Source: Tropicimonas marinistellae
GTDB taxonomy: Bacteria; Pseudomonadota; Alphaproteobacteria; Rhodobacterales; Rhodobacteraceae
Direction: 5' to 3'
DNA: 64,000 bases
Assembly (NCBI RefSeq): GCF_001509585.1
Contig: NZ_LNCI01000005.1
Location: forward strand, 248,001-312,000
Below, one piece after another: positions 1 through 64,000 of the stretch (position 1 is its first letter; the number at the start of each line of letters is the position of its first letter). The notes below the pieces were generated by a model that was given only the letters and a program-made list of their open reading frames with translations, had not been told where the DNA came from and searched no databases. The translations under genes were made by a program, and so were the position numbers.

Positions 1-278
1 ACGATCTGCTGTTCGAAGCTGTCAGAGCCGGAGTAGCGAACATCCGCGCCGGTGGCTTCACGGAAGTAGTCTAGAACGCTTTCGACAAGTTCCTGGTCCG
101 GCCCCAGCCATGGCCCGAACACGGTGATCTGTTCGCCGGAAAGGTCGACGGACTTCAGAGCCTCGTAGCTGTCCCAATTGAAGTCGCCTTCGCCCGGCGC
201 GAATTTGAGGTCTGCCGCACCTGCTGCTCCGGAAAGCAGTGCAACACTGGCCACGCTGGCCAAAAGTGGAAATCTCAT
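1..278 (-). CDS. aglE: Alpha-glucoside ABC transporter substrate-binding protein, AglE-like (N-terminal part only)
   Basis: The N-terminal 92 codons of a periplasmic solute-binding protein run off the left edge of the window. The start MRFPLLASVASVALLSGAAG is a typical Sec signal peptide, with probable cleavage after AGA near residue 21. The mature part (ITVFGPWLGPDQ, then SGSDSFEQQIV) resembles AglE-type alpha-glucoside binding proteins of ABC importers. The start ATG is preceded by GGAGG. It is transcribed away from the LacI-type regulator, and the region between them carries two palindromic candidate operators, which suggests sugar-dependent control. The sugar specificity is inferred from family resemblance and neighbours; maltose, trehalose or sucrose are possible substrates. 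Confidence 0.8.
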   Translation of the reverse strand, partial: MRFPLLASVASVALLSGAAGAADLKFAPGEGDFNWDSYEALKSVDLSGEQITVFGPWLGPDQELVESVLDYFREATGADVRYSGSDSFEQQI

Positions 279-352
279 GAATAGCCTCCCGAATTTGCCG
301 CTCGGGACTTCAGCCCTTGCGGCGAAGTTTGCCCGCGCTAGGCGACTCTCAC

Positions 353-366
353 CCAAAGCGCTTTGG
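353..366. promoter_or_regulatory. Candidate LacI-family operator 1 (perfect 14-bp palindrome)
   Basis: CCAAAGCGCTTTGG is a perfect inverted repeat with the central CG typical of LacI/GalR-family operators. It lies 75 bp upstream of the aglE start, and the divergent regulator starts 174 bp away on its other side. A related site, CAAAG-CC-CTTTG, occurs at 475-486. Binding by the adjacent regulator is inferred. Confidence 0.7.
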
Positions 367-424
367 ACACGACTCACCTAGCCGTTTGCCCCCATCGAGT
401 CAATGCAGACAGCTTACGCTGATG

Positions 425-445
425 TTTTCACATTCCGAGTGAAAA
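425..445. promoter_or_regulatory. Inverted repeat in the aglE-regulator intergenic region
   Basis: TTTTCAC and GTGAAAA form a 7-bp inverted repeat around a 7-base centre. It sits between the two LacI-like palindromes in the divergent promoter region. It may be a second regulator's site or part of a promoter. No protein can be assigned from sequence alone. Confidence 0.35.
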
Positions 446-474
446 TCGTCCGTGTATGGCACATTTTTTAGAAC

Positions 475-486
475 CAAAGCCCTTTG
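475..486. promoter_or_regulatory. Candidate LacI-family operator 2
   Basis: CAAAG-CC-CTTTG has the same half-sites as the palindrome at 353-366, with centre CC instead of CG. It lies 54 bp upstream of the regulator's ATG, which fits autoregulation. The two sites are about 121 bp apart centre to centre, a distance at which looping between two bound dimers is possible. Confidence 0.55.
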
Positions 487-539
487 ACTGGCTCGCGTTT
501 GAGTCGTAACGTCGATTTCGAAACGTGGAAAACATCCCC

Positions 540-1571
540 ATGAACCTCAAAGACCTCGCTGCGAGCCTTGGATTGAGCCAAACCACCGTCAGCCGCGCAC
601 TGAACGGATACCCTGAGGTCTCGGAGGCGACCCGTAAACGCGTGCGGGAGGCTGCGCGTGTTCACGGGTACCGACCCGACAGCCGTGCGCGCTCCCTCGC
701 GACTGGCAAGGCGATGTGCATCGGGCTTGTGTTGCCGATCTCGGCCAAGCAGGAAATCGTGAACCCTGTCTTCGCGGACTTCGTCGCAGGCGCTGGCGAA
801 ACGCTGTCAGCACGCGGTTACGATATCATGCTGTCGCTGGTGAACGAGGAAGACCAGTCTTCGGTCTACCGCTCGATGCTGAAGAAAGGGCGCGTCGACG
901 GGTTGATCATGCAAGCGCCACTCACCGGTGACGAGCGGATCGCACTGCTGCAAGACGTTGGTTTGCCGTTTGTCGTGCATGGGCGGGTGTCCGATCACGA
1001 TGACACCTATTCATGGATGGACATCGACAACCGACACGCCTTCCACCGTGCGACCGATCACTTGTTGGATCTCGGGCACCGGAGAATCGCGCTGCTAAAC
1101 GGAATCGAGGCCATGGATTTCGCGCACCGACGTCGCGATGGGTTTCTCGATGCCATCGCGTCGCGCGGTTTCAGGGCGGACGAAAACCTCATGGCGAGCG
1201 CGGCGATGACGGAGATCTACGGATACGAGGCGGCAGGCCGAATGCTCGACTTGCCCGAACCGCCAACGGCGTTTCTGGCGTCTTCCCTGCTGGTCGGAAT
1301 GGGCGCTCATCGTGCAATCGAAGCGCGTGGCCAGCGTATGGGTCATGATATCTCTGTGGTGATCCATGACGACGGCTTGTCCTACCTACCCAACGGGTCC
1401 GACAACGTGCCGATCTTCACGGCCACGCACTCACCCGTTCGCGACGCCGGTCACATTTGCGCCGACATGCTGTTGCGCCTGATCCAAAACCCCAAGATCG
1501 GCCCGATTCAAACAAAACTCGAGGCTTCCCTGAGACTCGGCCCGTCGAGCGGGCCTGCCCCCAATCAGTAA
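540..1571 (+). CDS. aglR: LacI-family transcriptional regulator of the alpha-glucoside locus
   Basis: A DNA-binding repressor of 343 residues. The N-terminal helix-turn-helix is clear (LKDLAASLGLSQTTVSRAL followed by NGYPEVS and the hinge region YRPDSRARSLATGK). A periplasmic-binding-protein-like sensor domain follows to the end. ATG 540 was chosen because the HTH begins directly after it; a GTG at 525 would only add five residues. It ends 10 bp before the GH1 gene and probably forms an operon with it and glucokinase. It is divergent from aglE with two palindromic sites between. Its role as sugar-responsive AglR is inferred from this arrangement, not from a recognised effector site. Confidence 0.85.
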   Translation: MNLKDLAASLGLSQTTVSRALNGYPEVSEATRKRVREAARVHGYRPDSRARSLATGKAMCIGLVLPISAKQEIVNPVFADFVAGAGETLSARGYDIMLSLVNEEDQSSVYRSMLKKGRVDGLIMQAPLTGDERIALLQDVGLPFVVHGRVSDHDDTYSWMDIDNRHAFHRATDHLLDLGHRRIALLNGIEAMDFAHRRRDGFLDAIASRGFRADENLMASAAMTEIYGYEAAGRMLDLPEPPTAFLASSLLVGMGAHRAIEARGQRMGHDISVVIHDDGLSYLPNGSDNVPIFTATHSPVRDAGHICADMLLRLIQNPKIGPIQTKLEASLRLGPSSGPAPNQ

Positions 1572-1581
1572 GGATTCGCAG

Positions 1582-2901
1582 ATGTATAAGCGCAGCGACT
1601 TTCCCGACGGTTTCACCTTCGGAGCCTCAACGGCCGCGTATCAGATTGAAGGGCATTCATTCGGCGGTGCCGGGCGTACCCATTGGGACGACTTCGCAGA
1701 AACGCCCGGAAACGTCATTCGCGCGGAGAATGGCGCGGTCGCATGCGACCATTACCATCACTGGCAGGAGGATCTGGACCTGATCCGCGATGCCGGTTTC
1801 GACGCCTACCGTTTCTCCGCGTCCTGGGCGCGGGTGCTTCCGGAAGGACGCGGCACGGTGAACCCCGAGGGGCTCGATTTCTATGATCGCCTCGTGGACG
1901 GAATGCTGGAACGTGGGATCAAGCCCATGGCCACGCTCTATCATTGGGAACTCCCATCGGCGCTTGCGGACCTTGGTGGCTGGCGAAACCCCGATATCGC
2001 CAAATGGTTCGCGGACTACTGCGAGATTCTGATGGACCGTATCGGCGAGCGGATCTGGAAAACGGCAACAATCAACGAACTATGGTGCGTGAGCTTTCTC
2101 AGCCACTTCCTGGGGCACCACGCGCCGGGGGTGCGCGACATCCGCGCTGCTGCGCGGGCGATGCATCATGTAATGTTGGCGCATGGAACAGCGACCCAGG
2201 CGTTGCGCGCCAAAGGCGTGAACCAGATCGGCGCAGTCTGCAACTTCACCTATTCCCAACCGGCCAGCAGAAGCCCCGAGGATATCGAGGCCGCAGCAAC
2301 CTTCGACGATTACTACAACAACTTCTTCATGTCGGGATTCTTCAAGAAGGAATACCCCGAACGCATCGTCTCCGCGCTGGCCGACCACTTTCCGTCTGGT
2401 TGGCAGGACGACTTCGATGTGATCGGGACACCGGTCGACTGGCTTGGTGTCAACTACTACACGCGCGAGATCATCAAGGCGACGGACGGACCGTGGCCGG
2501 GGCATACGAGCATAGAAGGCCCACTGCCCAAGACCCAGATGGGGTGGGAGATTTATCCCGAGGGCCTCCTGCACTTCTTGCGCCGTTGCCATGTCGACTA
2601 CACCGGCGATCTGCCGCTCTATGTGACCGAGAATGGTATGGCCAACCCTGACATCGTCGTCGACGGCACGGTCGACGATGTTGTCCGCATCGACTATCTC
2701 GCGCGCCATTTCGACGCGGCCAAACAAGCGATTGCGGAAGGCGTGCCGCTCAACGGCTATTTTGTCTGGTCGCTGATGGACAATTTCGAATGGGCCTTCG
2801 GATATGAGAAGCGGTTCGGTCTCGTCCATGTCGACTTCGAGACGTTGCAACGCACGCCGAAGGCGTCCTACATGGCCCTGAAGGCCGCACTAGCAAGCTG
2901 A
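1582..2901 (+). CDS. Glycoside hydrolase family 1 beta-glucosidase
   Basis: A cytoplasmic GH1 glycosidase of 439 residues, a normal family length, with no signal peptide. The N-terminal FTFGASTAAYQIEG motif and the nucleophile motif LYVTENG (Glu350) are present. The C-terminal glycone-site segment YFVWSLMDNFEW is also present. The acid/base region reads TATINELW with Glu166; most GH1 enzymes have Pro after this Glu (TxNEP), so Leu167 is a deviation. It lies 10 bp after the regulator and 9 bp before glucokinase, so released glucose could be phosphorylated directly. A beta-glucosidase beside an alpha-glucoside-type transporter is common in this group, and the true substrate is uncertain. Confidence 0.9.
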   Translation: MYKRSDFPDGFTFGASTAAYQIEGHSFGGAGRTHWDDFAETPGNVIRAENGAVACDHYHHWQEDLDLIRDAGFDAYRFSASWARVLPEGRGTVNPEGLDFYDRLVDGMLERGIKPMATLYHWELPSALADLGGWRNPDIAKWFADYCEILMDRIGERIWKTATINELWCVSFLSHFLGHHAPGVRDIRAAARAMHHVMLAHGTATQALRAKGVNQIGAVCNFTYSQPASRSPEDIEAAATFDDYYNNFFMSGFFKKEYPERIVSALADHFPSGWQDDFDVIGTPVDWLGVNYYTREIIKATDGPWPGHTSIEGPLPKTQMGWEIYPEGLLHFLRRCHVDYTGDLPLYVTENGMANPDIVVDGTVDDVVRIDYLARHFDAAKQAIAEGVPLNGYFVWSLMDNFEWAFGYEKRFGLVHVDFETLQRTPKASYMALKAALAS

Positions 2902-2910
2902 GGTAGAACG

Positions 2911-3882
2911 ATGTCCGCCCCGTCTCTGCTCGCCGACATCGGCGGTACGAATACCCGCGTAGCGCTCTCTCGCAATGGCGAGGTGGTGCAAGGCTCGGTG
3001 AGACACTTCCCCAACAAGGAGTACGACGCACTGGAGCCGGTGTTGCGAAAGTACCTCCAGGAGACAGGCACCCAGACACCGGCGGCCGCATGTCTGGCCA
3101 TGGCCGGGCCGGTGCGCGAGGGGGTCGGACGGCTCACCAATCTAGACTGGTCATTGGACACAGCGACGCTGGCCCATGCAACTGGCGCCGGCACGGTAAC
3201 CCTGCTCAACGATCTACAAGCCCAGGGCCACGCACTTGGGCATCTTCCGTCGGATGCCCTGTTCCCAGTCATCGCTGGCCCGCCGCCGCGGTTGGAAGCG
3301 GCCCAACTGGTGATCGGTATCGGCACCGGGTTCAACGCCGCCCCGGTTTTCAATACCAACGCCGGGCGGTTCGTACCGCCATCCGAAAGTGGACATGTCA
3401 GCCTCCCCCTGCGCACTGAAGAGGACATGCAGCTTGCGCGTTTCCTCGAGGAGGCGCATGGGTTTGCCGCTGTCGAAGATGCCCTTTCCGGGCGTGGGCT
3501 CGTCGCATTGCACCAATTTGTCTGCTCGCAGAATGATGTGCCCGAGAAAGCCGACCTGAAAGGCAGGCAGATCATGGCAGCGGTCGCAGAGGGCGATGCC
3601 GAGGCCCGCGGTGCGGCGGCCCTTTTCTCGCGCTTCCTCGGGGTCGTCGCGGGTGATTTGGCACTGACACAACTCCCCTTTGGCGGCATCTTCCTGATCG
3701 GGGGAATGGCCCGCGCAATGGCGCCTTACCTCGCAGATCTCGGTTTTGTGGGTGGCTTGCAAGACAAAGGCCGTTTCTCCGACTTCATGAAGCAATTCTC
3801 CGTCACGGTGATTTCCGACGACGATGCTGCCTTGATCGGGATGGCACGCCACCTTCAGGCACTGCTGGACTACCGGAAATAA
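2911..3882 (+). CDS. glk: Glucokinase
   Basis: ATP-dependent glucokinase of the bacterial Glk family (323 residues), phosphorylating glucose to glucose-6-phosphate. The phosphate motif LLADIGGTNTRVAL lies at the N-terminus. AMAGPV and LLNDLQAQGHAL (with the Asp of the sugar-binding/catalytic site) follow, then GIGTGFNAAPV and the late adenosine-loop region IFLIGGMARA. It is the third gene of the regulator-GH1-glk operon, nine bases after the GH1 stop, completing intracellular use of imported glucosides. Confidence 0.93.
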   Translation: MSAPSLLADIGGTNTRVALSRNGEVVQGSVRHFPNKEYDALEPVLRKYLQETGTQTPAAACLAMAGPVREGVGRLTNLDWSLDTATLAHATGAGTVTLLNDLQAQGHALGHLPSDALFPVIAGPPPRLEAAQLVIGIGTGFNAAPVFNTNAGRFVPPSESGHVSLPLRTEEDMQLARFLEEAHGFAAVEDALSGRGLVALHQFVCSQNDVPEKADLKGRQIMAAVAEGDAEARGAAALFSRFLGVVAGDLALTQLPFGGIFLIGGMARAMAPYLADLGFVGGLQDKGRFSDFMKQFSVTVISDDDAALIGMARHLQALLDYRK

Positions 3883-3993
3883 AGTTCCCTTTCGCGGCAA
3901 CCCGATCTTAACGGCTTGCCCCCTAGACATGTCGTCGCAAGACATCATGGGGCAAGTTGTGACCGTTCCAACCAGAATTATCCGGTGCCGCGG

Positions 3994-4275
3994 ATGACCG
4001 CGCGCCTCTCTCTCCCCGCCCGCCTGGATCTGCCCGCTGCAGCGCCTTTGGCGCAGGAACTGCTTTCGCTTCGCGGGTCCCCTGTGACCCTGTGCGGCGA
4101 CGAGGTAAGCCTTCTGGGGACGCCCTGCCTGCAGGTTTTGGTTTCGGCCCGACGCAGTTGGGACGCGGACGGGTTCTCCCTCACACTTACCGATCCGTCG
4201 CCGGCACTTACCGAACAACTGGCCGTTCTTGGCTTCACGCCAGCGGACCTCGAATCGACTCCAACGGAGCACTGA
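3994..4275 (+). CDS. STAS-domain protein of the chemotaxis operon
   Basis: A 93-residue protein resembling the single STAS domains found at the head of Rhodobacterales chemotaxis operons. The segment DEVSLLGTPCLQVLVSA matches the strand-helix region in which anti-sigma-antagonist proteins carry their regulatory Ser/Thr; here the position is occupied by small residues and a Cys. ATG 3994 is preferred to an upstream TTG at 3916 because the domain begins there. It ends 4 bp before cheY. A scaffold or binding-switch role is inferred. Confidence 0.7.
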   Translation: MTARLSLPARLDLPAAAPLAQELLSLRGSPVTLCGDEVSLLGTPCLQVLVSARRSWDADGFSLTLTDPSPALTEQLAVLGFTPADLESTPTEH

Positions 4276-4279
4276 CACG

Positions 4280-4660
4280 ATGAGTCTGAGTATTCTTGCG
4301 GTCGATGACAGCCGAACAATCCGCGACATGCTTTCGCTCGCGCTGACCCAGGCAGGATTCTCGCCGAACCTGGCCGAAGATGGCGTTCACGGCCTCGAAG
4401 TTCTGAGCGGAATGCACCCTGATGCAATTATCACCGACATTAATATGCCGCGGATGGACGGATTCGGATTCATCGAAGCTGTTCGCGGGCAGGCAGCGCA
4501 CCGCGCCACACCGATTCTGGTTCTGACAACGGAAAGCGCACCCGAATTGAAGGCGCGCGCGCGTGCCGCTGGCGCGACGGGCTGGATCGTCAAACCGTTC
4601 GATCCCGAAAAGCTCGTGCGTGCCTTGCATATGGTTGCAGGACCGGGAGCCGCCCGATGA
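4280..4660 (+). CDS. cheY: Chemotaxis response regulator CheY (first copy)
   Basis: A single receiver domain of 126 residues with no output domain. The acidic pocket (LAVDDSRTIR, Asp9/Asp10), the phospho-acceptor Asp53 in ITDINMPRMDG, the conserved Thr in VLTTES and the Lys in VKPFD are all present. It should accept phosphate from the neighbouring CheA and act on the flagellar motor or as a phosphate sink. Its stop overlaps the cheA start (ATGA), indicating coupled translation. Confidence 0.93.
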   Translation: MSLSILAVDDSRTIRDMLSLALTQAGFSPNLAEDGVHGLEVLSGMHPDAIITDINMPRMDGFGFIEAVRGQAAHRATPILVLTTESAPELKARARAAGATGWIVKPFDPEKLVRALHMVAGPGAAR

Positions 4661-6852
4661 CAACACCCGACCCCATGGCCGAAATCCGCGCCTCTTTCTT
4701 CATTGAGTGCGAAGAACTCCTGGAAGCGCTACAGGACGGGCTTACCCAACTCGATAGCGGCGAGGCGGACGACGAAACCATCAACGTCTGCTTCCGGGCC
4801 GTCCACTCGATGAAGGGCGGCGCGGGCGCTTTCGGGTTGGAAGACCTCGTTCGATTTGCGCATCGCTATGAAACCGTGATGGATGAAGTGCGCGCCGGTC
4901 GTCTCATCCCCGACCATCAGGCGGTCCTGCTTTTCATGCGATCTGCGGACGTTCTCTCGGACATCGTACGATATTCCCGCGACGGTCAACCGATAGACAC
5001 CGGAGCCGTAGAGCCAACATTGCGCGAACTGGAAGGACTCGTTGGCGGCCCGCCCGAAGAACTGGAGGAGGAGGTCACCGACTTCCAGCCACTGACGCTC
5101 GATCTTTCTAGCGGCGACACTAGCTGCGACACGTCTTTCGTGGTCGCATTCCGACCGGAACCGGAACTGTTTCGCTCCGGCAATGAACCGCTTCACCTGC
5201 TTCGTGCCCTAGGTGAACTTGGCGATGTTTCGACCGAGCCGGACGTCTCGAAGATACCGCTTCTTGACGAATTGGATCCCGAAAGCGCCTGCCTGTCCTG
5301 GCAGATCACTCTGGACTCAAACCGGTCCGTTGCCGACATCGAAGAAGTTTTCGAGTTCGTGGAGGGGCTGTGCAACCTTGAGATAGAGGTTCAAACCGGT
5401 CCGTCGGATGCAGGTTCGGTCGGGCTTCCTAGCGTTCCAGGTTTGCCTGACCTCATCCCGGATCTCGATGGCGGCGACGCACCGGAGCAAACGCCTTTTC
5501 CGGAGATGGACACGCCGCGACCGAGGTTGACCTTGACCGATCCGGAAACGGGTCAAACAGCTAGTTGCGTCGCGACCGATCCATTGTCTCAGGCGCAACC
5601 GCCCCGCTCCTCCGACGCACCGGTCCAATCGGCGGCGGCACCGAAAAAAACGACCGTCCGCGTCGACCTCGAACGCATCGAACGGCTCGTCAATCTTGTC
5701 GGCGAACTCGTTATCAACCAAGCGATGCTGTCGCAAAGCGTGGCCCGTGCAGGCCTGCCGTCGACATCGGCCGTCGTACAGGGGTTGGAAGAGTTCATGC
5801 AACTCACGCGCGACATTCAGGACGGTGTCATGATGATCCGCGCACAACCCGTCAAATCGCTGTTTCAGCGAATGGCAAGGATTGTCCGGGAGTCATCTGC
5901 GGCTGTCGAGAAGTCCGTCAGGTTCGCGACAGATGGTGAAGCGACGGAGGTCGACAAGACCGTCATCGAGCGGCTCGCGGACCCTCTGACCCATATGATC
6001 CGGAATGCTGTGGATCATGGCGTCGAGGACTCGGAGCGACGACTTGCCGCCGGCAAGCCAGCCGAAGGATGCATAACGCTCTCGGCCGCGCATCGTTCTG
6101 GCCGGGTCGTTATCGAGGTGACAGATGACGGCGGCGGTATCGACAGAGACAGGGTAAAAGCCATTGCAATCGAACGCGGGCTCATCGACCCCGACGTTGC
6201 CCTCTCGGATTCCGAAATCGACGACCTGCTCTTCCTCCCGGGGTTTTCGACGGCGGGACAGGTATCAAACCTGTCCGGGCGGGGCGTCGGCATGGACGTC
6301 GTGCGCAAGGCCATTGCCGATCTCGGTGGGCGCGTAAGCATCAGTTCGACGCCGGGCGAGGGAACGTGTTTCTCAATTTCACTGCCACTCACACTCGCAG
6401 TGCTTGACGGGATGGTGGTGAACGCCGCGGGAGAAGCGCTCGTAATGCCAATCAGCGCGATCGCAGAAACGATGGCTTATCGGGAAGAAGACGTGCGACC
6501 GCTGGGGCCCGAAACACAGGTACTTCATATCCGCGACAGCTTCGTTCCCCTTCTCGACCTTGGTGTGGAACTCGGCTTTCGCCCACCGAAACCAAGCTAC
6601 GAGGGAAGTGTCGTCCTCCTCATCGCGAGCGAAAACGAGACCCGGGGAGCATTGATTGTCGACACAATTCACGAACAACGCCAGGTCGTCATCAAGGGTT
6701 TGCAGGAAAGCTATGGCCACGTTCCAGGTATCGCCGCCGCGACAATTCTTGGAGACGGCCAAGTCGCGCTCATCCTTGATCCCGTCGACATGATGGCGAA
6801 TGCAGTCGGCCGGACACGCCCGGCCGTTTCAGAACTCCAGGCAGCAGGATAA
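4657..6852 (+). CDS. cheA: Chemotaxis histidine kinase CheA
   Basis: A 731-residue sensor kinase with the usual domain order. The P1 Hpt domain carries His50 in AVHSMKGGAGAFG. A divergent acidic linker region (about 130-330) follows, then the P3 dimerisation helix (RIERLVNLVGELVINQ). The P4 ATPase has N box HMIRNAVDHGVE, G1 TDDGGGID and a loop ending in SGRGVGMDVV. The C-terminal part is a CheW-like P5 domain. It overlaps cheY by 4 bases and is followed 7 bp later by cheW. No frame disruption is visible. Confidence 0.95.
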   Translation: MTTPDPMAEIRASFFIECEELLEALQDGLTQLDSGEADDETINVCFRAVHSMKGGAGAFGLEDLVRFAHRYETVMDEVRAGRLIPDHQAVLLFMRSADVLSDIVRYSRDGQPIDTGAVEPTLRELEGLVGGPPEELEEEVTDFQPLTLDLSSGDTSCDTSFVVAFRPEPELFRSGNEPLHLLRALGELGDVSTEPDVSKIPLLDELDPESACLSWQITLDSNRSVADIEEVFEFVEGLCNLEIEVQTGPSDAGSVGLPSVPGLPDLIPDLDGGDAPEQTPFPEMDTPRPRLTLTDPETGQTASCVATDPLSQAQPPRSSDAPVQSAAAPKKTTVRVDLERIERLVNLVGELVINQAMLSQSVARAGLPSTSAVVQGLEEFMQLTRDIQDGVMMIRAQPVKSLFQRMARIVRESSAAVEKSVRFATDGEATEVDKTVIERLADPLTHMIRNAVDHGVEDSERRLAAGKPAEGCITLSAAHRSGRVVIEVTDDGGGIDRDRVKAIAIERGLIDPDVALSDSEIDDLLFLPGFSTAGQVSNLSGRGVGMDVVRKAIADLGGRVSISSTPGEGTCFSISLPLTLAVLDGMVVNAAGEALVMPISAIAETMAYREEDVRPLGPETQVLHIRDSFVPLLDLGVELGFRPPKPSYEGSVVLLIASENETRGALIVDTIHEQRQVVIKGLQESYGHVPGIAAATILGDGQVALILDPVDMMANAVGRTRPAVSELQAAG

Positions 6853-6859
6853 TCGACCC

Positions 6860-7330
6860 ATGACCGAACGAGGCGCTCAAATCGCCGACGCCACCGAACG
6901 AGAATTGCTCTCTTTCCGCGTGGGCGGCCAGGAATACTGCGTGGACATCATGTCTGTCAGGGAGATTCGGGGGTGGACTCGACCGACACCGGTGCCACGC
7001 TCCGAGCTTTGGATCCGCGGTGTGATCAATCTTCGCGGAACCGTCCTGCCGATTGTCGATCTGGCTGGGCGCCTCGGCATTGCTGTGGAAGACGCCAGCG
7101 AGCGAAATGTCATCATCGTCGTACATGTCCGTCGCCAGACAGTGGGCCTTTTGGTGGATGCGGTATCTGACATTCTGGCCATCCCGGAAAGTGAGATGCG
7201 TCCGCAACCCGATGTCACGTCGAATACCAACGAGACCTTCATCAAGGCGCTGACCATCATTGACGACCGCATGCTGCGCGTTCTGGATCTCGAAGCGGTG
7301 TTGCCGGACTCCACTCGAGACGCAGCATGA
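6860..7330 (+). CDS. cheW: Chemotaxis coupling protein CheW
   Basis: A 156-residue adaptor linking receptors to CheA. The CheW fold is recognisable from LLSFRVGGQEYCVDIMSV near the start, the RGVINLRGTVLPIVDL core and the VGLLVDAVSDIL strand. ATG 6860 directly follows cheA. The last bases overlap the cheR start (ATGA). No chemoreceptor gene is nearby, so its partner receptors must be encoded elsewhere. Confidence 0.94.
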   Translation: MTERGAQIADATERELLSFRVGGQEYCVDIMSVREIRGWTRPTPVPRSELWIRGVINLRGTVLPIVDLAGRLGIAVEDASERNVIIVVHVRRQTVGLLVDAVSDILAIPESEMRPQPDVTSNTNETFIKALTIIDDRMLRVLDLEAVLPDSTRDAA

Positions 7331-8217
7331 CCCCAGCGTTGACCATCACAAACGGCGAATTGGCTGGCAAGGACCGCAGGCATTTCGACGTGATCTCGAC
7401 AATCGCACGAAGCGAGGCCGGACTTGTCATCCCGCCGGAAAAGGCTCCAATGGTCTTCGCCCGACTGGCCAAGCGGCTACGTAGCCTCGGTCTGTCCGAT
7501 GCCGGGGCCTATTGCGAATTCATCACCGGGCCAGATGGAGATCGCGAGCGCCGACATTTGATCTCGGCATTGACGACCAATGTCACAAGCTTCTTTCGGG
7601 AGATGCATCATTTTGAGTACCTCAAGGCGCAGGTACTTCCCGAACTGCAGCGACGGGCCCGCCGCGGCGAACGCATTCGAATCTGGTCGGCCGGCTGTTC
7701 GAACGGATCGGAACCCTATTCGATCGCGATGACCGTGTTGGACGCATTTCCGGATGCCGCCGAGCACGACGTTCGGATTCTCGCCACCGACATCGATTCT
7801 CAGATCCTTGAAACGGCCCGCAAGGGTCATTTCGAGGAAGACCGGTTTGAACCAATCCCGACCGCCTATAGGATGAGATTCCTGAAATCCTGCGCTGACG
7901 CCGACGGGACCGCAAAACGACTACAAATCACAGATGAGCTCAGGCGCATCGTTCGCTTCCGGGAACTCAACCTGCTCGGCGACTGGCCAATGCGGCACCC
8001 GTTTGACGTGATTTTTTGCCGCAATGTCGTGATCTATTTCGATCAAGAAACCCAGGAACGGCTTTGGCCACGGTTCGAAGCGGCCTGCAAACCTAGCGCG
8101 CACTTGTTTCTAGGGCACTCCGAGCGGCTTCCACCTGCGTTTCATGGCACGCTTCGACCAGTCGCCACAACGACCTACCGCCGGCACATCCCGTCAAATT
8201 GTGCAACGCCAGCCTAG
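7327..8217 (+). CDS. cheR: Chemotaxis protein methyltransferase CheR
   Basis: A 296-residue SAM-dependent glutamate methyltransferase for chemoreceptors. An N-terminal helical CheR domain is followed by the SAM site IWSAGCSNGSEPYSIAM (canonical SAGCSTGEEPYS) and the downstream FDVIFCRNVVIYFD motif. It overlaps cheW by 4 bases. The demethylase partner CheB is not encoded before the operon ends. Confidence 0.94.
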   Translation: MTPALTITNGELAGKDRRHFDVISTIARSEAGLVIPPEKAPMVFARLAKRLRSLGLSDAGAYCEFITGPDGDRERRHLISALTTNVTSFFREMHHFEYLKAQVLPELQRRARRGERIRIWSAGCSNGSEPYSIAMTVLDAFPDAAEHDVRILATDIDSQILETARKGHFEEDRFEPIPTAYRMRFLKSCADADGTAKRLQITDELRRIVRFRELNLLGDWPMRHPFDVIFCRNVVIYFDQETQERLWPRFEAACKPSAHLFLGHSERLPPAFHGTLRPVATTTYRRHIPSNCATPA

Positions 8218-8231
8218 AAGGACCGACCCGA

Positions 8232-8618
8232 ATGGCGCTACGAGATATGCTTCACGTCATGGTGGTTGACGATATGTCGACGAGCCGTGGTCTGATCCTG
8301 CAAGCCCTGGATTCTTTCGGCATTCGCAATGTCCGGCATTCCACGGATGGACCTTCGGCGCTTCAGGCGCTGACAGCGCAGCCGGCACACCTGGTGATCT
8401 CTGACTACAATATGCCGGGAATGGATGGTCTGCATTTGTTGCACGCACTGCGCCAAAGCCCGAATCTGAAGAAGGTCGGTTTCATCCTGATCACGGGGAA
8501 GGCCGAGCGTTCGATCATCGAGGCTGGAAAGAAGCTCGGGATGAACAACTTCATTCGAAAACCCTTCGAACCGAAGGACATGTTGACGTGCATCGAAGCA
8601 GTGGTGGGTCGCCTATGA
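8232..8618 (+). CDS. cheY: Chemotaxis response regulator CheY (second copy)
   Basis: A single receiver domain of 128 residues. It has VVDDMSTSR (acidic pair), the phospho-acceptor Asp58 in VISDYNMPGMDG, Thr in LITGKAE and Lys in IRKPFE. It is clearly diverged from the first CheY of the operon, so the two may act on the motor and as a phosphate sink. ATG 8232 was chosen over an upstream alternative start at 8199 because the receiver domain begins there. Its stop overlaps the next gene. Confidence 0.92.
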   Translation: MALRDMLHVMVVDDMSTSRGLILQALDSFGIRNVRHSTDGPSALQALTAQPAHLVISDYNMPGMDGLHLLHALRQSPNLKKVGFILITGKAERSIIEAGKKLGMNNFIRKPFEPKDMLTCIEAVVGRL

Positions 8619-9016
8619 CCCCCCCTTTCGGATCGCCAATCCGCCGCTCCTCCGTCCAAGAGCGTTTGCCTGTCGAGGTCGTCGCGCGTGGTCTTGCCTC
8701 GGAGTTGCAGGCTCTAGCGGTGGACCTGGATCAATTCCAGCATGACTTGTCGGGTTTTCTCTGCGATGCTCATGTCTCGTCAGACCTCATGCTTAGAATT
8801 CAATCCCTTGACGCCGCAACGCAGGCGATTGATGCCCTCTCTCATGTTGCACAAGCGCTTGAACGTGGATGGGCCGGGCCCGAACCGGGTGTCGCAGCGG
8901 AAGAATTGAGTGAATTGGTCAAACTCGGTGACCTTCGCGAAAGGCTACTCGGAAAAACTGCCCGCACGAACACGCGAGGGGACGCGGCACCGACCGGAAA
9001 CGTTAGCTTGTTTTGA
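8615..9016 (+). CDS. Conserved-looking small protein ending the che operon, function unknown
   Basis: A 133-residue, probably helical and soluble protein translated from an ATG that overlaps the cheY stop (ATGA), so it belongs to the operon. The central part (about residues 20-85) is rich in Leu, Gln and Asp with heptad-like spacing (ASELQALAVDLDQFQHDL). The C-terminal 20 residues look disordered. I do not recognise a CheZ, CheD or CheB motif. A role in CheY dephosphorylation or receptor control is possible by position only. Confidence 0.6.
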   Translation: MTPPFGSPIRRSSVQERLPVEVVARGLASELQALAVDLDQFQHDLSGFLCDAHVSSDLMLRIQSLDAATQAIDALSHVAQALERGWAGPEPGVAAEELSELVKLGDLRERLLGKTARTNTRGDAAPTGNVSLF

Positions 9017-9409
9017 ACGGTGTTGGCGACGTTAAAGGTGGTACGCGCGACGTCCTGCACACGCAATCTCCCTGCCAACCAATCGGAGCAAAAAACTCAG
9101 TGGAAACCATCGGTCCGCTGACTAAGCGACCGTGGATACAAGCGGTGGCACCGGGCATGGTGTCGGCTGAAACTCTCCGCGCGGCGGCGTTTGCCCATCA
9201 CCGCCGCGGCAAAACCTCCCGTGCGGCAGCGCTCTACACCAAGTACCTGATGCTCTAGCGTCCTGCCCGTGTTCGCACACCGACCTCTCATTGGATTGGG
9301 TGTAATCGCCAGGTTCGGCAAACGAACGCGCACCACCTATCGTCACGCGCGAAACGCATGAGGCAGCAGCAAGTGGCTTCCGGACGGGCTCAAGCCAACC
9401 GGGATTTCT
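9017..9409. other. Intergenic region between the che operon and cysK
   Basis: About 390 bp between convergent genes. It contains the broken TPR-gene copy at 9157-9254 described separately. I see no other gene, no clear rho-independent terminator and no tRNA. Confidence 0.6.
9157..9254 (+). pseudogene. 98-bp fragment duplicated from the TPR protein gene
   Basis: These 98 bp match the complement of 16422-16519 with only six substitutions (about 94 percent identity). They encode MVSAETLRAAAFAHHRRGKT and a further 14 residues, then a stop directly after the match. The homology begins exactly at an internal ATG of the intact gene. This is a remnant lacking all later TPR and glycosyltransferase parts, in inverted orientation to the intact gene about 7.2 kb away. 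Confidence 0.8.
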
Positions 9410-10504
9410 TCATTCCATTTGGTAGCCCGGCGTCGAGGCCGCAATCTCCGCCTCGGCGTCGCTCATGCCGGTCGGTAGGTTCTCGAACAATGGTGTCGAA
9501 AGATACCGTTCCCCGGTGTCAGGCAACATGGCAAGTATGGTCGTGCCAGGATCCGACGCCTTGGCAACCTCCATTGCTATCGCAAATGTGGAGCCCCCGG
9601 AGACCCCCGTGAGAATGCCTTCCTTCGCAGCAAGTTGACGCGCCCAGTCCATTCCGTCGGCGCCCGCAACCGGACGGAGTTCGTCATAGTACCCACCGTC
9701 GATTGCTTCCTGCAGGACCAACGGAATGAAGTTCGGCGTCCACCCCTGAATTGGATGCGCCTCGAATGCAGGATGCCCCACGGCCGGGCCGCCAGAAGCC
9801 GTACGTTCCTGCGGAATTCCGGACCCCACGAGTTGCGCATTTGCGGGCTCGCTCAACACGATCTTCAGGTCTGGCCGCGCTTCTCGCAGAACACGGCCAA
9901 GTCCGGCCACGGTCCCGCCGGTGCCATAGCCCGTCACCACCGTATCGAGCCGACGTCCGTCGAAATCCGCCAAGATCTCACGGGCTGTCGTGTTCGCGTG
10001 GATCTTCGCATTGGCCGCGGTCTCGAACTGACCAGCCCAAAACCACCCATGCGCTTCCGCCAGTTCCAGCGCTTTCATGTACATTCCCGTTCCGCCAAGT
10101 GCCTTGGGCGTCAGAACGACCTTGGCGCCAAGCATGCGCATCAACTGGCGACGCTCCACCGAAAAGCTCTCCGCCATGGTGACAACGAGCGGATAACCTT
10201 TCGCTGCGCAGACCATGGCCAATCCGATGCCTGTGTTACCTGACGTCGCCTCGATGATCGTCTGGCCGGGTTTCAGAGTGCCGTCACGCTCGGCCTCCTC
10301 GATGATGGACACAGCAAGACGATCCTTGACCGACGCGCCCGGATTGAAGGCTTCTGCTTTGACGAAAAGCTCCACACCGTCCGGCGCGAGGTGATTGATG
10401 CGGATCGTGGGCGTGTTGCCGATCGTGTCCAATACGCTGTCGTATGTTCGGCCAAGCCCTTCGGTCGTTCTCGCCTGAGCCGAGGTCTCACTACCCTTGT
10501 CCAT
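9410..10504 (-). CDS. cysK: Cysteine synthase A (O-acetylserine sulfhydrylase)
   Basis: A PLP enzyme of 364 residues converting O-acetylserine and sulfide to cysteine. The PLP lysine lies in NPGASVKDRLAV, the substrate loop is EATSGNTGIGLA, and the phosphate-binding glycine loop is GYGTGGTVAGLG. The late GVSGGSTFAIA segment is also typical. It is about 40-50 residues longer than typical CysK, with extra sequence at both ends (an N-terminal 18-residue extension before GRTYDSVLDTIG). A good RBS (AAGGAG) precedes the ATG. No other sulfur gene is adjacent; the cysE in the nif operon at 42.7 kb supplies the same pathway. Confidence 0.92.
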   Translation of the reverse strand: MDKGSETSAQARTTEGLGRTYDSVLDTIGNTPTIRINHLAPDGVELFVKAEAFNPGASVKDRLAVSIIEEAERDGTLKPGQTIIEATSGNTGIGLAMVCAAKGYPLVVTMAESFSVERRQLMRMLGAKVVLTPKALGGTGMYMKALELAEAHGWFWAGQFETAANAKIHANTTAREILADFDGRRLDTVVTGYGTGGTVAGLGRVLREARPDLKIVLSEPANAQLVGSGIPQERTASGGPAVGHPAFEAHPIQGWTPNFIPLVLQEAIDGGYYDELRPVAGADGMDWARQLAAKEGILTGVSGGSTFAIAMEVAKASDPGTTILAMLPDTGERYLSTPLFENLPTGMSDAEAEIAASTPGYQME

Positions 10505-10578
10505 GATTAGCTCCTTCCTGTTGCTCGTTGTCCGACCGTCACGTCCCTCGGCGCATGCCGAACCCTCGGGCCGCGAAG

Positions 10579-13500
10579 TCAGCCCAGGAAGGCGAACACA
10601 CCCTCCGTGAGATCGGCCACAGTCGTGTTCAGAACGATGATCTCGTCGTCCTCACCATAGGCGATCACCACGTTGGCGGCCGATTGCGACAATCTCAGAT
10701 CGTCAAAGCCTCCCGCGCCGCTCTCAAACAGTATCTTATCCGCGCCTCTGCCAAAATCCATGATCTTGTCGATACCGTCTCCGGCGCGGAATCGAAACGT
10801 GTCCATCCCCTTCCCGCCAGTCAGGAGGTCGCGCCCGCCAGCCCCCCAGATGTCGTCGTCTCCCCGGCCACCGTCGAGCACGTTCCGCGCGCCGTTTCCA
10901 ACAAGTACGTTGTCGGCGCCATTGCCGCTCCCGTGCAGGTTTTTCTTTCCGACCAGCGTTAGGTTTTCGACGTGCCGCCCGGAGGCCTGAAGGTCAAAGT
11001 CGAGATGGCTCACGACGGTGTCGGTACCCTTCCCGGCCTTTTCCACCACTCGGTCGCCAATGTCGTCCACGTAGTAGGTATCGTCGCCCTTCCAGCCGCG
11101 CATCAGGTCGGCGCCCTTCTTGTCGCGGAACGTGTCGTCCCCGCGACCGCCGCGCAGCACGTCGTCGCCCAAGTGACCGTCAAGAAGGTTGTCGCCGTTG
11201 TTGCCGGCAATCCGGTTGTCGGATCGATTGCCTACGCCGTCGATATCCGCATTGCCCCGGAGCTTGAGGATTTCGACATTCCTGCCGTTGTCGAACAACG
11301 TGAACGATACCGTGCTCAGCACCGTATCCGTGCCGTTGTCCGCGATTTCCACCACCCGGTCGGCGGCATGGTCCACCCGGTAGGAGTCGTTCCCTGCCTT
11401 GCCCACAAGGATGTCCTTGCCGGCGCCTCCATCAAGGAAGTTGTTGCCGTCATTGCCGACAATACGGTTCGCCAGCGCATTACCCGCTCCGTCGATGTCG
11501 GCCGACCCGGTGAGTTTCAGCACTTCAAGGTCACCGCCATGCGAAAGCAGTGAAAATGTAATCGCGCTGAGCACCGTGTCGCGCCCGCCCCCGGCTTTTT
11601 CGATCGCCCGGTCGGCAGCATCGTCGATCACATAGATGTCGCGGCCGCCACCACCGCGCATCTCGTCGCCCCCCGCTCCGCCGTCCAACCGGTCGTCGCC
11701 AGCTTTCCCCAGCAACGTGTCCGCTCCGTCTCCACCGGCCAGAACGTTTTTGCCGGCGTTTCCGGAGAGCCGATTGGCCAACGCGTTCCCCAACACGTCA
11801 ATGTCGCGCTCTCCAGTCAGGACAAGGTCTTCGACGTTCGCCCCGTTGACTGCCATATCGAACGAAATCGACGCCTCGATCCGGTCACGTCCCTGCCCCG
11901 CCAACTCGACAATCACCTGTTCGGCGTTCCCGATGACATAGACGTCGTCTCCCGCGCCGCCTTCCATCCGGTCGGCGCCGGCGCCACCGGTCAGGACATC
12001 CTTTCCACCGCCGCCAAGCAACACATCCTTGCCGCCCCCGCCGAAGAGTTGATCATTCCCACCACCACCCCGCAACTCATCACGTCCACCCAGCCCAAAG
12101 AGCCTGTCCGAACCGCCTCCCGCGATGACCACGTTGGCCGCCATGGTCGCGATGATCTCGTCATCTCCGCCGCCCGTGGTTGCGTTTTCGAAGTTCAGGA
12201 AGGTTTTCCCGTCGAAGTTGGTTTTTCCCGTCGCGAGGTCGATTTCGTAGTCGTCATTCGTTGCCGTGGTGTCGAGCCGGTCGCGTCCGTCCCCGCCGTC
12301 AAGGAGTTCTTCGCGTGACCCGGCACCAGCGCGCAAGACATCGTCGCCGCTACCGCCGTAGTACTGTCCTCGGCCGTAAGATGTGATATCGTCGTCGCCC
12401 TCGCCGCCAAATGCGCGGTTGTCATCATCGGCGTCACCACCGTTTCGTAGGATGTCGTCGCCGTCGCCGCCATAGAGTGTGTCGGCGCTGTCGTCGCCGC
12501 CGAGCAACGTGTCGTCGCCGGCGTCGCCATAGAGAGTATCGACGTCCTCACCGCCACGCAGGGTATCGCGGCCTGCGCCCCCGTGAATCGTGTCGGCACC
12601 GGCCATCCCGTCCACGATGTCATCGCCGCCATTCGTGATGATCTCGTTGTCGTCAGACGTCGCCAGCACGGTGTCGTCCAACGCGCCCGTCGTGACGCTT
12701 TCAAAGTCGGTGTAGCGGTCTCCCGAGTTGATCGAGAGATTGGTCAAGCCGGTCGCGAGGTCAATCTCGTGAACGCCGCGCGCGCCCGTGAGGTCCAGAT
12801 GATCGTGCCCACCGCCGCCGTCGAGCACTTCCGCCCCGCCAGTCCCATCGCTGGACGCAAAGGCGGTATCGGCCCCTTCCTCTCCGTAGTAGGTACCAAG
12901 ACCGCCGGAATGCAATTCGTCGTCGCCACTGCCGCCGTACACGGTATCGAAACCGCCGCCGCCGTAGATCACATCATTGCCGCCGTTGCCGAATATCTGG
13001 TCGTCGCCGCCCTCGCCACTCAGCGCATCGGCGTCGCTGCCGCCCGACAACCAATCCGCCCCGCCGCCACCGAAAAGGCTGTCCTCGCCGGAACCGCCTT
13101 CAAGGGTGTTTTCGCCGTCGCTGCCACGCAGGACATCGTCTCCTGCACCGGCCAAGAGGTTCTCGATCTTGGTCAGCGTCAGAACGGTGAACTTTCCGGC
13201 TCCCCTGCCCGCCTCTAGGTCGATGTCCCATGCGACATCGTTGTCGGAAAGATCGAGCGTATCGGCACTGCTGCCGCCGTCCAGATCCTGTGTTCCGCCA
13301 AGATCTGATACGAAGAAGGTATCCTCTCCGGTTCCGCCGTAGGCCGAATTGCTCCCGGATTGTAGGACGAGCGTATCATTGCCGGCATTTCCATACAGGA
13401 CGTCGTCGCCCGATCCGCTTTCGATCCGGTCTGCACCGCCATTTCCGTCCAGAACGTTCGCAATCGATGACCCGACTATCAGGTCGTCGCCGTCGCCTGC

Positions 13501-14910
13501 TACGACTTCCTCGATCGCCAGAAGCGGCAGGTCGGAGCCGAACGACCCGGTTACGTTGTTCAGCGTTCCCGCCCCGAGATCGACAGCTAGGGCAACGGCC
13601 ATGTCGTGGAAGGAAATGCGGTCTCTTCCACCACCGCCGTCAAAGGCGTCGCCCGCATTCACGCCGCCATAGACGTAAATCTGATCGTCGCCGTCACCGC
13701 CGTGGAGGTCCTCGTTGTCGTCCGTGTCGTGCGAGTAGAGCCTGTCCGCTCCACCGCCACCGTCGGCATACCCACCGTCGGCCCCAACATAGAGGCTGTC
13801 GCTGCCCGCCCCGCCGTAGAGGCTGTCGTAGCCGCCGTAGCCGTAGAGCGTATCGACCCCGCCATTCCCGGACAGCCGGTTGGCCACGCCGTTGCCGTCG
13901 ATCCGGTCATCGCCGTCACCGGTCTTGGCATTCTCGATCACGGTGCCCTGCGAGATGCTCATGTTGCCGCGTTTGCCGCCAATGTCGGAGGTCGTGCCTT
14001 CGGCCAGCGAGACGGTCTGATCCGCTACGTATCCAGAGAAATCCACCGTATCGACGCCGCCAGAGTCGATGATGTGGAACGCGTGGGAATCTGCGAAATC
14101 CGAAAGGACGTTCCAGATCACGGATACGTCGGCCGTGATCGTCGTGTTGAATCCGTAGGTCGTGTTACCGTCGAATGCCGCGGAAATGTCATAGGTATCG
14201 ATGCCGTCCAGCGCGAGCCAGTCGGCGATCATTGGCGTCAGCAGATACGCCTTGTCCGCTCCGATCGTGGTGTTCTCGTCCTGGTCGAAGTACGACATGA
14301 TCGACTTCTGCCAGCTGTCGTTCAGATAGACGTTGGAGTTGTTGCTGTAATCCGGATCGGTGGTTTCGGTGACGAAATTCGCCGCCCCGTCATAGGCTCC
14401 GGAATGGCCCAGTCCGAGCGCGTGGCCGATTTCGTGTATGTACGTCTGCAACGAATAGGTGCCGATGCCGGTACCGTGTTTCGTCAGCCAGTTCGTGCTG
14501 ATGTTGACATAGGCATAGTCGACAAACGCACCGTTGGAGCCGGAGACCGTTTTGTAGCCTGCATAGGCACCGGAACTGTTGTCGCTGAAAAAGAGATCGA
14601 CGTCGTCGCCGGTTGCGTCCGTCTCGATGAAGGTCACGTCCAGAACGGCGCCGTAGAGCTGCAGAGCTGCACGTGCCAGCGTCGCACCGGCGCTGGTCAG
14701 CCCGTCCGCGTCGTCGGTCCAACCCGACAGGTTGTAGTAGAGCACGCCATTGTTGGCACCAACCCCGCCCTCGCCGAGGTTGAACCCATGTGGTTTCTTC
14801 CCGAACCAACTCCAGAATCCAACACGCAGATAATCCGCTATCTCCTGGTCGGAATAGACCGGCAGATCGCTTTCCGTCGCTTCGGATGCCACTTCGCTCG
14901 AAATCGGCAC
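10579..14910 (-). CDS. Giant RTX serralysin-type zinc metalloprotease
   Basis: A 1443-residue secreted protein. The N-terminal M10 peptidase domain carries the zinc site HEIGHALGLGH (residues 159-169) and a Met-turn SIMSYF (about 203-208). There is no Sec signal, as expected for type I secretion. From about residue 330 it is built of Ca-binding nonapeptides of the GGxGxDxLx type. Residues about 975-1345 hold four longer modules of roughly 85-100 residues with DIDGxGN / ANRIxGN motifs, and a C-terminal non-repeat segment of about 70 residues ends the protein. Ordinary serralysins are about 480 residues, so this is roughly threefold larger. Start GTG 14910 has GGGGAG upstream. No ABC exporter genes are nearby. 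Confidence 0.9.
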   Translation of the reverse strand: MPISSEVASEATESDLPVYSDQEIADYLRVGFWSWFGKKPHGFNLGEGGVGANNGVLYYNLSGWTDDADGLTSAGATLARAALQLYGAVLDVTFIETDATGDDVDLFFSDNSSGAYAGYKTVSGSNGAFVDYAYVNISTNWLTKHGTGIGTYSLQTYIHEIGHALGLGHSGAYDGAANFVTETTDPDYSNNSNVYLNDSWQKSIMSYFDQDENTTIGADKAYLLTPMIADWLALDGIDTYDISAAFDGNTTYGFNTTITADVSVIWNVLSDFADSHAFHIIDSGGVDTVDFSGYVADQTVSLAEGTTSDIGGKRGNMSISQGTVIENAKTGDGDDRIDGNGVANRLSGNGGVDTLYGYGGYDSLYGGAGSDSLYVGADGGYADGGGGADRLYSHDTDDNEDLHGGDGDDQIYVYGGVNAGDAFDGGGGRDRISFHDMAVALAVDLGAGTLNNVTGSFGSDLPLLAIEEVVAGDGDDLIVGSSIANVLDGNGGADRIESGSGDDVLYGNAGNDTLVLQSGSNSAYGGTGEDTFFVSDLGGTQDLDGGSSADTLDLSDNDVAWDIDLEAGRGAGKFTVLTLTKIENLLAGAGDDVLRGSDGENTLEGGSGEDSLFGGGGADWLSGGSDADALSGEGGDDQIFGNGGNDVIYGGGGFDTVYGGSGDDELHSGGLGTYYGEEGADTAFASSDGTGGAEVLDGGGGHDHLDLTGARGVHEIDLATGLTNLSINSGDRYTDFESVTTGALDDTVLATSDDNEIITNGGDDIVDGMAGADTIHGGAGRDTLRGGEDVDTLYGDAGDDTLLGGDDSADTLYGGDGDDILRNGGDADDDNRAFGGEGDDDITSYGRGQYYGGSGDDVLRAGAGSREELLDGGDGRDRLDTTATNDDYEIDLATGKTNFDGKTFLNFENATTGGGDDEIIATMAANVVIAGGGSDRLFGLGGRDELRGGGGNDQLFGGGGKDVLLGGGGKDVLTGGAGADRMEGGAGDDVYVIGNAEQVIVELAGQGRDRIEASISFDMAVNGANVEDLVLTGERDIDVLGNALANRLSGNAGKNVLAGGDGADTLLGKAGDDRLDGGAGGDEMRGGGGRDIYVIDDAADRAIEKAGGGRDTVLSAITFSLLSHGGDLEVLKLTGSADIDGAGNALANRIVGNDGNNFLDGGAGKDILVGKAGNDSYRVDHAADRVVEIADNGTDTVLSTVSFTLFDNGRNVEILKLRGNADIDGVGNRSDNRIAGNNGDNLLDGHLGDDVLRGGRGDDTFRDKKGADLMRGWKGDDTYYVDDIGDRVVEKAGKGTDTVVSHLDFDLQASGRHVENLTLVGKKNLHGSGNGADNVLVGNGARNVLDGGRGDDDIWGAGGRDLLTGGKGMDTFRFRAGDGIDKIMDFGRGADKILFESGAGGFDDLRLSQSAANVVIAYGEDDEIIVLNTTVADLTEGVFAFLG

Positions 14911-15160
14911 CGAGAAATCTCCCCACTCTCCCGCGGGATGAGGTCAGCAAGGTATAGCGTCAACGCGCGCCGAACCGGCACGTGTTCTCGAAATCACGAT
15001 ATACAGCCTGATTTCCGGCAACCGACTTCGTCGTCCGGAAGAGCCCCCACCACAAACCTCAGTTGCTCTATCACGGTTGCCCGGGAACGGTAAAGGCGAT
15101 GTGCTTCACGGTGAATCTGCGCAATATTCCGCCGACATCCCGCGCCAGCGCGCGTGACGC

Positions 15161-16594
15161 TCACTCTTGCGTGCCGACCAACCGCGAAAACAGATCTCGC
15201 CTGACCTGTGCAAAAACCCCGTCCCAATCCATTGGCCGACGTTGGCGATAGAGCCGCATGGAACGGTACCATGGCGTCCTGTCGCCATGATGTCCGTAGA
15301 GCCAGAAAGGATCCCAATGAAGCAGATTCCAGACCTCTTTGCCGAGCGATCCCGCAAGATGCGCGGTCGCCGTGTCGGCAGTGATCACGAGGTCCATCTG
15401 CTCAATTGTGGCCGCGCAATCGGCCAGATCTGCATCGTTGCTCGCCGTGTCGATCAGGACAGCGTTGCTGGCATCTTCGAAGTATTCCTTCAGAAGCGGC
15501 CCCTTGTAGAGCGAATAGAGGCGAACCCCGTCCAGATCGGCAAGCGGCAGAAAGGCTTCATGGCCGAACGCGCGCAGATGGTTGGCCTTGTAGGTGACCG
15601 ACCCCGACCAGACGACACCAATGCGCAGGTCGTCGCCGGCATTGCTCAACAGGGCTTGCGCGCGGTCGCGACTGACCTGGGGAACATTGAATTCCGCAGG
15701 CGCGGGCGGCGCTGCTTCGGTGCGAAAGTAGTGCCTGGGTAGATCGAACATGCTGGTCCACATGTCATACCCGGACAGGTCGGGCACCTCGGTGCTGACG
15801 ATGTCGGCAAGTCCGGAGTTCTCGAACAGTCGAAGGACTGGCGGCCGGCACACCATATGCACCCGCGCGCCCTGCTCGCGGAGCAGCGGCAGGAACCGGG
15901 CACATAACAGGCTGTCGCCCAGCCCCTGTTCCCGAAGAACAAGCAATGACTTTCCCGCCAGTGGCGCGCCGTTCCAACGCGGCAGATCGATGCGCGGGCG
16001 CGCCACGTCGCCAGTGGAAAAGCGCGCGTCGTAGTTCGCAAAGCCGGATCGGTAATCACCAGCGGCGAGTTGCGTGAGAGCCAGCTGAAGCCGAACCTGG
16101 GATTTGCCGCGAAAGCGCTTTCGCGCGGCCTGCAACACGTCGAGCGCCTCGTCATATCGGCCAAGTGCCCGCAAATGCCGGCCGAGATTCCAGCCGGCGT
16201 CCGGATCGTCCGGTGCTTCGTCCAGCAGCTCGCGGAAAAACGCTGCGGCCTCCTCGTTACGGCCAGAGTCGCCGAGGGCATTGGCGAGATTATTGCGTAC
16301 GATCCGTAGATTTGGCGCCAGCCGATACGCACGTTGCTGGAACCGCAGCGATTGCTTCCTCTGTCCGCTTTGGCGCATGAGGACACCAAGGTTCGACCAC
16401 ACAGTCGCGTCGTCCGGCCGAAGCATCAGGTACTTGGTGTAGAGTGCCGCCGCACGGGAGGTTTCGCCGCGGCGGTGATGGGCAAGCGCCGCCGCACGGA
16501 GCGTTTCAGCCGACACCATTTCCGCAGCCGTTCCCGCCGCCTGGGGGGCGCCCCCGTCGGCCGCATTCTTGTCACCGGGACTGCTGCCTGGCAT
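15161..16594 (-). CDS. TPR protein with glycosyltransferase-like C-terminal domain
   Basis: A 477-residue protein. Residues about 25-190 are tetratricopeptide repeats (for example AAALYTKYLMLRPDDATVWS and DALDVLQAARKRF). The C-terminal half (about 225-470) resembles the heptosyltransferase/Spindly-like GT-B domain that commonly follows TPRs in alphaproteobacteria (LLVLREQGLGDSLLCARFLP, IGVVWSGS, LVITADTATAHLAGSLGKEV). Residues 26-58 correspond to the duplicated fragment at 9157-9254. It lies between the RTX protease and the kinase/GTPase cluster. Transfer of sugar to protein or surface glycan is inferred; the acceptor is unknown. Confidence 0.8.
   Translation of the reverse strand: MPGSSPGDKNAADGGAPQAAGTAAEMVSAETLRAAALAHHRRGETSRAAALYTKYLMLRPDDATVWSNLGVLMRQSGQRKQSLRFQQRAYRLAPNLRIVRNNLANALGDSGRNEEAAAFFRELLDEAPDDPDAGWNLGRHLRALGRYDEALDVLQAARKRFRGKSQVRLQLALTQLAAGDYRSGFANYDARFSTGDVARPRIDLPRWNGAPLAGKSLLVLREQGLGDSLLCARFLPLLREQGARVHMVCRPPVLRLFENSGLADIVSTEVPDLSGYDMWTSMFDLPRHYFRTEAAPPAPAEFNVPQVSRDRAQALLSNAGDDLRIGVVWSGSVTYKANHLRAFGHEAFLPLADLDGVRLYSLYKGPLLKEYFEDASNAVLIDTASNDADLADCAATIEQMDLVITADTATAHLAGSLGKEVWNLLHWDPFWLYGHHGDRTPWYRSMRLYRQRRPMDWDGVFAQVRRDLFSRLVGTQE
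16422..16519 (-). repeat. Intact-gene copy of the 98-bp inverted duplicate
   Basis: This is the source-like copy of the repeat at 9157-9254, in the opposite orientation and inside the TPR gene (codons starting MVSAETLRAAALAHHRRGET). There are six mismatches over 98 bp. No similarity is visible immediately outside the repeat on either side. Confidence 0.8.
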
Positions 16595-16679
16595 CTCTTG
16601 GACTCGTGGCTCACCGTGCCAAAAGGTATTGCGTTTCAGACAACAAACCCGAGGGGCGTGCGAAAGTCAAAGCGCGCGG

Positions 16680-17516
16680 TCAACCGCGCTGTGCAACTTG
16701 CGCGCTCGGCCAGCCGTGCAGAACCTCCTGCAAATCGTTGACCATGGCGTCAAGCCCGGCGGGACGAATGAGAAGCGTAAGCAGGATTCCGTCGAAGGAG
16801 GCAAGTATCACACCGTGACCGGACCCTCCGAAACGGTTGAGGGCAAACACACAGCGATCGCGAGACAGGTCAGGCAGGGCGCGCGACGCGGCGAATACAT
16901 CGCGCTCAAGTTTGCGCGCCAATGCCTCGGCCTGCTCGAACAGGCCGGCATCGCCGCCGCAGTCGGTTTGCCCGTCAAAGCGACGTACCCAGCAGAGTAT
17001 TGTGCCCCTGTGCCGGGCCAGGATCCCATCCAGCACATCGACCATTGGCAGCCGTCCGGACGGCGCCAATACGACCTCCCACGCATCGGCCAGTTTCTTC
17101 GCCGAGATGCCAAAACCATCCTCCGGCTGTTCGGCGGTCTGGGTCTCCTCCCAAACCTGAAGCGCGTCGCTTTCGGCAATGAACCCGTCCAGCAGGTCAC
17201 GCAGAAACGAGATCGTTTCCGGGTCCCGCGTGTCTTCGGGTTGCCAGATGGTGCTCAACGCGCGACCGCAGAACTGCCTCGCACTGGGCGCGCGCACGCG
17301 GAGCACCCGCCGGTTGTGCACATCGAGAAGGAGTTCCCTCCCCTCGGCATTGGCCAGACGCAACGTCCGGGCAAGCACCGTCTCGTCGATTTCCTGGAGC
17401 ACCGACGCCAAAAGTGTCCTGCCGCCGAACGCGCGCAATTGACGGCCCGCCGCCGAACTCGCCCCCGCCGCGGCCAGACGCTCGATCTTGTGTTGCAGGT
17501 CGTCGGGGAGTTTCAT
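16680..17516 (-). CDS. Unknown protein at the distal end of the kinase-GTPase cluster
   Basis: A 278-residue soluble protein that I do not recognise. It opens with an Ala-rich helix (ERLAAAGASSAAGRQLRAFGG), followed by a mixed alpha/beta part with LDVHNRRVLRVRAPSARQF. A second half from about 170 (PSGRLPMVDVLDGILARHRG) ends with LDAMVNDLQEVLHGWPSAQV. There is no membrane segment, signal peptide or catalytic motif visible. It starts 26 bp after the small putative roadblock gene and is probably cotranscribed with it and the GTPases, so a role as regulator or effector of them is a reasonable guess only. Confidence 0.7.
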   Translation of the reverse strand: MKLPDDLQHKIERLAAAGASSAAGRQLRAFGGRTLLASVLQEIDETVLARTLRLANAEGRELLLDVHNRRVLRVRAPSARQFCGRALSTIWQPEDTRDPETISFLRDLLDGFIAESDALQVWEETQTAEQPEDGFGISAKKLADAWEVVLAPSGRLPMVDVLDGILARHRGTILCWVRRFDGQTDCGGDAGLFEQAEALARKLERDVFAASRALPDLSRDRCVFALNRFGGSGHGVILASFDGILLTLLIRPAGLDAMVNDLQEVLHGWPSAQVAQRG

Positions 17517-17542
17517 GGCTCGGTCCCTTCAGATGCTCTCGC

Positions 17543-17917
17543 TCAGAGGTCCAGTATCTCGACCGTGCGTCGCGCAATGCCGCGCGCTTGCTGGGACGGG
17601 GTTTCGGGCGGGAAGAAAAAGCACAGCGCCGTGCCGGCTTCCTGCGGGACATTCTGGAGCACCAGCAATTCGGTTACAGTGGCGAGCACTGCCTGTTCCG
17701 CGTTGTTTCCAACGTTCGAAAACGCCTCGCTCGCAACCCGGCACAGCCCATCGAGAACTTCTTGCGGGCGAGCCGCATGGCTGCTTGCACCAAGCACGGT
17801 GGTTGCCTTGAAATCCACGTAAACGACAGCGTCAATCGTCGCGTTCTGCAGGCGCAGTGAGTCCAGTCTCGATGATACGTTCACGTCCGATGCTCTGGTG
17901 GCCAAGTTCGTGTGCAT
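17543..17917 (-). CDS. Small protein of the GTPase cluster, possibly roadblock/LC7-like
   Basis: A 124-residue soluble protein. The pattern of an N-terminal strand (IDAVVYVDFKATTVLGAS), a helix (EVLDGLCRVASEAF), paired strands with ELLVLQNVP and ALCFFFPP, and a last helix (QARGIARRTVEIL) is compatible with a roadblock/LC7 fold. Such proteins act on small GTPases (for example MglB with MglA). There is no diagnostic motif, so this is a structural guess. It lies 106 bp after the smaller GTPase and 26 bp before the unknown 278-residue gene. Confidence 0.6.
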   Translation of the reverse strand: MHTNLATRASDVNVSSRLDSLRLQNATIDAVVYVDFKATTVLGASSHAARPQEVLDGLCRVASEAFSNVGNNAEQAVLATVTELLVLQNVPQEAGTALCFFFPPETPSQQARGIARRTVEILDL

Positions 17918-18023
17918 ACCATCACCCGAACATTGCTAGCACAACCCGCGGCATTGGTTTTCTCTCCGTATCCATAGTTAATTCCATGCGGTCCCGCTCC
18001 TCTGCCAGAACCGCAAGGTCGGT

Positions 18024-18917
18024 TCAGAACGCGGGCACATTCAGTGCGGAACGCGGCAGCCGCTCGCGACGGCTTTGACGATGATTTCCCGGGACAACCC
18101 GCTTCGGCGTGACGCTGACCTGGGCGACCGCCAGATGCGGTTCGGCTGCGCGCGGCTCGGACTTGGGTTGTTCCACCACGAGGGCATCTTCATGGACTCG
18201 CATATGCGGCGGCGAAAGAGAGTTCGTTTGCCGCGGTGGCAGATTGAACACCACATCGAGCAGTTTCTGTGTGAAGGCTTCCGCTCCGCTATCCTCCCAT
18301 GCATTGCGGTCGTCTTCTGCCTCAGCCGCCTGAAGAAGCGAGATCGGGTAGACCCCTGCGAACAGCCCGTCGGTTTCACTCTCGACGCGGCTGAGAACCC
18401 GGCTCCGGTCCGTTTCCGTGAGGATCTTGTCAAATCGTGTCAGCAGAAGCAGGCTGTTCTGCTGAAGGATCACCGGCATTTCGCTCCAGGTTGCAGCCTC
18501 GCTTTGCCGCCATGCCTGAGTCGCGTGGCTACACCAGATCACGCTGTCGGCGTGGGGAATGATCTGCTCCCACGTCTTGGAGGAAAGGTTGGGATCGGAA
18601 ATGCCGGGCATGTCGATGATGTCCATCAACTCCAACACATCAACTTCCAGGAACACCTTGATATAGGCCGTTTCGTCCACGGACACCCCGTCGAGCGCTC
18701 CAAGGTCGAGTTCAGTGGCGTTCCCATCATGATCCACGCTCAGCGCGTGGCCATCGCCGTGACTGTACCAGATCGGAGGCAATTGGGTCGCTGTCACGCG
18801 CACCGGCGAAACGCCCTCGCCGATCAAAAGGTTCGCCAGGGTGCTCTTGCCCGCGCTGAACTCGCCCATCAGCGCGACGACGGGTCGAGCGGGCACGGTA
18901 TCAGGTGTTGTCTGCAT
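18024..18917 (-). CDS. Dynamin-superfamily small GTPase
   Basis: A 297-residue GTPase. The P-loop GEFSAGKST (18-26) has the dynamin-type GxxSxGKS form. The G3 motif is IIDMPG (DMPG 102-105) and G4 is TRFDK (160-164, replacing T/NKxD). The GTPase part ends near residue 230. A Pro/Arg-rich, probably disordered tail follows (about 231-297). There is no stalk, so it is unlikely to assemble like classical dynamins alone. Its ATG overlaps the stop of the large dynamin gene by one base (TGATG). The segment ADSVIWCSHATQAW matches a segment in the degenerate GTPase at 21242-22447, showing common origin. Confidence 0.85.
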   Translation of the reverse strand: MQTTPDTVPARPVVALMGEFSAGKSTLANLLIGEGVSPVRVTATQLPPIWYSHGDGHALSVDHDGNATELDLGALDGVSVDETAYIKVFLEVDVLELMDIIDMPGISDPNLSSKTWEQIIPHADSVIWCSHATQAWRQSEAATWSEMPVILQQNSLLLLTRFDKILTETDRSRVLSRVESETDGLFAGVYPISLLQAAEAEDDRNAWEDSGAEAFTQKLLDVVFNLPPRQTNSLSPPHMRVHEDALVVEQPKSEPRAAEPHLAVAQVSVTPKRVVPGNHRQSRRERLPRSALNVPAF

Positions 18918-21013
18918 CAGTGGGCCTCCGTGGTACTCGGTGCCAGATGCCGCATCAGCACCTGCTTCGCGGCGGAAAGTGCCGCGATCTTCTGTTTCGC
19001 GCCGTCCCCGAGCCCGGCATCTTCCAGGTCCTCGGGACAGACATCGCCTCGCATGGATAGATCGTTCAGGATCGTTCGCTGCGCCGAAATGAAATCCAGC
19101 AACGGCTTCATCGCGGCCTCTTGCGTCGCGCTGCCATAGTCGCTCTTCAGTGTTGCCACCATCGCATCTGTTTCCGACTTGATCAGATCACCGAAGTCCG
19201 CGGCATAGGCGCGATAGCCCCGCCGGCTCCGCCACCAGCGCTTCCACCATCCGGCATTCATGTCGAGCGCGATGGTTTGACCAAGGAAGACCGGCGGCGG
19301 CAAGACCGGAACTGCGGGTGGCTCTATGGAAAAACTGTCGGGATCCATGCCGAAGCCGCGCAGGTAGAGATCGCAGACCTCCTTCGCGCCTTCGTCGTAG
19401 ACCTTGCGAATTGCGGCGGTGCTGCGCCGCGAGAACACCTGAAACGCGGTCCGCAACAGGATACGGAGGCCGGTGGGATCGTACGTCCAGACTGAAAGCT
19501 CACCATAGGTTTCCAGATGCTTGATCAGCGCACTGGTGGCCCGGTCAACGAAACCGACATTTGCGCGGTCCAGCCGTTCGTGGAACTCCGGTACGATCTT
19601 GGCGAAGTCATCCGCTATACGCTGCTTGCAGCGCTCTTCGATCCGGTCCAGTTCCGCCGGCAGCGCTTTGCGGTTCAGCGGAACGACATTCGAATCCCTC
19701 GGGGGCCCTTCGACGAGTTGCGCGGATGTCTCAAGGCTGGACGCGAGGTTGAGCGCGGAGCGCGCGACATAGTCAGAAACCTCGCGCCCGACGGTGTCGG
19801 ACACGCGGCTCGAAAGCGCCTCGAACAACTTCGGGATACCCGAAAGCTCCCATACATCGGCCGACGAAAGCTCACCGGACGGATCCTCCGGCATTTCTCC
19901 GGTCTCTGCCTCCGCCCAGTTGATCAGCGCCTGGGTGCTTTCCGGGTCCATGTTCGAGACATTCCGGCGCAATGCGTGATTGGCCCAGTAGGCACTGCCG
20001 AAGATGATCTGCGCATCTTCCGGTCCATGATGATCCTTGATCGTCTGGCGAATGCTCTCCGCGATGGTGTTGGCCTGCCCGCCGGGATCCGCCAATTCGT
20101 CAATCCGGTTGACGAAGATGACAACGCTGCGCGACGGAATGTTTGCGATCAGCCGGATAAGCGCGAGATCCACCGAGGACATCGCCTGATGCGCCGACAG
20201 GACCACAACGCAGGACCGGCTCTCCCGGATTGCCCGCATGGTGATCTGCTCGCGCATCATGAAGGTGTCATTCACCCCCGGTGTGTCGCGGATACACAGG
20301 TCCACCGGATATTCCGGACGGTACATGTATAGGTCTGCCGACTTGGTGATATCGGCAAAGCGTCCGCGCGTCGTGGACGTATCGTGGTCCGTCTCGAAAT
20401 CGTCACCAAGGCAGACGTATCGCTCCACCAGTTCGGCGTCGAGGAAACCGTATTTGTGCTCCTGCCCCATGAGCAGTTCGAATTTGTCGCCCAACCGGTA
20501 GAGCGACTTGGTTCGCATCGTCTCCAGTTGCGCTGCCACTTTCGCGAGGTCGTCGTCAGCCCCTGCCCGACCCGCCAGTTCACCCAACCGGCCGCCGCCC
20601 TGCATTAGCCGCTTCCATTCGTCCTCCTCGAAGAAGCGAAACACCGCGCGTGCACTGTCCACCAGCGGGCGCGAGGATAGATGGATCGAGGTCACGACCG
20701 AGGTCCAGGGGTTCACATCCGCCGGCAGCAGATCCGGGCAGCCGATCATCGCGTTGACCAATGACGTCTTGCCGGATTTCACCTGCCCGATCATCGTGAC
20801 GCTCGGCTCGGCACGCCTCAGCCGCTGCTGGAGTTTGCGCGTGCTCGAAGAAATCGCCCGATCACCGATTTCGGCAATGGATTCTATCGCTTGCGACAGC
20901 TCATCAAGGTCGTTTGCGATGGGGGATAGCGCCGAGACCCCGCTTTCCAGCAGATCTGCGTTGATCGCCGGTTCCAACATCTCTGCGCGCTCGAATGTAC
21001 GATCGATAATCAT
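18917..21013 (-). CDS. Bacterial dynamin-like GTPase
   Basis: A 698-residue GTPase with a P-loop MIGQVKSGKTSLVNAMIG (GQVKSGKTS 76-84), G3 RDTPGVND (DTPG 243-246) and G4 VNRIDEL (NRID 302-305). Long helical regions follow, as in bacterial dynamin-like proteins. A short segment near residues 560-590 (PAVPVLPPPVFLGQTIALDM, followed by WWKRWWRSRRG) is rich in Pro, Trp and Arg. It could be a membrane-contacting paddle. ATG 21013 has AAGGGCACGGA upstream and is preferred to an ATG 24 bp earlier. It sits 228 bp after the degenerate GTPase and one base overlapping the smaller GTPase. Membrane remodelling is the family function; the target here is unknown. Confidence 0.87.
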   Translation of the reverse strand: MIIDRTFERAEMLEPAINADLLESGVSALSPIANDLDELSQAIESIAEIGDRAISSSTRKLQQRLRRAEPSVTMIGQVKSGKTSLVNAMIGCPDLLPADVNPWTSVVTSIHLSSRPLVDSARAVFRFFEEDEWKRLMQGGGRLGELAGRAGADDDLAKVAAQLETMRTKSLYRLGDKFELLMGQEHKYGFLDAELVERYVCLGDDFETDHDTSTTRGRFADITKSADLYMYRPEYPVDLCIRDTPGVNDTFMMREQITMRAIRESRSCVVVLSAHQAMSSVDLALIRLIANIPSRSVVIFVNRIDELADPGGQANTIAESIRQTIKDHHGPEDAQIIFGSAYWANHALRRNVSNMDPESTQALINWAEAETGEMPEDPSGELSSADVWELSGIPKLFEALSSRVSDTVGREVSDYVARSALNLASSLETSAQLVEGPPRDSNVVPLNRKALPAELDRIEERCKQRIADDFAKIVPEFHERLDRANVGFVDRATSALIKHLETYGELSVWTYDPTGLRILLRTAFQVFSRRSTAAIRKVYDEGAKEVCDLYLRGFGMDPDSFSIEPPAVPVLPPPVFLGQTIALDMNAGWWKRWWRSRRGYRAYAADFGDLIKSETDAMVATLKSDYGSATQEAAMKPLLDFISAQRTILNDLSMRGDVCPEDLEDAGLGDGAKQKIAALSAAKQVLMRHLAPSTTEAH

Positions 21014-21241
21014 TCCGTGCCCTTGAAGACCACCCATGGGAAGACAAATTCACCGATCAAAGACACAGACCGGCAGCCACTTCTGCCGCATAGCTTCCCG
21101 CATGGGCAAAATTCGCCGAGCTTCGTGGCCATTGTAAGGCAGCAATCTGTCCAAAACGGTCGTTGACGCAGGCCGTTGCAAGGCGACGCAAATCAACTGC
21201 ACCGTCGCCATTGCGGAAAAAGATAACACAAGAACAATGAT

Positions 21242-22447
21242 TTACGCGGCGGCCCGTGTGTCGAGTTCCCGGCGGATTTGAAGCATGAGGCAGATACCGT
21301 CCATCTCTGGGCATCCCTCGCCTTCGATTTCCATCAGGACGAGAAGTTCATCTGCTTCCATGAGGACATCTGACAACTCCGCAAGATCGCCCTCTGCAAC
21401 GGAGGTCTGGGAGTCGAGCAGTTCGGTGAGAAGTTCGATCGTCTCGCGGCAGTGGCTCATGACATCGGGGCCGGTCACCCCTTCGCCAGAGGTGTTGTCG
21501 CCAAGCAGAAGTCGCGCTCGCTCCCGAACAAGTGCTGCCGCCTCCTGGCAAAGCGCGGCAATCTCCGCGTTGCGGACAGGCGACGACGTGTCTTCGGAAG
21601 GTTCGTCCACCGTGTCCGGCACGCGAACCGATGCATGGTCCGTTTCTGGCGACGGCGCGAGACTCACAACCTCGTCGGGAACCTCGAAAGTTGTCTCGTA
21701 CTTTTTCAGAAACAACAGCGCTGAATCGCTGTCGGCTTGCCGCCCGAGTTCCGCATGGCGCCCCAAGCCGTCCGACAGACGCGCGAGCCCAAGGTCTTTT
21801 GCACCTTGATCTGCGTCCAGATCCACAGGAATGACGTCGAGAAACGCCCTGTCCAGGCCGTTTCTTATCTGCGAGGCGCGCCCCTGTCGGCTATCCCCCC
21901 AGAGAGCGAGAAAGGCATGGTCCGTGAGGCGCTCATCTACACCCCGCCAGATCCTCTGTTCGGCATCTCCGAAGTCGCGGGAGCACCACACGAAAATGTC
22001 TGCCCGGCTCGAAACCCATTTCAGCGCCATCCGCATGTCGGCTTCGGATCCGCCGACACCCACATCGAGGAAGCAGGTGCGCTTGAGCAGAGGAACCGAT
22101 CTTGCGAGGGAGAGAAATAGAATATCGTTCCCGAACTGGTCGGGAACGTCAGAAAGATCCTCGACCTTTCCGTCCGGTCGCGTCGCACGCGTGCTGTCCG
22201 TTTCGCTGAAACGCAATTCCAGCGGGGGCTTTCCTGGCGCCACCGGAACGACCGGCGCACCAAGGATATCATTGATCATCTCGCCACTACGGCCATCAGA
22301 CGCCCCGACAAAGGCAATGCGCACGGGCGTTTCGAGCCGACGCAACAACCCCTCGGCATGGCGCCCCACGTTCGCCGGTAACGATCCGGAAGACTGGAGC
22401 GCCCGAAGCCGCTCGCAGACCAGATCGAAATTGCCGTGATGTGCCAT
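21242..22447 (-). CDS. Degenerate GTPase (pseudo-GTPase) of the kinase-dynamin cluster
   Basis: A 401-residue protein with the overall plan of the neighbouring small GTPase but broken nucleotide motifs. The P-loop position reads GASDGRSGE (48-56) where the paralogue has GEFSAGKST. The G3 Asp-x-x-Gly is replaced by LDVGVGG, and no T/NKxD is found (LALWGDSRQG). The shared segment ADIFVWCSRDFGDAEQRIW aligns with ADSVIWCSHATQAWRQSEAA of the 297-residue GTPase. The C-terminal half is acidic then helical. ATG 22447 (GAGG upstream) leaves 11 bp after the PP2C stop; an ATG at 22474 is the alternative. It is probably a regulatory partner of the active GTPases. Confidence 0.75.
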   Translation of the reverse strand: MAHHGNFDLVCERLRALQSSGSLPANVGRHAEGLLRRLETPVRIAFVGASDGRSGEMINDILGAPVVPVAPGKPPLELRFSETDSTRATRPDGKVEDLSDVPDQFGNDILFLSLARSVPLLKRTCFLDVGVGGSEADMRMALKWVSSRADIFVWCSRDFGDAEQRIWRGVDERLTDHAFLALWGDSRQGRASQIRNGLDRAFLDVIPVDLDADQGAKDLGLARLSDGLGRHAELGRQADSDSALLFLKKYETTFEVPDEVVSLAPSPETDHASVRVPDTVDEPSEDTSSPVRNAEIAALCQEAAALVRERARLLLGDNTSGEGVTGPDVMSHCRETIELLTELLDSQTSVAEGDLAELSDVLMEADELLVLMEIEGEGCPEMDGICLMLQIRRELDTRAAA

Positions 22448-22458
22448 GTCGGCGTGCC

Positions 22459-23400
22459 TCAGGGTGTGTCGCACTTCAACTGTCGCCGCCCCTTATGGGC
22501 ACGCGCCTTTCCAGTGTCCACGGTCTTGAGTGCGAAGATGGACGTCGGACGCGCCGGCACCACGGGCCGCGGTGCCACATGCGGTCGATTTCCCCGAATT
22601 GCCGGGGTCTCGACCAACTGGATCTTCACCACGACAATCGACACATTGTCCTGATCGGGATCATCCAGCTTCTCGATCTCTCGCAGCAGTTGCGCCGCGA
22701 TCTGGCCGCTCGACATCGTCGACCAGTCCGCCAGCACCGTTCGTATCCGTTCGTTGCTCAGGTACTCGATCCCATCGCTGGCAAAAACCAGCAGATCGCC
22801 GTTCAGCAGCCTGAAAGGCTCTTCGGGGCAGTCGATTTCGGCGATACCGCCGCCACCCACGACGGAGGTCAAGCAGTTCCGGTCAGGATGCTGCGCGGCA
22901 TCCTCGCTCTCCATCAGGCCAGATGCGACCATCGAATCCATCGTATGTCCGAAGGAATGCTCCTCGTTCAGACGCTGCAGAACGCCGCCGCGAAAGAGAT
23001 AGAGCGGAGAATCTCCGATGGAAATCCAATGAAGCGCATCGCCCTGGAGCACTCCGGCGACGAGTGTCGCCCCCATGCCAAGAGACTCGGGACGATCCTC
23101 GATATACGCGCGGATACAGTCGTTCGCCCCGCGCGCTGCCCGGGTCAGCACCCCGTGGTATCCAGTCTCCTGCGCCTCGGATGCGCCGGACTGAAGTTTC
23201 AACTCGCTGAAGACTTCCGTCAGAACGATCTTGCTGGCCACGTCACCCGCGGCATGCCCGCCCATCCCATCCGAGAGAACGACCAGCCCGGTGTCGCTGC
23301 CCAGCGGGCAATCGAACAGGACAGCGTCCTCCTGATAGGTGCGTTTACCGACGCTGACGGCCGAGGCCGCCTCGAAGAAGGGTTCAGAGTGTTGCTGCAT
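22459..23400 (-). CDS. PP2C-family (PPM) serine/threonine phosphatase
   Basis: A 313-residue soluble metal-dependent phosphatase. The metal-binding motifs are complete: TYQEDAVLFD, LSDGMGGHAAGDVAS, VFASDGIEYL and DNVSIVVV. The catalytic domain covers residues 1-245 and is followed by a basic tail. ATG 23400 was chosen because the domain begins there; it overlaps the end of the FHA gene by 17 bases. It should reverse phosphorylation by the kinase encoded two genes upstream. This kinase-FHA-phosphatase trio resembles the PpkA/Fha/PppA set of type VI secretion, but no secretion genes are present. Confidence 0.92.
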   Translation of the reverse strand: MQQHSEPFFEAASAVSVGKRTYQEDAVLFDCPLGSDTGLVVLSDGMGGHAAGDVASKIVLTEVFSELKLQSGASEAQETGYHGVLTRAARGANDCIRAYIEDRPESLGMGATLVAGVLQGDALHWISIGDSPLYLFRGGVLQRLNEEHSFGHTMDSMVASGLMESEDAAQHPDRNCLTSVVGGGGIAEIDCPEEPFRLLNGDLLVFASDGIEYLSNERIRTVLADWSTMSSGQIAAQLLREIEKLDDPDQDNVSIVVVKIQLVETPAIRGNRPHVAPRPVVPARPTSIFALKTVDTGKARAHKGRRQLKCDTP

Positions 23401-24823
23401 CCCGGGCACCGGTTTCCTTACCTTCGTCCCAGGAAAAATCGGACCCGCACAGCGCGACGAACCGCAGTGTGGTTTCACCGATACGAATCTGGTCTCCACT
23501 GGTGAGGGGCTCAGTGCTGAGTACCGGCATTCCGTTCAACCGAACCAGGTTAGCTTTGCCCCCGTGGCCAATGAAGAACGTCTGCTGCTCGTCGTCGTAT
23601 GCGATCGCCGCGTGGTTCTCGCGCGAAATGCTTGTGTCGCCGTGGTCCAGCGTCACGGCCTGGTCATCGGCCCGTCCAATTGTCGAGACCCCGTCGAACA
23701 GGGCGTATGACGCGCCTCGCCCCGGCCCCTTGACGACGACAAGCCAACCCACTGGGAAACGGGCGCTTTCGGCAGGCGCGGCGGGGCTCGGCCGCGCGAA
23801 GGGGTTGTTCTCGACCTCGTCCGGCCGATGGAAGCCGAGGAGCCGTGTCTTCACCCGGCCTGCACGCTGTTGACGAGGCCGCTCCTGAGCGGGCTCGGCG
23901 GTTGGTTCGGCAGCCACGCCAGGTACCGGTTCGGACTGCTGACGCAAGGAGGAGACGTTCGAAGGCGTCGATGGTACCGGCGGTTCGTCCTCCGCGGAAT
24001 CCCGGACGTCTTCTTCACGGTCGAGGTCCCAAATGCGCAGCGTTTGCGCGATGTGTTCCATCGTCTCGTCGGAAGCCGCACCTGGCTGGGCCACTTCGGA
24101 GGGGACCTCCGATTCCTCGAGTTCTACCTCCGTAACGTCCCGCACATCATTGAGTTCGTGTTCATAATCTTCGTTTGAAGAATCTCCAGATACCTGAGTC
24201 TCCAGCGCTTCGTCCGCATCCTTTGATTCCGCTTCGTCAGCGGGGAAAGCCTGCAACGGGCTTTCGAAAGCCTTGTCGAGATTAACCGATGGAGTGGCCG
24301 GAACGTCTGCAACAACCTCTTCCGCATCGTCTTGCTCAAGCTCGCGGATGGAAATACCCTCTTCCGCGGGGTCTCTGTCCTCGGCGAAGTCAATGGCGTC
24401 TTCGGTTTCCTCGGGTGCTTCGTCCGCAGCGCGGAACTCGAAGTTCTGGGCCTCGTCTGCCATCCCGCATACCGATGCCGGCGCTACCTCTGGTACGTCC
24501 CATGCCCCATTTTCAATTGGCTCCGCGGCGTCCTCGGGGCGCAGCAGCAGTGGTTCAGGGCGAGTATCCCCCGCATCATCTCGCGGGGCGCATTCTGCTG
24601 GCGCGTCATCGAGTGACTCGTCTGCCATTGGATCCCGGAAGCGAACGCCCTCGTGGTGGCTGTCGCGCACTGACGCCATTGCGGTTTCCCTGATCTCCAA
24701 CAGGTCAGGGCGGGCCATCCCGTGGCGTGCGACGCCGTGCGCGGCCGGCAGGGCCACCGCTTGCGCCGCAGCGGGCGTCGCATCGGAGCGTTTCTTTTCA
24801 ATTAGTTCCGAGATGAATCTCAT
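23384..24823 (-). CDS. FHA-domain protein with long acidic linker
   Basis: A 479-residue protein. The C-terminal FHA domain (about 360-460) has the phosphothreonine-binding signature TIGRADDQAVTLDHGDTSIS followed by RENH, and LNGMPV later. Residues about 50-350 are strongly acidic and low in hydrophobics (Glu/Asp/Ala/Pro-rich), so probably disordered and a plausible kinase substrate with many Ser/Thr. It has no membrane segment. Its ATG overlaps the kinase stop (ATGA) and its end overlaps the phosphatase gene, indicating tight coupling of the three. Confidence 0.9.
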   Translation of the reverse strand: MRFISELIEKKRSDATPAAAQAVALPAAHGVARHGMARPDLLEIRETAMASVRDSHHEGVRFRDPMADESLDDAPAECAPRDDAGDTRPEPLLLRPEDAAEPIENGAWDVPEVAPASVCGMADEAQNFEFRAADEAPEETEDAIDFAEDRDPAEEGISIRELEQDDAEEVVADVPATPSVNLDKAFESPLQAFPADEAESKDADEALETQVSGDSSNEDYEHELNDVRDVTEVELEESEVPSEVAQPGAASDETMEHIAQTLRIWDLDREEDVRDSAEDEPPVPSTPSNVSSLRQQSEPVPGVAAEPTAEPAQERPRQQRAGRVKTRLLGFHRPDEVENNPFARPSPAAPAESARFPVGWLVVVKGPGRGASYALFDGVSTIGRADDQAVTLDHGDTSISRENHAAIAYDDEQQTFFIGHGGKANLVRLNGMPVLSTEPLTSGDQIRIGETTLRFVALCGSDFSWDEGKETGARDAATL

Positions 24824-26247
24824 TGTTCAGCCCTTCCGGCAAGTTGGGTTGGGTCCTCTGCGAACAAAGGGCCGATCGTCCAGAGCGCTTTTTCCACGAG
24901 CGATTTGGTGACCGGCACAGGTTCCTGGGCCTCGCGCGCAAGCCGTTCTTGCTCCGCGCGCCGTTCTTCCGATCGCTTTGCGATCATCGCGATGTAATCC
25001 ACGTATTCCGGAGCCTGCGGCGGAACCACTGTCTCAACCGGGGCCCGGCCAAAGGTTTCAATTTCCTGAGAGTCCGGCGTCGGATTCTGGACGTCTGGTA
25101 ACGAGTCCGGAAACGGATACGCGCCGTCGACGCTCTCCTCTTTCACCGTCTCTGAGTTGCGAAGAAGCTCCGCCTCCTCTGCGCGCCGCGCCGCTTCCAT
25201 TTCCTCGCGCTGCCGATCCTCTTCGAGGATGCGCGCGAGTTCGGTGTTTGTCTGGCGGGTCAGCTCGCTTACAAGCTGGTCGATCCGGGCGTCCTTGCGG
25301 GCGACCTCAAGCGCCTGCGACGTCTGCGAATGGTCATCGATTTCGAGCAACCACTCGTTCGCGCTCTGCATCCGGTCGCGCCCCAATACTGAAAGCGCCT
25401 TGTCCAGCGACGCCAGCAGCGGACGGTCGAAGCGCTCAATACGGGCTTCGAGTTTTTCGTAGGGGTCAGGCAATCCCTCGGCGACAGCGGCGAGGCGATC
25501 CGGACTCGGCGGCGGGGCCTCTCCCGTTATCGCGAAGTGGAAGGTGGCTGCGAGCGAATAGATGTCGCTCTCAGGCGAGTGTATTCCCCGGCTCTGATAA
25601 AACTCGTGCGGCGAGTATCCGTCCTTGACCGCCTGGAGCGCCGAGGCATCGCGCGCCGCCTGAGCGCGCGCAGCACCGAAATCGATCAGAACGGGGTTTC
25701 CGTTTTTCTCGATCAGGATGTTGTCCGGAGAGATGTCGCGATGAAGGATACCGCGCGCATGGATGTGAGAGATTGCGCTCAGAACCGTCACCATGAGCTC
25801 GCGGACGCGTGACGGACCGAAGTGCTCCCGGTCGTCCTCGATCAGCGATTGCAGGTCTTTGCCTTCGACGAAGTCGAGCGCCATATAGGCTGTCTTGTTG
25901 TCCGCAAAGACCTCGTGCACCCGAACGATATTGGGATGCTCCAACATCGCCAGCGCCCGCGCTTCCTTGCGAAAAAGGTCAAGCAACGCTTGGTAATCCT
26001 TGGCGTTTGCGTCGGAACGTACCCGAACGTTTTTCCCCGACCGGTAGCAAATGAAGCTCGGAAAGCACTCTTTGAGCACGACAAGCCGGTCCAGGCTGTT
26101 GCGCGCAAGGTAGGTGATTCCGAATCCGCCGGAGTTCAGATACCGCTCGATACGGTACTGGCCGCGCAGCAGCGTGGAGCCGACGGGCAGTTCGTCGCCC
26201 TGTTTTTTGTCCGTGTCCGGCTCTCTGCGCTCTGTGGCTGCGCTCAT
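24820..26247 (-). CDS. Eukaryotic-type serine/threonine protein kinase
   Basis: A 475-residue Hanks-type kinase, first gene of the cluster. The Gly-loop is YLNSGGFGITYLAR, the ATP lysine is Lys59 (VVLKECFP), and the catalytic loop is HRDISPDN (Asp171, Asn176). The metal-binding Asp189 lies in LIDFGAA. The kinase domain spans about 28-290. A charged, probably coiled region follows (RILEEDRQREEMEAARRAEE near 345). There is no transmembrane helix, so it is cytoplasmic, unlike PASTA kinases. A promoter is expected in the long gap upstream. Confidence 0.92.
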   Translation of the reverse strand: MSAATERREPDTDKKQGDELPVGSTLLRGQYRIERYLNSGGFGITYLARNSLDRLVVLKECFPSFICYRSGKNVRVRSDANAKDYQALLDLFRKEARALAMLEHPNIVRVHEVFADNKTAYMALDFVEGKDLQSLIEDDREHFGPSRVRELMVTVLSAISHIHARGILHRDISPDNILIEKNGNPVLIDFGAARAQAARDASALQAVKDGYSPHEFYQSRGIHSPESDIYSLAATFHFAITGEAPPPSPDRLAAVAEGLPDPYEKLEARIERFDRPLLASLDKALSVLGRDRMQSANEWLLEIDDHSQTSQALEVARKDARIDQLVSELTRQTNTELARILEEDRQREEMEAARRAEEAELLRNSETVKEESVDGAYPFPDSLPDVQNPTPDSQEIETFGRAPVETVVPPQAPEYVDYIAMIAKRSEERRAEQERLAREAQEPVPVTKSLVEKALWTIGPLFAEDPTQLAGRAEQ

Positions 26248-27311
26248 GCGAATTCCCTTTCGGCGAGTCTAGGGCGCCTGCCACGCAGACGTGCCTTCGC
26301 CATCATTTCGGAACGTGTCGGCAGAATGTGGCGGGAAAAAGGACAAAGCCGTGCCATCATGTGGCCACTGGGCCGGTTTTGCCGGGTCGCACACATGGAT
26401 GGCAGTGTTTCGCGCGCATTTTGCAATGTGGCAGGAACCCGGCAACCGGACCGATCACAGTTGGAGATCATCGCAGAATCGACCGCCGCACGTGCCGAAA
26501 TGCCCTCTGATCGTCTGGAAATGTCGAACAATATCAGCACACAAACTTCGATTGTTCAGGAAGTTAGCCCTGATTTGGAACATCCTGGCTTTTACCCGAC
26601 AATCCGGTCGGCACTCCGGAAACCTCGACAAGTTTGGTTGGATCGGCCGCCTTAAACACTGGCGAATGCCGCAACGGCCCGCGAATAGTCGCCATACGGC
26701 GCGTCGCATCGGTTTTTGGATGCGCGAACAGGCTTACAGGTGTTGGACCGAGCCCTGTTGCGCGCGGTGAGAGTGTCCGACCGTTCGTCGCTTCAAGCTG
26801 CACCCGCGGGAGCGATCGCATCGCACAGTGGTACCGCTCTGCCTGAACTACCCTACGGGCGCAAACCTCGTCTGGTTGAGAGAGACTTCACACAAAGAGC
26901 GCACTGCGGCAGCATTGCGGTGCGGACTCCTCAACCGGAAATACCAAGTCATCCGGCAGTGACTTCGGATCTAAAAAACATGCTTGTGCGATAATTATCA
27001 ATATGTTGAGCATCATAACTTCACTATTGCTTTAGCTACTGCCATAGCAACACTTCGAGCGTGCATCTGAGTGCCTCCCGGCCTTACTCCGCCGGATCTA
27101 GAATGGGTGAACGTCGTAAAATTGTTAAATTGCTTATAATTGAAGTGCGATCTTATGAAATCAGTTTAGGTACGCCGTTGCTCAAGCGTCAGCGTTTCAT
27201 AAGCCGAGACCGAATACGAACGAGCCGCTGGCTGTCGTTGCCCGACCCAGCCCCCGGTCTCCATGTCACCATGCAGTTCGTCCGAGTTCAGCTGCAGCGG
27301 AGACGTCGCAA
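26248..27311. other. 1.06-kb gene-poor gap between the kinase cluster and rnfH
   Basis: No convincing gene was found. Short frames exist on both strands but have no recognisable product. The left half has normal GC. Roughly 26980-27180 is markedly AT-rich for this genome, with a GATAATTATC palindrome at 26990-26999 and several A/T runs. The region should hold the kinase operon promoter and the end of the rnf transcript. Composition suggests a border between acquired segments. Confidence 0.5.
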
Positions 27312-27569
27312 CTAGCGTTTCCGATCCAGCAGTTCCGCCTCAGGGTAGATCGGCCGGTATATTTCGACCCGGTCCCCTTCCTTCACCGGTGCGGTGAGCT
27401 TTGCGACCGTTCCGAAGATGCCGACCTTGTTTTTTTCGAGGTCGATTTCCGGGAATTGCTGCAAGAATCCGGAACGCTCGATCACGTCGCGCACCGTGGA
27501 TCCGTCCGGCACGTCGATCCGGATCCACATCTGGGAGGATTGCTTGGCGAATGCCACACCCACGTTCAT
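27312..27569 (-). CDS. rnfH: RnfH family protein
   Basis: An 85-residue protein of the RnfH/UPF0125 ubiquitin-like family, the last gene of rnfABCDGEH. Typical are VPDGSTVRDVIERSG, the KNKVGIFG turn and the end DRVEIYRPIYPEAE. It overlaps rnfE by 4 bases. Its exact role in the Rnf complex is unsettled; in R. capsulatus it belongs to the nitrogen-fixation rnf operon. Confidence 0.93.
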   Translation of the reverse strand: MNVGVAFAKQSSQMWIRIDVPDGSTVRDVIERSGFLQQFPEIDLEKNKVGIFGTVAKLTAPVKEGDRVEIYRPIYPEAELLDRKR

Positions 27570-28300
27570 GCTGCCCCATCTCCTTCGGTGCTCGGCTGCA
27601 GAACGCCTGCGGCTGTGAAAATCCTGCTGTGCGTTGGTTCACTTTCCGCGCCGCGTGGTTTGTTGCCCTGACGGGCGTCGATCATTGCCTTCAACGCCAG
27701 CAGGATGCCCAGCATGATGAATCCCCCCGGCGGCAGGACCAGCAAGAGGAACCCCGAGTATTCGGGGATCACGGAGACTTCCAGGAAGCCGAAGTGTTCG
27801 CCCAGAAGCAGTGGCGCGTTCGCGAATAATGTGCCGGAGCCGAGTACTTCCCGCGTTGCTCCCAGCACCACCAATGCCGCAGTGAACCCGACGCCCATCA
27901 TCAGGCCGTCAAATGCTGCCGGCAGGACCTTCTGCCTCGACGCGAACGCCTCCGCGCGGCCGAGAATGGCGCAATTGGTGACGATGAGCGGGATGAAGAG
28001 ACCAAGTTGCTTGTGCAGGTCGTGCAACCAGGCGTTCATCGACATGTCGACCACGGTCACGATACAGGCAATGATCAGGACGAACGCTGGAATGCGAATT
28101 TCCGGTGTGATCGCCTGCCGTAGCAGCGACACCACGACACCCGACAGAACCAAGACCACAAGCGACGCCAATCCCATGCCGAGACCGTTGGTCGCCGTTC
28201 CGGTGACAGCCAGAAGCGGGCAAAGCGCAAGGAGCTGGCCGAAGACGACATTGTTGTCCCATATCCCGTTTCGCGCGATCGATACATAATCCTGTGTCAT
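27566..28300 (-). CDS. rnfE: Electron transport complex subunit RnfE
   Basis: A 244-residue integral membrane subunit of the Rnf complex with about six hydrophobic helices. The N-terminal segment NGIWDNNVVFGQLLALCPLL is characteristic of the RnfE/NqrD family, whose conserved Cys helps bind the intramembrane iron centre together with RnfA. The C-terminus from about residue 215 is a short soluble tail. It overlaps rnfG upstream and rnfH downstream by 4 bases each. Confidence 0.95.
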   Translation of the reverse strand: MTQDYVSIARNGIWDNNVVFGQLLALCPLLAVTGTATNGLGMGLASLVVLVLSGVVVSLLRQAITPEIRIPAFVLIIACIVTVVDMSMNAWLHDLHKQLGLFIPLIVTNCAILGRAEAFASRQKVLPAAFDGLMMGVGFTAALVVLGATREVLGSGTLFANAPLLLGEHFGFLEVSVIPEYSGFLLLVLPPGGFIMLGILLALKAMIDARQGNKPRGAESEPTHSRIFTAAGVLQPSTEGDGAA

Positions 28301-28977
28301 TGGCTACCTGTCTCCTCGGCCGATAGGAGTGTGTCCCGATTGCGCGCGTAAAATTCGAGCCCGCGATGAATTGCGTCCACCACGGCGCGCGGCGTAATGG
28401 TCGCGCCGGAGAATTGGTCGAACTGGCCGCCGTCGCGCTTCACCTTCCACCCCTCCGGACCGGGGTTCGAGAGCGAGAGGCCTGCAAAGCCGTGAATCCA
28501 GTCCGACTTCGCCTCCTCGATCTTGTCGCCGAGTCCCGGCGTTTCGGCATGGGCCAGAACGCGCACGCCCAGTAACTCCCCGTTCGGGTCGATCCCGAGC
28601 AAAACACGGATCGCGCCACCGTATCCTTGCCCAGTCATCTCGAATGCCACGCCCGTCGGCGTGCCGGCACGGCGCGCGACGTAGACTGTCACGGCCCCGG
28701 CCTCCGCATCCGTGACGGTCATAGCGCCGTCGGTCATCGCATTGTCATGGATCTCGTCCGGAACAACCTGCGCGAGCGATGCATAGAGATCCTCTCTCCC
28801 ACGGTCGGCGATCGGTCCGCGTGTGACAATGTCGACAAGCGAGAGTATCAACGCCGTGGCGAGGCAGAAGAGCGCGAGCAGGACGCCGTGTGCCGCCGGA
28901 GACTCGCGCAGAACCGAAGCCATACCATCCGTTCGGGGGTTTGTGTCGGTATTCAGCGTGGGCGAGTGATCGGTCAT
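28297..28977 (-). CDS. rnfG: Electron transport complex subunit RnfG
   Basis: A 226-residue flavoprotein anchored by one N-terminal helix (about 30-52). The bulk is outside the cytoplasmic membrane. The motif QFSGATITPRAV contains the Thr to which FMN is attached covalently by an ApbE-type transferase. Such a transferase (RnfF) is encoded in the divergent operon at 35815. It overlaps rnfD and rnfE by 4 bases. Confidence 0.95.
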   Translation of the reverse strand: MTDHSPTLNTDTNPRTDGMASVLRESPAAHGVLLALFCLATALILSLVDIVTRGPIADRGREDLYASLAQVVPDEIHDNAMTDGAMTVTDAEAGAVTVYVARRAGTPTGVAFEMTGQGYGGAIRVLLGIDPNGELLGVRVLAHAETPGLGDKIEEAKSDWIHGFAGLSLSNPGPEGWKVKRDGGQFDQFSGATITPRAVVDAIHRGLEFYARNRDTLLSAEETGSQ

Positions 28978-30056
28978 TGCCGCGCCCCTTTGGGAAGTTC
29001 CAGAGGCCGCCCCTTGCGGTCCCGCCCGAATATGCGTGGCCGCGTGTATGTATCAATGACCGGTGTGCAGGCGTTCATCAACAGCACCGCAAAGGCTGCG
29101 CCCTCGGGGAAGGCGCCCCAAGTGCGGATGATCACGATCAGAAGGCCCGTCCCGGCGCCGTATATCAACTGCCCCAGTCCCGAAACCGGCGATGTCACGT
29201 AATCGGTCGCGATAAAGAAGGCACAGAGCATCAACCCGCCGGAGGCGAGGTGCCAGAGCGGCGAGGGGTAACTCATGGGATCGAGCAGGTGCAGGGCAGC
29301 CGACAAGCCACCTGCGGACAGCAGCAGCGCAAAGGGCGTTTGCCAGCGGATCACGCGCATGGCGATCAAAAGGCAGCCGCCGAGGAACAACAAGAGCGCG
29401 CTCGTCTCGCCGAGGCTGCCCGGCACATGGCCGAATGCGAGGCTGCGCAGCGGGAAGGTCTCCGCCATAATGTCGGTCAGGTGGCGCCCACCGTCCAGTC
29501 CGGCCGCCACGAAACCGAGCGTCGTCGCCCCGCTCACCGCGTCGATGTCGCCGCTGCCGCCGAAGGTGATCGTCAGCGCCTCCCAAAACTCCGGCGCGCC
29601 CGGCTCTCCGAATGGCGGGGGCAGAACCCAGGTCGTCATCTGGACCGGCAAAGCCACGAGCAGCATCGCACGGGCGACCATCGCCGGGTTGAACATGTTC
29701 TGACCCAACCCGCCATAGACATGCTTTCCAAGCCCGATGGCAATGAAAGCCCCAACCGTTCCGACCCACCACGGCGCCCAGGGAGGCAGGGTCATCGCCA
29801 GCAGCCAGCCGGTGAGGATCGCGGAACCGTCGAAAAGGTAGATCGACACCGGACGCCGAGCCAGAAGAAGGCAAATTGCCTCGGCGATGAGCGCGCTTGC
29901 CACGGTTACGGCAAAAAGCAGGATCGCCGGCCAGCCGAACTGGTAGAAGCCGAGCGCCGTTGCCGGCGACAGGCACACCATGACCGAAACCATAGTCTGA
30001 GCGACGGAAAACTTGGAATGGGCATGGGGCCCGCTGACAATTGCACCGCCGGTCAT
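28974..30056 (-). CDS. rnfD: Electron transport complex subunit RnfD
   Basis: A 360-residue membrane subunit with about nine to ten helices. It has a covalent FMN site DAVSGATTLGF (Thr in SGAT). ATG 30056 was chosen because it overlaps the rnfC stop (ATGA) and begins the conserved part; longer in-frame extensions lie in rnfC. It couples electron transfer from ferredoxin/NADH to ion movement and in this setting supplies low-potential electrons to nitrogenase. Confidence 0.95.
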   Translation of the reverse strand: MTGGAIVSGPHAHSKFSVAQTMVSVMVCLSPATALGFYQFGWPAILLFAVTVASALIAEAICLLLARRPVSIYLFDGSAILTGWLLAMTLPPWAPWWVGTVGAFIAIGLGKHVYGGLGQNMFNPAMVARAMLLVALPVQMTTWVLPPPFGEPGAPEFWEALTITFGGSGDIDAVSGATTLGFVAAGLDGGRHLTDIMAETFPLRSLAFGHVPGSLGETSALLLFLGGCLLIAMRVIRWQTPFALLLSAGGLSAALHLLDPMSYPSPLWHLASGGLMLCAFFIATDYVTSPVSGLGQLIYGAGTGLLIVIIRTWGAFPEGAAFAVLLMNACTPVIDTYTRPRIFGRDRKGRPLELPKGARQ

Positions 30057-31648
30057 TCGGCAGCCTCCTGCGGGGGCGGCCCCGCGGTCTGAGCATCCGT
30101 GCCGGCATTGGAGGTTTTCTCCGTTGCCGCTGCCTCGGCCTGCCGCGCTTTTTCTTCTGCCTGTCGCTTCTTCTTTGCTGCCTGTTCGGCCTTGCGCCTG
30201 GCCATGGCTTTCCGCTTGGCGTCCGCGATCGCTTCCATGCGCGCGGTACGTGCCTCTGCCAGGCGTTTGGCCTCCTCCTGCTGGTGCTTTTGGCTCTGCT
30301 TCGCCGCCAGACGCCCCTTGGCGTAGTTGAACCCCTGCACAAGCTGGATGTTCGACGGACAATTGAAGGAACAGGAGCCGCAGGAGACGCAGTCGAGCAA
30401 GCCTGTCTCCACCGCGCCATCGAGATCACCGGCATGGATGCGTGCGTGCATCTCCATGGGCATCAGGCCGCAGGGACAAACCTTGATACAGCCGCCGCAG
30501 CGGATACATGGCATGGCCTCATGTCGCCGGGTTTCGGCGGCCTCCAGCGCAAGGATGCCGTTGGTGCCCTTGATCACCGGCACACGCAGGCTCTGGATCG
30601 GCAGGCCCATCATCGGCCCGCCGAGGATCAGGCGGTCCGGCGTTCCGGTCAGGCCGCCGCAGTGATCGAGGATCTCCGAGACCGGCGTGCCAATCAGAAC
30701 TTCCACATTGGCCGGGCGCTTCACGCCGAAACCGGAGACGGTGAGTACGCGGGAGATCAGCGGCTCGCCGTATCGTACCGCCTTGTGGACAGCATGTGCC
30801 GTCGCCGCGTTGTGCACAACGACCCCGAGTTCCGCAGTCAGGGCGCGCGCCGGAGTCTCAAGCCCCGTCACGGTCTGCACCAGGTGCTTTTCGGAGCCCA
30901 TCGGATACAGCGTCGGCACTCGGACCACGCGCGCTTCCGGACCGACAGCAAAGATATGCCGCCGGATGGCCTCGATCGCCTGCGGCTTATTCCCCTCGAT
31001 GGCGACGATCACCTTGGTGATGCCAAGGGCGCGCGCCATGATGCGGATACCATCCACGACCTCTTCACTCCGTTCGCGCAATAGCCGGTCGTCACAGGTG
31101 AGATAGGGTTCGCATTCGGCCCCGTTGATGATCAGCGTGTGCAGCGGATAGCGCTCCCGCAGAGTGAGCTTGACCGCCGCGGGGAATGTCGCCCCGCCCA
31201 TGCCGACAATGCCGGCCTCCATCACCCGCTGGGCGATTTCGGCGGGATCGGCGTCCTCGGGGCGCATCCGCGGCATGTGTGGTCCCCAGCGATCTTCGCC
31301 GTCCGGACGGATCGTGATCGTTGCCACCGGCAGACCGGAGGGGTGCGGGGCCGCGAATTGTCCCACGGCGATCACCCGGCCCGATGTCGGCGCATGAACA
31401 TGTGCCGAAACCGCTCCCCGCGCCTTTCCGATGAGCTGCCCCTTCAGCACCTGATCATCGCGTTTGACGAGCGGTACCGCCTCCGCGCCGATATGCTGCT
31501 GCAGCGGTACGCGGACAAGCGACGGGAGCGGCATGGTCTCGATGGCGCATTCGGCGGCCAGATACTTGCGGGTTTCCGGGTGGACGCCGCCACGGATGCC
31601 GAAGTTGCCACCGTAGCGTTTCAGGGAAGCGAGGGAGAACAATTGCAT
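30053..31648 (-). CDS. rnfC: Electron transport complex subunit RnfC
   Basis: A 531-residue peripheral subunit with FMN- and NADH-binding regions. It carries two [4Fe-4S] clusters (CIRCGGCIKVCPCGLMP and CVSCGSCSFNCP, about residues 375-425). The last about 100 residues are an Ala/Lys/Glu-rich, probably coiled-coil tail (EEAKRLAEARTARMEAIADA), a form of the variable RnfC C-terminus. It begins with the typical SLKRYGGNFGIRGGVHPE, 12 bp after rnfB. Confidence 0.96.
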   Translation of the reverse strand: MQLFSLASLKRYGGNFGIRGGVHPETRKYLAAECAIETMPLPSLVRVPLQQHIGAEAVPLVKRDDQVLKGQLIGKARGAVSAHVHAPTSGRVIAVGQFAAPHPSGLPVATITIRPDGEDRWGPHMPRMRPEDADPAEIAQRVMEAGIVGMGGATFPAAVKLTLRERYPLHTLIINGAECEPYLTCDDRLLRERSEEVVDGIRIMARALGITKVIVAIEGNKPQAIEAIRRHIFAVGPEARVVRVPTLYPMGSEKHLVQTVTGLETPARALTAELGVVVHNAATAHAVHKAVRYGEPLISRVLTVSGFGVKRPANVEVLIGTPVSEILDHCGGLTGTPDRLILGGPMMGLPIQSLRVPVIKGTNGILALEAAETRRHEAMPCIRCGGCIKVCPCGLMPMEMHARIHAGDLDGAVETGLLDCVSCGSCSFNCPSNIQLVQGFNYAKGRLAAKQSQKHQQEEAKRLAEARTARMEAIADAKRKAMARRKAEQAAKKKRQAEEKARQAEAAATEKTSNAGTDAQTAGPPPQEAAE

Positions 31649-31660
31649 TGACGGGGTTCC

Positions 31661-32215
31661 TCAGGCAGCCGAACCGACGCTTGCATCCGGTTTTGGCCAG
31701 TGCCAGTTGCGCAATGTCCGGGGTTTGCTACGGAGGATGATCGCCTCCGTCGGGCAGACCTCCACGCAGGCGTCACACCCGATGCAAGCGTCGTTGATGA
31801 CGGTATGGATCTGCTTCGCCGCGCCGATAATCGCGTCTGTCGGACATCGCTTGAAGCATTTTGTGCAGCCGGTGCAATGGTCTTCGAAGATGAAAGCCAC
31901 GATCGGTTCCTCGTGCGCCTCCTCCATGCCCGACAGATCGGCCGCGGCGTCCGCGCCGACGATCTCCGCCAATTGCACGGCCACCTCGCGCCCGCCCGGA
32001 GGACACATCGTGACCGGCGCCGATCCGTCCGCCACCGCCTCGGCTGCACCGTGGCATCCCGCGAACCCGCATTGGCCGCAATTCGTGCCGGGCAGGACGG
32101 TTTCGATTTCATCGACGACCGGAGGGGTTTCCACGTGAAAGCGGCGCGCGGCAAACCCGAGGATCGTGCCGAAACCGAGCCCGAGAACGGTCATCGTGGC
32201 GATTGCGAAGATCAC
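31661..32215 (-). CDS. rnfB: Electron transport complex subunit RnfB
   Basis: A 184-residue iron-sulfur subunit with one N-terminal membrane helix (1-23). A [4Fe-4S] motif GTNCGQCGFAGCHG (with a further Cys in TMCPPGG) follows. The ferredoxin-like domain holds two clusters (CTGCTKCFKRCP and CIGCDACVEVCP). It passes electrons between RnfC and the membrane subunits or the ferredoxin partner. It is second in the operon, 18 bp after rnfA. Confidence 0.95.
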   Translation of the reverse strand: MIFAIATMTVLGLGFGTILGFAARRFHVETPPVVDEIETVLPGTNCGQCGFAGCHGAAEAVADGSAPVTMCPPGGREVAVQLAEIVGADAAADLSGMEEAHEEPIVAFIFEDHCTGCTKCFKRCPTDAIIGAAKQIHTVINDACIGCDACVEVCPTEAIILRSKPRTLRNWHWPKPDASVGSAA

Positions 32216-32233
32216 GAAAGCTCTCCCAAGGGG

Positions 32234-32815
32234 TTAGTTTGCGACGAGGCCGGCGAAGCCCATGAAGGCCATGGACAGAAGCCCGGCAGTGACGAAGGCG
32301 ATAGGCGGCCCCTGAAACGGTCCCGGAACGGCGAGCCGGGCCATGCGCTCGCGCATCCCCGCGAACAGGACCATCACGAGGGTAAAGCCCAGGGCCGAGC
32401 CGAACCCGTAGAGCAGGCTCTCGGCGAAGGAGTGCTGTTCCTGGATGTTCAGCAACGCGACGCCCAGAACCGCGCAATTCGTGGTGATCAACGGCAAATA
32501 TATCCCGAGAGCACGATAGAGCCCGGGCGAAACCTTGCGGATCAGGCTCTCGGTAAACTGCACGATGGTGGCGATCACGAGAATGAAGCTGAGTATCCGC
32601 AGGAACTCCAAGCCCAGCGGCATCAGGATCAGCACCTCGACGGCCCAGCTCGTTGCGGCGGCCAGTGTCAGGACGAAGGTCGTGGCGAGCCCCATGCCAA
32701 CGGCGGCATCCACCTTGCGTGAAACGCCCATGAAGGGGCAAAGACCCAGGAATTTGACCAACACCACGTTGTTCACCAGAGCTGTGCCCAGGAGGATGAC
32801 GAGGTAGTGTTCCAT
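32234..32815 (-). CDS. rnfA: Electron transport complex subunit RnfA
   Basis: A 193-residue membrane subunit with about six helices. The first residues [20 protein letters not shown] match the canonical RnfA start, so ATG 32815 was chosen over upstream in-frame starts. FLGLCPFMG carries the Cys shared with RnfE for the membrane iron centre. It is the first gene of rnfABCDGEH. A sigma-54 promoter sequence lies 87-102 bp upstream. Confidence 0.95.
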
Positions 32816-32901
32816 TCCGTTTCTACGCTCCGATTTCGTCATGGCGTTCATGCCCCGAGCATTTGAGACGCGGCTACAGGGCAATGGGGACGGTCAGTCC
32901 A

Positions 32902-32917
32902 AGCAATCGCCGTGCCA
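32902..32917 (-). promoter_or_regulatory. Sigma-54 promoter of the rnf operon
   Basis: On the minus strand TGGCACGGCGATTGCT has the -24 GG and -12 GC separated by exactly 10 bases, matching the consensus TGGCACG-N4-TTGCA. It is 87 bp upstream of rnfA, giving a predicted transcript start near 32891. Confidence 0.8.
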
Positions 32918-33153
32918 TCCGCTCCAGCCCCCCGGCCTGCGGATAGTCGCGCCTCAGCCTTTTCAGGCCAGCGCCCTCTGGCGAGCGCTGTCGCAGCTCA
33001 CATGACCCTGATACCGCGAAGCTTGCTCACCCATGCCACCGCGCCCGCGCATATGCTGAAGCGCGCCGGCCTCCCGGTGCGTGGTCGAATGGCGTGCGCC
33101 ATTTCCGCTTTGCCAAGAAGGGTCGGCCGCGCCGCACGCCCTCAGGGTCGCAT

Positions 33154-33171
33154 TTCCGACAATTGTCGGAA
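33154..33171. promoter_or_regulatory. 18-bp perfect palindrome, candidate activator site
   Basis: TTCCGACAATTGTCGGAA is fully symmetric. Read with neighbouring bases it gives two near-matches to NifA sites (GGT-N10-ACA and TGT-N10-TCA), each with one wrong base. It lies about 120 bp upstream of the flavodiiron -24 element and about 245 bp from the rnf one. It could be a NifA-related or a separate dimer's site. Confidence 0.5.
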
Positions 33172-33283
33172 TGCCGTCATGCCCGTGGAGGGCGCCAGCC
33201 CCGCGTTGCTGCCCGACCTGCATGAATTTCGTTCATTGGAGCGTTGACGCGCGCCTGGCGTGAGCCCGATTGATGCCCGCGCT

Positions 33284-33299
33284 TGGCACGCTCCTTGCT
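33284..33299 (+). promoter_or_regulatory. Sigma-54 promoter of the flavodiiron-fdxC-fdxN operon
   Basis: TTGGCACGCTCCTTGCT matches the sigma-54 consensus almost perfectly, with GG and GC 10 bases apart. The predicted transcript start is near 33310. This rules out upstream starts for the flavodiiron gene. Confidence 0.85.
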
Positions 33300-33379
33300 T
33301 GGTCACTCAAAGTAACGGTGGGTACGAAACCGCACCGAACAGACGGACCAGAAACCCGACGCAGGACAGGACGCTGCCA

Positions 33380-35012
<1,633 letters not shown>

Positions 35013-35114
35013 AGCGGCAGTTCAATTCTCCCCCGCGCCTCGGGCGATTTGCCCGCCGCGCGCCTCCCACCAGCCAGACACGGCTCCGGCCGTCCCCAGC
35101 GAAAGGAAATTCCC

Positions 35115-35312
35115 ATGGCTATGCAAATTGTCGGCGATCTCTGCACCTCTTGCGGCGATTGCGAACCGGTCTGCCCGACCAGCGCAATCATCCCGCAGAA
35201 GGGCGTTTTCTTCATAAAGGCGGATATCTGCACGGAATGCGAACCGGACCACGACATCCCCCAATGCCTGAGTGTCTGTCTGGAAGACGGATGCATCATT
35301 CCCGCCGAATGA
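35115..35312 (+). CDS. fdxN: 2[4Fe-4S] ferredoxin FdxN (FdI type)
   Basis: A 65-residue ferredoxin with two cluster motifs: CTSCGDCEPVCP and the nif-type second motif CTECEPDHDIPQCLSVC with its characteristic insertion. By position next to fdxC and rnf it corresponds to R. capsulatus FdxN, the main electron donor to nitrogenase. ATG 35115 has GAAAGGAA upstream. The stop overlaps the next gene (ATGA). Confidence 0.92.
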   Translation: MAMQIVGDLCTSCGDCEPVCPTSAIIPQKGVFFIKADICTECEPDHDIPQCLSVCLEDGCIIPAE

Positions 35313-35818
35313 GCCAGGTGCCGCACCCCGAAGCCGAAACCGGCGCCACTTGTGGGACCCTCTCCCCGCAGGACGGCGTGCTGCGGCAGCGACTTCGCGT
35401 GGCAGACGTCACCGACCGCGAGATCTTGCTCGCGGGGGTGCGGACGACCGGCTGTTCCGGTTGCGCGGCGCGCACGGGGTGCGGTGCGGCGGCTTTGGCC
35501 GATGCGCTTGACGCAGACAACCGGATTCGCTTGCCGCGCTCCGTGCCCGTCGCCGTCGGCGACGAGGTGGTCGTCGCAATGCATGGCCGTGCCTTTCTTG
35601 GTGCGGCCGCACGGGCCTACCTGCTGCCGTCATGCGCATTGGCCGGAGCGGCTGCAATAGCTGTCGTGTTCAACTTGCCGGACGCCGCAACGGCAGCACT
35701 TTGCCTGCCTGCGCTCGCGCTTTCCTTGCTTCCCCTCCATCTGGCCGACCGGCGAGAACGGAGCAATTCCGCGCTCTGGATCGAAAAGGCCGTCGACGCT
35801 CCGGACGGCCAGGGATGA
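35309..35818 (+). CDS. RseC/MucC-like membrane protein of the Rnf region
   Basis: A 169-residue protein of the SoxR-reducing RseC family. The N-terminal part has a four-Cys cluster (one Cys in GATCG near residue 15, then TTGCSGCAARTGCG near 45-58). Two hydrophobic helices follow at about 100-145. In other bacteria RseC works with Rnf-like RsxABCDGE in reducing SoxR. Here it sits between fdxN and the ApbE gene, overlapping both by 4 bases, so a role in Rnf assembly or redox tuning is likely. Confidence 0.8.
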   Translation: MSQVPHPEAETGATCGTLSPQDGVLRQRLRVADVTDREILLAGVRTTGCSGCAARTGCGAAALADALDADNRIRLPRSVPVAVGDEVVVAMHGRAFLGAAARAYLLPSCALAGAAAIAVVFNLPDAATAALCLPALALSLLPLHLADRRERSNSALWIEKAVDAPDGQG

Positions 35819-36924
35819 CGCCGGCCCCGATCCGCGGGCCGTGGCTTGCCCCGGCAGCCGTGTTGCTATGCCTTTCCATAGGTCTTGCCAGCGTGTTCCT
35901 CCCGCGCCGCGGCCCCGTGGTTCACAGTGAAACGCTCTTTGTTTTCGGGACGCTGGTCGAAGTCGTAATCTACGGCGAGACACCAGACCGGGCCAAAGCG
36001 GCAACTGCCGCTCTGGATCGCGCGTTCCGGCGGTATCACCAGGATTGGCACGCCTGGCGGCCGGGGGAGCTCGGTCGGCTCAACGCAGCAATTGCGCGCG
36101 GTGAATCGCAGGTTGTCTCCCCGGAGCTGGCCGCGCTGCTACGGCGCGGCCAAGCCCTGTCGACCGCCAGCGGCGGGCTTTTCGAACCCGCGATTGGCAG
36201 GTTGATCGCCCTCTGGGGCTTTCATGACGACACCCTCCCAACGGGCCCACTGCCCGATCCGGCCGCCATCGACCGGCTGGTGCAGGCGACGCCGCGCATA
36301 GCGGACCTCCGTTTCGACGGAAATCTCGTCCGCTCGCTCAATCCGGCGGTGCAACTGGATCTTGGAGGTTACGCCAAGGGGGCAGCGCTGGATCTGGCGG
36401 CTGATGCGCTTGCGCGGGCGGGCATCCACGACGCGGTGCTCAACGCGGGTGGCGACCTCAACGTCCTGGGTACCCGCGGGGCGCGGGAATGGCGCGTGGC
36501 GATCCGCGACCCCTACGGTTGGGGCGCGGTGGCTGCGCTGAACGTTCACCCCGGCGAAGTCGTCTACACTTCTGGCAATTACGAGCGGTTTCTGGAGCAG
36601 GATGGTGCGCGCTACTCTCATATTCTGGACCCGCGCACCGGATGGCCGGTGCAGGAGATCGTCTCGGCCACCGTGCTCGACACCGATGGGGCGCGCGCCG
36701 ATGCCGCGGCCACCGCGCTCAGCGTCGCCGGCCGGGACGCATGGATGGATGTGGCGCGCGCGATGGGTGTGAAAATGGCCCTGTTGATCGACGCCGACGG
36801 ACGCCTTCTGGCAACGCCGGCCATGGCGGAGCGGCTGGAAGCCACGTCCCCCGCCCAGAGCGACGGGCGCGCGGCCCTTCCAACCACAACCGTGGCGCTT
36901 TCGGGCGCGCCCGCGTGGAACTGA
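35815..36924 (+). CDS. apbE: FAD:protein FMN transferase (ApbE family, RnfF)
   Basis: A 369-residue protein with an N-terminal signal or anchor (about 10-28) and an ApbE domain. Recognisable parts are HAWRPGELGRLNAAIA, the flavin-binding LDLGGYAKGAALDLA and AVLNAGGDLNVLG, and HILDPRTGWPV with the metal-binding ATVLDTDGARADAAATALSV. It attaches FMN to Thr in RnfG and RnfD. In R. capsulatus the corresponding gene is rnfF. It overlaps the RseC-like gene by 4 bases. Confidence 0.92.
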   Translation: MTPAPIRGPWLAPAAVLLCLSIGLASVFLPRRGPVVHSETLFVFGTLVEVVIYGETPDRAKAATAALDRAFRRYHQDWHAWRPGELGRLNAAIARGESQVVSPELAALLRRGQALSTASGGLFEPAIGRLIALWGFHDDTLPTGPLPDPAAIDRLVQATPRIADLRFDGNLVRSLNPAVQLDLGGYAKGAALDLAADALARAGIHDAVLNAGGDLNVLGTRGAREWRVAIRDPYGWGAVAALNVHPGEVVYTSGNYERFLEQDGARYSHILDPRTGWPVQEIVSATVLDTDGARADAAATALSVAGRDAWMDVARAMGVKMALLIDADGRLLATPAMAERLEATSPAQSDGRAALPTTTVALSGAPAWN

Positions 36925-37098
36925 TTAACTGCGCGGCATTGCGTCGTCGCTTTTCCGACCGCCCTGCGTGTCGGTATGCGCGGTCAATTGGCGGAACCGA
37001 GGGAGCGGCCAACCGACCGTGGCGGCACACTAATTGCTGGGAAAAACCCAGCGATCCGACACCCGCGACCGAGACAGACGTCCAAACACGAGGTTTCC

Positions 37099-38121
37099 AT
37101 GCACACGCCCAGCCGCCGCCGCTTCCTGCAATACTCACTCGGTGCGATGGCACCGCTCGCTGGCGCGACGTTCGCGACACGCGCGCTTGCGTCCACGCCC
37201 TGTGTGATCATCGGTAGCGGTCCGGCGGGAGCCGCAGCGGCTCTGGCGTTGCGGGCCGCGGCGCCCGGGACCCCTGTTACGATGGTCGAACGCGATCCCA
37301 GACGGCTTATGGCGCGCGGCGAGACGCAATCCTCCCCGTTTCATCGCCCGGCTCCGTCCGTGCGCCATCTGGACCTCCAGACTGCCGGTGTCGAGTTGCT
37401 GCTCGACGAAGTCGCGACCGTGGATTGGTCCGCAGGACAGGTCGCCTTGCTGTCCGGCCGCCGGCTTGACTTCGAGCGTCTTGTTCTTGCAACCGGAAGC
37501 GCGCCACGCCCGGAGGCGATTGCCGGTTACGACCGCCGCACCCCGCATCTTTGGCCGGCCGCATGGGGGAGCGCCCGCGAAGCCCGGCGATTGACCGCGC
37601 AACTCGCCGCCCTGCCCCCACGCGGCCATGTGGTGCTCCGCCTGCCCGCCGATGCCGCCGGCGCACCGGAGGTCGCCGCCGCGCGTGCGCTGGTCCTGGC
37701 ACGGTATCTTGCGCGGCACAAACCCTCTGCACGACTGACCGTTCTGGACGCCGCAAAGAACTCGGCCACGGCCCGGATCGTTTCGGCGCACCGGCAGCCC
37801 GAAGACCGGATGGATTGGTTTGGACCGGGTGCCGGCGGGAGCGTACGCGCCATTGATGCCCCCCGCGGTCTGATCGAGACCGATGCCGGCGCGCTGCGGG
37901 CCGATGCGGTCAACTTCGTCGTTCCGCAACGAGCCGCCGATGTGGCACGAAACGCCGGACTGGTCGACTCCAGCGGATGGTGCCCCTGTGAACCCGATGG
38001 CCGTTCGGTACTGAACCCGGCCGCAATCGTTCTGGGCGACGCGCGGAAATCTGCCCGCCGTACGCTCGCCGACGCCGTCGCACAGGGGCAGACCGCCGCG
38101 CGGGCCATACTTGCCGCGTGA
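37099..38121 (+). CDS. Tat-exported FCSD-like flavoprotein lacking one redox cysteine region
   Basis: A 340-residue FAD protein. The N-terminus has a twin-arginine signal (SRRRFLQYSLGAMAPLAG). The FAD motif VIIGSGPAGAAAALAL follows at about 36-51. The end (SSGWCPCEPDGRSVLNP then IVLGDA) resembles the flavoprotein subunit of flavocytochrome c sulfide dehydrogenase. It is shorter than that family (about 430). The region that normally carries a catalytic Cys before the PPGPYERA motif reads AGAPEVAAARALVLARYLAR with no Cys. No cytochrome subunit gene is adjacent. ATG 37099 starts the Tat signal. Its substrate is unknown; sulfide oxidation looks unlikely. Confidence 0.75.
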   Translation: MHTPSRRRFLQYSLGAMAPLAGATFATRALASTPCVIIGSGPAGAAAALALRAAAPGTPVTMVERDPRRLMARGETQSSPFHRPAPSVRHLDLQTAGVELLLDEVATVDWSAGQVALLSGRRLDFERLVLATGSAPRPEAIAGYDRRTPHLWPAAWGSAREARRLTAQLAALPPRGHVVLRLPADAAGAPEVAAARALVLARYLARHKPSARLTVLDAAKNSATARIVSAHRQPEDRMDWFGPGAGGSVRAIDAPRGLIETDAGALRADAVNFVVPQRAADVARNAGLVDSSGWCPCEPDGRSVLNPAAIVLGDARKSARRTLADAVAQGQTAARAILAA

Positions 38122-38135
38122 GTGCACCGACGAAA

Positions 38136-38165
38136 AACACGAAAGGCATAGCCGCCTTTCGTGTT
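38136..38165. terminator. Bidirectional terminator between the FCSD-like gene and fdxD
   Basis: AACACGAAAGGC and GCCTTTCGTGTT form a perfect 12-bp stem with a 6-base loop. The hairpin lies 14 bp after the plus-strand stop and 37 bp beyond the minus-strand fdxD stop, between convergent genes. Confidence 0.85.
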
Positions 38166-38202
38166 GCTGCATCACGTCGCTTGACCGGTTTTCACGTCAG
38201 CG

Positions 38203-38571
38203 TCAGGAGCCTCCGGGCGTGCCAGTGAAGCTGACACGAACATCCTCGTGGCGGGCGATGTATTGGCACGCCAAACGAAAGCGCGGCGGCATATCGCGGA
38301 CTTCGGCATCCTCGATCTCTTCGGCGCTCAGCACTTGCAGTTCTTTCAGCCGCGCCTTCTCTTTCTCCGTCAAAGCCATGCCCATCTTCGGCTTGTCTTC
38401 GACGTAGCTGACCTCGATCAGGCAGGAGCCGCAATTCCCGTCCCGGCACTCAAAAGGGATCGGAATCTTGTGCTCGTCAGCGAGTGCAAGAATGGTCTTG
38501 GTGTCGCCGGCGACCGCGTAGACTGTCTTGTCCCGATGCATGATGGGAGAGGTGAAGGTGATGTTTGCCAT
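38203..38571 (-). CDS. fdxD: [2Fe-2S] ferredoxin FdxD
   Basis: A 122-residue [2Fe-2S] ferredoxin with ligands in FECRDGNCGSCLIEV and a distal LACQYI. It has an extra acidic/helical insertion (ALTEKEKARLKELQVL) between them. It resembles R. capsulatus FdxD (FdV), a nif-regulated ferredoxin. It lies 216 bp downstream of rpoN but has its own sigma-54 promoter and a perfect NifA site. Confidence 0.88.
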   Translation of the reverse strand: MANITFTSPIMHRDKTVYAVAGDTKTILALADEHKIPIPFECRDGNCGSCLIEVSYVEDKPKMGMALTEKEKARLKELQVLSAEEIEDAEVRDMPPRFRLACQYIARHEDVRVSFTGTPGGS

Positions 38572-38678
38572 CTGGATAGATCCTTTCGGATGTGTCTGTG
38601 GGGAGATCTGCCTCAGATTTGCCGCCCCCCGGAGTTTCGGCTGGCGGGTGCCCGCGCACGCGCCCGCCGGGTACTCCA

Positions 38679-38694
38679 AGCAAACCCCATGCCA
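38679..38694 (-). promoter_or_regulatory. Sigma-54 promoter of fdxD
   Basis: On the minus strand TGGCATGGGGTTTGCTT has GG and GC 10 bases apart. It is 108 bp upstream of the fdxD ATG, in the rpoN-fdxD gap. It is very similar to the nifE promoter at 53028-53043 (shared TGGCATGGGG and TTGCTT). Confidence 0.85.
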
Positions 38695-38733
38695 TGCCTT
38701 TTGCGCCCCGATATGCGGCTCGACCGGCTGCGA

Positions 38734-38749
38734 TGTCGCAACTGCGACA
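38734..38749. promoter_or_regulatory. NifA upstream activator site of fdxD
   Basis: TGTCGCAACTGCGACA is a perfect TGT-N10-ACA and also largely symmetric (TGTCGCA / TGCGACA). It is centred about 49 bp upstream of the -24 element, closer than the 75-92 bp seen for the other nif promoters here. Confidence 0.8.
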
Positions 38750-38787
38750 CGCTTTGTGCCGATGCAGACGATGAACAGGGACGGCAA

Positions 38788-40074
38788 TCAGGCCGCGGCA
38801 GCTTCCTTCCGACGTTGATAGGAAGACGCGATGCCCAGGACGCCGCGGAACTTTGCGACCGTTCGCCGGGCGATCTTCACACCTTCGCGCGCCGCGATCT
38901 CCGCAATCTCGGTGTCGCTCAACGGCCGGTCTGGATTCTCGTCGCCGATTATCCGCCGCACGAGATCGAGAACCGCGTCCTGTGACTGGGATTCGCCGTT
39001 CTCACCGGCAGAAAAAGTGCGACTGAAGAATGCCTTGAGCGGCAGAGCACCGTTTGGCGTGTCAATCAGCCGGCCCGCAATGGCCCGGCTGATCGTGCTG
39101 GGGTGGAGTTCCAGCGCTTCCCCGATGTCGCTGAGCGAGAGCGGCTGCAGCGCTCCGGCCCCCTTTTCAAGGAACGCATGCTGACGCGCGACAATGGCCG
39201 TCGCGGTTTGCAGTAACGTCGTCTGCCGGCGCAGCAGCGCACCGGCAAGCCAGCGCGCCTCGGACAGCGCCTGCGCCCTGTACCGCCGTGTCTCAGCATC
39301 GACAACTTGCGCCCGCGTGGCGGCGTCAACACTGATTGCCGGCAACGTCGAGCGGTTCAGTTCCACCTGCCATTTGCCGTTCACGCGGCGTACAGTCAGG
39401 TCCGGAGGAAAGACCGGAGGCCGATCATCGCTGAAACTCAGCCCGGGCTTGGGGTCGAACCTCCGCAGCGTGGCGGCGATGTCCGGGATGTCATCGGGTT
39501 CGCAATCGCAGATTTCCGCCAGCTCCGCCGTCCGTCCCTCGGCCAGAAGCGGCAAATTCTCGATCAGTGCCTCCAACTCCCACGTCAGGAGATCCTCCTC
39601 CTCCGCCTGGAGGCGCAGGCATTCTGAAAGCGAACGGGCGAAAAGACCGGTCGGCTCAAACGCCTGCATCGATCGGAGCACGGATTGCACCACCTCGACC
39701 GGCACGCGGTTGCTCAGCGCGACGCCTTGCAGATCCGACGTCATCCAGCCGCTCGGCTCCAGCATCTCCAGAAGATCATAGGCAATCGCCCGCAGGCGTG
39801 ACGCATCGAAGGCGAGGTCGATCTGATCAGCAATATGGGCGAACAGGCTGGGGCGATCTGCGCTGAGCGCGGCGATCCTGTCCCAATCCTCCGCACTGGC
39901 CCCGAGACCGCCGCCGCTTGGCAGGCGGAGATCCACATAGGGGTTTTCGACGTATTTTTCTGCCAGAAAGTCGCTGAGATCGGCGTTGTTCATTTGCAGG
40001 ATGCGCAAGCTTGCCTGCATCCGCTGTGTCATTGCCAGCGTCGTTCTCGTCTCTAGCGTCTGTGCCAGCTGCAT
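38788..40074 (-). CDS. rpoN: RNA polymerase sigma-54 factor
   Basis: A 428-residue RpoN. The N-terminal Gln/Leu-rich activator region begins MQLAQTLETRTTLAMTQRMQ. The core-binding domain is in the middle, and an HTH (LELHPSTISRAIAGRLIDTP) binds the promoter. The RpoN box reads ARRTVAKFR (canonical ARRTVAKYR). The acidic region II is short, as in R. capsulatus NifR4. It lies 51 bp after modC at the end of the iscA-nifU operon, so its own expression probably rises with nif induction. Confidence 0.94.
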   Translation of the reverse strand: MQLAQTLETRTTLAMTQRMQASLRILQMNNADLSDFLAEKYVENPYVDLRLPSGGGLGASAEDWDRIAALSADRPSLFAHIADQIDLAFDASRLRAIAYDLLEMLEPSGWMTSDLQGVALSNRVPVEVVQSVLRSMQAFEPTGLFARSLSECLRLQAEEEDLLTWELEALIENLPLLAEGRTAELAEICDCEPDDIPDIAATLRRFDPKPGLSFSDDRPPVFPPDLTVRRVNGKWQVELNRSTLPAISVDAATRAQVVDAETRRYRAQALSEARWLAGALLRRQTTLLQTATAIVARQHAFLEKGAGALQPLSLSDIGEALELHPSTISRAIAGRLIDTPNGALPLKAFFSRTFSAGENGESQSQDAVLDLVRRIIGDENPDRPLSDTEIAEIAAREGVKIARRTVAKFRGVLGIASSYQRRKEAAAA

Positions 40075-40125
40075 GGGCTGCCTTCCCGGTCCGTCGACCC
40101 TGTACCTCGTCTCCCTGCGGCGCCG

Positions 40126-40824
40126 CTATCCTGCCTTGAGCATATCGGCCGGCGCGGCGATGTGCCCACGCAGATAGGGGCTGGGATGGGGTGAAATGTC
40201 GGCAATCGCCCCATTCTTGAGCGTCACCACGATGTTTGCCAATCGTCGTATCTCTTCCGGGGCATGGCTGATGTAGATCATCGGTGTCCCGGTGCGCGCA
40301 TGTAGGCTTTCGAGCAGCAAGAGAACCTCCTCGCGAAGCACTGGATCGAGCGCTGAAACGGGTTCATCCAGCAGGAGCAACTGCGGTTGCGCCATGAGCG
40401 CGCGACCGATGGCGACGCGCTGGCGTTCGCCACCTGACAGCCGAGCGGGTCTCCGGCCAAGCAAGTGGCGGAGCTGTAGGGTATCGACAACCTCCTGAAG
40501 CAAGCCATCCGACCCCTTTGGCGCACCGAAGAGCAAGTTGCGCCGCACGGTCATGTGCGGAAAGAGCAACCCGTCTTGAAACACGAGCCCGATGCCGCGC
40601 CGCGCCGGTGGCACGTTGGTGGCATCGTCGGAATCAAACAAAGTTCGCCCGCCGATCCGGATGTGGCCCCTATCGGGGGGCTCGTGCCCGGCGAGAAGCG
40701 AGACTAGCGAGCTTTTCCCGGAACCCGACGGGCCGATAAGTCCGATGATGCCGGCTGCGGGCAATTCTGCTTCGATATCGAGCAGAAACTCGCCCTGGCG
40801 CTTGGTAATCGCGATGTCGATCAT
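40126..40824 (-). CDS. modC: Molybdate ABC transporter ATPase ModC, short form
   Basis: A 232-residue ABC ATPase. It has Walker A GPSGSGKSS, signature LSGGERQRVAIGRAL, Walker B LLLLDEPVSALD and the switch His in ISHAPEE. Typical ModC proteins are about 350 residues with a C-terminal Mop/TOBE domain that senses molybdate. Here the protein ends shortly after the ATPase domain. ATG 40824 overlaps the modB stop (ATGA). ATP hydrolysis drives molybdate import for FeMo-cofactor. Confidence 0.9.
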   Translation of the reverse strand: MIDIAITKRQGEFLLDIEAELPAAGIIGLIGPSGSGKSSLVSLLAGHEPPDRGHIRIGGRTLFDSDDATNVPPARRGIGLVFQDGLLFPHMTVRRNLLFGAPKGSDGLLQEVVDTLQLRHLLGRRPARLSGGERQRVAIGRALMAQPQLLLLDEPVSALDPVLREEVLLLLESLHARTGTPMIYISHAPEEIRRLANIVVTLKNGAIADISPHPSPYLRGHIAAPADMLKAG

Positions 40825-41516
40825 GCCTGTGGCTCCCAGGTCATACGCCGGGCGACGGCCTCGGAGGCAAAAAGCGCGGCACCAGCCAGCAGGATAGACA
40901 GAAGGCATAAACGCGCCGCGGCGGCATCTTCTCCCGGAACCTGCGTCACAGTGAACAACGCAAGCGGTAGCGTTTGGGTGTGGCCGGGGATATTGGCCGC
41001 GAGCGTGATTGTCGCTCCGAACTCGCCCACGGCGCGGGCGAAGGCCAGTGTCATGCCCGTCAGGATACCTGGCGCCAGCATCGGCAGGGTGACGGTTGCG
41101 AAAATGCGCGCCTCGCCGGCGCCGAGGCTGCGCGCCGCCTTTTCCAGCCGTTTGTCGGCGGCTTCGGCCGCTTGCCGGATCGACCGTAGCAGCAGCGGAA
41201 ATGAGACCACCGCACAGGCAACAATCACGCCGGTCGTGCTGAAGGCCACACGGATCCCGAATTGTTCCATCAGCGGCCCGCCGATCACTCCCTTTCGGCC
41301 GAAAAGCAATAAAAGCAGGTAGCCGATGACGACCGGTGGGAGGACGAGCGGCAGATGCAGAAACGCGTTGAGCAATGCATGGCCAGGAAACCGGCGCCGC
41401 GCCAGCAACCACCCCAGAGCCAGGGCAAGTGGCAGGCTGAACAATACCGCCAGAACAGAGGCGCGAAGACTGAGCGCGAGCGCTTGCCACTCCATTTCGG
41501 ACAGAACCCAGGTCAT
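40821..41516 (-). CDS. modB: Molybdate ABC transporter permease ModB
   Basis: A 231-residue membrane permease with about five helices. The ATPase-coupling EAA loop is seen in AARSLGAGEARIFATVTLPM, and the GEFGATI motif typical of ModB follows. It overlaps modA and modC by 4 bases each. It forms the channel through which molybdate enters. Confidence 0.93.
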   Translation of the reverse strand: MTWVLSEMEWQALALSLRASVLAVLFSLPLALALGWLLARRRFPGHALLNAFLHLPLVLPPVVIGYLLLLLFGRKGVIGGPLMEQFGIRVAFSTTGVIVACAVVSFPLLLRSIRQAAEAADKRLEKAARSLGAGEARIFATVTLPMLAPGILTGMTLAFARAVGEFGATITLAANIPGHTQTLPLALFTVTQVPGEDAAAARLCLLSILLAGAALFASEAVARRMTWEPQA

Positions 41517-42292
41517 TCCGCCGCCTCGCCATCAATTGCCTCGAAGCCGAAGGATTCGAATATCCGTTGGCCATTCTCCCCGGTCAGGCAGGCAAGCACC
41601 CTTTCTGCAGCGTCGGGTTCACCGCCCTGCCCGACGGGCGCGATCAGGTAGTGTATGGGAGCGTGCGTATCGGCAGGGATTTCGGCCGCAATCTCCACCC
41701 CCGCAATCCCCGACGCGTCACTCCGATAGACCAGGCCGAGCGCGGCTTCGCCTCGCGAGACGGCGGCGACAGTCGAGATCGTATTCCGTGTTGGCAGCAA
41801 CACGGGTTCGATGACGCGCCACAAGCCGAGGCTCACCAGGGCGTCTCGCCCGTACTGGCCGACCGGCGCAATACTCGGGTCTGCGACGGCGAAGAACGCG
41901 CTGGACAAACGTGCGTCCAGGCTCTCCCCGTCAAGATCGACCGGCCCCTCGCCCGTTGGAGCGATGAGTGACAAACGGTTGGAGATCAGGACGGTGACAT
42001 CCCCCGGAGCGACGAGGCCGGCATCGACCATATAGTGCATCCATTTCGGGTTGGCGCTCAGGAACAAGTCCGCCGGCGCCCCTTCGGAAATCTGCCGGGC
42101 GATGCTTCCGGACGCTCCGTAGGAGACCACCGCCGACTGCCCACATTCCGCGAGCGCGGTATCGAGGGCAGCACGGGTCGACGCGGCGGCGAAGATCAGC
42201 GGGTCGGCCGCGACCGCGCCGCCGGCAGAGAGTGCGAACGCAGCGACAAGCACCGCGCCAGCACGCACCTTTCCGAAAAGATCCTGAAACAC
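41513..42292 (-). CDS. modA: Molybdate-binding periplasmic protein ModA
   Basis: A 259-residue binding protein with a Sec signal (AGAVLVAAFALSAGGAVAAD, cleavage near residue 29). Typical motifs are FAAASTRAALD, SYGASGSIARQISEGAPADL and the late GEAALGLVYRSD. GTG 42292 follows nifW by 12 bp; another in-frame GTG nine codons later (KVRAG) is possible. Its place inside the nif operon ties molybdate uptake to nitrogenase synthesis. Confidence 0.92.
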   Translation of the reverse strand: MFQDLFGKVRAGAVLVAAFALSAGGAVAADPLIFAAASTRAALDTALAECGQSAVVSYGASGSIARQISEGAPADLFLSANPKWMHYMVDAGLVAPGDVTVLISNRLSLIAPTGEGPVDLDGESLDARLSSAFFAVADPSIAPVGQYGRDALVSLGLWRVIEPVLLPTRNTISTVAAVSRGEAALGLVYRSDASGIAGVEIAAEIPADTHAPIHYLIAPVGQGGEPDAAERVLACLTGENGQRIFESFGFEAIDGEAAE

Positions 42293-42304
42293 CTTGGCCC
42301 CCGC

Positions 42305-42652
42305 TCAGTCAGCCGCCAGACCAATCTGATCGATACTGACGAAACGCGCGGCCTGTTCCGCGGCTTTGTCGGTGAAGACCTTGAAGACCTTTTCCTGTAA
42401 CGGCGTCGACTCGACAAAATCCATGTAGGCGCGTTTCAGGTGCTGCCGGGTCGCGAGGAAGATTTCCTCCTCGTCATAGCCGTTGAAATTGGTGCTGCGC
42501 AGGTATTGCCCCATGCGTTTCATGATATGCAGCCGCGAGACATTCAGGACCTCCTGCTCGAAGGGCAGCAGCAGGTAGGTGAAGATGTCTTCGGCAGAGG
42601 AAAGGCTGGCGATGTGCGAGATCACGCCGTTTTCTTCGTAGCTGGTCGTCAT
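42305..42652 (-). CDS. nifW: Nitrogenase-stabilising/protective protein NifW
   Basis: A 115-residue protein with the NifW pattern SLSSAEDIFTYLLLPFEQEV followed by VNVSRLHIMKRMGQYL-like sequence (here LNVSRLHIMKRMGQYL). NifW interacts with MoFe protein and helps protect it from oxygen or assists maturation. ATG 42652 has AGGAGAAAG upstream, so the 16-residue longer frame is not used. It is followed by modA. Confidence 0.93.
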   Translation of the reverse strand: MTTSYEENGVISHIASLSSAEDIFTYLLLPFEQEVLNVSRLHIMKRMGQYLRSTNFNGYDEEEIFLATRQHLKRAYMDFVESTPLQEKVFKVFTDKAAEQAARFVSIDQIGLAAD

Positions 42653-42687
42653 GGCTTTCTCCTGTTGGTCGGTTGCGGTTGATGATT

Positions 42688-43401
42688 TCAGTGCCGGCAA
42701 TTTGCCGGACGGGTCTTCTTGGGGTCGCCCACGGGCGGGACCGGACCTTGGCGGGCGTTCAGACGTGCTTCCAGGAAGGCCACCCGGTCGGCGAGCCTTG
42801 CCAATGCGCGTCCCACGGGGTCAGGCATCAGGTGGTGGTCGAGATTGACGCGGAACGGGTCGCGCGACGGCTTGGCCTCTGTTCGCACGATCCGCGCGGG
42901 AATGCCGATGACGGTTGCCTCGTCGGGAACATCGGAGACAACCACCGAATTGGCGCCGACCCGGACGCGCGCACCGATGGTAACCGGGCCGAGGATCTTG
43001 GCCCCCGCCCCGACCATGGCGCCGTCCCCAAGGCTCGGATGCCGTTTGCCGGGCGACCATGAAACGCCGCCCAACGTCACCCCGTGGTAAAGGGTGACGT
43101 CGGCACCAACCTCGGCTGTCTCGCCGATCACTACGCCAGCGCCGTGGTCGATGAAGAATCCGGGGCCAATGGTGGCGCCGGGGTGAATGTCGATGCCCGT
43201 AGCCGCCCGCGTCAGATAGGACAGGAAACGCGCTGGAAACCGCAATCCGTGCCGCCACAGCACATTCGCGACGCGGTAGGCAAAGGTCGCGTGCAAGCCC
43301 GGGTAGCAGAGAGCGATTTCCACCGCGCCGCGGGCAGCCGGGTCACGAGCCCGGATCGCGGCGAAATCGCGCGCGACGAGGGAGCGGAACCCCTCGCTCA
43401 C
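42688..43401 (-). CDS. cysE: Serine O-acetyltransferase of the nif operon
   Basis: A 237-residue acetyltransferase with the left-handed beta-helix hexapeptides ([60 protein letters not shown]). The catalytic His lies in IDHGAG. In A. vinelandii the corresponding nif gene is nifP. It makes O-acetylserine so that extra cysteine is available for NifS-driven Fe-S assembly. It overlaps nifV by 4 bases. Confidence 0.92.
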
Positions 43402-44597
43402 GCCGCGTTGCCCTGCGCAGGATCACCCTTGACGACAGTAGGCCGAAGCATGCCGACGAGCATGGCCAAGTCGTCCGGCCCGGCCGGCCGCTTGAACTCG
43501 TTCGCCCAGATCCGCAGCAGCGGGATCAACGCGCTCGCGGTGCCAACCTCATGCGGCAGACCGGCATCGTGAAGCGCCTTGCAGAGCCCCGCAAGCCCGG
43601 AATGCTTGCCGACCACCAGCCGATGGGTGCGGCCAAAACGGTCCGGGGCGATCACCTCCGCCTCATAGGTGCGTCGGTCCTTCAACAGGCCATCGACGTG
43701 GATACCGGCCTCGTGTGTGAAGGCGTATTCTCCCACAATCGGCTTGGAGGCGGGTAGCGGACGGGCCGAGGCTCCGGCCACAAGAGCAGACAGTGATGGC
43801 AGATCCCTGAGTACGATCCCGGTTGCCACGCCAGAGGCTTCCATCGCTGCCGAGACTTCTTCCAACGCGGCATTGCCCGCGCGCTCACCAAGCCCGTTCA
43901 CGGTGACGGACAGATGCGTGGCGCCAGCCGCGGCGGCCACCAGCGTATTGGCGGTGGCCATGCCGAAATCGTTATGTGCGTGAAATTCCAGCGGCAGCGG
44001 GACCTGCCGTGTCAGCTCCGCCACCAGGCTGTGCGCGGCAAACGGGTTGAGAATGCCCAACGTGTCGGCCACCCGAAAGCGGACCGCACCGGCCCTTTGC
44101 GCGACATGGCCGAGTGCTCCGAGGAAGGCGGGATCGGTGCGGCTGGCGTCTTCGGCCCCCACCGACACTGTGAAACCGCGCGCAACGGCGGCCTCCAGAA
44201 TGCGCCCGGTGTCCTCCAGAAGGTGCGCGCGGGTGGTTCTGAGCTTGCCCTCCACCTGACGGTCGGAGGTCGGAATAGCAACGTGCAGGCGTCTTACCCC
44301 CGTTTCGGCGGCCAGGTCGATGTCACCCAGTCGCAAGCGGGTCCAGACCACCGGGTCCGCCCGGCGCAGCTCGGCGCGGATTGCTCGGATATCGGCAATT
44401 TCATCGTGGCCCATCGCCGCCACGCCGACCTCGATCTCGGCCACGCCAACCGCATCCAGCGCGCGGGCGATGGCGCATTTCTCCTGTAGGGAAAATGCGA
44501 CCCCCGCCGTTTGCTCCCCGTCCCTCAGCGTGGTGTCACAGATCGTTACCGCCTCGACGGGAGGGGCGAAGGGGAAGCTGAAACCGGCGGGGCTCAT
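43398..44597 (-). CDS. nifV: Homocitrate synthase NifV
   Basis: A 399-residue enzyme joining acetyl-CoA and 2-oxoglutarate to homocitrate, the organic part of FeMo-cofactor. It has the DRE-TIM start [18 protein letters not shown] and the metal site [14 protein letters not shown]. Also present are the glycine-rich [15 protein letters not shown] and the substrate-binding [14 protein letters not shown] 44597 has AAGGA upstream and lies 10 bp after nifS. Confidence 0.95.
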
Positions 44598-44607
44598 GGG
44601 CGCGTCC

Positions 44608-45807
44608 TTACGCATATTCGGGGTTGAATTCGGCCTTGCCGCCCTCGTTGGACCAGAACGGCGACATTTCACGGAGCTGGTCGATGATCGCCGGAACGGC
44701 CTCAATCACACGGTCGACTTCCGCCTCGGTTGTCTCACGCGAGAGGGAAAAGCGGATCGCGCCATGTGCTGCGGTGAAAGGAATGTCCATCGCCCGTAGA
44801 ACGTGGCTGGGTTCCAGCGAGCCCGATGTGCAGGCCGAACCGGACGACGCGGCAATGCCCTGCTTGTTCAATAGCATCAGGATCGCCTCGCCCTCGATGT
44901 ATTCGAACGCGATTGTCGTGGTGTTGGGCAAGCGGTCGCGGGCATCCCCGGTGACGAAGCAATGACCGACCTTCTCAACGATTCCCTCCTCGAGACGGTC
45001 GCGCAGCGCCGCAATGCGCGGCAGATCCCCGGCCATGGTCGCAAGCGTCAGGTCCGCAGCCTTGCCAAGGCCGATGATGGCCGGTGCGTTTTCCGTACCG
45101 CCGCGCCGGCCCCGCTCCTGGTGGCCGCCTCGCAGAAGCGGGCGAAAGCGGACCCCCTTGCGGACATAGAGCGCGCCGAGCCCCTTCGGGCCGTGCAGCT
45201 TGTGCGACGAGAGCGACATCATGTCGATCTCGGTGGATTTCAAATCGATCGGCACCTTTCCGACGGCCTGCACGGCGTCCGTGTGGAAGAGCGCACCGGC
45301 CTCGTGGGCCAGTTCGGCCAGCCCATCCACCGGGAAAATCGTGCCGGTTTCGTTGTTGGCCCACATGAAGCTGACCAGGGCCGTCTTGGAATTCAGCGCC
45401 TCGCGGTAGGCGTCAATATCCAAACGACCTTCCTTGTCGACCGGAATCCGGTGAACGGTGATGCCCTCATGTTTCTCAAGCCAGTCGGCCAGCGACAGGA
45501 TTGCGGGGTGCTCCACTGCCGATGTGATAAATTCTGTGCGCTGCGGGTTCGCCGCCAATGCAGACCGGATCGCGGCGTTATTCGATTCCGTACCGCCGGA
45601 GGTGAAGATGATCTCGTGATCGAACTCAGCGCCGATCAGAGCCTGCAGCGAACGGCGCGCCTTGCGCAGGGCACTGCCGACATCCTCGCCAAAGGCGTGG
45701 ATCGACGAGGCATTGCCGAACTGCTCGCTGAAGAAGGGCAGCATCTCCTGCACGACTTCGGGGAAGACGCGCGTCGTGGCGTTGTTGTCGAGATAGATCG
45801 GGTCCAT
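44608..45807 (-). CDS. nifS: Cysteine desulfurase NifS
   Basis: A 399-residue PLP enzyme delivering sulfur for nitrogenase Fe-S clusters. It starts with MDPIYLDNNATTRVFPEVVQ. The PLP lysine is in SLSSHKLHGPKG and the catalytic Cys in ASSGSACTSGSLEPSHVL. ATG 45807 with GAAGGAG upstream was preferred to the GTG one codon earlier. It is 11 bp after nifU. Confidence 0.96.
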   Translation of the reverse strand: MDPIYLDNNATTRVFPEVVQEMLPFFSEQFGNASSIHAFGEDVGSALRKARRSLQALIGAEFDHEIIFTSGGTESNNAAIRSALAANPQRTEFITSAVEHPAILSLADWLEKHEGITVHRIPVDKEGRLDIDAYREALNSKTALVSFMWANNETGTIFPVDGLAELAHEAGALFHTDAVQAVGKVPIDLKSTEIDMMSLSSHKLHGPKGLGALYVRKGVRFRPLLRGGHQERGRRGGTENAPAIIGLGKAADLTLATMAGDLPRIAALRDRLEEGIVEKVGHCFVTGDARDRLPNTTTIAFEYIEGEAILMLLNKQGIAASSGSACTSGSLEPSHVLRAMDIPFTAAHGAIRFSLSRETTEAEVDRVIEAVPAIIDQLREMSPFWSNEGGKAEFNPEYA

Positions 45808-45818
45808 CACGCACTCCT

Positions 45819-46859
45819 TCAGTTCTTGGGGGCCGGTACGACGACGAAGTCGCGACCGAGTTCTTCACGGATGCGCTTGCGCAACCCGCCCAGCGTCAGC
45901 GAGGCGATCTGGCAGCCTGCGCAGGCGCCTTTCATCTCGACCGAGACCTTGTTGCCCTCGACGTCGAGCAGCACCACGTCGCCGCCATCTGCCTGAAACA
46001 CCGGCCGCATCTCCTCGATCACGCGGGCGATCACGATTGCCTCCTGGGCTGATGTGCGGCCCGATCGGGCGGGCTCGGGCGTGATCACCGGCGCAGGCGA
46101 AAGCTTTGCGGCATTGGCGGGTTTGACCTTGATAGGCTGGATCGAGATCGGTTCCGGTGCCGGCGTTACGGGCGGTGGCGGCGGCATGTCGGGGATCACG
46201 AAACCGGTCGCCTTCTTCTTCGGCGCAGGCGCCGGGGCGGCACCGAACACAAACGCTTCGTCCGCCGAAATCACGCCCTCGGCCACCATCGCGGCATTCA
46301 CGTCGGACAGCAGTTCCTCCAGCGGCTCAGCGCAGGAGGAACATCCGCCCCCAGCCTTGGTGTAGAAGGTCACCATTTCCATTGTCGTCAGCTTGTTGGT
46401 GCGGATCGCACGCTCGATCATCCCGGCATCCACGGCAAAACACTTGCAGATCAGCGCGCCTTCCTCGTGGTCGTCCTCATCGAGTTCTTCGCCTTTCCAG
46501 GCCGCCACGGCGGCTGTGAGAGCCTCCTGACCCATCACCGAGCAATGCATCTTCTCTGGCGGCAACCCACCGAGAAACTCCGCAATGTCCTGGTTGGTCA
46601 GCGCGCGGGCCTCGTCGATCGTCTTGCCGATCACGAGTTCTGTCAGCGCCGAGGAAGAGGCGATAGCCGAGCCACATCCGAATGTCTGAAACTTCGCGTC
46701 TTCAATGACATCCGTTTCGGGGTTAACCTTGAGCATCAGCTTCAGCGCGTCGCCGCATGAAAGCGAGCCGACCTCGCCCACTGCGTTCGCTTCAGCCAGC
46801 GCTCCGGCGTTGCGCGGATTGAAGAAGTGATCCTTGACCTTGTCGCTGTAATCCCACAT
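45819..46859 (-). CDS. nifU: Fe-S scaffold protein NifU (three-domain)
   Basis: A 346-residue modular scaffold. The IscU-like domain carries Cys in [22 protein letters not shown] and [11 protein letters not shown]. The central [2Fe-2S] domain has LICKCFAV and [11 protein letters not shown] Pro/Ala-rich linker (about 215-265) and the C-terminal Nfu domain with the cluster motif [15 protein letters not shown] follow. Clusters made with NifS are passed to NifH and NifB. It lies 11 bp after iscA. Confidence 0.96.
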
Positions 46860-46870
46860 CCGGTCTCTCC

Positions 46871-47191
46871 TCAGCAGAAGGATTTGCCGCAGCCGCAGCT
46901 CTTGGTGGCATTCGGGTTATTGAAGACGAAGCCGGACCCCTCGAGCGAGGAAACGTAGTCAATGGTCGTGCCCGCGAGATGTTCCTGACTTGCCGGGTCA
47001 ACCAGGACCAGAACGCCGTCGGCGTTGATCACCGCATCGTCATCCTGCTGGTCCAGTTCCAGGGCCATTCCATACTTCAGCCCGGCGCAACCGCCGTCCT
47101 GCACCATCACCCGCAACCCGGCGACCTGCTGGCCGGCCCCGTCGATCGCGGCGCGGATGGCATCCTTCGCACTGTCGGTGAGTTCGAGCAT
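46871..47191 (-). CDS. Nif-specific IscA-type Fe-S assembly protein
   Basis: A 106-residue A-type carrier (IscA-nif/HesB). The Cys ligands are in [12 protein letters not shown] and the C-terminal [13 protein letters not shown] 47191 starts [16 protein letters not shown]. It is the first gene of the iscA-nifU-nifS-nifV operon, with a sigma-54 promoter 42-57 bp upstream of the ATG. Confidence 0.93.
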
Positions 47192-47232
47192 GTTTTTCTC
47201 CTGATGAAGGTATCGCGCTTTGGGTCTTGGTA

Positions 47233-47248
47233 AGCACGCATCGTGCCA
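47233..47248 (-). promoter_or_regulatory. Sigma-54 promoter of the iscA-nifUSV-mod-rpoN operon
   Basis: On the minus strand TTGGCACGATGCGTGCTT has GG and GC 10 bases apart. The -12 element is TGC rather than TTGC. It is 42 bp upstream of the iscA-nif ATG; the predicted transcript start is near 47222. Confidence 0.8.
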
Positions 47249-47329
47249 AGCTATCATTCTGTTACTTTTCAGATGCTTGTGGTTTGCGTCGGTCCGCCGA
47301 AGACACACGACCACGATGCGACAATGACG

Positions 47330-47345
47330 TGTTTCAGACAGCACA
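47330..47345. promoter_or_regulatory. NifA upstream activator site of the iscA-nifU operon
   Basis: TGTTTCAGACAGCACA is a perfect TGT-N10-ACA centred about 91 bp upstream of the -24 element of the minus-strand promoter at 47233-47248. Confidence 0.75.
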
Positions 47346-47419
47346 ACGCCGACAAAATCGATTTCGGCGGCTTCGCGGGCACGGAAATTGCTGTGAGTTG
47401 CGTGTGCCGGGGACGTGCG

Positions 47420-47914
47420 TCAGGCGCCGTCAGCGGACGGATCTTCCTCCGCCAGACGGGCCTCGACATGGGCAAGGATTGCAGCGGCACCGAACCGATC
47501 CGACGGATCGAGCCGCACGCAGTGGAGCAGCGCTTCGCGCGCGGGCTCCGTCCGCCCGCGCCTCAGGTGACAATAGCCCCAGGCGATCAGGGCCTGCAGG
47601 TAGAGCCCGGGGGCAAACTCCGCCTCGCTGAATGAAGCGTCGCTCGGGGAAACCGTGCGCCAATCGGCGGAAATGTTCAGCCTTCGCGCGGCGTGACACA
47701 GGAGCGCTTCACAGTGTTCCAGCGCCTCGATGTAACGATGATTGTAGAAATAGAACCGATAGGCACCCAGGCGGACATCGATGTCCTCCGGTGCCAGTTC
47801 GAGCGCCTCGAGCAATGCGGCTTCTGTCGCGGCAGGATCGCTGCGGGCCCGCCGGGCGCCGCGCTCCAGAAGTCCGAGCGCGGCAGCGCTGTCATGCCGG
47901 GGCGGCGGCGCCAT
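47420..47914 (-). CDS. TPR-like protein at the end of the nifENX operon, function unknown
   Basis: A 164-residue helical protein. Repeats resembling TPRs are visible (ATEAALLEALELAPEDIDVR, IEALEHCEALLCHA, AREALLHCVRLDPSDRFGAA). The ATG at 47914 overlaps the end of nifQ by 23 bases, so it belongs to the nifE operon as its last gene. I do not know a nif function for it; an adaptor role in cofactor assembly or protein interaction is a guess. Confidence 0.7.
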   Translation of the reverse strand: MAPPPRHDSAAALGLLERGARRARSDPAATEAALLEALELAPEDIDVRLGAYRFYFYNHRYIEALEHCEALLCHAARRLNISADWRTVSPSDASFSEAEFAPGLYLQALIAWGYCHLRRGRTEPAREALLHCVRLDPSDRFGAAAILAHVEARLAEEDPSADGA

Positions 47915-48470
47915 TTCCGGATTCCTCGGGTGCGAAACACCCATCCCTCTCGTCACAGGAATCGCAACTCGGCGAGAGGCAGAGCGCGAAGTCGCTGTCC
48001 GAACAGATCTGGCGGTAGAAGAACTTCTTCCATCGCATGTTCTGTGAATTGGCGGAGTGAATCCGCGGGAAGTGCCGCGCCATCATCTCGCTCAGCGCAA
48101 GCCGGCTCGGAAGTCCGAGGTCCTCCCACAAGTGACGCGGCTCCAGCGCCCGGCGGCCGATGATCGCCGCCAGCCAGTGACTTTCGGGTGTTGCATGCCC
48201 GCCCCGCCAAAGAAGCAGCAGTGCAATCGCCTCCTGATCCGGCAAACGCGCGGGCTCGGGCGCATCGAGATCCGGCAGGGTCAGGTTGGGAAACCAGGTG
48301 TCGTTCAGATCTGCGAGTTGGGCCGGGACGAGGCCGAGACGTTCCGGCAGAGTCCCCAGCCCCGCTTCACGTTCACGCAGGCCATGGGCCAGGATGCAGG
48401 CGAAGTCCGAGCGAACCAACGCCCGGAGGTCCGGCACTGAGCGAAGCGATGGTTCAATCGAGAGTTGCAT
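47892..48470 (-). CDS. nifQ: Molybdenum-sulfur cofactor protein NifQ
   Basis: A 192-residue protein. The C-terminal motif CLSPSCDSCDERDGC matches the NifQ signature C-x4-C-x2-C-x5-C that binds a Mo-Fe-S cluster. The helical core includes RHLWEDLGLPSRLALSEMM and NMRWKKFFYRQIC. NifQ delivers molybdenum to NifEN/NifH during FeMo-cofactor synthesis. It overlaps fdxB by 17 bases and the TPR-like gene by 23. Confidence 0.94.
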   Translation of the reverse strand: MQLSIEPSLRSVPDLRALVRSDFACILAHGLREREAGLGTLPERLGLVPAQLADLNDTWFPNLTLPDLDAPEPARLPDQEAIALLLLWRGGHATPESHWLAAIIGRRALEPRHLWEDLGLPSRLALSEMMARHFPRIHSANSQNMRWKKFFYRQICSDSDFALCLSPSCDSCDERDGCFAPEESGNGAAAPA

Positions 48471-48750
48471 GGGTCTGGCAATCTGTAGGGCAGACCCGGT
48501 TGCAGGCGCCGCATCCGATGCAATTGTCAGGTTCGGCCATCACCATGACCCGACGCTCGATGTCGTCCTCATAGTCCTCGTCGTCCAGTTCAACGACCAT
48601 GCCTTCATCGGTGACCCCCTTCAGGGTCATCACGTCGCGACCGCAGACCTTGTAGCAGCGGCCGCAACCGATGCATTTCTTGTCGTCGATCTCCATCAGG
48701 AACTCGGGGATGTACTCCACGCCGCCCCGATTGTAGGCCACCATCGGCAT
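48454..48750 (-). CDS. fdxB: 2[4Fe-4S] ferredoxin FdxB (FdIII type)
   Basis: A 98-residue ferredoxin with CIGCGRCYKVCGRD and CIGCGACNRVCPTDC, separated by an acidic segment (ELDDEDYEDDIE). This matches the nif-linked ferredoxin III (FdxB), located between the nifX-associated genes and nifQ as in R. capsulatus. It is probably an electron donor in cofactor assembly. Confidence 0.93.
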   Translation of the reverse strand: MPMVAYNRGGVEYIPEFLMEIDDKKCIGCGRCYKVCGRDVMTLKGVTDEGMVVELDDEDYEDDIERRVMVMAEPDNCIGCGACNRVCPTDCQTHATLD

Positions 48751-48753
48751 CGG

Positions 48754-48960
48754 TCAGACTCCCTCGGCCTTCTTGGCTGCCTTCAGTTCCTTGCGCGCCG
48801 CCGCGAGTTCCTTGAAGACCTCGAAGGTTTCCTGCGCAACTTCCGGGATCTTCTCCCAATCGGTCGGCAGTTCTTCCGATAGGTCATGCAGGTTCATCTT
48901 TGCATTGGTGGAGCGCATGGAGAGCTTCTTCACCTTGGCCTGGAGTTCTTCGACACTCAT
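48754..48960 (-). CDS. DUF683 (NifX-associated, CCE_0567-type) protein
   Basis: A 68-residue, highly charged helical protein (VEELQAKVKKLSMRSTNAKM then LHDLSEELPTDWEKIPEVAQ). It is of the small family usually encoded next to nifX and fdxB in diazotrophs. It probably forms a helical bundle. Its function is not established. It begins 138 bp after the DUF269 gene and ends 3 bp before fdxB. Confidence 0.88.
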   Translation of the reverse strand: MSVEELQAKVKKLSMRSTNAKMNLHDLSEELPTDWEKIPEVAQETFEVFKELAAARKELKAAKKAEGV

Positions 48961-49098
48961 GACGGGGTCCTTTTCGGTTTGACGGGTGCCGCACGCAACC
49001 GGCGGCGCGCGGCCGTCCGGCCGCTGGAGGGTTTCAATTCTATGTTCGGTCGCTGCTTTCTTGCCGGTCCTGGCAAAAGCAGTGTCGCGATCCGGCCA

Positions 49099-49569
49099 TC
49101 AGGCGCGCGCCGCGTCGGGGTATTTCTCGATCGTGCTGACGGCGTCGGCGACCAGCTTCTCGCCCGCCTCGGCGAGCTTGGCGTAGGTCACGAAGCCGAA
49201 GCGATGAACGTCGCGCAGATGCTTGGATATCACCACGAGCTTGCCGGCGATGAGCACGATGCGGCCAAACCCTTCGTGGCTCATCTTTTGCATCTGGCTG
49301 GCCATGCAGCCGGTTTCCTTTTCGATCATCAGCCCGATGGCATCGTAGAACTTTCCGATGCGCCACATGACATCCGGGTCCGGGTCGCCGATGATCGGAA
49401 TGTCGCGGCGCTCCTCCTTGGTGACGATGAATTCCGACATCAACTCGGCATCGCTCTTGTCGTCCCAAGTGCCATAACTGTCCTCGGCACGGATTACCGC
49501 GGCAAGTTGTGTCAGGAACGGGCTGTCGGTCATTTCGCCCCCGCGCGGGGCCTCGGCGACTTCGCTCAT
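49099..49569 (-). CDS. NifX-associated nitrogen fixation protein (DUF269)
   Basis: A 156-residue protein of the DUF269 family. Recognisable are FLTQLAAVIRAEDSYGTWD, SDAELMSEFIVTKEERR and GRIVLIAGKLVVISKHLRDV. These proteins always accompany nifX; their biochemical role is unclear. ATG 49569 overlaps the nifX stop (ATGA). Confidence 0.93.
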   Translation of the reverse strand: MSEVAEAPRGGEMTDSPFLTQLAAVIRAEDSYGTWDDKSDAELMSEFIVTKEERRDIPIIGDPDPDVMWRIGKFYDAIGLMIEKETGCMASQMQKMSHEGFGRIVLIAGKLVVISKHLRDVHRFGFVTYAKLAEAGEKLVADAVSTIEKYPDAARA

Positions 49570-50054
49570 TGGGCGCATCCTTCGCTCTCGTAATCGTCGT
49601 CCATGAAACTTGGCTTCTCGTCGCGGCCGAGGATCTTCCTCAGAAACGGCGGCGGCGTACCCTGAAGCATGGTCTGAACTTGTTCCAGTACCGCCGAGAT
49701 CGGCTCCGGCGCCTTCCGCTTGATCGGATGCACGCCCGCTTTCACCACCTTGGCCGCCGACGGCCCGCCGATCGCCAGCGCGAAAAGGAGTGCGCAGCCC
49801 TCCAGAGCGTCGACCTTGGGCGTGATCTTGTCGTCGATATCGTCGTGCTTGCCCGATTGTGCCGTCACGTCGTCGAAGGCCACGGCCTCCACGAAACTCG
49901 CGCTATTGGAGGTCACATCGTAGATGGCAAATTTCTTCGCCGATCCGAAATGCGCGTTGAGATTTTCCAGGTCGTTGGTGGCAATGGCCACGCGCAGGGG
50001 TTTCTCCGCGCCGGGCTGCGTCTCCGTTTCAATGAGTCGCAATCTGCGGGACAT
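49566..50054 (-). CDS. nifX: Nitrogen fixation protein NifX
   Basis: A 162-residue protein with the NifX/dinitrogenase iron-molybdenum cofactor-binding fold (RVAIATNDLENLNAHFGSAK, FAIYDVTSNSA, LLFALAIGGPSAAKVVKAGV). It holds NifB-co or the VK-cluster between NifB and NifEN. ATG 50054 has GAGGAG upstream and overlaps the nifN end by 26 bases. Confidence 0.95.
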   Translation of the reverse strand: MSRRLRLIETETQPGAEKPLRVAIATNDLENLNAHFGSAKKFAIYDVTSNSASFVEAVAFDDVTAQSGKHDDIDDKITPKVDALEGCALLFALAIGGPSAAKVVKAGVHPIKRKAPEPISAVLEQVQTMLQGTPPPFLRKILGRDEKPSFMDDDYESEGCAQ

Positions 50055-51420
50055 GTTCGAACTCCTCGGGAATGGGCGCGGCGCCGAAATCTTCCGGTTT
50101 TGCGCGGTGATGCTGGGCAAGGACGATATTGGCGATCTCGTAGAGAAAGGCGCGCGTGCCACGGTAGCCGACGCGGCAGATGTCCTGGGCGCCCAGCCTG
50201 TCGTTGATCGGAAAACCTGCGCGCAGGAGCGGCAGATGCAGACGGTGCGCGGCATGCCGGCCGTGGGCATGGGTGACAAGCAGTTGTGCGCCGGTGCCGG
50301 ACGCCAGGTGTTCGAAGTCGCCCAGATCGCCGACGACGACCTCCTCCGCCGGCACCCGTTCGGTGATACCGTTGGCGGTGGTCGTGGTGACGGCGGTCAC
50401 GATCTCGGCCCCGAGCCCGCTCAGGCAGCTGGAGAGCGCGAAGAGCAGATCCGGATCCGCAGCGACGGCAACCTTCAGCCCGCCAATGTGGAAATGTGCG
50501 TCCAACGACGCGTCTATCAGCCGGGCGCGGTCGCGTTTTACGGACGGCGGTGCATCCTGCTGGCCGGACAGCCCCATGAGCGTGCGCACCAGTGCATCAA
50601 CTGGCTTGAGACCCGTCACGGACTGGAAAATCCGATATGGCGCGAAAGTGCGATCTTCGATCAGCTTGGCCGCGGGGCGCATGCTCTCGCCGATGGCCAG
50701 CGTGAAGGCGCTCTCCACCATCCGCCCGATATCGTCGAGCCGTGTCCCACCGAGCGACGTTCCCGCCCAGTTTTCCGAAACATGACCGTCAAGCGACGAG
50801 GAGAGATCCGGCAGAACGATGGGTTCCAGCCCAAAGGCGCGGATCAACCTGACGATCTCTTCGATCTCTGCAGGCGTGAGGGCGGAACCGCAAAGCAGGT
50901 TCACCTGCCGGGGATTGGTGGATTTGAAGACCGGGTCGATGGACGGCACCAGGGTCTCGACAATGGCTTCGACGGCGCGCGCCCAGCCGTCTTCCAGCCC
51001 GCCGGCGAAATCCGGTGTCGAGGCGTAGACGATGGCGGTATCGGCGAAGTCGGTACGCCGGGTGACGATTTCCCTCAACTCGCCGACCACATCCTCACCA
51101 CGGGTTTCGGTAAGCGCGGTGGAGGCGATGCCGATGAAACGGGGGTTGGATTTCTTCCGCAGGTTCTCGATGGCCTCCTCGATCTGCTCGGCGCCACCGA
51201 GGATGGTGGAGACCTCGTTCATTGCCGTGGTCTGCAACGGCACCGCTTCCTTGAAGTGGCGAACCAGGTGAACCATCGCGAAGGCGGTGCAGCCTTGGGA
51301 ACCATGGAAAAGCGGCACCGCGCCCTCGATTCCGAGATAGGCAAGCGCCGCACCGAGCGGCGCGGAGGATTTGAGCGGGTTGGTCGAGAGCGCCCGTTTC
51401 GGATGGGTGAGCTTGGCCAT
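50029..51420 (-). CDS. nifN: FeMo-cofactor assembly scaffold subunit NifN
   Basis: A 463-residue NifK-like subunit of the NifEN scaffold. It starts MAKLTHPKRALSTNPLKSSA and has the FHGSQGCTAFAMVHLVRHFK motif shared with NifK. ASTALTETRGEDVVGEL and the late THAHGRHAAHRLHLPLLRAG are also recognisable. With NifE it matures NifB-co to FeMo-co. ATG 51420 lies 1 bp after the nifE stop. Confidence 0.95.
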   Translation of the reverse strand: MAKLTHPKRALSTNPLKSSAPLGAALAYLGIEGAVPLFHGSQGCTAFAMVHLVRHFKEAVPLQTTAMNEVSTILGGAEQIEEAIENLRKKSNPRFIGIASTALTETRGEDVVGELREIVTRRTDFADTAIVYASTPDFAGGLEDGWARAVEAIVETLVPSIDPVFKSTNPRQVNLLCGSALTPAEIEEIVRLIRAFGLEPIVLPDLSSSLDGHVSENWAGTSLGGTRLDDIGRMVESAFTLAIGESMRPAAKLIEDRTFAPYRIFQSVTGLKPVDALVRTLMGLSGQQDAPPSVKRDRARLIDASLDAHFHIGGLKVAVAADPDLLFALSSCLSGLGAEIVTAVTTTTANGITERVPAEEVVVGDLGDFEHLASGTGAQLLVTHAHGRHAAHRLHLPLLRAGFPINDRLGAQDICRVGYRGTRAFLYEIANIVLAQHHRAKPEDFGAAPIPEEFEHVPQIATH

Positions 51421-51421
51421 C

Positions 51422-52999
51422 TCAGCAATCCTCGAAATCGGTCTGGGACGAGACGAAACTGCCAATGCCCTCTCCCGCAGCGGCGTTCGGCCGCTCCGCC
51501 GATGCCTGCGTGACGCGCACCGAAGGGATCGGAGTCGCGCCCTCGGTCGAGGCATTGGTCACCGGGCAGGTTCCACGCAAAGGCGGGACATAGCCGCCCA
51601 GATCGGGCAGCGGTTCATCCCACGGCGCCGGGCCGCGCAGATCCGCCCACATCGGGTTGTTCAGCGCCCGGTCGATGGCGCGCACCAGATCGAGCATGCC
51701 CATGTAACCGGCATATGGTTCGTGCTTCTCCTGGTTCACGTCGACCCAGGGCACCTTTGCCTTGAGCGCCACGAACTGGGAGCGGCCGCCCGACATGAGC
51801 ACGTCCGCGCCCGCCTCTTTCAGCAGTCGGTACATATCCTTAGGCGCCATGTTGTCGAACATGTGCGCGTCGGTTTGCATGATCTCCTTGACGCGCTCCT
51901 TGTCCTCCTCGGTGGCCTTGCGGACGGAGGTGCCGATCACCTCCATGCCGAGTTCCTGCAAGGCCGCCACCACCGACCAGGACTTGTGCCCGCCCGTGTA
52001 GAGCAGCACCTTCTTGCCCTCGACCTTCGGGCGATAGGCGTTCAGCTCCGCCCAGATCTTCGCCTCCTCCTCGGCGATGAGCGTCTCGCAGCGGTCGAGC
52101 AGATCTTCGTCCGCGCCCCGCTCGACCAGCATCCGGCACATGGTGCGCAGCGCGTCGGAGGTATCGGAGATGCCGTAGAAGGACCCTTCGAAGAAGGGGA
52201 TGCCGTGACGCTCCTCCAGCTTGCGCGCAACATTGATCAGTGCCTTGGAGCACACCATCATCGTCACCTTCGCGCGGTGCATCATGGCGACCTGACGGTA
52301 ACGCGCGTCTGCGGACATGGAGCCGAGGATGCGGATGCCGAGGCGGTCGAGCAGCGGTTTGACCTGCCACAACTCACCCGAGAGGTTGTAGTCGCCCACG
52401 ATGTTGATGTCGTAGGGCGTGCATTCCTCCGGCTCCAGCGTGCCGATGACGTGATCCAGCATCGCCTCGCCGGCGAGCTTGTTGCCCAGGTTCTTGGACC
52501 CGACATAGCCCGGGGCGTTGATCGGGATACATGGGGTGCCGAATTTCGCCGTCGCGGCCTTGCACACCGCGTCGATATCGTCGCCGATCAGCGCCGGAAC
52601 GCAGGTGGAATAGACGAACACGGCCGGGGGTTGCTCTACGCCTATCACCTCACGGATGGCGCGAAAGAGCTTCTTTTCGCCGTATCCCATAACGATATCG
52701 AGTTCTGTCAGATCGGTGGTGAAACCCGTGCGATAGCGTTCGGAGCCAGAGGAGGCAGCGCCGCGATTGTCCCAACCATTGCCCTCGCAGGCAAGTGGTG
52801 CGTGCACAAGATGCGCAACGTCTACAATCGGTTGCAGGGCAATCTTCGCCCCATCGAAGGCACAACCGCCCGCCGCCGCGCCGGGCGTGAGCGGCTTGGC
52901 GCAGCCCTTCTTTCGCTGCTGCTCGGACTTGCTGACATTCGTCCCGCAGGCAGGTTCGTCGAAAACGTCGGCAATCTTGTTTTTCAGCGCGTCGGCCAT
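51422..52999 (-). CDS. nifE: FeMo-cofactor assembly scaffold subunit NifE
   Basis: A 525-residue NifD-like subunit. Conserved features are GCAFDGAKIALQPIVDVAHL, the cluster-region Cys in YSTCVPALIGDDIDAVC, INIVGDYNLSGELW and the late NQEKHEPYAGYMGM. A proline/Thr-rich C-terminal tail of about 60 residues is longer than in many NifE proteins. It is the first gene of nifE-nifN-nifX and has a sigma-54 promoter 29 bp upstream. Confidence 0.95.
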   Translation of the reverse strand: MADALKNKIADVFDEPACGTNVSKSEQQRKKGCAKPLTPGAAAGGCAFDGAKIALQPIVDVAHLVHAPLACEGNGWDNRGAASSGSERYRTGFTTDLTELDIVMGYGEKKLFRAIREVIGVEQPPAVFVYSTCVPALIGDDIDAVCKAATAKFGTPCIPINAPGYVGSKNLGNKLAGEAMLDHVIGTLEPEECTPYDINIVGDYNLSGELWQVKPLLDRLGIRILGSMSADARYRQVAMMHRAKVTMMVCSKALINVARKLEERHGIPFFEGSFYGISDTSDALRTMCRMLVERGADEDLLDRCETLIAEEEAKIWAELNAYRPKVEGKKVLLYTGGHKSWSVVAALQELGMEVIGTSVRKATEEDKERVKEIMQTDAHMFDNMAPKDMYRLLKEAGADVLMSGGRSQFVALKAKVPWVDVNQEKHEPYAGYMGMLDLVRAIDRALNNPMWADLRGPAPWDEPLPDLGGYVPPLRGTCPVTNASTEGATPIPSVRVTQASAERPNAAAGEGIGSFVSSQTDFEDC

Positions 53000-53027
53000 T
53001 GGGGCCCCCTGTTCTTTGCACTAGCAA

Positions 53028-53043
53028 AGCAAGCCCCATGCCA
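53028..53043 (-). promoter_or_regulatory. Sigma-54 promoter of the nifENX operon
   Basis: On the minus strand TTGGCATGGGGCTTGCTT has GG and GC 10 bases apart, an excellent consensus match, 29 bp upstream of the nifE ATG. Confidence 0.87.
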
Positions 53044-53125
53044 ACCCGCCTGCGCCTCCTAATGCATTGACAGATGGTGAAATTTCGGGAGATCAGACGC
53101 ATCACGCCATGACCTGGACCACCAA

Positions 53126-53141
53126 TGTCAGGAACGCGACA
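53126..53141. promoter_or_regulatory. NifA upstream activator site of nifE
   Basis: TGTCAGGAACGCGACA is a perfect TGT-N10-ACA centred about 92 bp upstream of the -24 element. It lies between nifE and the end of the nnrS gene, in a stretch without a gene. Confidence 0.78.
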
Positions 53142-53213
53142 CCGACATTATTGCCCAGTGTGAAAGCCCTACCCCTGTGAATGACGGTTTCTTCAGGCGG
53201 TTGTCGCCTGACG

Positions 53214-54380
53214 TCAGGCGGACCGCAGATGCCGATGCGCATAGAGCAGCGCAATGCCCCCGAACGCCACGATCCAGCCGATCGCAGCGAGGAACTGCAT
53301 CGCCAGTGTGAAATCGGGGAAGATACCTGCCGTGGCGCGCAACACGGCGGCGGCGACGAGACATAGATAGAGAAACTGGGAGCCGGGCAAAGCCACAAGC
53401 GGGCCGCCGCTATGGGCCAGCGTGGCGCGAGTCATGACGGCCAACGTGGTCACGCCAACCGCGCCAACGGTCCACAGGTGCAGCGCCGGTGATGTCCCAG
53501 CCCCGCCCATTGTTGCGGCGCCAAGAGCAAGAGCGCCCACGGGCAGGAAGGCGTAGCCCGCGTGGAGAACCCAAAGGAGCGGGTCGGAAAGCGTTTTCAG
53601 GGATTGCCAGGATCGCATGCGCCACACATGCAGTGCACCCGCCAGCAAAAGCAGGCCACCGGCGACCCGGGCCTCCGGCCAGATGGCCCAGACCACCAGA
53701 GCCACTCCTATAACCACATGGCACAGGATGTCGTACCCACCGGCAGGCAAGGGCAGCGGTCCCTGCCCCCGCCGGTTGAGCCAGTTGCGTGTAAAGTTCG
53801 GCGCGATGCGACCGCCGACGACGGAAATCAGAAAAACCGCCGCGCCGATACCGAGGCGCGCGCCGAAACCCTGCGCAGCCGGCCAGCCTTGTGCCACCTC
53901 CCATAGGTACAGCGCATCGGCCAGCGTGAAAACGGCGAGCGCCCCGAGCACTGCCAGATTACGCCAGTTCTCAGAGACCAGGATCTGGCGTCCGACGATG
54001 AAACAGAGCGTCAGCGGCATGGCAAGTTCGAGCAAAGCCAACGGAAGTATCGGCACCATGCCGAGGCCGAGCATTGCCAATCGCGCGAGCGCCCAAGCGA
54101 GCCAGAGACCTGCCAGCGCCCTGCCCCTTAGGGGCGATTGCTTGGTCCAGCTCGGCGCCGCAGTCAGCAGGAAGCCTGCCATGGCGGCGGATAGGTAGCC
54201 GAACAGCATCTCATGAACGTGCCAGGCAAATGGGTCTGCCAATGGAATCGCGCCGGTCAGAACAGCGAGCCACAGCGCCATCGCCAAAGCGCCCCAAATC
54301 GCGGCGCCCAGGAAAAAGGGCCGAAAACCGGCGGAAAACACCGGCAGTCGGTCGATGAAGGCGGTGCTTGGCACGGTCAT
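53214..54380 (-). CDS. nnrS: NnrS family membrane protein
   Basis: A 388-residue, very hydrophobic protein with about twelve predicted helices. Family features include FSAGFRPFFLGAAIWGALAM near the start, FAWHVHEMLFGYLSAAMAGF with His pairs, GGRIAPNFTRNWL, and LHLWTVGAVGVTTLAVMTRA with LAHSGGP. NnrS proteins are heme/copper membrane proteins linked to resistance to NO stress. ATG 54380 starts the conserved part. It lies between the nifK terminator and the nifE promoter, an unusual place; protection of nitrogenase from NO is a plausible inference. Confidence 0.87.
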   Translation of the reverse strand: MTVPSTAFIDRLPVFSAGFRPFFLGAAIWGALAMALWLAVLTGAIPLADPFAWHVHEMLFGYLSAAMAGFLLTAAPSWTKQSPLRGRALAGLWLAWALARLAMLGLGMVPILPLALLELAMPLTLCFIVGRQILVSENWRNLAVLGALAVFTLADALYLWEVAQGWPAAQGFGARLGIGAAVFLISVVGGRIAPNFTRNWLNRRGQGPLPLPAGGYDILCHVVIGVALVVWAIWPEARVAGGLLLLAGALHVWRMRSWQSLKTLSDPLLWVLHAGYAFLPVGALALGAATMGGAGTSPALHLWTVGAVGVTTLAVMTRATLAHSGGPLVALPGSQFLYLCLVAAAVLRATAGIFPDFTLAMQFLAAIGWIVAFGGIALLYAHRHLRSA

Positions 54381-54399
54381 TCGCGGCACTCCAGAAGTC

Positions 54400-54430
54400 A
54401 GAAAAGACCGGCCGCACGAGGCGGCCGGTT
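54400..54430 (-). terminator. Rho-independent terminator after nifK
   Basis: On the minus strand a perfect 9-bp stem (ACCGGCCGC / GCGGCCGGT, 5-base loop) is followed by CTTTTC. It lies 52 bp after the nifK stop and just before the nnrS ATG, so it separates nifHDK from nnrS at least partly. Confidence 0.8.
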
Positions 54431-54481
54431 GGAGGTACACGGTCGCGCCTCCAGACGGAAGCCGCACCCGTGACAGGGAGC

Positions 54482-56026
54482 TTACCGGGTCAGATCGTAG
54501 GAATAGTCCGTGACGCCGGGGTCAATCGTGTCCAGATCGTACTTGTCGAAGATCAGGTCGAGCATCTTCACCAGCACCGTCAACGTTCCCTGGTAGAACA
54601 TCGTCGGGAAGCGGTGATGGTGGTGACGATCGAAAATCGGGAAGGCGAGACGCAGAAGCGGCGTGCCGGTGTCGCGTTCCAGATACTTCCCATAGGAGTT
54701 GCCGATCAGAAAGTCGACGGGCTCGGTGTTCAGGAACGAGCGCATGTGCCAGAGATCCTTGCCGGCCCAGACCTGACACTCCTTCCCGAAGGGCGAGGAA
54801 GCGAGCAGGTCTTCCATCTTCTTGGCCCAGGCCTTGGAGCCGTTGGTCGCCAGGCAGTGCCGCGGCTCACCGCCGGTTTCCATGATGAAGGCGGCCATCG
54901 CGAATACGAAGTCCGGGTCGCCATAGATCGCGTAGGTCTTGCCGTGCAGATAGGCCTGGCTGTCGGCCATGGCATCGATCAGGCGGCCGCGCTCGAGCCG
55001 AAGGCTCTCCGGGATCTCCTTACCGGACAGCTCGCTCAACTTCATGAGGAACTCGTCGGTACCTTTCACGCCCATCGGGTAGTGGAAGGCGGCGGTCTCT
55101 TGACCCTTATCCTTGCAGTAGGAGAGCGTCTTGGGCGTGCAGTATTCCTGCAGGGACACGGTTGCCTTGGCGTTCAGCGCCGTGGGCACATCTGCCAGCT
55201 TGGTGCCTCCGGAATACATGCGGAACTCACCGTCCGACGGCGTATCGTAGACGTCCGAAACGTCCGACAGGATGGTGAAGTCAGCAATGCCCATCTCGGC
55301 CAGAATGCGCTTCAATTCGCGGACGTTGCCCACGGCAAATCCGTCGAAACCCGGAATGATGTTGATGCTCTCGGATTCGGTGCGGCTTTCGGCCTTGTCC
55401 CAGAAGTGGCTGAGGATGCCCTTCTGCATGTTATCGTAGCCGTCCACGTGGCTGCCGACAAAAGCCGGCGTATGGGCGTAGGGCACATCGAAGTCAGCCT
55501 CGACGGACCCCTTTTCCTTCGCCTGGATGATGAAGGAGTTGAGGTCATCGCCGATGACCTCGGCCATGCAGGTCGTGGAAACCGCGATCATTTCCGGGTC
55601 GTAGAGCGCCTTGGTATTTGCCAGACCGTCCACCATGTTCACGAGTCCGCCGAACACGGCGGCGTCTTCGGTCATTGAGGAGGAGACGCAGGAGCTGGGC
55701 TCCTTGAAGTGGCGGCTGAGGTGCGACCGGTAGTAGGCCACGCAGCCTTGGGAGCCGTGCACGAAGCTCATTGTTTTCTCGTAGCCGGCGCCGGCGAAGA
55801 CAGCGCCCAAAGGCTGGCAGGCCTTGGCCGGGTTGATCGTCGCGGCTTCACGGGCGAGGTTCTTTTCCCGGTACTCCCAGGATTTCGTCCAGTCGCCGAT
55901 CTCCTGGACCAATTGGTCCGGATGGCCGCATTCGTAATTGATCTTCTTGTTCTCGAGCATCTCCGTGTATTCCGGCTCGCGGAACAGAGGGGCGTGATCG
56001 AGTACCTTGTCTGCCGATTGGGGCAT
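54482..56026 (-). CDS. nifK: Nitrogenase MoFe protein beta subunit NifK
   Basis: A 514-residue beta subunit of dinitrogenase. P-cluster ligands are in [16 protein letters not shown] and [37 protein letters not shown] supplies the third Cys. The C-terminal [20 protein letters not shown] is also typical. ATG 56026 ([22 protein letters not shown] upstream) was chosen over a longer frame that reaches into the intergenic hairpin. It is last in nifHDK. Confidence 0.97.
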
Positions 56027-56090
56027 GAGAGTGATCCTTCTTTTGGCCGTCCGCATTCCGAGACGCGCCGATCTGAGGAAAATGGAAGAT

Positions 56091-56123
56091 CCGCAGGGGG
56101 CCGAGGGGACAAGCCCCCTGCGG
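56091..56123. other. Stable hairpin in the nifD-nifK gap
   Basis: CCGCAGGGGGC and GCCCCCTGCGG form a perfect 11-bp GC-rich stem with an 11-base loop between nifD and nifK. On the minus (transcribed) strand it is not followed by a clear T-run (ATCTTCC follows). It therefore looks like a processing or stability element or a weak attenuator, not a full terminator. Confidence 0.75.
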
Positions 56124-56160
56124 TGGGGCACCGGTTGCGTGGAGCCACGCACCGACGGCA

Positions 56161-57672
56161 TTACTCGGCGGCGATCGCCTCCGGCTTTTTCCAGGGCGCG
56201 TCGTACATGCCCCAGACCGGGTTGTTGATCGCCAGGTCCATGTCACGGGCGAAGATCGCGTAGCCGTCGTAGCCGTGATACGGGCCGGAGTAGTCCCAGC
56301 TGTGCATCTGGCGGAACGGGATGCCCATCTTCTGCACCGGGTACTTTTCCTTGATGCCGGAACCGACGAGATCCGGCCGGATCCCTTCGATGAACTTCTC
56401 CAGTTCATAGCCGGTGACGTCATCGTAGATCAGCGTGCCGTCCTTCACGTAGTGGCCAGTCCGCTTGTAGTCGTCGCCATGGCCGAATTCATAGCCGGTG
56501 CCGACCACCTTCATGCCCAGATCGTCATAGGCGGTGACGACGTGGCGCGGACGCAGGCCGCCGACATAGAGCATGACCGACTTGCCTTCCAGGCGCGGGC
56601 CGTACTTGGCGTTCACCGCGTCAACCAGGGGCTGGTACTTGGCGATGACCTTCTCGGCATTCTCCTTGATCTTGTCGTCGAATTTCTCCGCAATGGCACG
56701 GAGCGACGCGGCGATCTGGGTCGGACCGAAGAAGTTATACTCCATCCAGCCGATGCCGTATTTCTCTTCCATGTAGCGGCAGATGTAGTTCATCGACCGG
56801 TAGCAGTGGATGAGGTTGAGCTTGGCCTTGGGCGCGCGCTCCATTTCCGCCAGCGTGGCGTCGCCGGACCAGTTTCCGACCACGTTGAGGCCCATTTCCT
56901 CGAGCAGGATACGGGAAGCCCAGGCGTCACCACCGATGTTGTAGTCACCGATGACGTTAACGTCATATTCTCCGGGCTCGTACTCCTTGGCAGCGCCGCC
57001 ATCGCCCTTTTCATAGACCCAGTCACGGACCGCGTCGTTGGCGATGTGGTGGCCGAGGGACTGCGACACGCCGCGGAAGCCTTCGCAGCGAACCGGAACC
57101 ATCGTCTTGTTGTGTTCCTTGTTCTTCTGGCGCGCAACGGCTTCGATGTCGTCGCCGATCAGACCGATCGGGCATTCCGACTGGATGGTCGTGCCCTTGC
57201 TGAGCGGGAACAGCTCTTCCAGCTCGTCAATCATCTTGCCGAGTTTCTTGTCGCCGCCGAAAACGATGTCCTTCTCCTGAAAATCGGTGGTGAACTGCAT
57301 CGTGACGAAACTGTCGACGCCGGTCTTGCCGATGTAGTAGTTGCGCCGCTGGGACCAGGAATACTGTCCGCAGCCAACGGGGCCGTGGGAGATATGGACC
57401 ATATCTTTCACGGGCCCCCAGACCACCCCCTTGGAGCCCGCGTAGGCACAACCGCGCACGGTCATGACGCCGGGGATCGACTTGATGTTGGACTTGGTCG
57501 TGTCGCATTTGGACGCGATACCGGTCGCCGGGTCGGGGTCGCCCTCGGGGTCGGGCTGCGACACCTGAAGGTGCTTGGTGCGCTTTTTCTTGGCTTTCGC
57601 GGGATAGGCTTCGAGCACCTGTTCGATCAGGCTCTCATAGTCTTCCGGCCCGCTTGCGTGATCCTTGGCCAT
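56161..57672 (-). CDS. nifD: Nitrogenase MoFe protein alpha subunit NifD
   Basis: A 503-residue alpha subunit. P-cluster Cys are in [12 protein letters not shown] (Cys75), [11 protein letters not shown] (Cys101) and [16 protein letters not shown]. The FeMo-cofactor Cys is in [17 protein letters not shown] and the cofactor His in [17 protein letters not shown]. It is a normal length for molybdenum nitrogenase. It follows nifH after 127 bp. Confidence 0.97.
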
Positions 57673-57799
57673 ACTTTTGGCTCCTTCTCACTGCTGTTGG
57701 CATATGGCAGGGCGGTCGGTGCCCCATTGGCTGGTTTGCGAGGGTGCGCGCGATCACGCACCCGACGCTCGTCTTTTGGTTGAATGCGCACTGCGCGGC

Positions 57800-58711
<912 letters not shown>

Positions 58712-58757
58712 TCAATGTGTTCCGTCGAAGGGCGATCCTCCGCCCCTGCCCCGAATA

Positions 58758-58773
58758 AGCAGCAATTGTGCCA
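58758..58773 (-). promoter_or_regulatory. Sigma-54 promoter of nifHDK
   Basis: On the minus strand TTGGCACAATTGCTGCTT has GG and GC 10 bases apart. It lies 68 bp upstream of the nifH ATG. Confidence 0.85.
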
Positions 58774-58838
58774 AGTCTGGATTTCTGAAATTTCATTTAT
58801 TATCAACGACATGAATGGGCGTCGAAATTTCCGGCCTT

Positions 58839-58854
58839 TGTGTCGAACACAACA
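58839..58854. promoter_or_regulatory. NifA upstream activator site between nifH and nifF
   Basis: TGTGTCGAACACAACA is a perfect TGT-N10-ACA. It is centred about 75 bp upstream of the nifH -24 element and about 211 bp from the nifF one, so it could serve both. The site also contains a near-palindrome TTGTGTCGAACACAA. Confidence 0.8.
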
Positions 58855-59018
58855 ATTTCCCGACATTTCCCCACGCCGGTACCTTGGCTCAGCATCTTGT
58901 CGACTTCCGCAACGCGACGAAATCTCGACCAGTCCTTTTTCCTACAATTTTTGTCAGCTAGCGGCCAATCATAGTCATCTGCACACGGGCCGGCGCGCTT
59001 TCAATTAATGTTTCGTAA

Positions 59019-59681
<663 letters not shown>

Positions 59682-59765
59682 CCCTCCATGGGAAACAGAA
59701 TCCTCGAAGCCTGGGAAAGACCCGGCAAGAACCGATGTCGCCAATCGCGCCGCAGCACCGTCCGG

Positions 59766-60143
59766 TCACGACCGGGCGGGCAAAATGCCGACATGGCGAA
59801 GTGACGCCTTGAAGGCTTTCATCACAGGCCGCGATATCCGTGTTTCCGCCAGCACTCTCGCCTCGTAGACATCCTGCCGGAAACGGCCGCTTTCCGAACT
59901 CCGCGCACGATCTATCATGCGCAATGCATCCGTGCCGAGATGCATCGCCGGGAGGTCGCGCACAGTGTCATAAACCACGGCCATGATCCGCGCCTCGTAC
60001 GCCTGCATCTTGCATTTCCCATCGAGGATTTTGAGCATGACGGCGATTGCGCAATCGACCTCCGCCGGAGCCAGGCCGAACAGAAAAGCCCGCTGCGCAG
60101 CGGTCAGCGCAACGGGCCTCGAGCCCTCGGTCGGGATCGTCAT
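59766..60143 (-). CDS. Unknown nif-linked protein downstream of the Sir2-like gene
   Basis: A 125-residue soluble protein, mostly helical (TAAQRAFLFGLAPAEVDCAI, AYEARIMAVVYDTVRDLPAM, KAFKASLRHVGILPARS). Two Cys (residues about 31 and 44) are not in a cluster motif. Its ATG overlaps the stop of the Sir2-like gene (TGATG), so they are translated together. I do not recognise the family. Its place at the end of nifB-ferredoxin-LRV-nifZ-nifT-Sir2 suggests a nitrogenase-related role. Confidence 0.7.
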   Translation of the reverse strand: MTIPTEGSRPVALTAAQRAFLFGLAPAEVDCAIAVMLKILDGKCKMQAYEARIMAVVYDTVRDLPAMHLGTDALRMIDRARSSESGRFRQDVYEARVLAETRISRPVMKAFKASLRHVGILPARS

Positions 60144-60970
60144 CAGACGGTTGCGGCCACTGCTGCGGCGACCTCGGACATGGGCAGATCGAGACGGGTA
60201 ATGCCGAGTTCGTTGAGAAACTTGCGCTCCATACGCGTCAGTTCTCCCTCGATAACGGCCACATGGCCGCCGCCGGAGCGCTTGGAGATCTGGCGCGCGA
60301 AAATGCGCAACATCTGGTCGTCGAAGCGGCAACCAAGGAAAAGGAAGCCACGTCCGCCACGACGGCTCTGAACCTCATCGGGGATCGGCGACTGGATGTC
60401 GATCTCAGTCAGGACTTCCACGTAATCGCTGTCCGACATCAGGAAGCTAGAGCCCTTGCGCGCCATCCCGTGCGGCTTGTAGACGAGCGTGCTCCAGCCG
60501 CTGTCCGGTCCCTCGGCGCGTTCCGACCCGTCGGGCGTATAGGCACGCGTCCAGATCTCGATCCACTCGCCGTTGCGGCTCACGCCCTGAACCCAGCCCC
60601 AGCCGGTTGCATCGGCCATCGCGGCCAGCAGCCCGTCGTCGTACCAGGTGTCCACGATCATCGGCGGACGCATTGCAGCAATGGCCCTCTGAACCGCATT
60701 CGCTTTGCCCTGCCCCGGCGCAAAGGCACGCTGCATGATGTCGTCGAGTGTGGCGCGGAATTTGCGACTTTCCACATATTGCGCAGCGGACCAGAGATTG
60801 CCCGAGGCACGTTTCGGCACGCGCACCTCCGCTTCTATCTTCGCGCACAGCGCTTCGGGAGAGGATGGAACGGAGGCATCGAGCCCGCAAACTCCCGGCC
60901 CCAGATAGGGGATCAGCTTGCCTGCGGCGACGGCGTCCAGCGCATCATTCAGTTTTCCAGCGTCGGTCAT
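60143..60970 (-). CDS. Sir2-like domain protein of the nif region
   Basis: A 275-residue protein resembling the SIR2-like (Rossmann-type) proteins encoded near nifT/nifZ in some proteobacteria. The N-terminal LIPYLGPGVCGLDASVPSSP corresponds to the NAD-binding start. A long middle segment and GRGFLFLGCRFDDQMLRIFA near 215-235 match the late SIR2-like motif (FLGYSFxD type). The usual catalytic His motif is not evident, so deacetylation is doubtful. It lies 6 bp after nifT. Confidence 0.75.
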   Translation of the reverse strand: MTDAGKLNDALDAVAAGKLIPYLGPGVCGLDASVPSSPEALCAKIEAEVRVPKRASGNLWSAAQYVESRKFRATLDDIMQRAFAPGQGKANAVQRAIAAMRPPMIVDTWYDDGLLAAMADATGWGWVQGVSRNGEWIEIWTRAYTPDGSERAEGPDSGWSTLVYKPHGMARKGSSFLMSDSDYVEVLTEIDIQSPIPDEVQSRRGGRGFLFLGCRFDDQMLRIFARQISKRSGGGHVAVIEGELTRMERKFLNELGITRLDLPMSEVAAAVAATV

Positions 60971-60976
60971 CTGGTT

Positions 60977-61189
60977 TTACTCCGCATCGGCCAGGCGCCG
61001 GGCATCGACGGTGATCGGGAGTTTCGGCGGCGAGTCGAAGGAAGGCATTTCCAGCATCCAGCCATTGGACAGTTTCGCCCACCCGCCCCAAAGATCATCC
61101 TTTTCGCTTTCGACCACGATTTCCTCGAGGTCTTTCTTGGGAACATAGACCTCCATGCCCTTGAGCGTGTTACGCACCATGACCTTCAT
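60977..61189 (-). CDS. nifT: Nitrogen fixation protein NifT (FixU)
   Basis: A 70-residue protein with the NifT pattern MKVMVRNTLKGMEVYVPKKD followed by LEEIVVES and WGGWAKLSNGWML. Its function is not essential and remains unclear. It overlaps nifZ by 4 bases. Confidence 0.93.
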   Translation of the reverse strand: MKVMVRNTLKGMEVYVPKKDLEEIVVESEKDDLWGGWAKLSNGWMLEMPSFDSPPKLPITVDARRLADAE

Positions 61190-61479
61190 TTCGAACCCTC
61201 CGTTTCCGTGACCTGTTCCGAAACGCCGGTCAGTTCGCGTTCGCGCATGCCGACGATCGAGCCGCGCTCGATGAAATCGACGGCATAGATGTAGAATTGC
61301 TGTAGAAAGGTGCCGATATCGCGGACGTAGCCCACGTCGCCCTTCTTCACGACGGTCTCGCCGATCTCCTTGCCGAACATCGTGCCGTCGTTCTTCACGT
61401 TTTTCCTGGAGACCACCTTGTCGCCCGGCATGTAGACCGGCGGGCGGTAAACTTCGATTTCCCGGTCGTCAGTCGACAT
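61186..61479 (-). CDS. nifZ: Nitrogen fixation protein NifZ
   Basis: A 97-residue protein of the NifZ family (YRPPVYMPGDKVVSRKNVKN, then GDVGYVRDIGTFLQQFYIYA). NifZ assists P-cluster maturation in MoFe protein. ATG 61479 starts MSTDDREIEVYRPP; a longer upstream frame lies inside the LRV gene and was not used. It overlaps the LRV gene by 11 bases. Confidence 0.92.
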   Translation of the reverse strand: MSTDDREIEVYRPPVYMPGDKVVSRKNVKNDGTMFGKEIGETVVKKGDVGYVRDIGTFLQQFYIYAVDFIERGSIVGMRERELTGVSEQVTETEGSK

Positions 61480-62233
61480 TGTCGGGCTCCTTTTGCAGTG
61501 CGGCCAACCGTTCGGCGGCGGTTTCGCGAATGATGTCTTCGGAATCGTCGAGAAGCCGGCGCAGCAGTTCAGCGGGCGCGCGTTCGGCGACGGCATGACG
61601 GACACGGAAATCTTCGTCCTCCGCAAATGCTTGCAATCTGTCGGGGGGCGCCCGCCTTGCCGCCTCACGGCGGACGAGCGGGTCCGGATCGGTTACGAAA
61701 TCGCCAAGCCATTCCGCGCGAATCCGGCGCGCGACGATGCAGCGGATTTCCGGGTCCGGATCGCGGGCCACGGTGGGCAGCGTGCCGGGCTCGGCCCGGC
61801 GCACTGCTATCTGGCGCACGTAGTTGTCCTGGTCGGACAGCATCGGCAGCAGGTCGTCGGCGGGCAACCGATGGGCGACCGCAATCCGCACCCGGCGGTC
61901 CTGGTCCCTCATTCGCTGGCGCGCATGGCGAACCGGAAGACGCAGGATCGCCATCGCGCGCACGCCCGGATCGGGATCGTTGAGCAGCGGCGGGAGGCGA
62001 AACAGCGTCGCAACCCGCGCCGCGTTTATCCGCGTCTCGAAATAAGGCATGCGCAGGCACTCGTCCGCGAGTTCGGGATTGAGCACGAAGAACCGTTCGA
62101 TCCGCTTGGCATACCGATCATGCACACAGGCCCAGCCGAGCCCGCACTTGCCCTGCGGCAGCAGGCTGCGGAAACGGCAGCGCGCACAATCGAGCGCCGC
62201 GCCCTGCCAGTCGACCGGATCAGGTCCTTCCAT
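61469..62233 (-). CDS. LRV-type iron-sulfur leucine-rich variant repeat protein
   Basis: A 254-residue protein. The N-terminal Cys-rich part (ALDCARCRFRSLLPQGKCGL, then WACVHD) matches the Fe-S domain of the A. vinelandii LRV protein. It is followed by about seven helical repeats of 24-25 residues (DPDPGVRAMAILRLP, DQDNYVRQIAVRRA, DPDPLVRREAARRAPPDRL, DSEDIIRETAAERL). ATG 62233 is preferred to a TTG one codon earlier. It lies 4 bp after a ferredoxin gene. The role is unknown but nif-linked in several diazotrophs. Confidence 0.88.
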   Translation of the reverse strand: MEGPDPVDWQGAALDCARCRFRSLLPQGKCGLGWACVHDRYAKRIERFFVLNPELADECLRMPYFETRINAARVATLFRLPPLLNDPDPGVRAMAILRLPVRHARQRMRDQDRRVRIAVAHRLPADDLLPMLSDQDNYVRQIAVRRAEPGTLPTVARDPDPEIRCIVARRIRAEWLGDFVTDPDPLVRREAARRAPPDRLQAFAEDEDFRVRHAVAERAPAELLRRLLDDSEDIIRETAAERLAALQKEPDNVD

Positions 62234-62237
62234 CAAC

Positions 62238-62462
<225 letters not shown>

Positions 62463-63950
62463 TCAGGCGATCTCGGCCGCGGTTTCGGGAAGGCCCATCT
62501 TCTGGCGATAGACTGCGGAAACGGCGGTTTCGATATAGTCGTAGGCGTAGTTCTGGATTGCCTCGATACCGGCCGCCGCGAGGTCTTCGCGCGGGCAGTC
62601 GCCGATCTTTGCGCAAAGGATCGTGTCGATGCCTTCCAGCGTTTTGATGACCAGTTCCAGCTTGTCCTCCTCGCCGTAGCCACCGACGCAGTAATTGTCG
62701 CAGCGGCGATGGGTGACGAAGCGCACGCCCTCCGCATCGACTTCGAAAATCTGGAACTCCGTTGCGTGTCCGAAATGCTGGTTGATCCGTCCGCCGCCCT
62801 TGGTTGCGACGGCGACGAGCATCGCCTCGGCCCCGTTGGCAACGGCGGCGACGGTTTCGGCCTTGGCTTCCTCGGCCGCTGCGCGCCGTTCCTGGCGTTC
62901 GCCGGCCACCCATTCCTTGTAGGCTTCGCGCTTGGAAGGATCGTAGCTCACCTCCTCCGGGACCTGATCCATGGTGAATTCCTGGCCGCGATCCTCGCCC
63001 AGCAGGCCCACGGCATCGGCACGGCACTGGCGGCAATGTTTCATCAGGTTGGCGCCGCCGGCGCAGGCATCCTGCAGCTTCTTCAGCTCGGCCGCCGTTG
63101 GGCCGCGCTGACCGTCGAGGCCAAAGACCGTGCCATGTGCAGAGTCGGAAATCAGGGGCATGATATTGTGGAGGAAGGCACCGCGCTTCTTGACCTCCTT
63201 GTTCACCTCCAGAAGGTGCTCGTCGTTGATGCCGGGGATCATCACCGAATTGACCTTCACGAGAATGCCCCGCTCGGTGAGCATGTCGAGGCTCTGCATC
63301 TGCCGCTCATGCAGGATCTGGCTCGCCTCCAGCCCTTCGATCCGCCGGTGATCGTAGAAGATCCAGGGGTAGATCTTCGTGCCGACTTCCGGGTCGATCA
63401 TGTTGATGGTCAGGGTGACGTGGTCGATGTTCATATCGAGCAGTTCGTCCACGTGGTCGGGCATCGCGAGACCATTGGTCGAAATGCAGAGCTTGATGTC
63501 GGGAAGCTGCTCCACGACCTTCTGGAAGGTCGCCTTCGTCTTGCGCCAGTCATAGGCACTGTCTCCCGGACCCGCGATCCCGAGCACGGAAAGCTGCGGC
63601 ACCTCGTTCGCCACCGCGATCACCTTTCGCGCGGCGGCCTCCGGGTTCAACCGTTCGGAGACGACACCGGGACGGCTTTCATTGGCGCAGTCATACTTTC
63701 GGTTGCAGTAATTGCACTGGATGTTGCACGCCGGCGCGACAGCCACGTGCATGCGCGCGAAATAGTGGTGCGCCTCTTCGGAATAGCAGGGGTGGTCCTT
63801 CACCTTCTCCCATACCTCGGGCGCCATATCTTCAGGTCGGTCGGACGAACCGCAGGCGGAGCTGCTGCACCCCTCGCTTTCCATCGCTTTCGTGAGCGTG
63901 TCACGGCTGGCCACCTGAAGCCCACCGAGCGAAACGACATTACCGGCCAT
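62463..63950 (-). CDS. nifB: FeMo-cofactor biosynthesis radical SAM protein NifB
   Basis: A 495-residue two-domain NifB. The radical SAM cluster is in CNIQCNYCNRKYDC and the SAM-binding region around GIAGPGDSAYDW. Further Cys lie in KHCRQCRADAVG. The C-terminal NifX-like domain begins near residue 375 (LVAVATKGGGRINQHFGHAT). It builds NifB-co from [4Fe-4S] units. The ATG has AAAGGAAC upstream. Its promoter is beyond the right edge of the window. Confidence 0.97.
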   Translation of the reverse strand: MAGNVVSLGGLQVASRDTLTKAMESEGCSSSACGSSDRPEDMAPEVWEKVKDHPCYSEEAHHYFARMHVAVAPACNIQCNYCNRKYDCANESRPGVVSERLNPEAAARKVIAVANEVPQLSVLGIAGPGDSAYDWRKTKATFQKVVEQLPDIKLCISTNGLAMPDHVDELLDMNIDHVTLTINMIDPEVGTKIYPWIFYDHRRIEGLEASQILHERQMQSLDMLTERGILVKVNSVMIPGINDEHLLEVNKEVKKRGAFLHNIMPLISDSAHGTVFGLDGQRGPTAAELKKLQDACAGGANLMKHCRQCRADAVGLLGEDRGQEFTMDQVPEEVSYDPSKREAYKEWVAGERQERRAAAEEAKAETVAAVANGAEAMLVAVATKGGGRINQHFGHATEFQIFEVDAEGVRFVTHRRCDNYCVGGYGEEDKLELVIKTLEGIDTILCAKIGDCPREDLAAAGIEAIQNYAYDYIETAVSAVYRQKMGLPETAAEIA

Positions 63951-64000
63951 CTGTTGTTCCTTTCTGTCCGCGCGGACCTGGGGTCATAACACGGATTAGA

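Follow-up and report, generated by a model that had tools for sequence, protein, structure and literature searches.

An eight-gene set recurrent in Rhodobacteraceae joins a kinase-FHA-phosphatase triad by gene order to dynamin-family GTPases and predicted roadblock proteins

The window analysed here is a stretch of 64,000 nucleotides from Tropicimonas marinistellae (contig NZ_LNCI01000005.1, positions 248,001 to 312,000). Re-reading of its letters located eight open reading frames at 16680..26247, all on the minus strand, to which every coordinate below refers. In gene order they encode a kinase (KIN), an FHA protein, a PP2C phosphatase, three GTPases (G3, DYN and SG) and the proteins RB and U8. 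The original prediction described eight genes packed with overlaps; the frames and the kinase/FHA, FHA/PP2C and DYN/SG junctions were confirmed in the letters. KIN and the FHA gene have an ATGA in common (24820-24823). The FHA and PP2C genes overlap by 17 bases with the PP2C start at ATG 23400; a longer PP2C frame is available from an alternative start, GTG 23499. PP2C and G3 overlap by 16 bases with the G3 start at GTG 22474, and DYN and SG meet in a TGATG with one base in common at 18917. Intergenic gaps of 204, 106 and 26 bp lie upstream of DYN, RB and U8 respectively; DYN also has a second ATG at 21013. A promoter and terminator scan gave counts no higher than in shuffled sequence.

KIN (24820..26247, 475 aa) is a Hanks-type Ser/Thr kinase (Pfam Pkinase, 1.5e-33). 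Its catalytic motifs are all present (Gly loop, VxKE, HRDISPDN and DFG), and their residues are kept in 69-70 of the 70-72 relatives covering them. A hydropathy scan found no transmembrane segment in KIN of this genome and a transmembrane-like segment in 24 of the 72 kinases of loci L078-L157. A PDZ-like extracytoplasmic part of the long kinases was considered and dropped; no such Pfam domain occurs in the three long kinases scanned. The FHA protein (23384..24823, 479 aa; Pfam FHA, 9.8e-8) consists of an acidic N-terminal linker, a KTRLLGF motif and a C-terminal FHA domain (residues 381-449 by Pfam, 23477..23683). Residues G383, R384, S400, R401, H404 and N425 are invariant in all 77 relatives and are presumably those that bind phosphothreonine. 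The motif reads GRVKTRLLGF (23831..23860) and contains Thr326, a candidate phospho-acceptor. A looser form, [KR]TR-x-x-GF, is found in 74 of the 77 FHA proteins; the other three are two contig-cut frames (L082 and L096) and the second FHA gene of L115. The phosphatase (22459..23400) matches Pfam PP2C_2 (3.1e-9) and, below the model's cut-off, an NCBIfam Stp1-type model (3.2e-39); its motif residues D58, D77, D163, D242 and D284 are present in 77/77 relatives. Judged by sequence, the kinase, FHA and phosphatase motifs are intact, and their conservation together with the Pfam matches bears out the complete phospho-switch that had been proposed.

DYN (18917..21037, 706 aa) is a large bacterial dynamin-like GTPase (Pfam Dynamin_N, 2.9e-12). 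Its P-loop, GQVKSGKT (20765..20788), is conserved in 81/81 relatives at G84, K87, G89, K90 and T91. The closest solved sequence is 5owv, from the Cj-DLP pair (E 1.1e-11); 2j68 (BDLP) is also matched. A segment rich in Trp and Arg, WWKRWWRSRRGY (19214..19249; WWxxWW..RRGY), retains its four Trp in 80-81 of the 81 relatives and is a candidate membrane-contact element. SG (18024..18917, 297 aa) is a small dynamin-family GTPase (Dynamin_N, 4.2e-10) with an intact P-loop, GEFSAGKS, whose G, K and S are kept in all 81 relatives that cover it. Thus two adjacent Dynamin_N GTPases, each with an intact P-loop as in bacterial dynamin pairs, lie beside the kinase triad, in agreement with the original prediction.

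The third GTPase, G3 (21242..22474), gave no Pfam match up to E 1. It is related to SG, with which it has a WC motif in common and forms a single alignable family. Where the P-loop consensus is GxxxxGK[ST], G3 of this genome reads GASDGRSG (22283..22306). The P-loop is intact in 60 of the 82 aligned G3 sequences, degraded in 16 and unreadable in six (five do not cover it and one has undetermined letters). Homology and the alignment identify G3 as a dynamin-family paralogue of SG whose P-loop has evidently been lost in this genome. The description of a degenerate third GTPase thus holds here and in some lineages, but not for the family as a whole. On iteration the profiles of G3 and SG converged (131 matches each); profiles split by operon position were therefore used for labelling loci. 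The G3/SG split was checked in a tree of relatives, which does not contain the window sequences. The idea that G3 is simply what remains of a pair whose other member, a second large dynamin, has been lost was only partly borne out: among nine second-position partner GTPases in the tree, four group with G3 and five lie on the SG side.

Neither RB (17543..17917, 124 aa) nor U8 (16680..17516, 278 aa) of this genome has a Pfam match up to E 1, and the roadblock Pfam models matched none of 31 RB and none of 28 U8 members up to E 0.5. PDB sequence profiles returned phospholipase A2 only for RB (best E 0.056) and one designed protein for U8 (E 1). Since these profiles gave no roadblock match, the assignment lies beyond the reach of sequence alone and relies on predicted structures. 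The RB model has an alpha-beta-beta-alpha-beta-beta-beta-alpha fold that matches solved roadblocks. The AF2 model of U8 (pLDDT 85.7) comprises an N-terminal domain of unplaced fold and a C-terminal domain (residues 155-269, 16710..17054) with roadblock topology and a structural match to solved roadblocks, the superposition comparing residues 153-272. A Mon1-Ccz1-like assignment of the whole U8 chain was discarded; this was the top Foldseek chain (E 1.8e-4) but at an rmsd of 17.1 there was no usable superposition. The models thus show a roadblock fold in RB, originally a possible roadblock-like partner, and a second roadblock domain in U8. U8 had been listed as one unknown protein, which still describes its N-terminal domain.

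The fixed eight-gene set is common to many members of the mostly marine family Rhodobacteraceae, including named strains of Tropicimonas, Yoonia, Leisingera and Roseobacter. Of the 87 loci selected by DYN, 73 carry all eight labels; of the 62 with room (6.5 kb ahead of DYN and 3.5 kb behind it), 61 do. The first figure overstates linkage for DYN relatives in general, because the alignment used to pick loci was built mainly from DYNs of the operon (the 80 named loci are the top 80 of its 491 relatives). The locus sets L031-L070 and L078-L157 overlap in genomes (L041 and L126, for example). A less biased figure comes from a sample of 198 genomes of the family, in which U8 is present in 42 of the 48 DYN-positive genomes and is confined to them. 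Because the set is found again in dozens of genomes, where its flanks differ, the arrangement is not due to chance. The possibility, raised at the outset, that triad and GTPases are rarely together is contradicted by this comparison of neighbourhoods. In the samples searched the DYN subfamily is almost restricted to Rhodobacteraceae, the exception being a single distant pair from another family (2.6e-74). Class-wide searches (195 genomes) gave, besides this genome, only weak matches, three for U8 and one for RB (E 7.6e-5 to 9.6e-4). Distances between relatives correlate with those of DYN for G3 (0.89), PP2C (0.88), SG (0.86), U8 (0.83), RB (0.81), KIN (0.69) and FHA (0.52), values that include shared descent and were compared without an unlinked control gene.

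Among the neighbouring genes, one for PBP-OmpA directly follows U8 in four genomes and lies near RB in a fifth. In locus L077 the FHA gene and KIN are separated by a LysM/SBP gene and a gene that is SBP-like. We note that an mreB-like gene is found downstream of U8 in eight loci of one lineage only.

Every named part comes from a known family, but the parts combined depart in a defining feature from every known system compared. Among the papers listed from open PMC text there was no named system of matching composition; the original prediction knew of none either. In the type VI secretion pathway (PpkA, Fha, PppA) a Hanks kinase, an FHA reader and a PP2C phosphatase are likewise encoded together; such sets are known to control type VI secretion post-translationally (PMC10482370, PMC3953482). 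For P. aeruginosa, the former paper has TagQRST sensing membrane damage, PpkA driving phosphorylation of Fha and PppA reversing it (PMC10482370). The operon differs in its own KTRLLGF-type motif, in having GTPases and roadblocks as companions, and in a triad remote in sequence from those of type VI loci in the same family. Adjacent Dynamin_N GTPases are a feature of bacterial dynamin-like pairs (Cj-DLP1/2, Nostoc BDLP1, Bacillus DynA, LeoABC), whereas in the operon the second and third GTPases are short and are joined by a kinase triad and by roadblock proteins. DYN is weakly and partially similar to LeoA (PADLOC, 1e-11) of LeoA/LeoBC, which we take to be 'Eleos', but SG reaches only 4.7e-5 (LeoA) and 7.8e-5 (LeoBC); there is no full-length LeoBC-like partner, no defence neighbourhood was seen, and the operon has three GTPases, the triad and roadblocks. 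According to the Cj-DLP paper, DLP genes of bacteria mostly occur as pairs within operons; a role in repairing membranes is raised there as speculation (PMC6104087). A roadblock fold, as known from MglA/MglB(/MglC) and Ragulator-Rag, is predicted for RB and for the C-terminal domain of U8, but the GTPases here are dynamin-type and not Ras/Rag-type, there is no Ras-like MglA, U8 has an extra N-terminal domain and Pfam misses both RB and U8. Roadblock proteins regulate or scaffold GTPases. According to sections of one paper, roadblock or longin proteins often occur in heteromeric GAPs or GEFs (PMC9481161).

Taken together, the eight genes suggest a signal-controlled machine that works at the cell membrane and is so far undescribed. 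Our favoured reading, to which we give about even odds, is a heteromeric machine of dynamin-type GTPases on an inner-membrane roadblock platform, controlled by a threonine-phosphorylation switch that resembles the one in type VI secretion. The kinase would receive an envelope signal, a step suggested by the membrane segment in about one third of the relatives' kinases and by the PBP-OmpA or LysM/SBP genes near a few loci. It would phosphorylate Thr326 of the FHA protein or one of the GTPases; the FHA domain would bind the phosphothreonine, leading to complex assembly, and PP2C would reset the switch. RB and U8 may bind each other via their roadblock domains and serve SG and G3 as GAP, GEF or scaffold, G3 being plausibly a regulatory pseudo-GTPase in this genome. 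DYN together with SG would tether, bend or seal membrane via the W/R-rich segment, most likely to repair or reshape an envelope under stress. More tentatively, the operon might be a counterpart of eukaryotic regulated membrane traffic, in which an envelope-fed kinase-FHA-phosphatase switch gates a three-GTPase dynamin machine via an RB-U8 heterodimer. The papers listed from open PMC text offered no precedent for roadblock proteins serving dynamin-type instead of Ras-type GTPases.

An anti-phage or conflict system, in which infection would be detected by the triad and answered by dynamin-type GTPases that seal or destroy the membrane, appears unlikely. In its favour, the distribution is patchy: DYN is present in 48 of the 198 genomes of the family sample and, among the genomes listed from a phylum sample, in one of two species in each of genera g472 and g475. 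DYN matches also occur in 19 plasmid records (one a weak Photobacterium match), DYN has the weak similarity to LeoA, and part of one paper reports that Bacillus DynA confers phage resistance (PMC8844932). The flanks lend defence no support. The 110 nearest-flank proteins of 32 loci belong mostly to metabolism, transport and regulation (Pfam); the few PADLOC matches at 1e-10, read without a background set, are to mad3 (6 members), mad8 (5), AriA (2), GlgB and a MotB-like protein, and we presume them to be generic. Members of one lineage have the same flanks, so the operon has kept its position for some time. None of 37 pattern matches in viral contigs is a relative, and KIN matches many different Ser/Thr kinases in PADLOC.

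We regard a hub for polarity or signalling that does not remodel membranes as similarly improbable. Here the roadblock-regulated GTPases would form an MglA/MglB-like localisation switch or signal partner whose state is set by the phospho-switch; two predicted roadblock domains beside GTPases and the shortness of SG would fit, and a GTPase partner system is described for the E. coli cyclase DgcE in part of one paper (PMC6510439). However, DYN, the largest of the GTPases, is a dynamin whose W/R-rich segment is conserved, Pfam assigns both DYN and SG to Dynamin_N, and there is no recurrent cyclase, motility or pilus gene among the top 14 flank clusters listed.

Regulation of a type VI system encoded elsewhere, for which only the known use of such triads speaks, is very improbable, and the link was rejected. 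The original prediction saw no secretion genes but allowed for a secretion or gas-vesicle system elsewhere; the former is supported and membership of such a secretion system contradicted by VipB, which a search did not find in this genome (E. coli control positive) and which is not associated with DYN (14/48 DYN-positive vs 30/150 DYN-negative genomes, Fisher p 0.23). Near VipB in nine relatives, kinases matched in four genomes at up to 75.9 bits vs 568 for KIN of L185 and phosphatases in four at up to 106.2 bits vs 348, with no FHA match and no KTRLLGF-type motif. GvpA gave no match in this genome, the control genomes being equally silent. A machine for photosynthetic intracytoplasmic membranes, suggested by membrane-shaping GTPases in a family with a reaction centre in 83/198 genomes, is scarcely credible and was rejected, since this genome has no Photo_RC gene and Photo_RC occurs in 24/48 DYN-positive vs 59/150 DYN-negative genomes (p 0.24).

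If the favoured reading of a phosphorylation-controlled dynamin-type machine is true, bacteria would possess a dynamin machine gated by phosphorylation. Roadblock proteins, elsewhere associated with Ras/Rag-type GTPases, would then also belong with dynamins. The compact operon offers a candidate phosphosite (in KTRLLGF) and a candidate membrane segment, and its relatives in the family form a natural series in which G3 is intact or degraded.

The eight genes lie on the minus strand at 16680-26247, as originally predicted, and their overlaps were confirmed in the sequence letters. In order they encode a kinase (KIN), an FHA protein and a PP2C phosphatase, together the triad; G3, a third GTPase related to SG; DYN, a large dynamin-type GTPase; SG, a small dynamin-family GTPase; and RB and U8, which structure models give a roadblock fold and a C-terminal roadblock domain. 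KIN, FHA, PP2C, DYN and SG match Pfam families; G3, RB and U8 have no Pfam match. DYN shares 82% identity with the dynamin of Tropicimonas isoalkanivorans and 79% with its T. sediminicola counterpart, so the window comes from a Tropicimonas-like organism within the Rhodobacteraceae. Among solved sequences, those closest to DYN are 5owv (1.1e-11) and 2j68 (2.4e-9). The next gene downstream of U8, also on the minus strand, encodes a TPR protein (15161-16594) whose C-terminus matches glycosyltransferase-9 below the cut-off. Two genes downstream of U8 sits a 1443-residue RTX protein (10579-14910, minus strand) that combines 18 stretches of calcium-binding repeats with a metalloprotease region of matrixin/serralysin type; long ORFs likewise lie downstream of the operon in Tropicimonas loci L078 and L079. 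Upstream of the kinase are Rnf-type electron transport genes (27566-32884, minus strand), with RnfC (30053-31648) and an Rnf-Nqr subunit (32234-32884) assigned by Pfam and the other members by reading. Chemotaxis genes for a CheA-like histidine kinase and a CheR methyltransferase occupy 4657-8217 on the plus strand.

The triad and the GTPases do recur together in neighbourhood analysis. Loci were chosen by DYN, 7 from plasmid records and 80 named genome loci, the best of 491 relatives of the DYN alignment; 73 of these 87 have the full set of eight, and in 59 the labels read exactly KIN-FHA-PP2C-G3-DYN-SG-RB-U8. With room on both sides (6.5 kb before and 3.5 kb after DYN), the set is complete in 61 of 62 loci. 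The flanks vary between genera and are common to members of some lineages. In eight loci of the Silicimonas/Boseongicola lineage (L091, L093, L094, L096, L100, L103, L108, L122) an mreB-like gene lies downstream of U8 at a median distance of 204 bp, and seven of the eight also have an mreC-like gene; both names come from sequence reading, not family search. A Photobacterium plasmid has three annotated dynamin family genes amid conjugation genes (L075:7342-14115).

Of 198 Rhodobacteraceae genomes, sampled at about one per genus, 48 have relatives of DYN (E <= 1e-20). All 42 genomes with U8 are among these 48, and U8 is found in none of the 150 DYN-negative genomes. In one of the 42, G003, the RB-U8 pair is far from DYN (L186:9658-12627): a cobN-type gene precedes it, a PBP-OmpA gene comes next, and the 20-kb stretch contains no GTPase of the family. 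At E <= 1e-30 a 385-genome class sample yielded only the own genome (5.4 Mb) and one other Rhodobacteraceae genome. A 398-genome phylum sample (E <= 1e-10) gave eight positives in Rhodobacteraceae, own included, and one in another alphaproteobacterial family (2.6e-74), a bare DYN-SG pair (L182:9345-12823) that is perhaps near the ancestral state. None of 37 pattern matches in viral contigs was a relative. Pairwise distances of the other genes follow the DYN distances, with correlations of 0.89 (G3), 0.88 (PP2C), 0.86 (SG), 0.83 (U8), 0.81 (RB), 0.69 (KIN) and 0.52 (FHA); since they were computed without an unlinked control gene, they show joint descent, not contact.

The kinase motif residues (Gly loop, Lys, HRD, DFG) are kept in 69-70 of the 70-72 sequences covering them, and FHA residues G383, R384, S400, R401, H404 and N425 and the PP2C motif aspartates in 77 of 77. 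We take these residues to have their known motif roles; judged by them, the phospho-switch of the triad is intact. A [KR]TR..GF motif, mostly KTRLLGF, is present in 74 of 77 FHA proteins, the exceptions being two contig-cut ORFs and the second FHA gene of L115. The threonine of this motif is a candidate phospho-acceptor, proposed on the model of Fha phosphorylation in type VI secretion. The kinase of the window lacks a membrane segment; a simple hydropathy rule finds one in 24 of 72 kinases of L078-L157, and in three long kinases Pfam finds nothing outside the kinase domain.

Every aligned DYN and SG sequence that covers the P-loop has it intact. The predicted degeneracy of the third GTPase holds in the window and not as a general feature: 60 of 82 aligned G3 P-loops are intact, 16 are degraded (among them the window copy and that of each of the three named Tropicimonas loci, L078, L079 and L081) and 6 are not readable. 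In a midpoint-rooted tree of 67 SG/G3-type proteins of relatives, window copies left out, operon G3 and operon SG each fall into a group of their own (99/96 and 99/99), and SG clusters with the GTPases that partner the first large dynamin in variant loci. Several relatives have a DYN-SG-DYN-SG arrangement (L063, L070, L074, L183, L184). Of nine second-position partners, four are on the G3 side (L063, L064, L066, L073) and five on the SG side. G3 may thus have originated as partner of a second large dynamin, an arrangement still present in Ruegeria-type loci, though on mixed evidence. A W/R-rich DYN segment (WWxxWW..RRGY), its four tryptophans kept in 80-81 of 81, is a candidate membrane-contact element.

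A PBP-OmpA gene immediately follows U8 in four genomes (L044; L041/L126, two loci of one genome; L128; L186), and in L065 such a gene is close to RB; it was identified by Pfam in L186, L126 and L128 and by similarity in the rest. In L077 a LysM/SBP gene and a second SBP-like gene separate FHA from KIN. These neighbours are hints, not proof, of envelope input; the window has neither a PBP-OmpA nor a LysM/SBP gene. In two variant loci (L187:7024-13690; L189:7967-14596), whose stretches contain no kinase triad, a DSP-type phosphatase, RB, U8, a further ORF, DYN and a GTPase of SG/G3 type stand together. The phosphatase precedes RB-U8 in both, by Pfam in L187 and by an HCxxGRGRTG motif read in the sequence of L189, whose extra ORF is an ABC-ATPase-like protein that also weakly matches DSP phosphatases.

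That the operon serves a type VI secretion system encoded elsewhere was not borne out. The marker VipB has no match in the own genome and shows no association with DYN (14 of 48 genomes with DYN vs 30 of 150 without, p 0.23); around VipB in nine relatives there are only remote kinases and phosphatases, and neither a matching FHA protein nor a KTRLLGF-type motif. The 110 nearest-flank proteins of 32 loci look ordinary, and PADLOC, run on them without a background set, reported mad3 (6), mad8 (5), AriA (2), GlgB (1) and MotB-like (1). GvpA has no match in the own genome, in a search without a working control. A photosynthetic-membrane role is rejected: the own genome lacks the reaction centre (Photo_RC), whose presence is unrelated to that of DYN across the 198 genomes (24 of 48 vs 59 of 150, p 0.24).

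Among the matches listed for open PMC full text, none presents an operon of this kind in its title or the opening of its abstract. According to excerpts of the sources, most bacterial dynamin-like protein genes are paired in operons and membrane repair is speculated for their products (PMC6104087); heteromeric GEF or GAP complexes are often built from roadblock and longin proteins (PMC9481161); and TagQRST senses membrane damage, leading to PpkA activation and Fha phosphorylation, which PppA reverses (PMC10482370). The operon fails a defining feature of every known system with a decisive test, though each recognised part belongs to a known family. The best-supported class of explanation, to which we give an even chance, is that a threonine-phosphorylation pathway of the type VI secretion kind has been re-used to gate a dynamin-type machine on a roadblock platform; this estimate is for the class and does not choose among the uses such a gated machine may have, in repair, defence or polarity.
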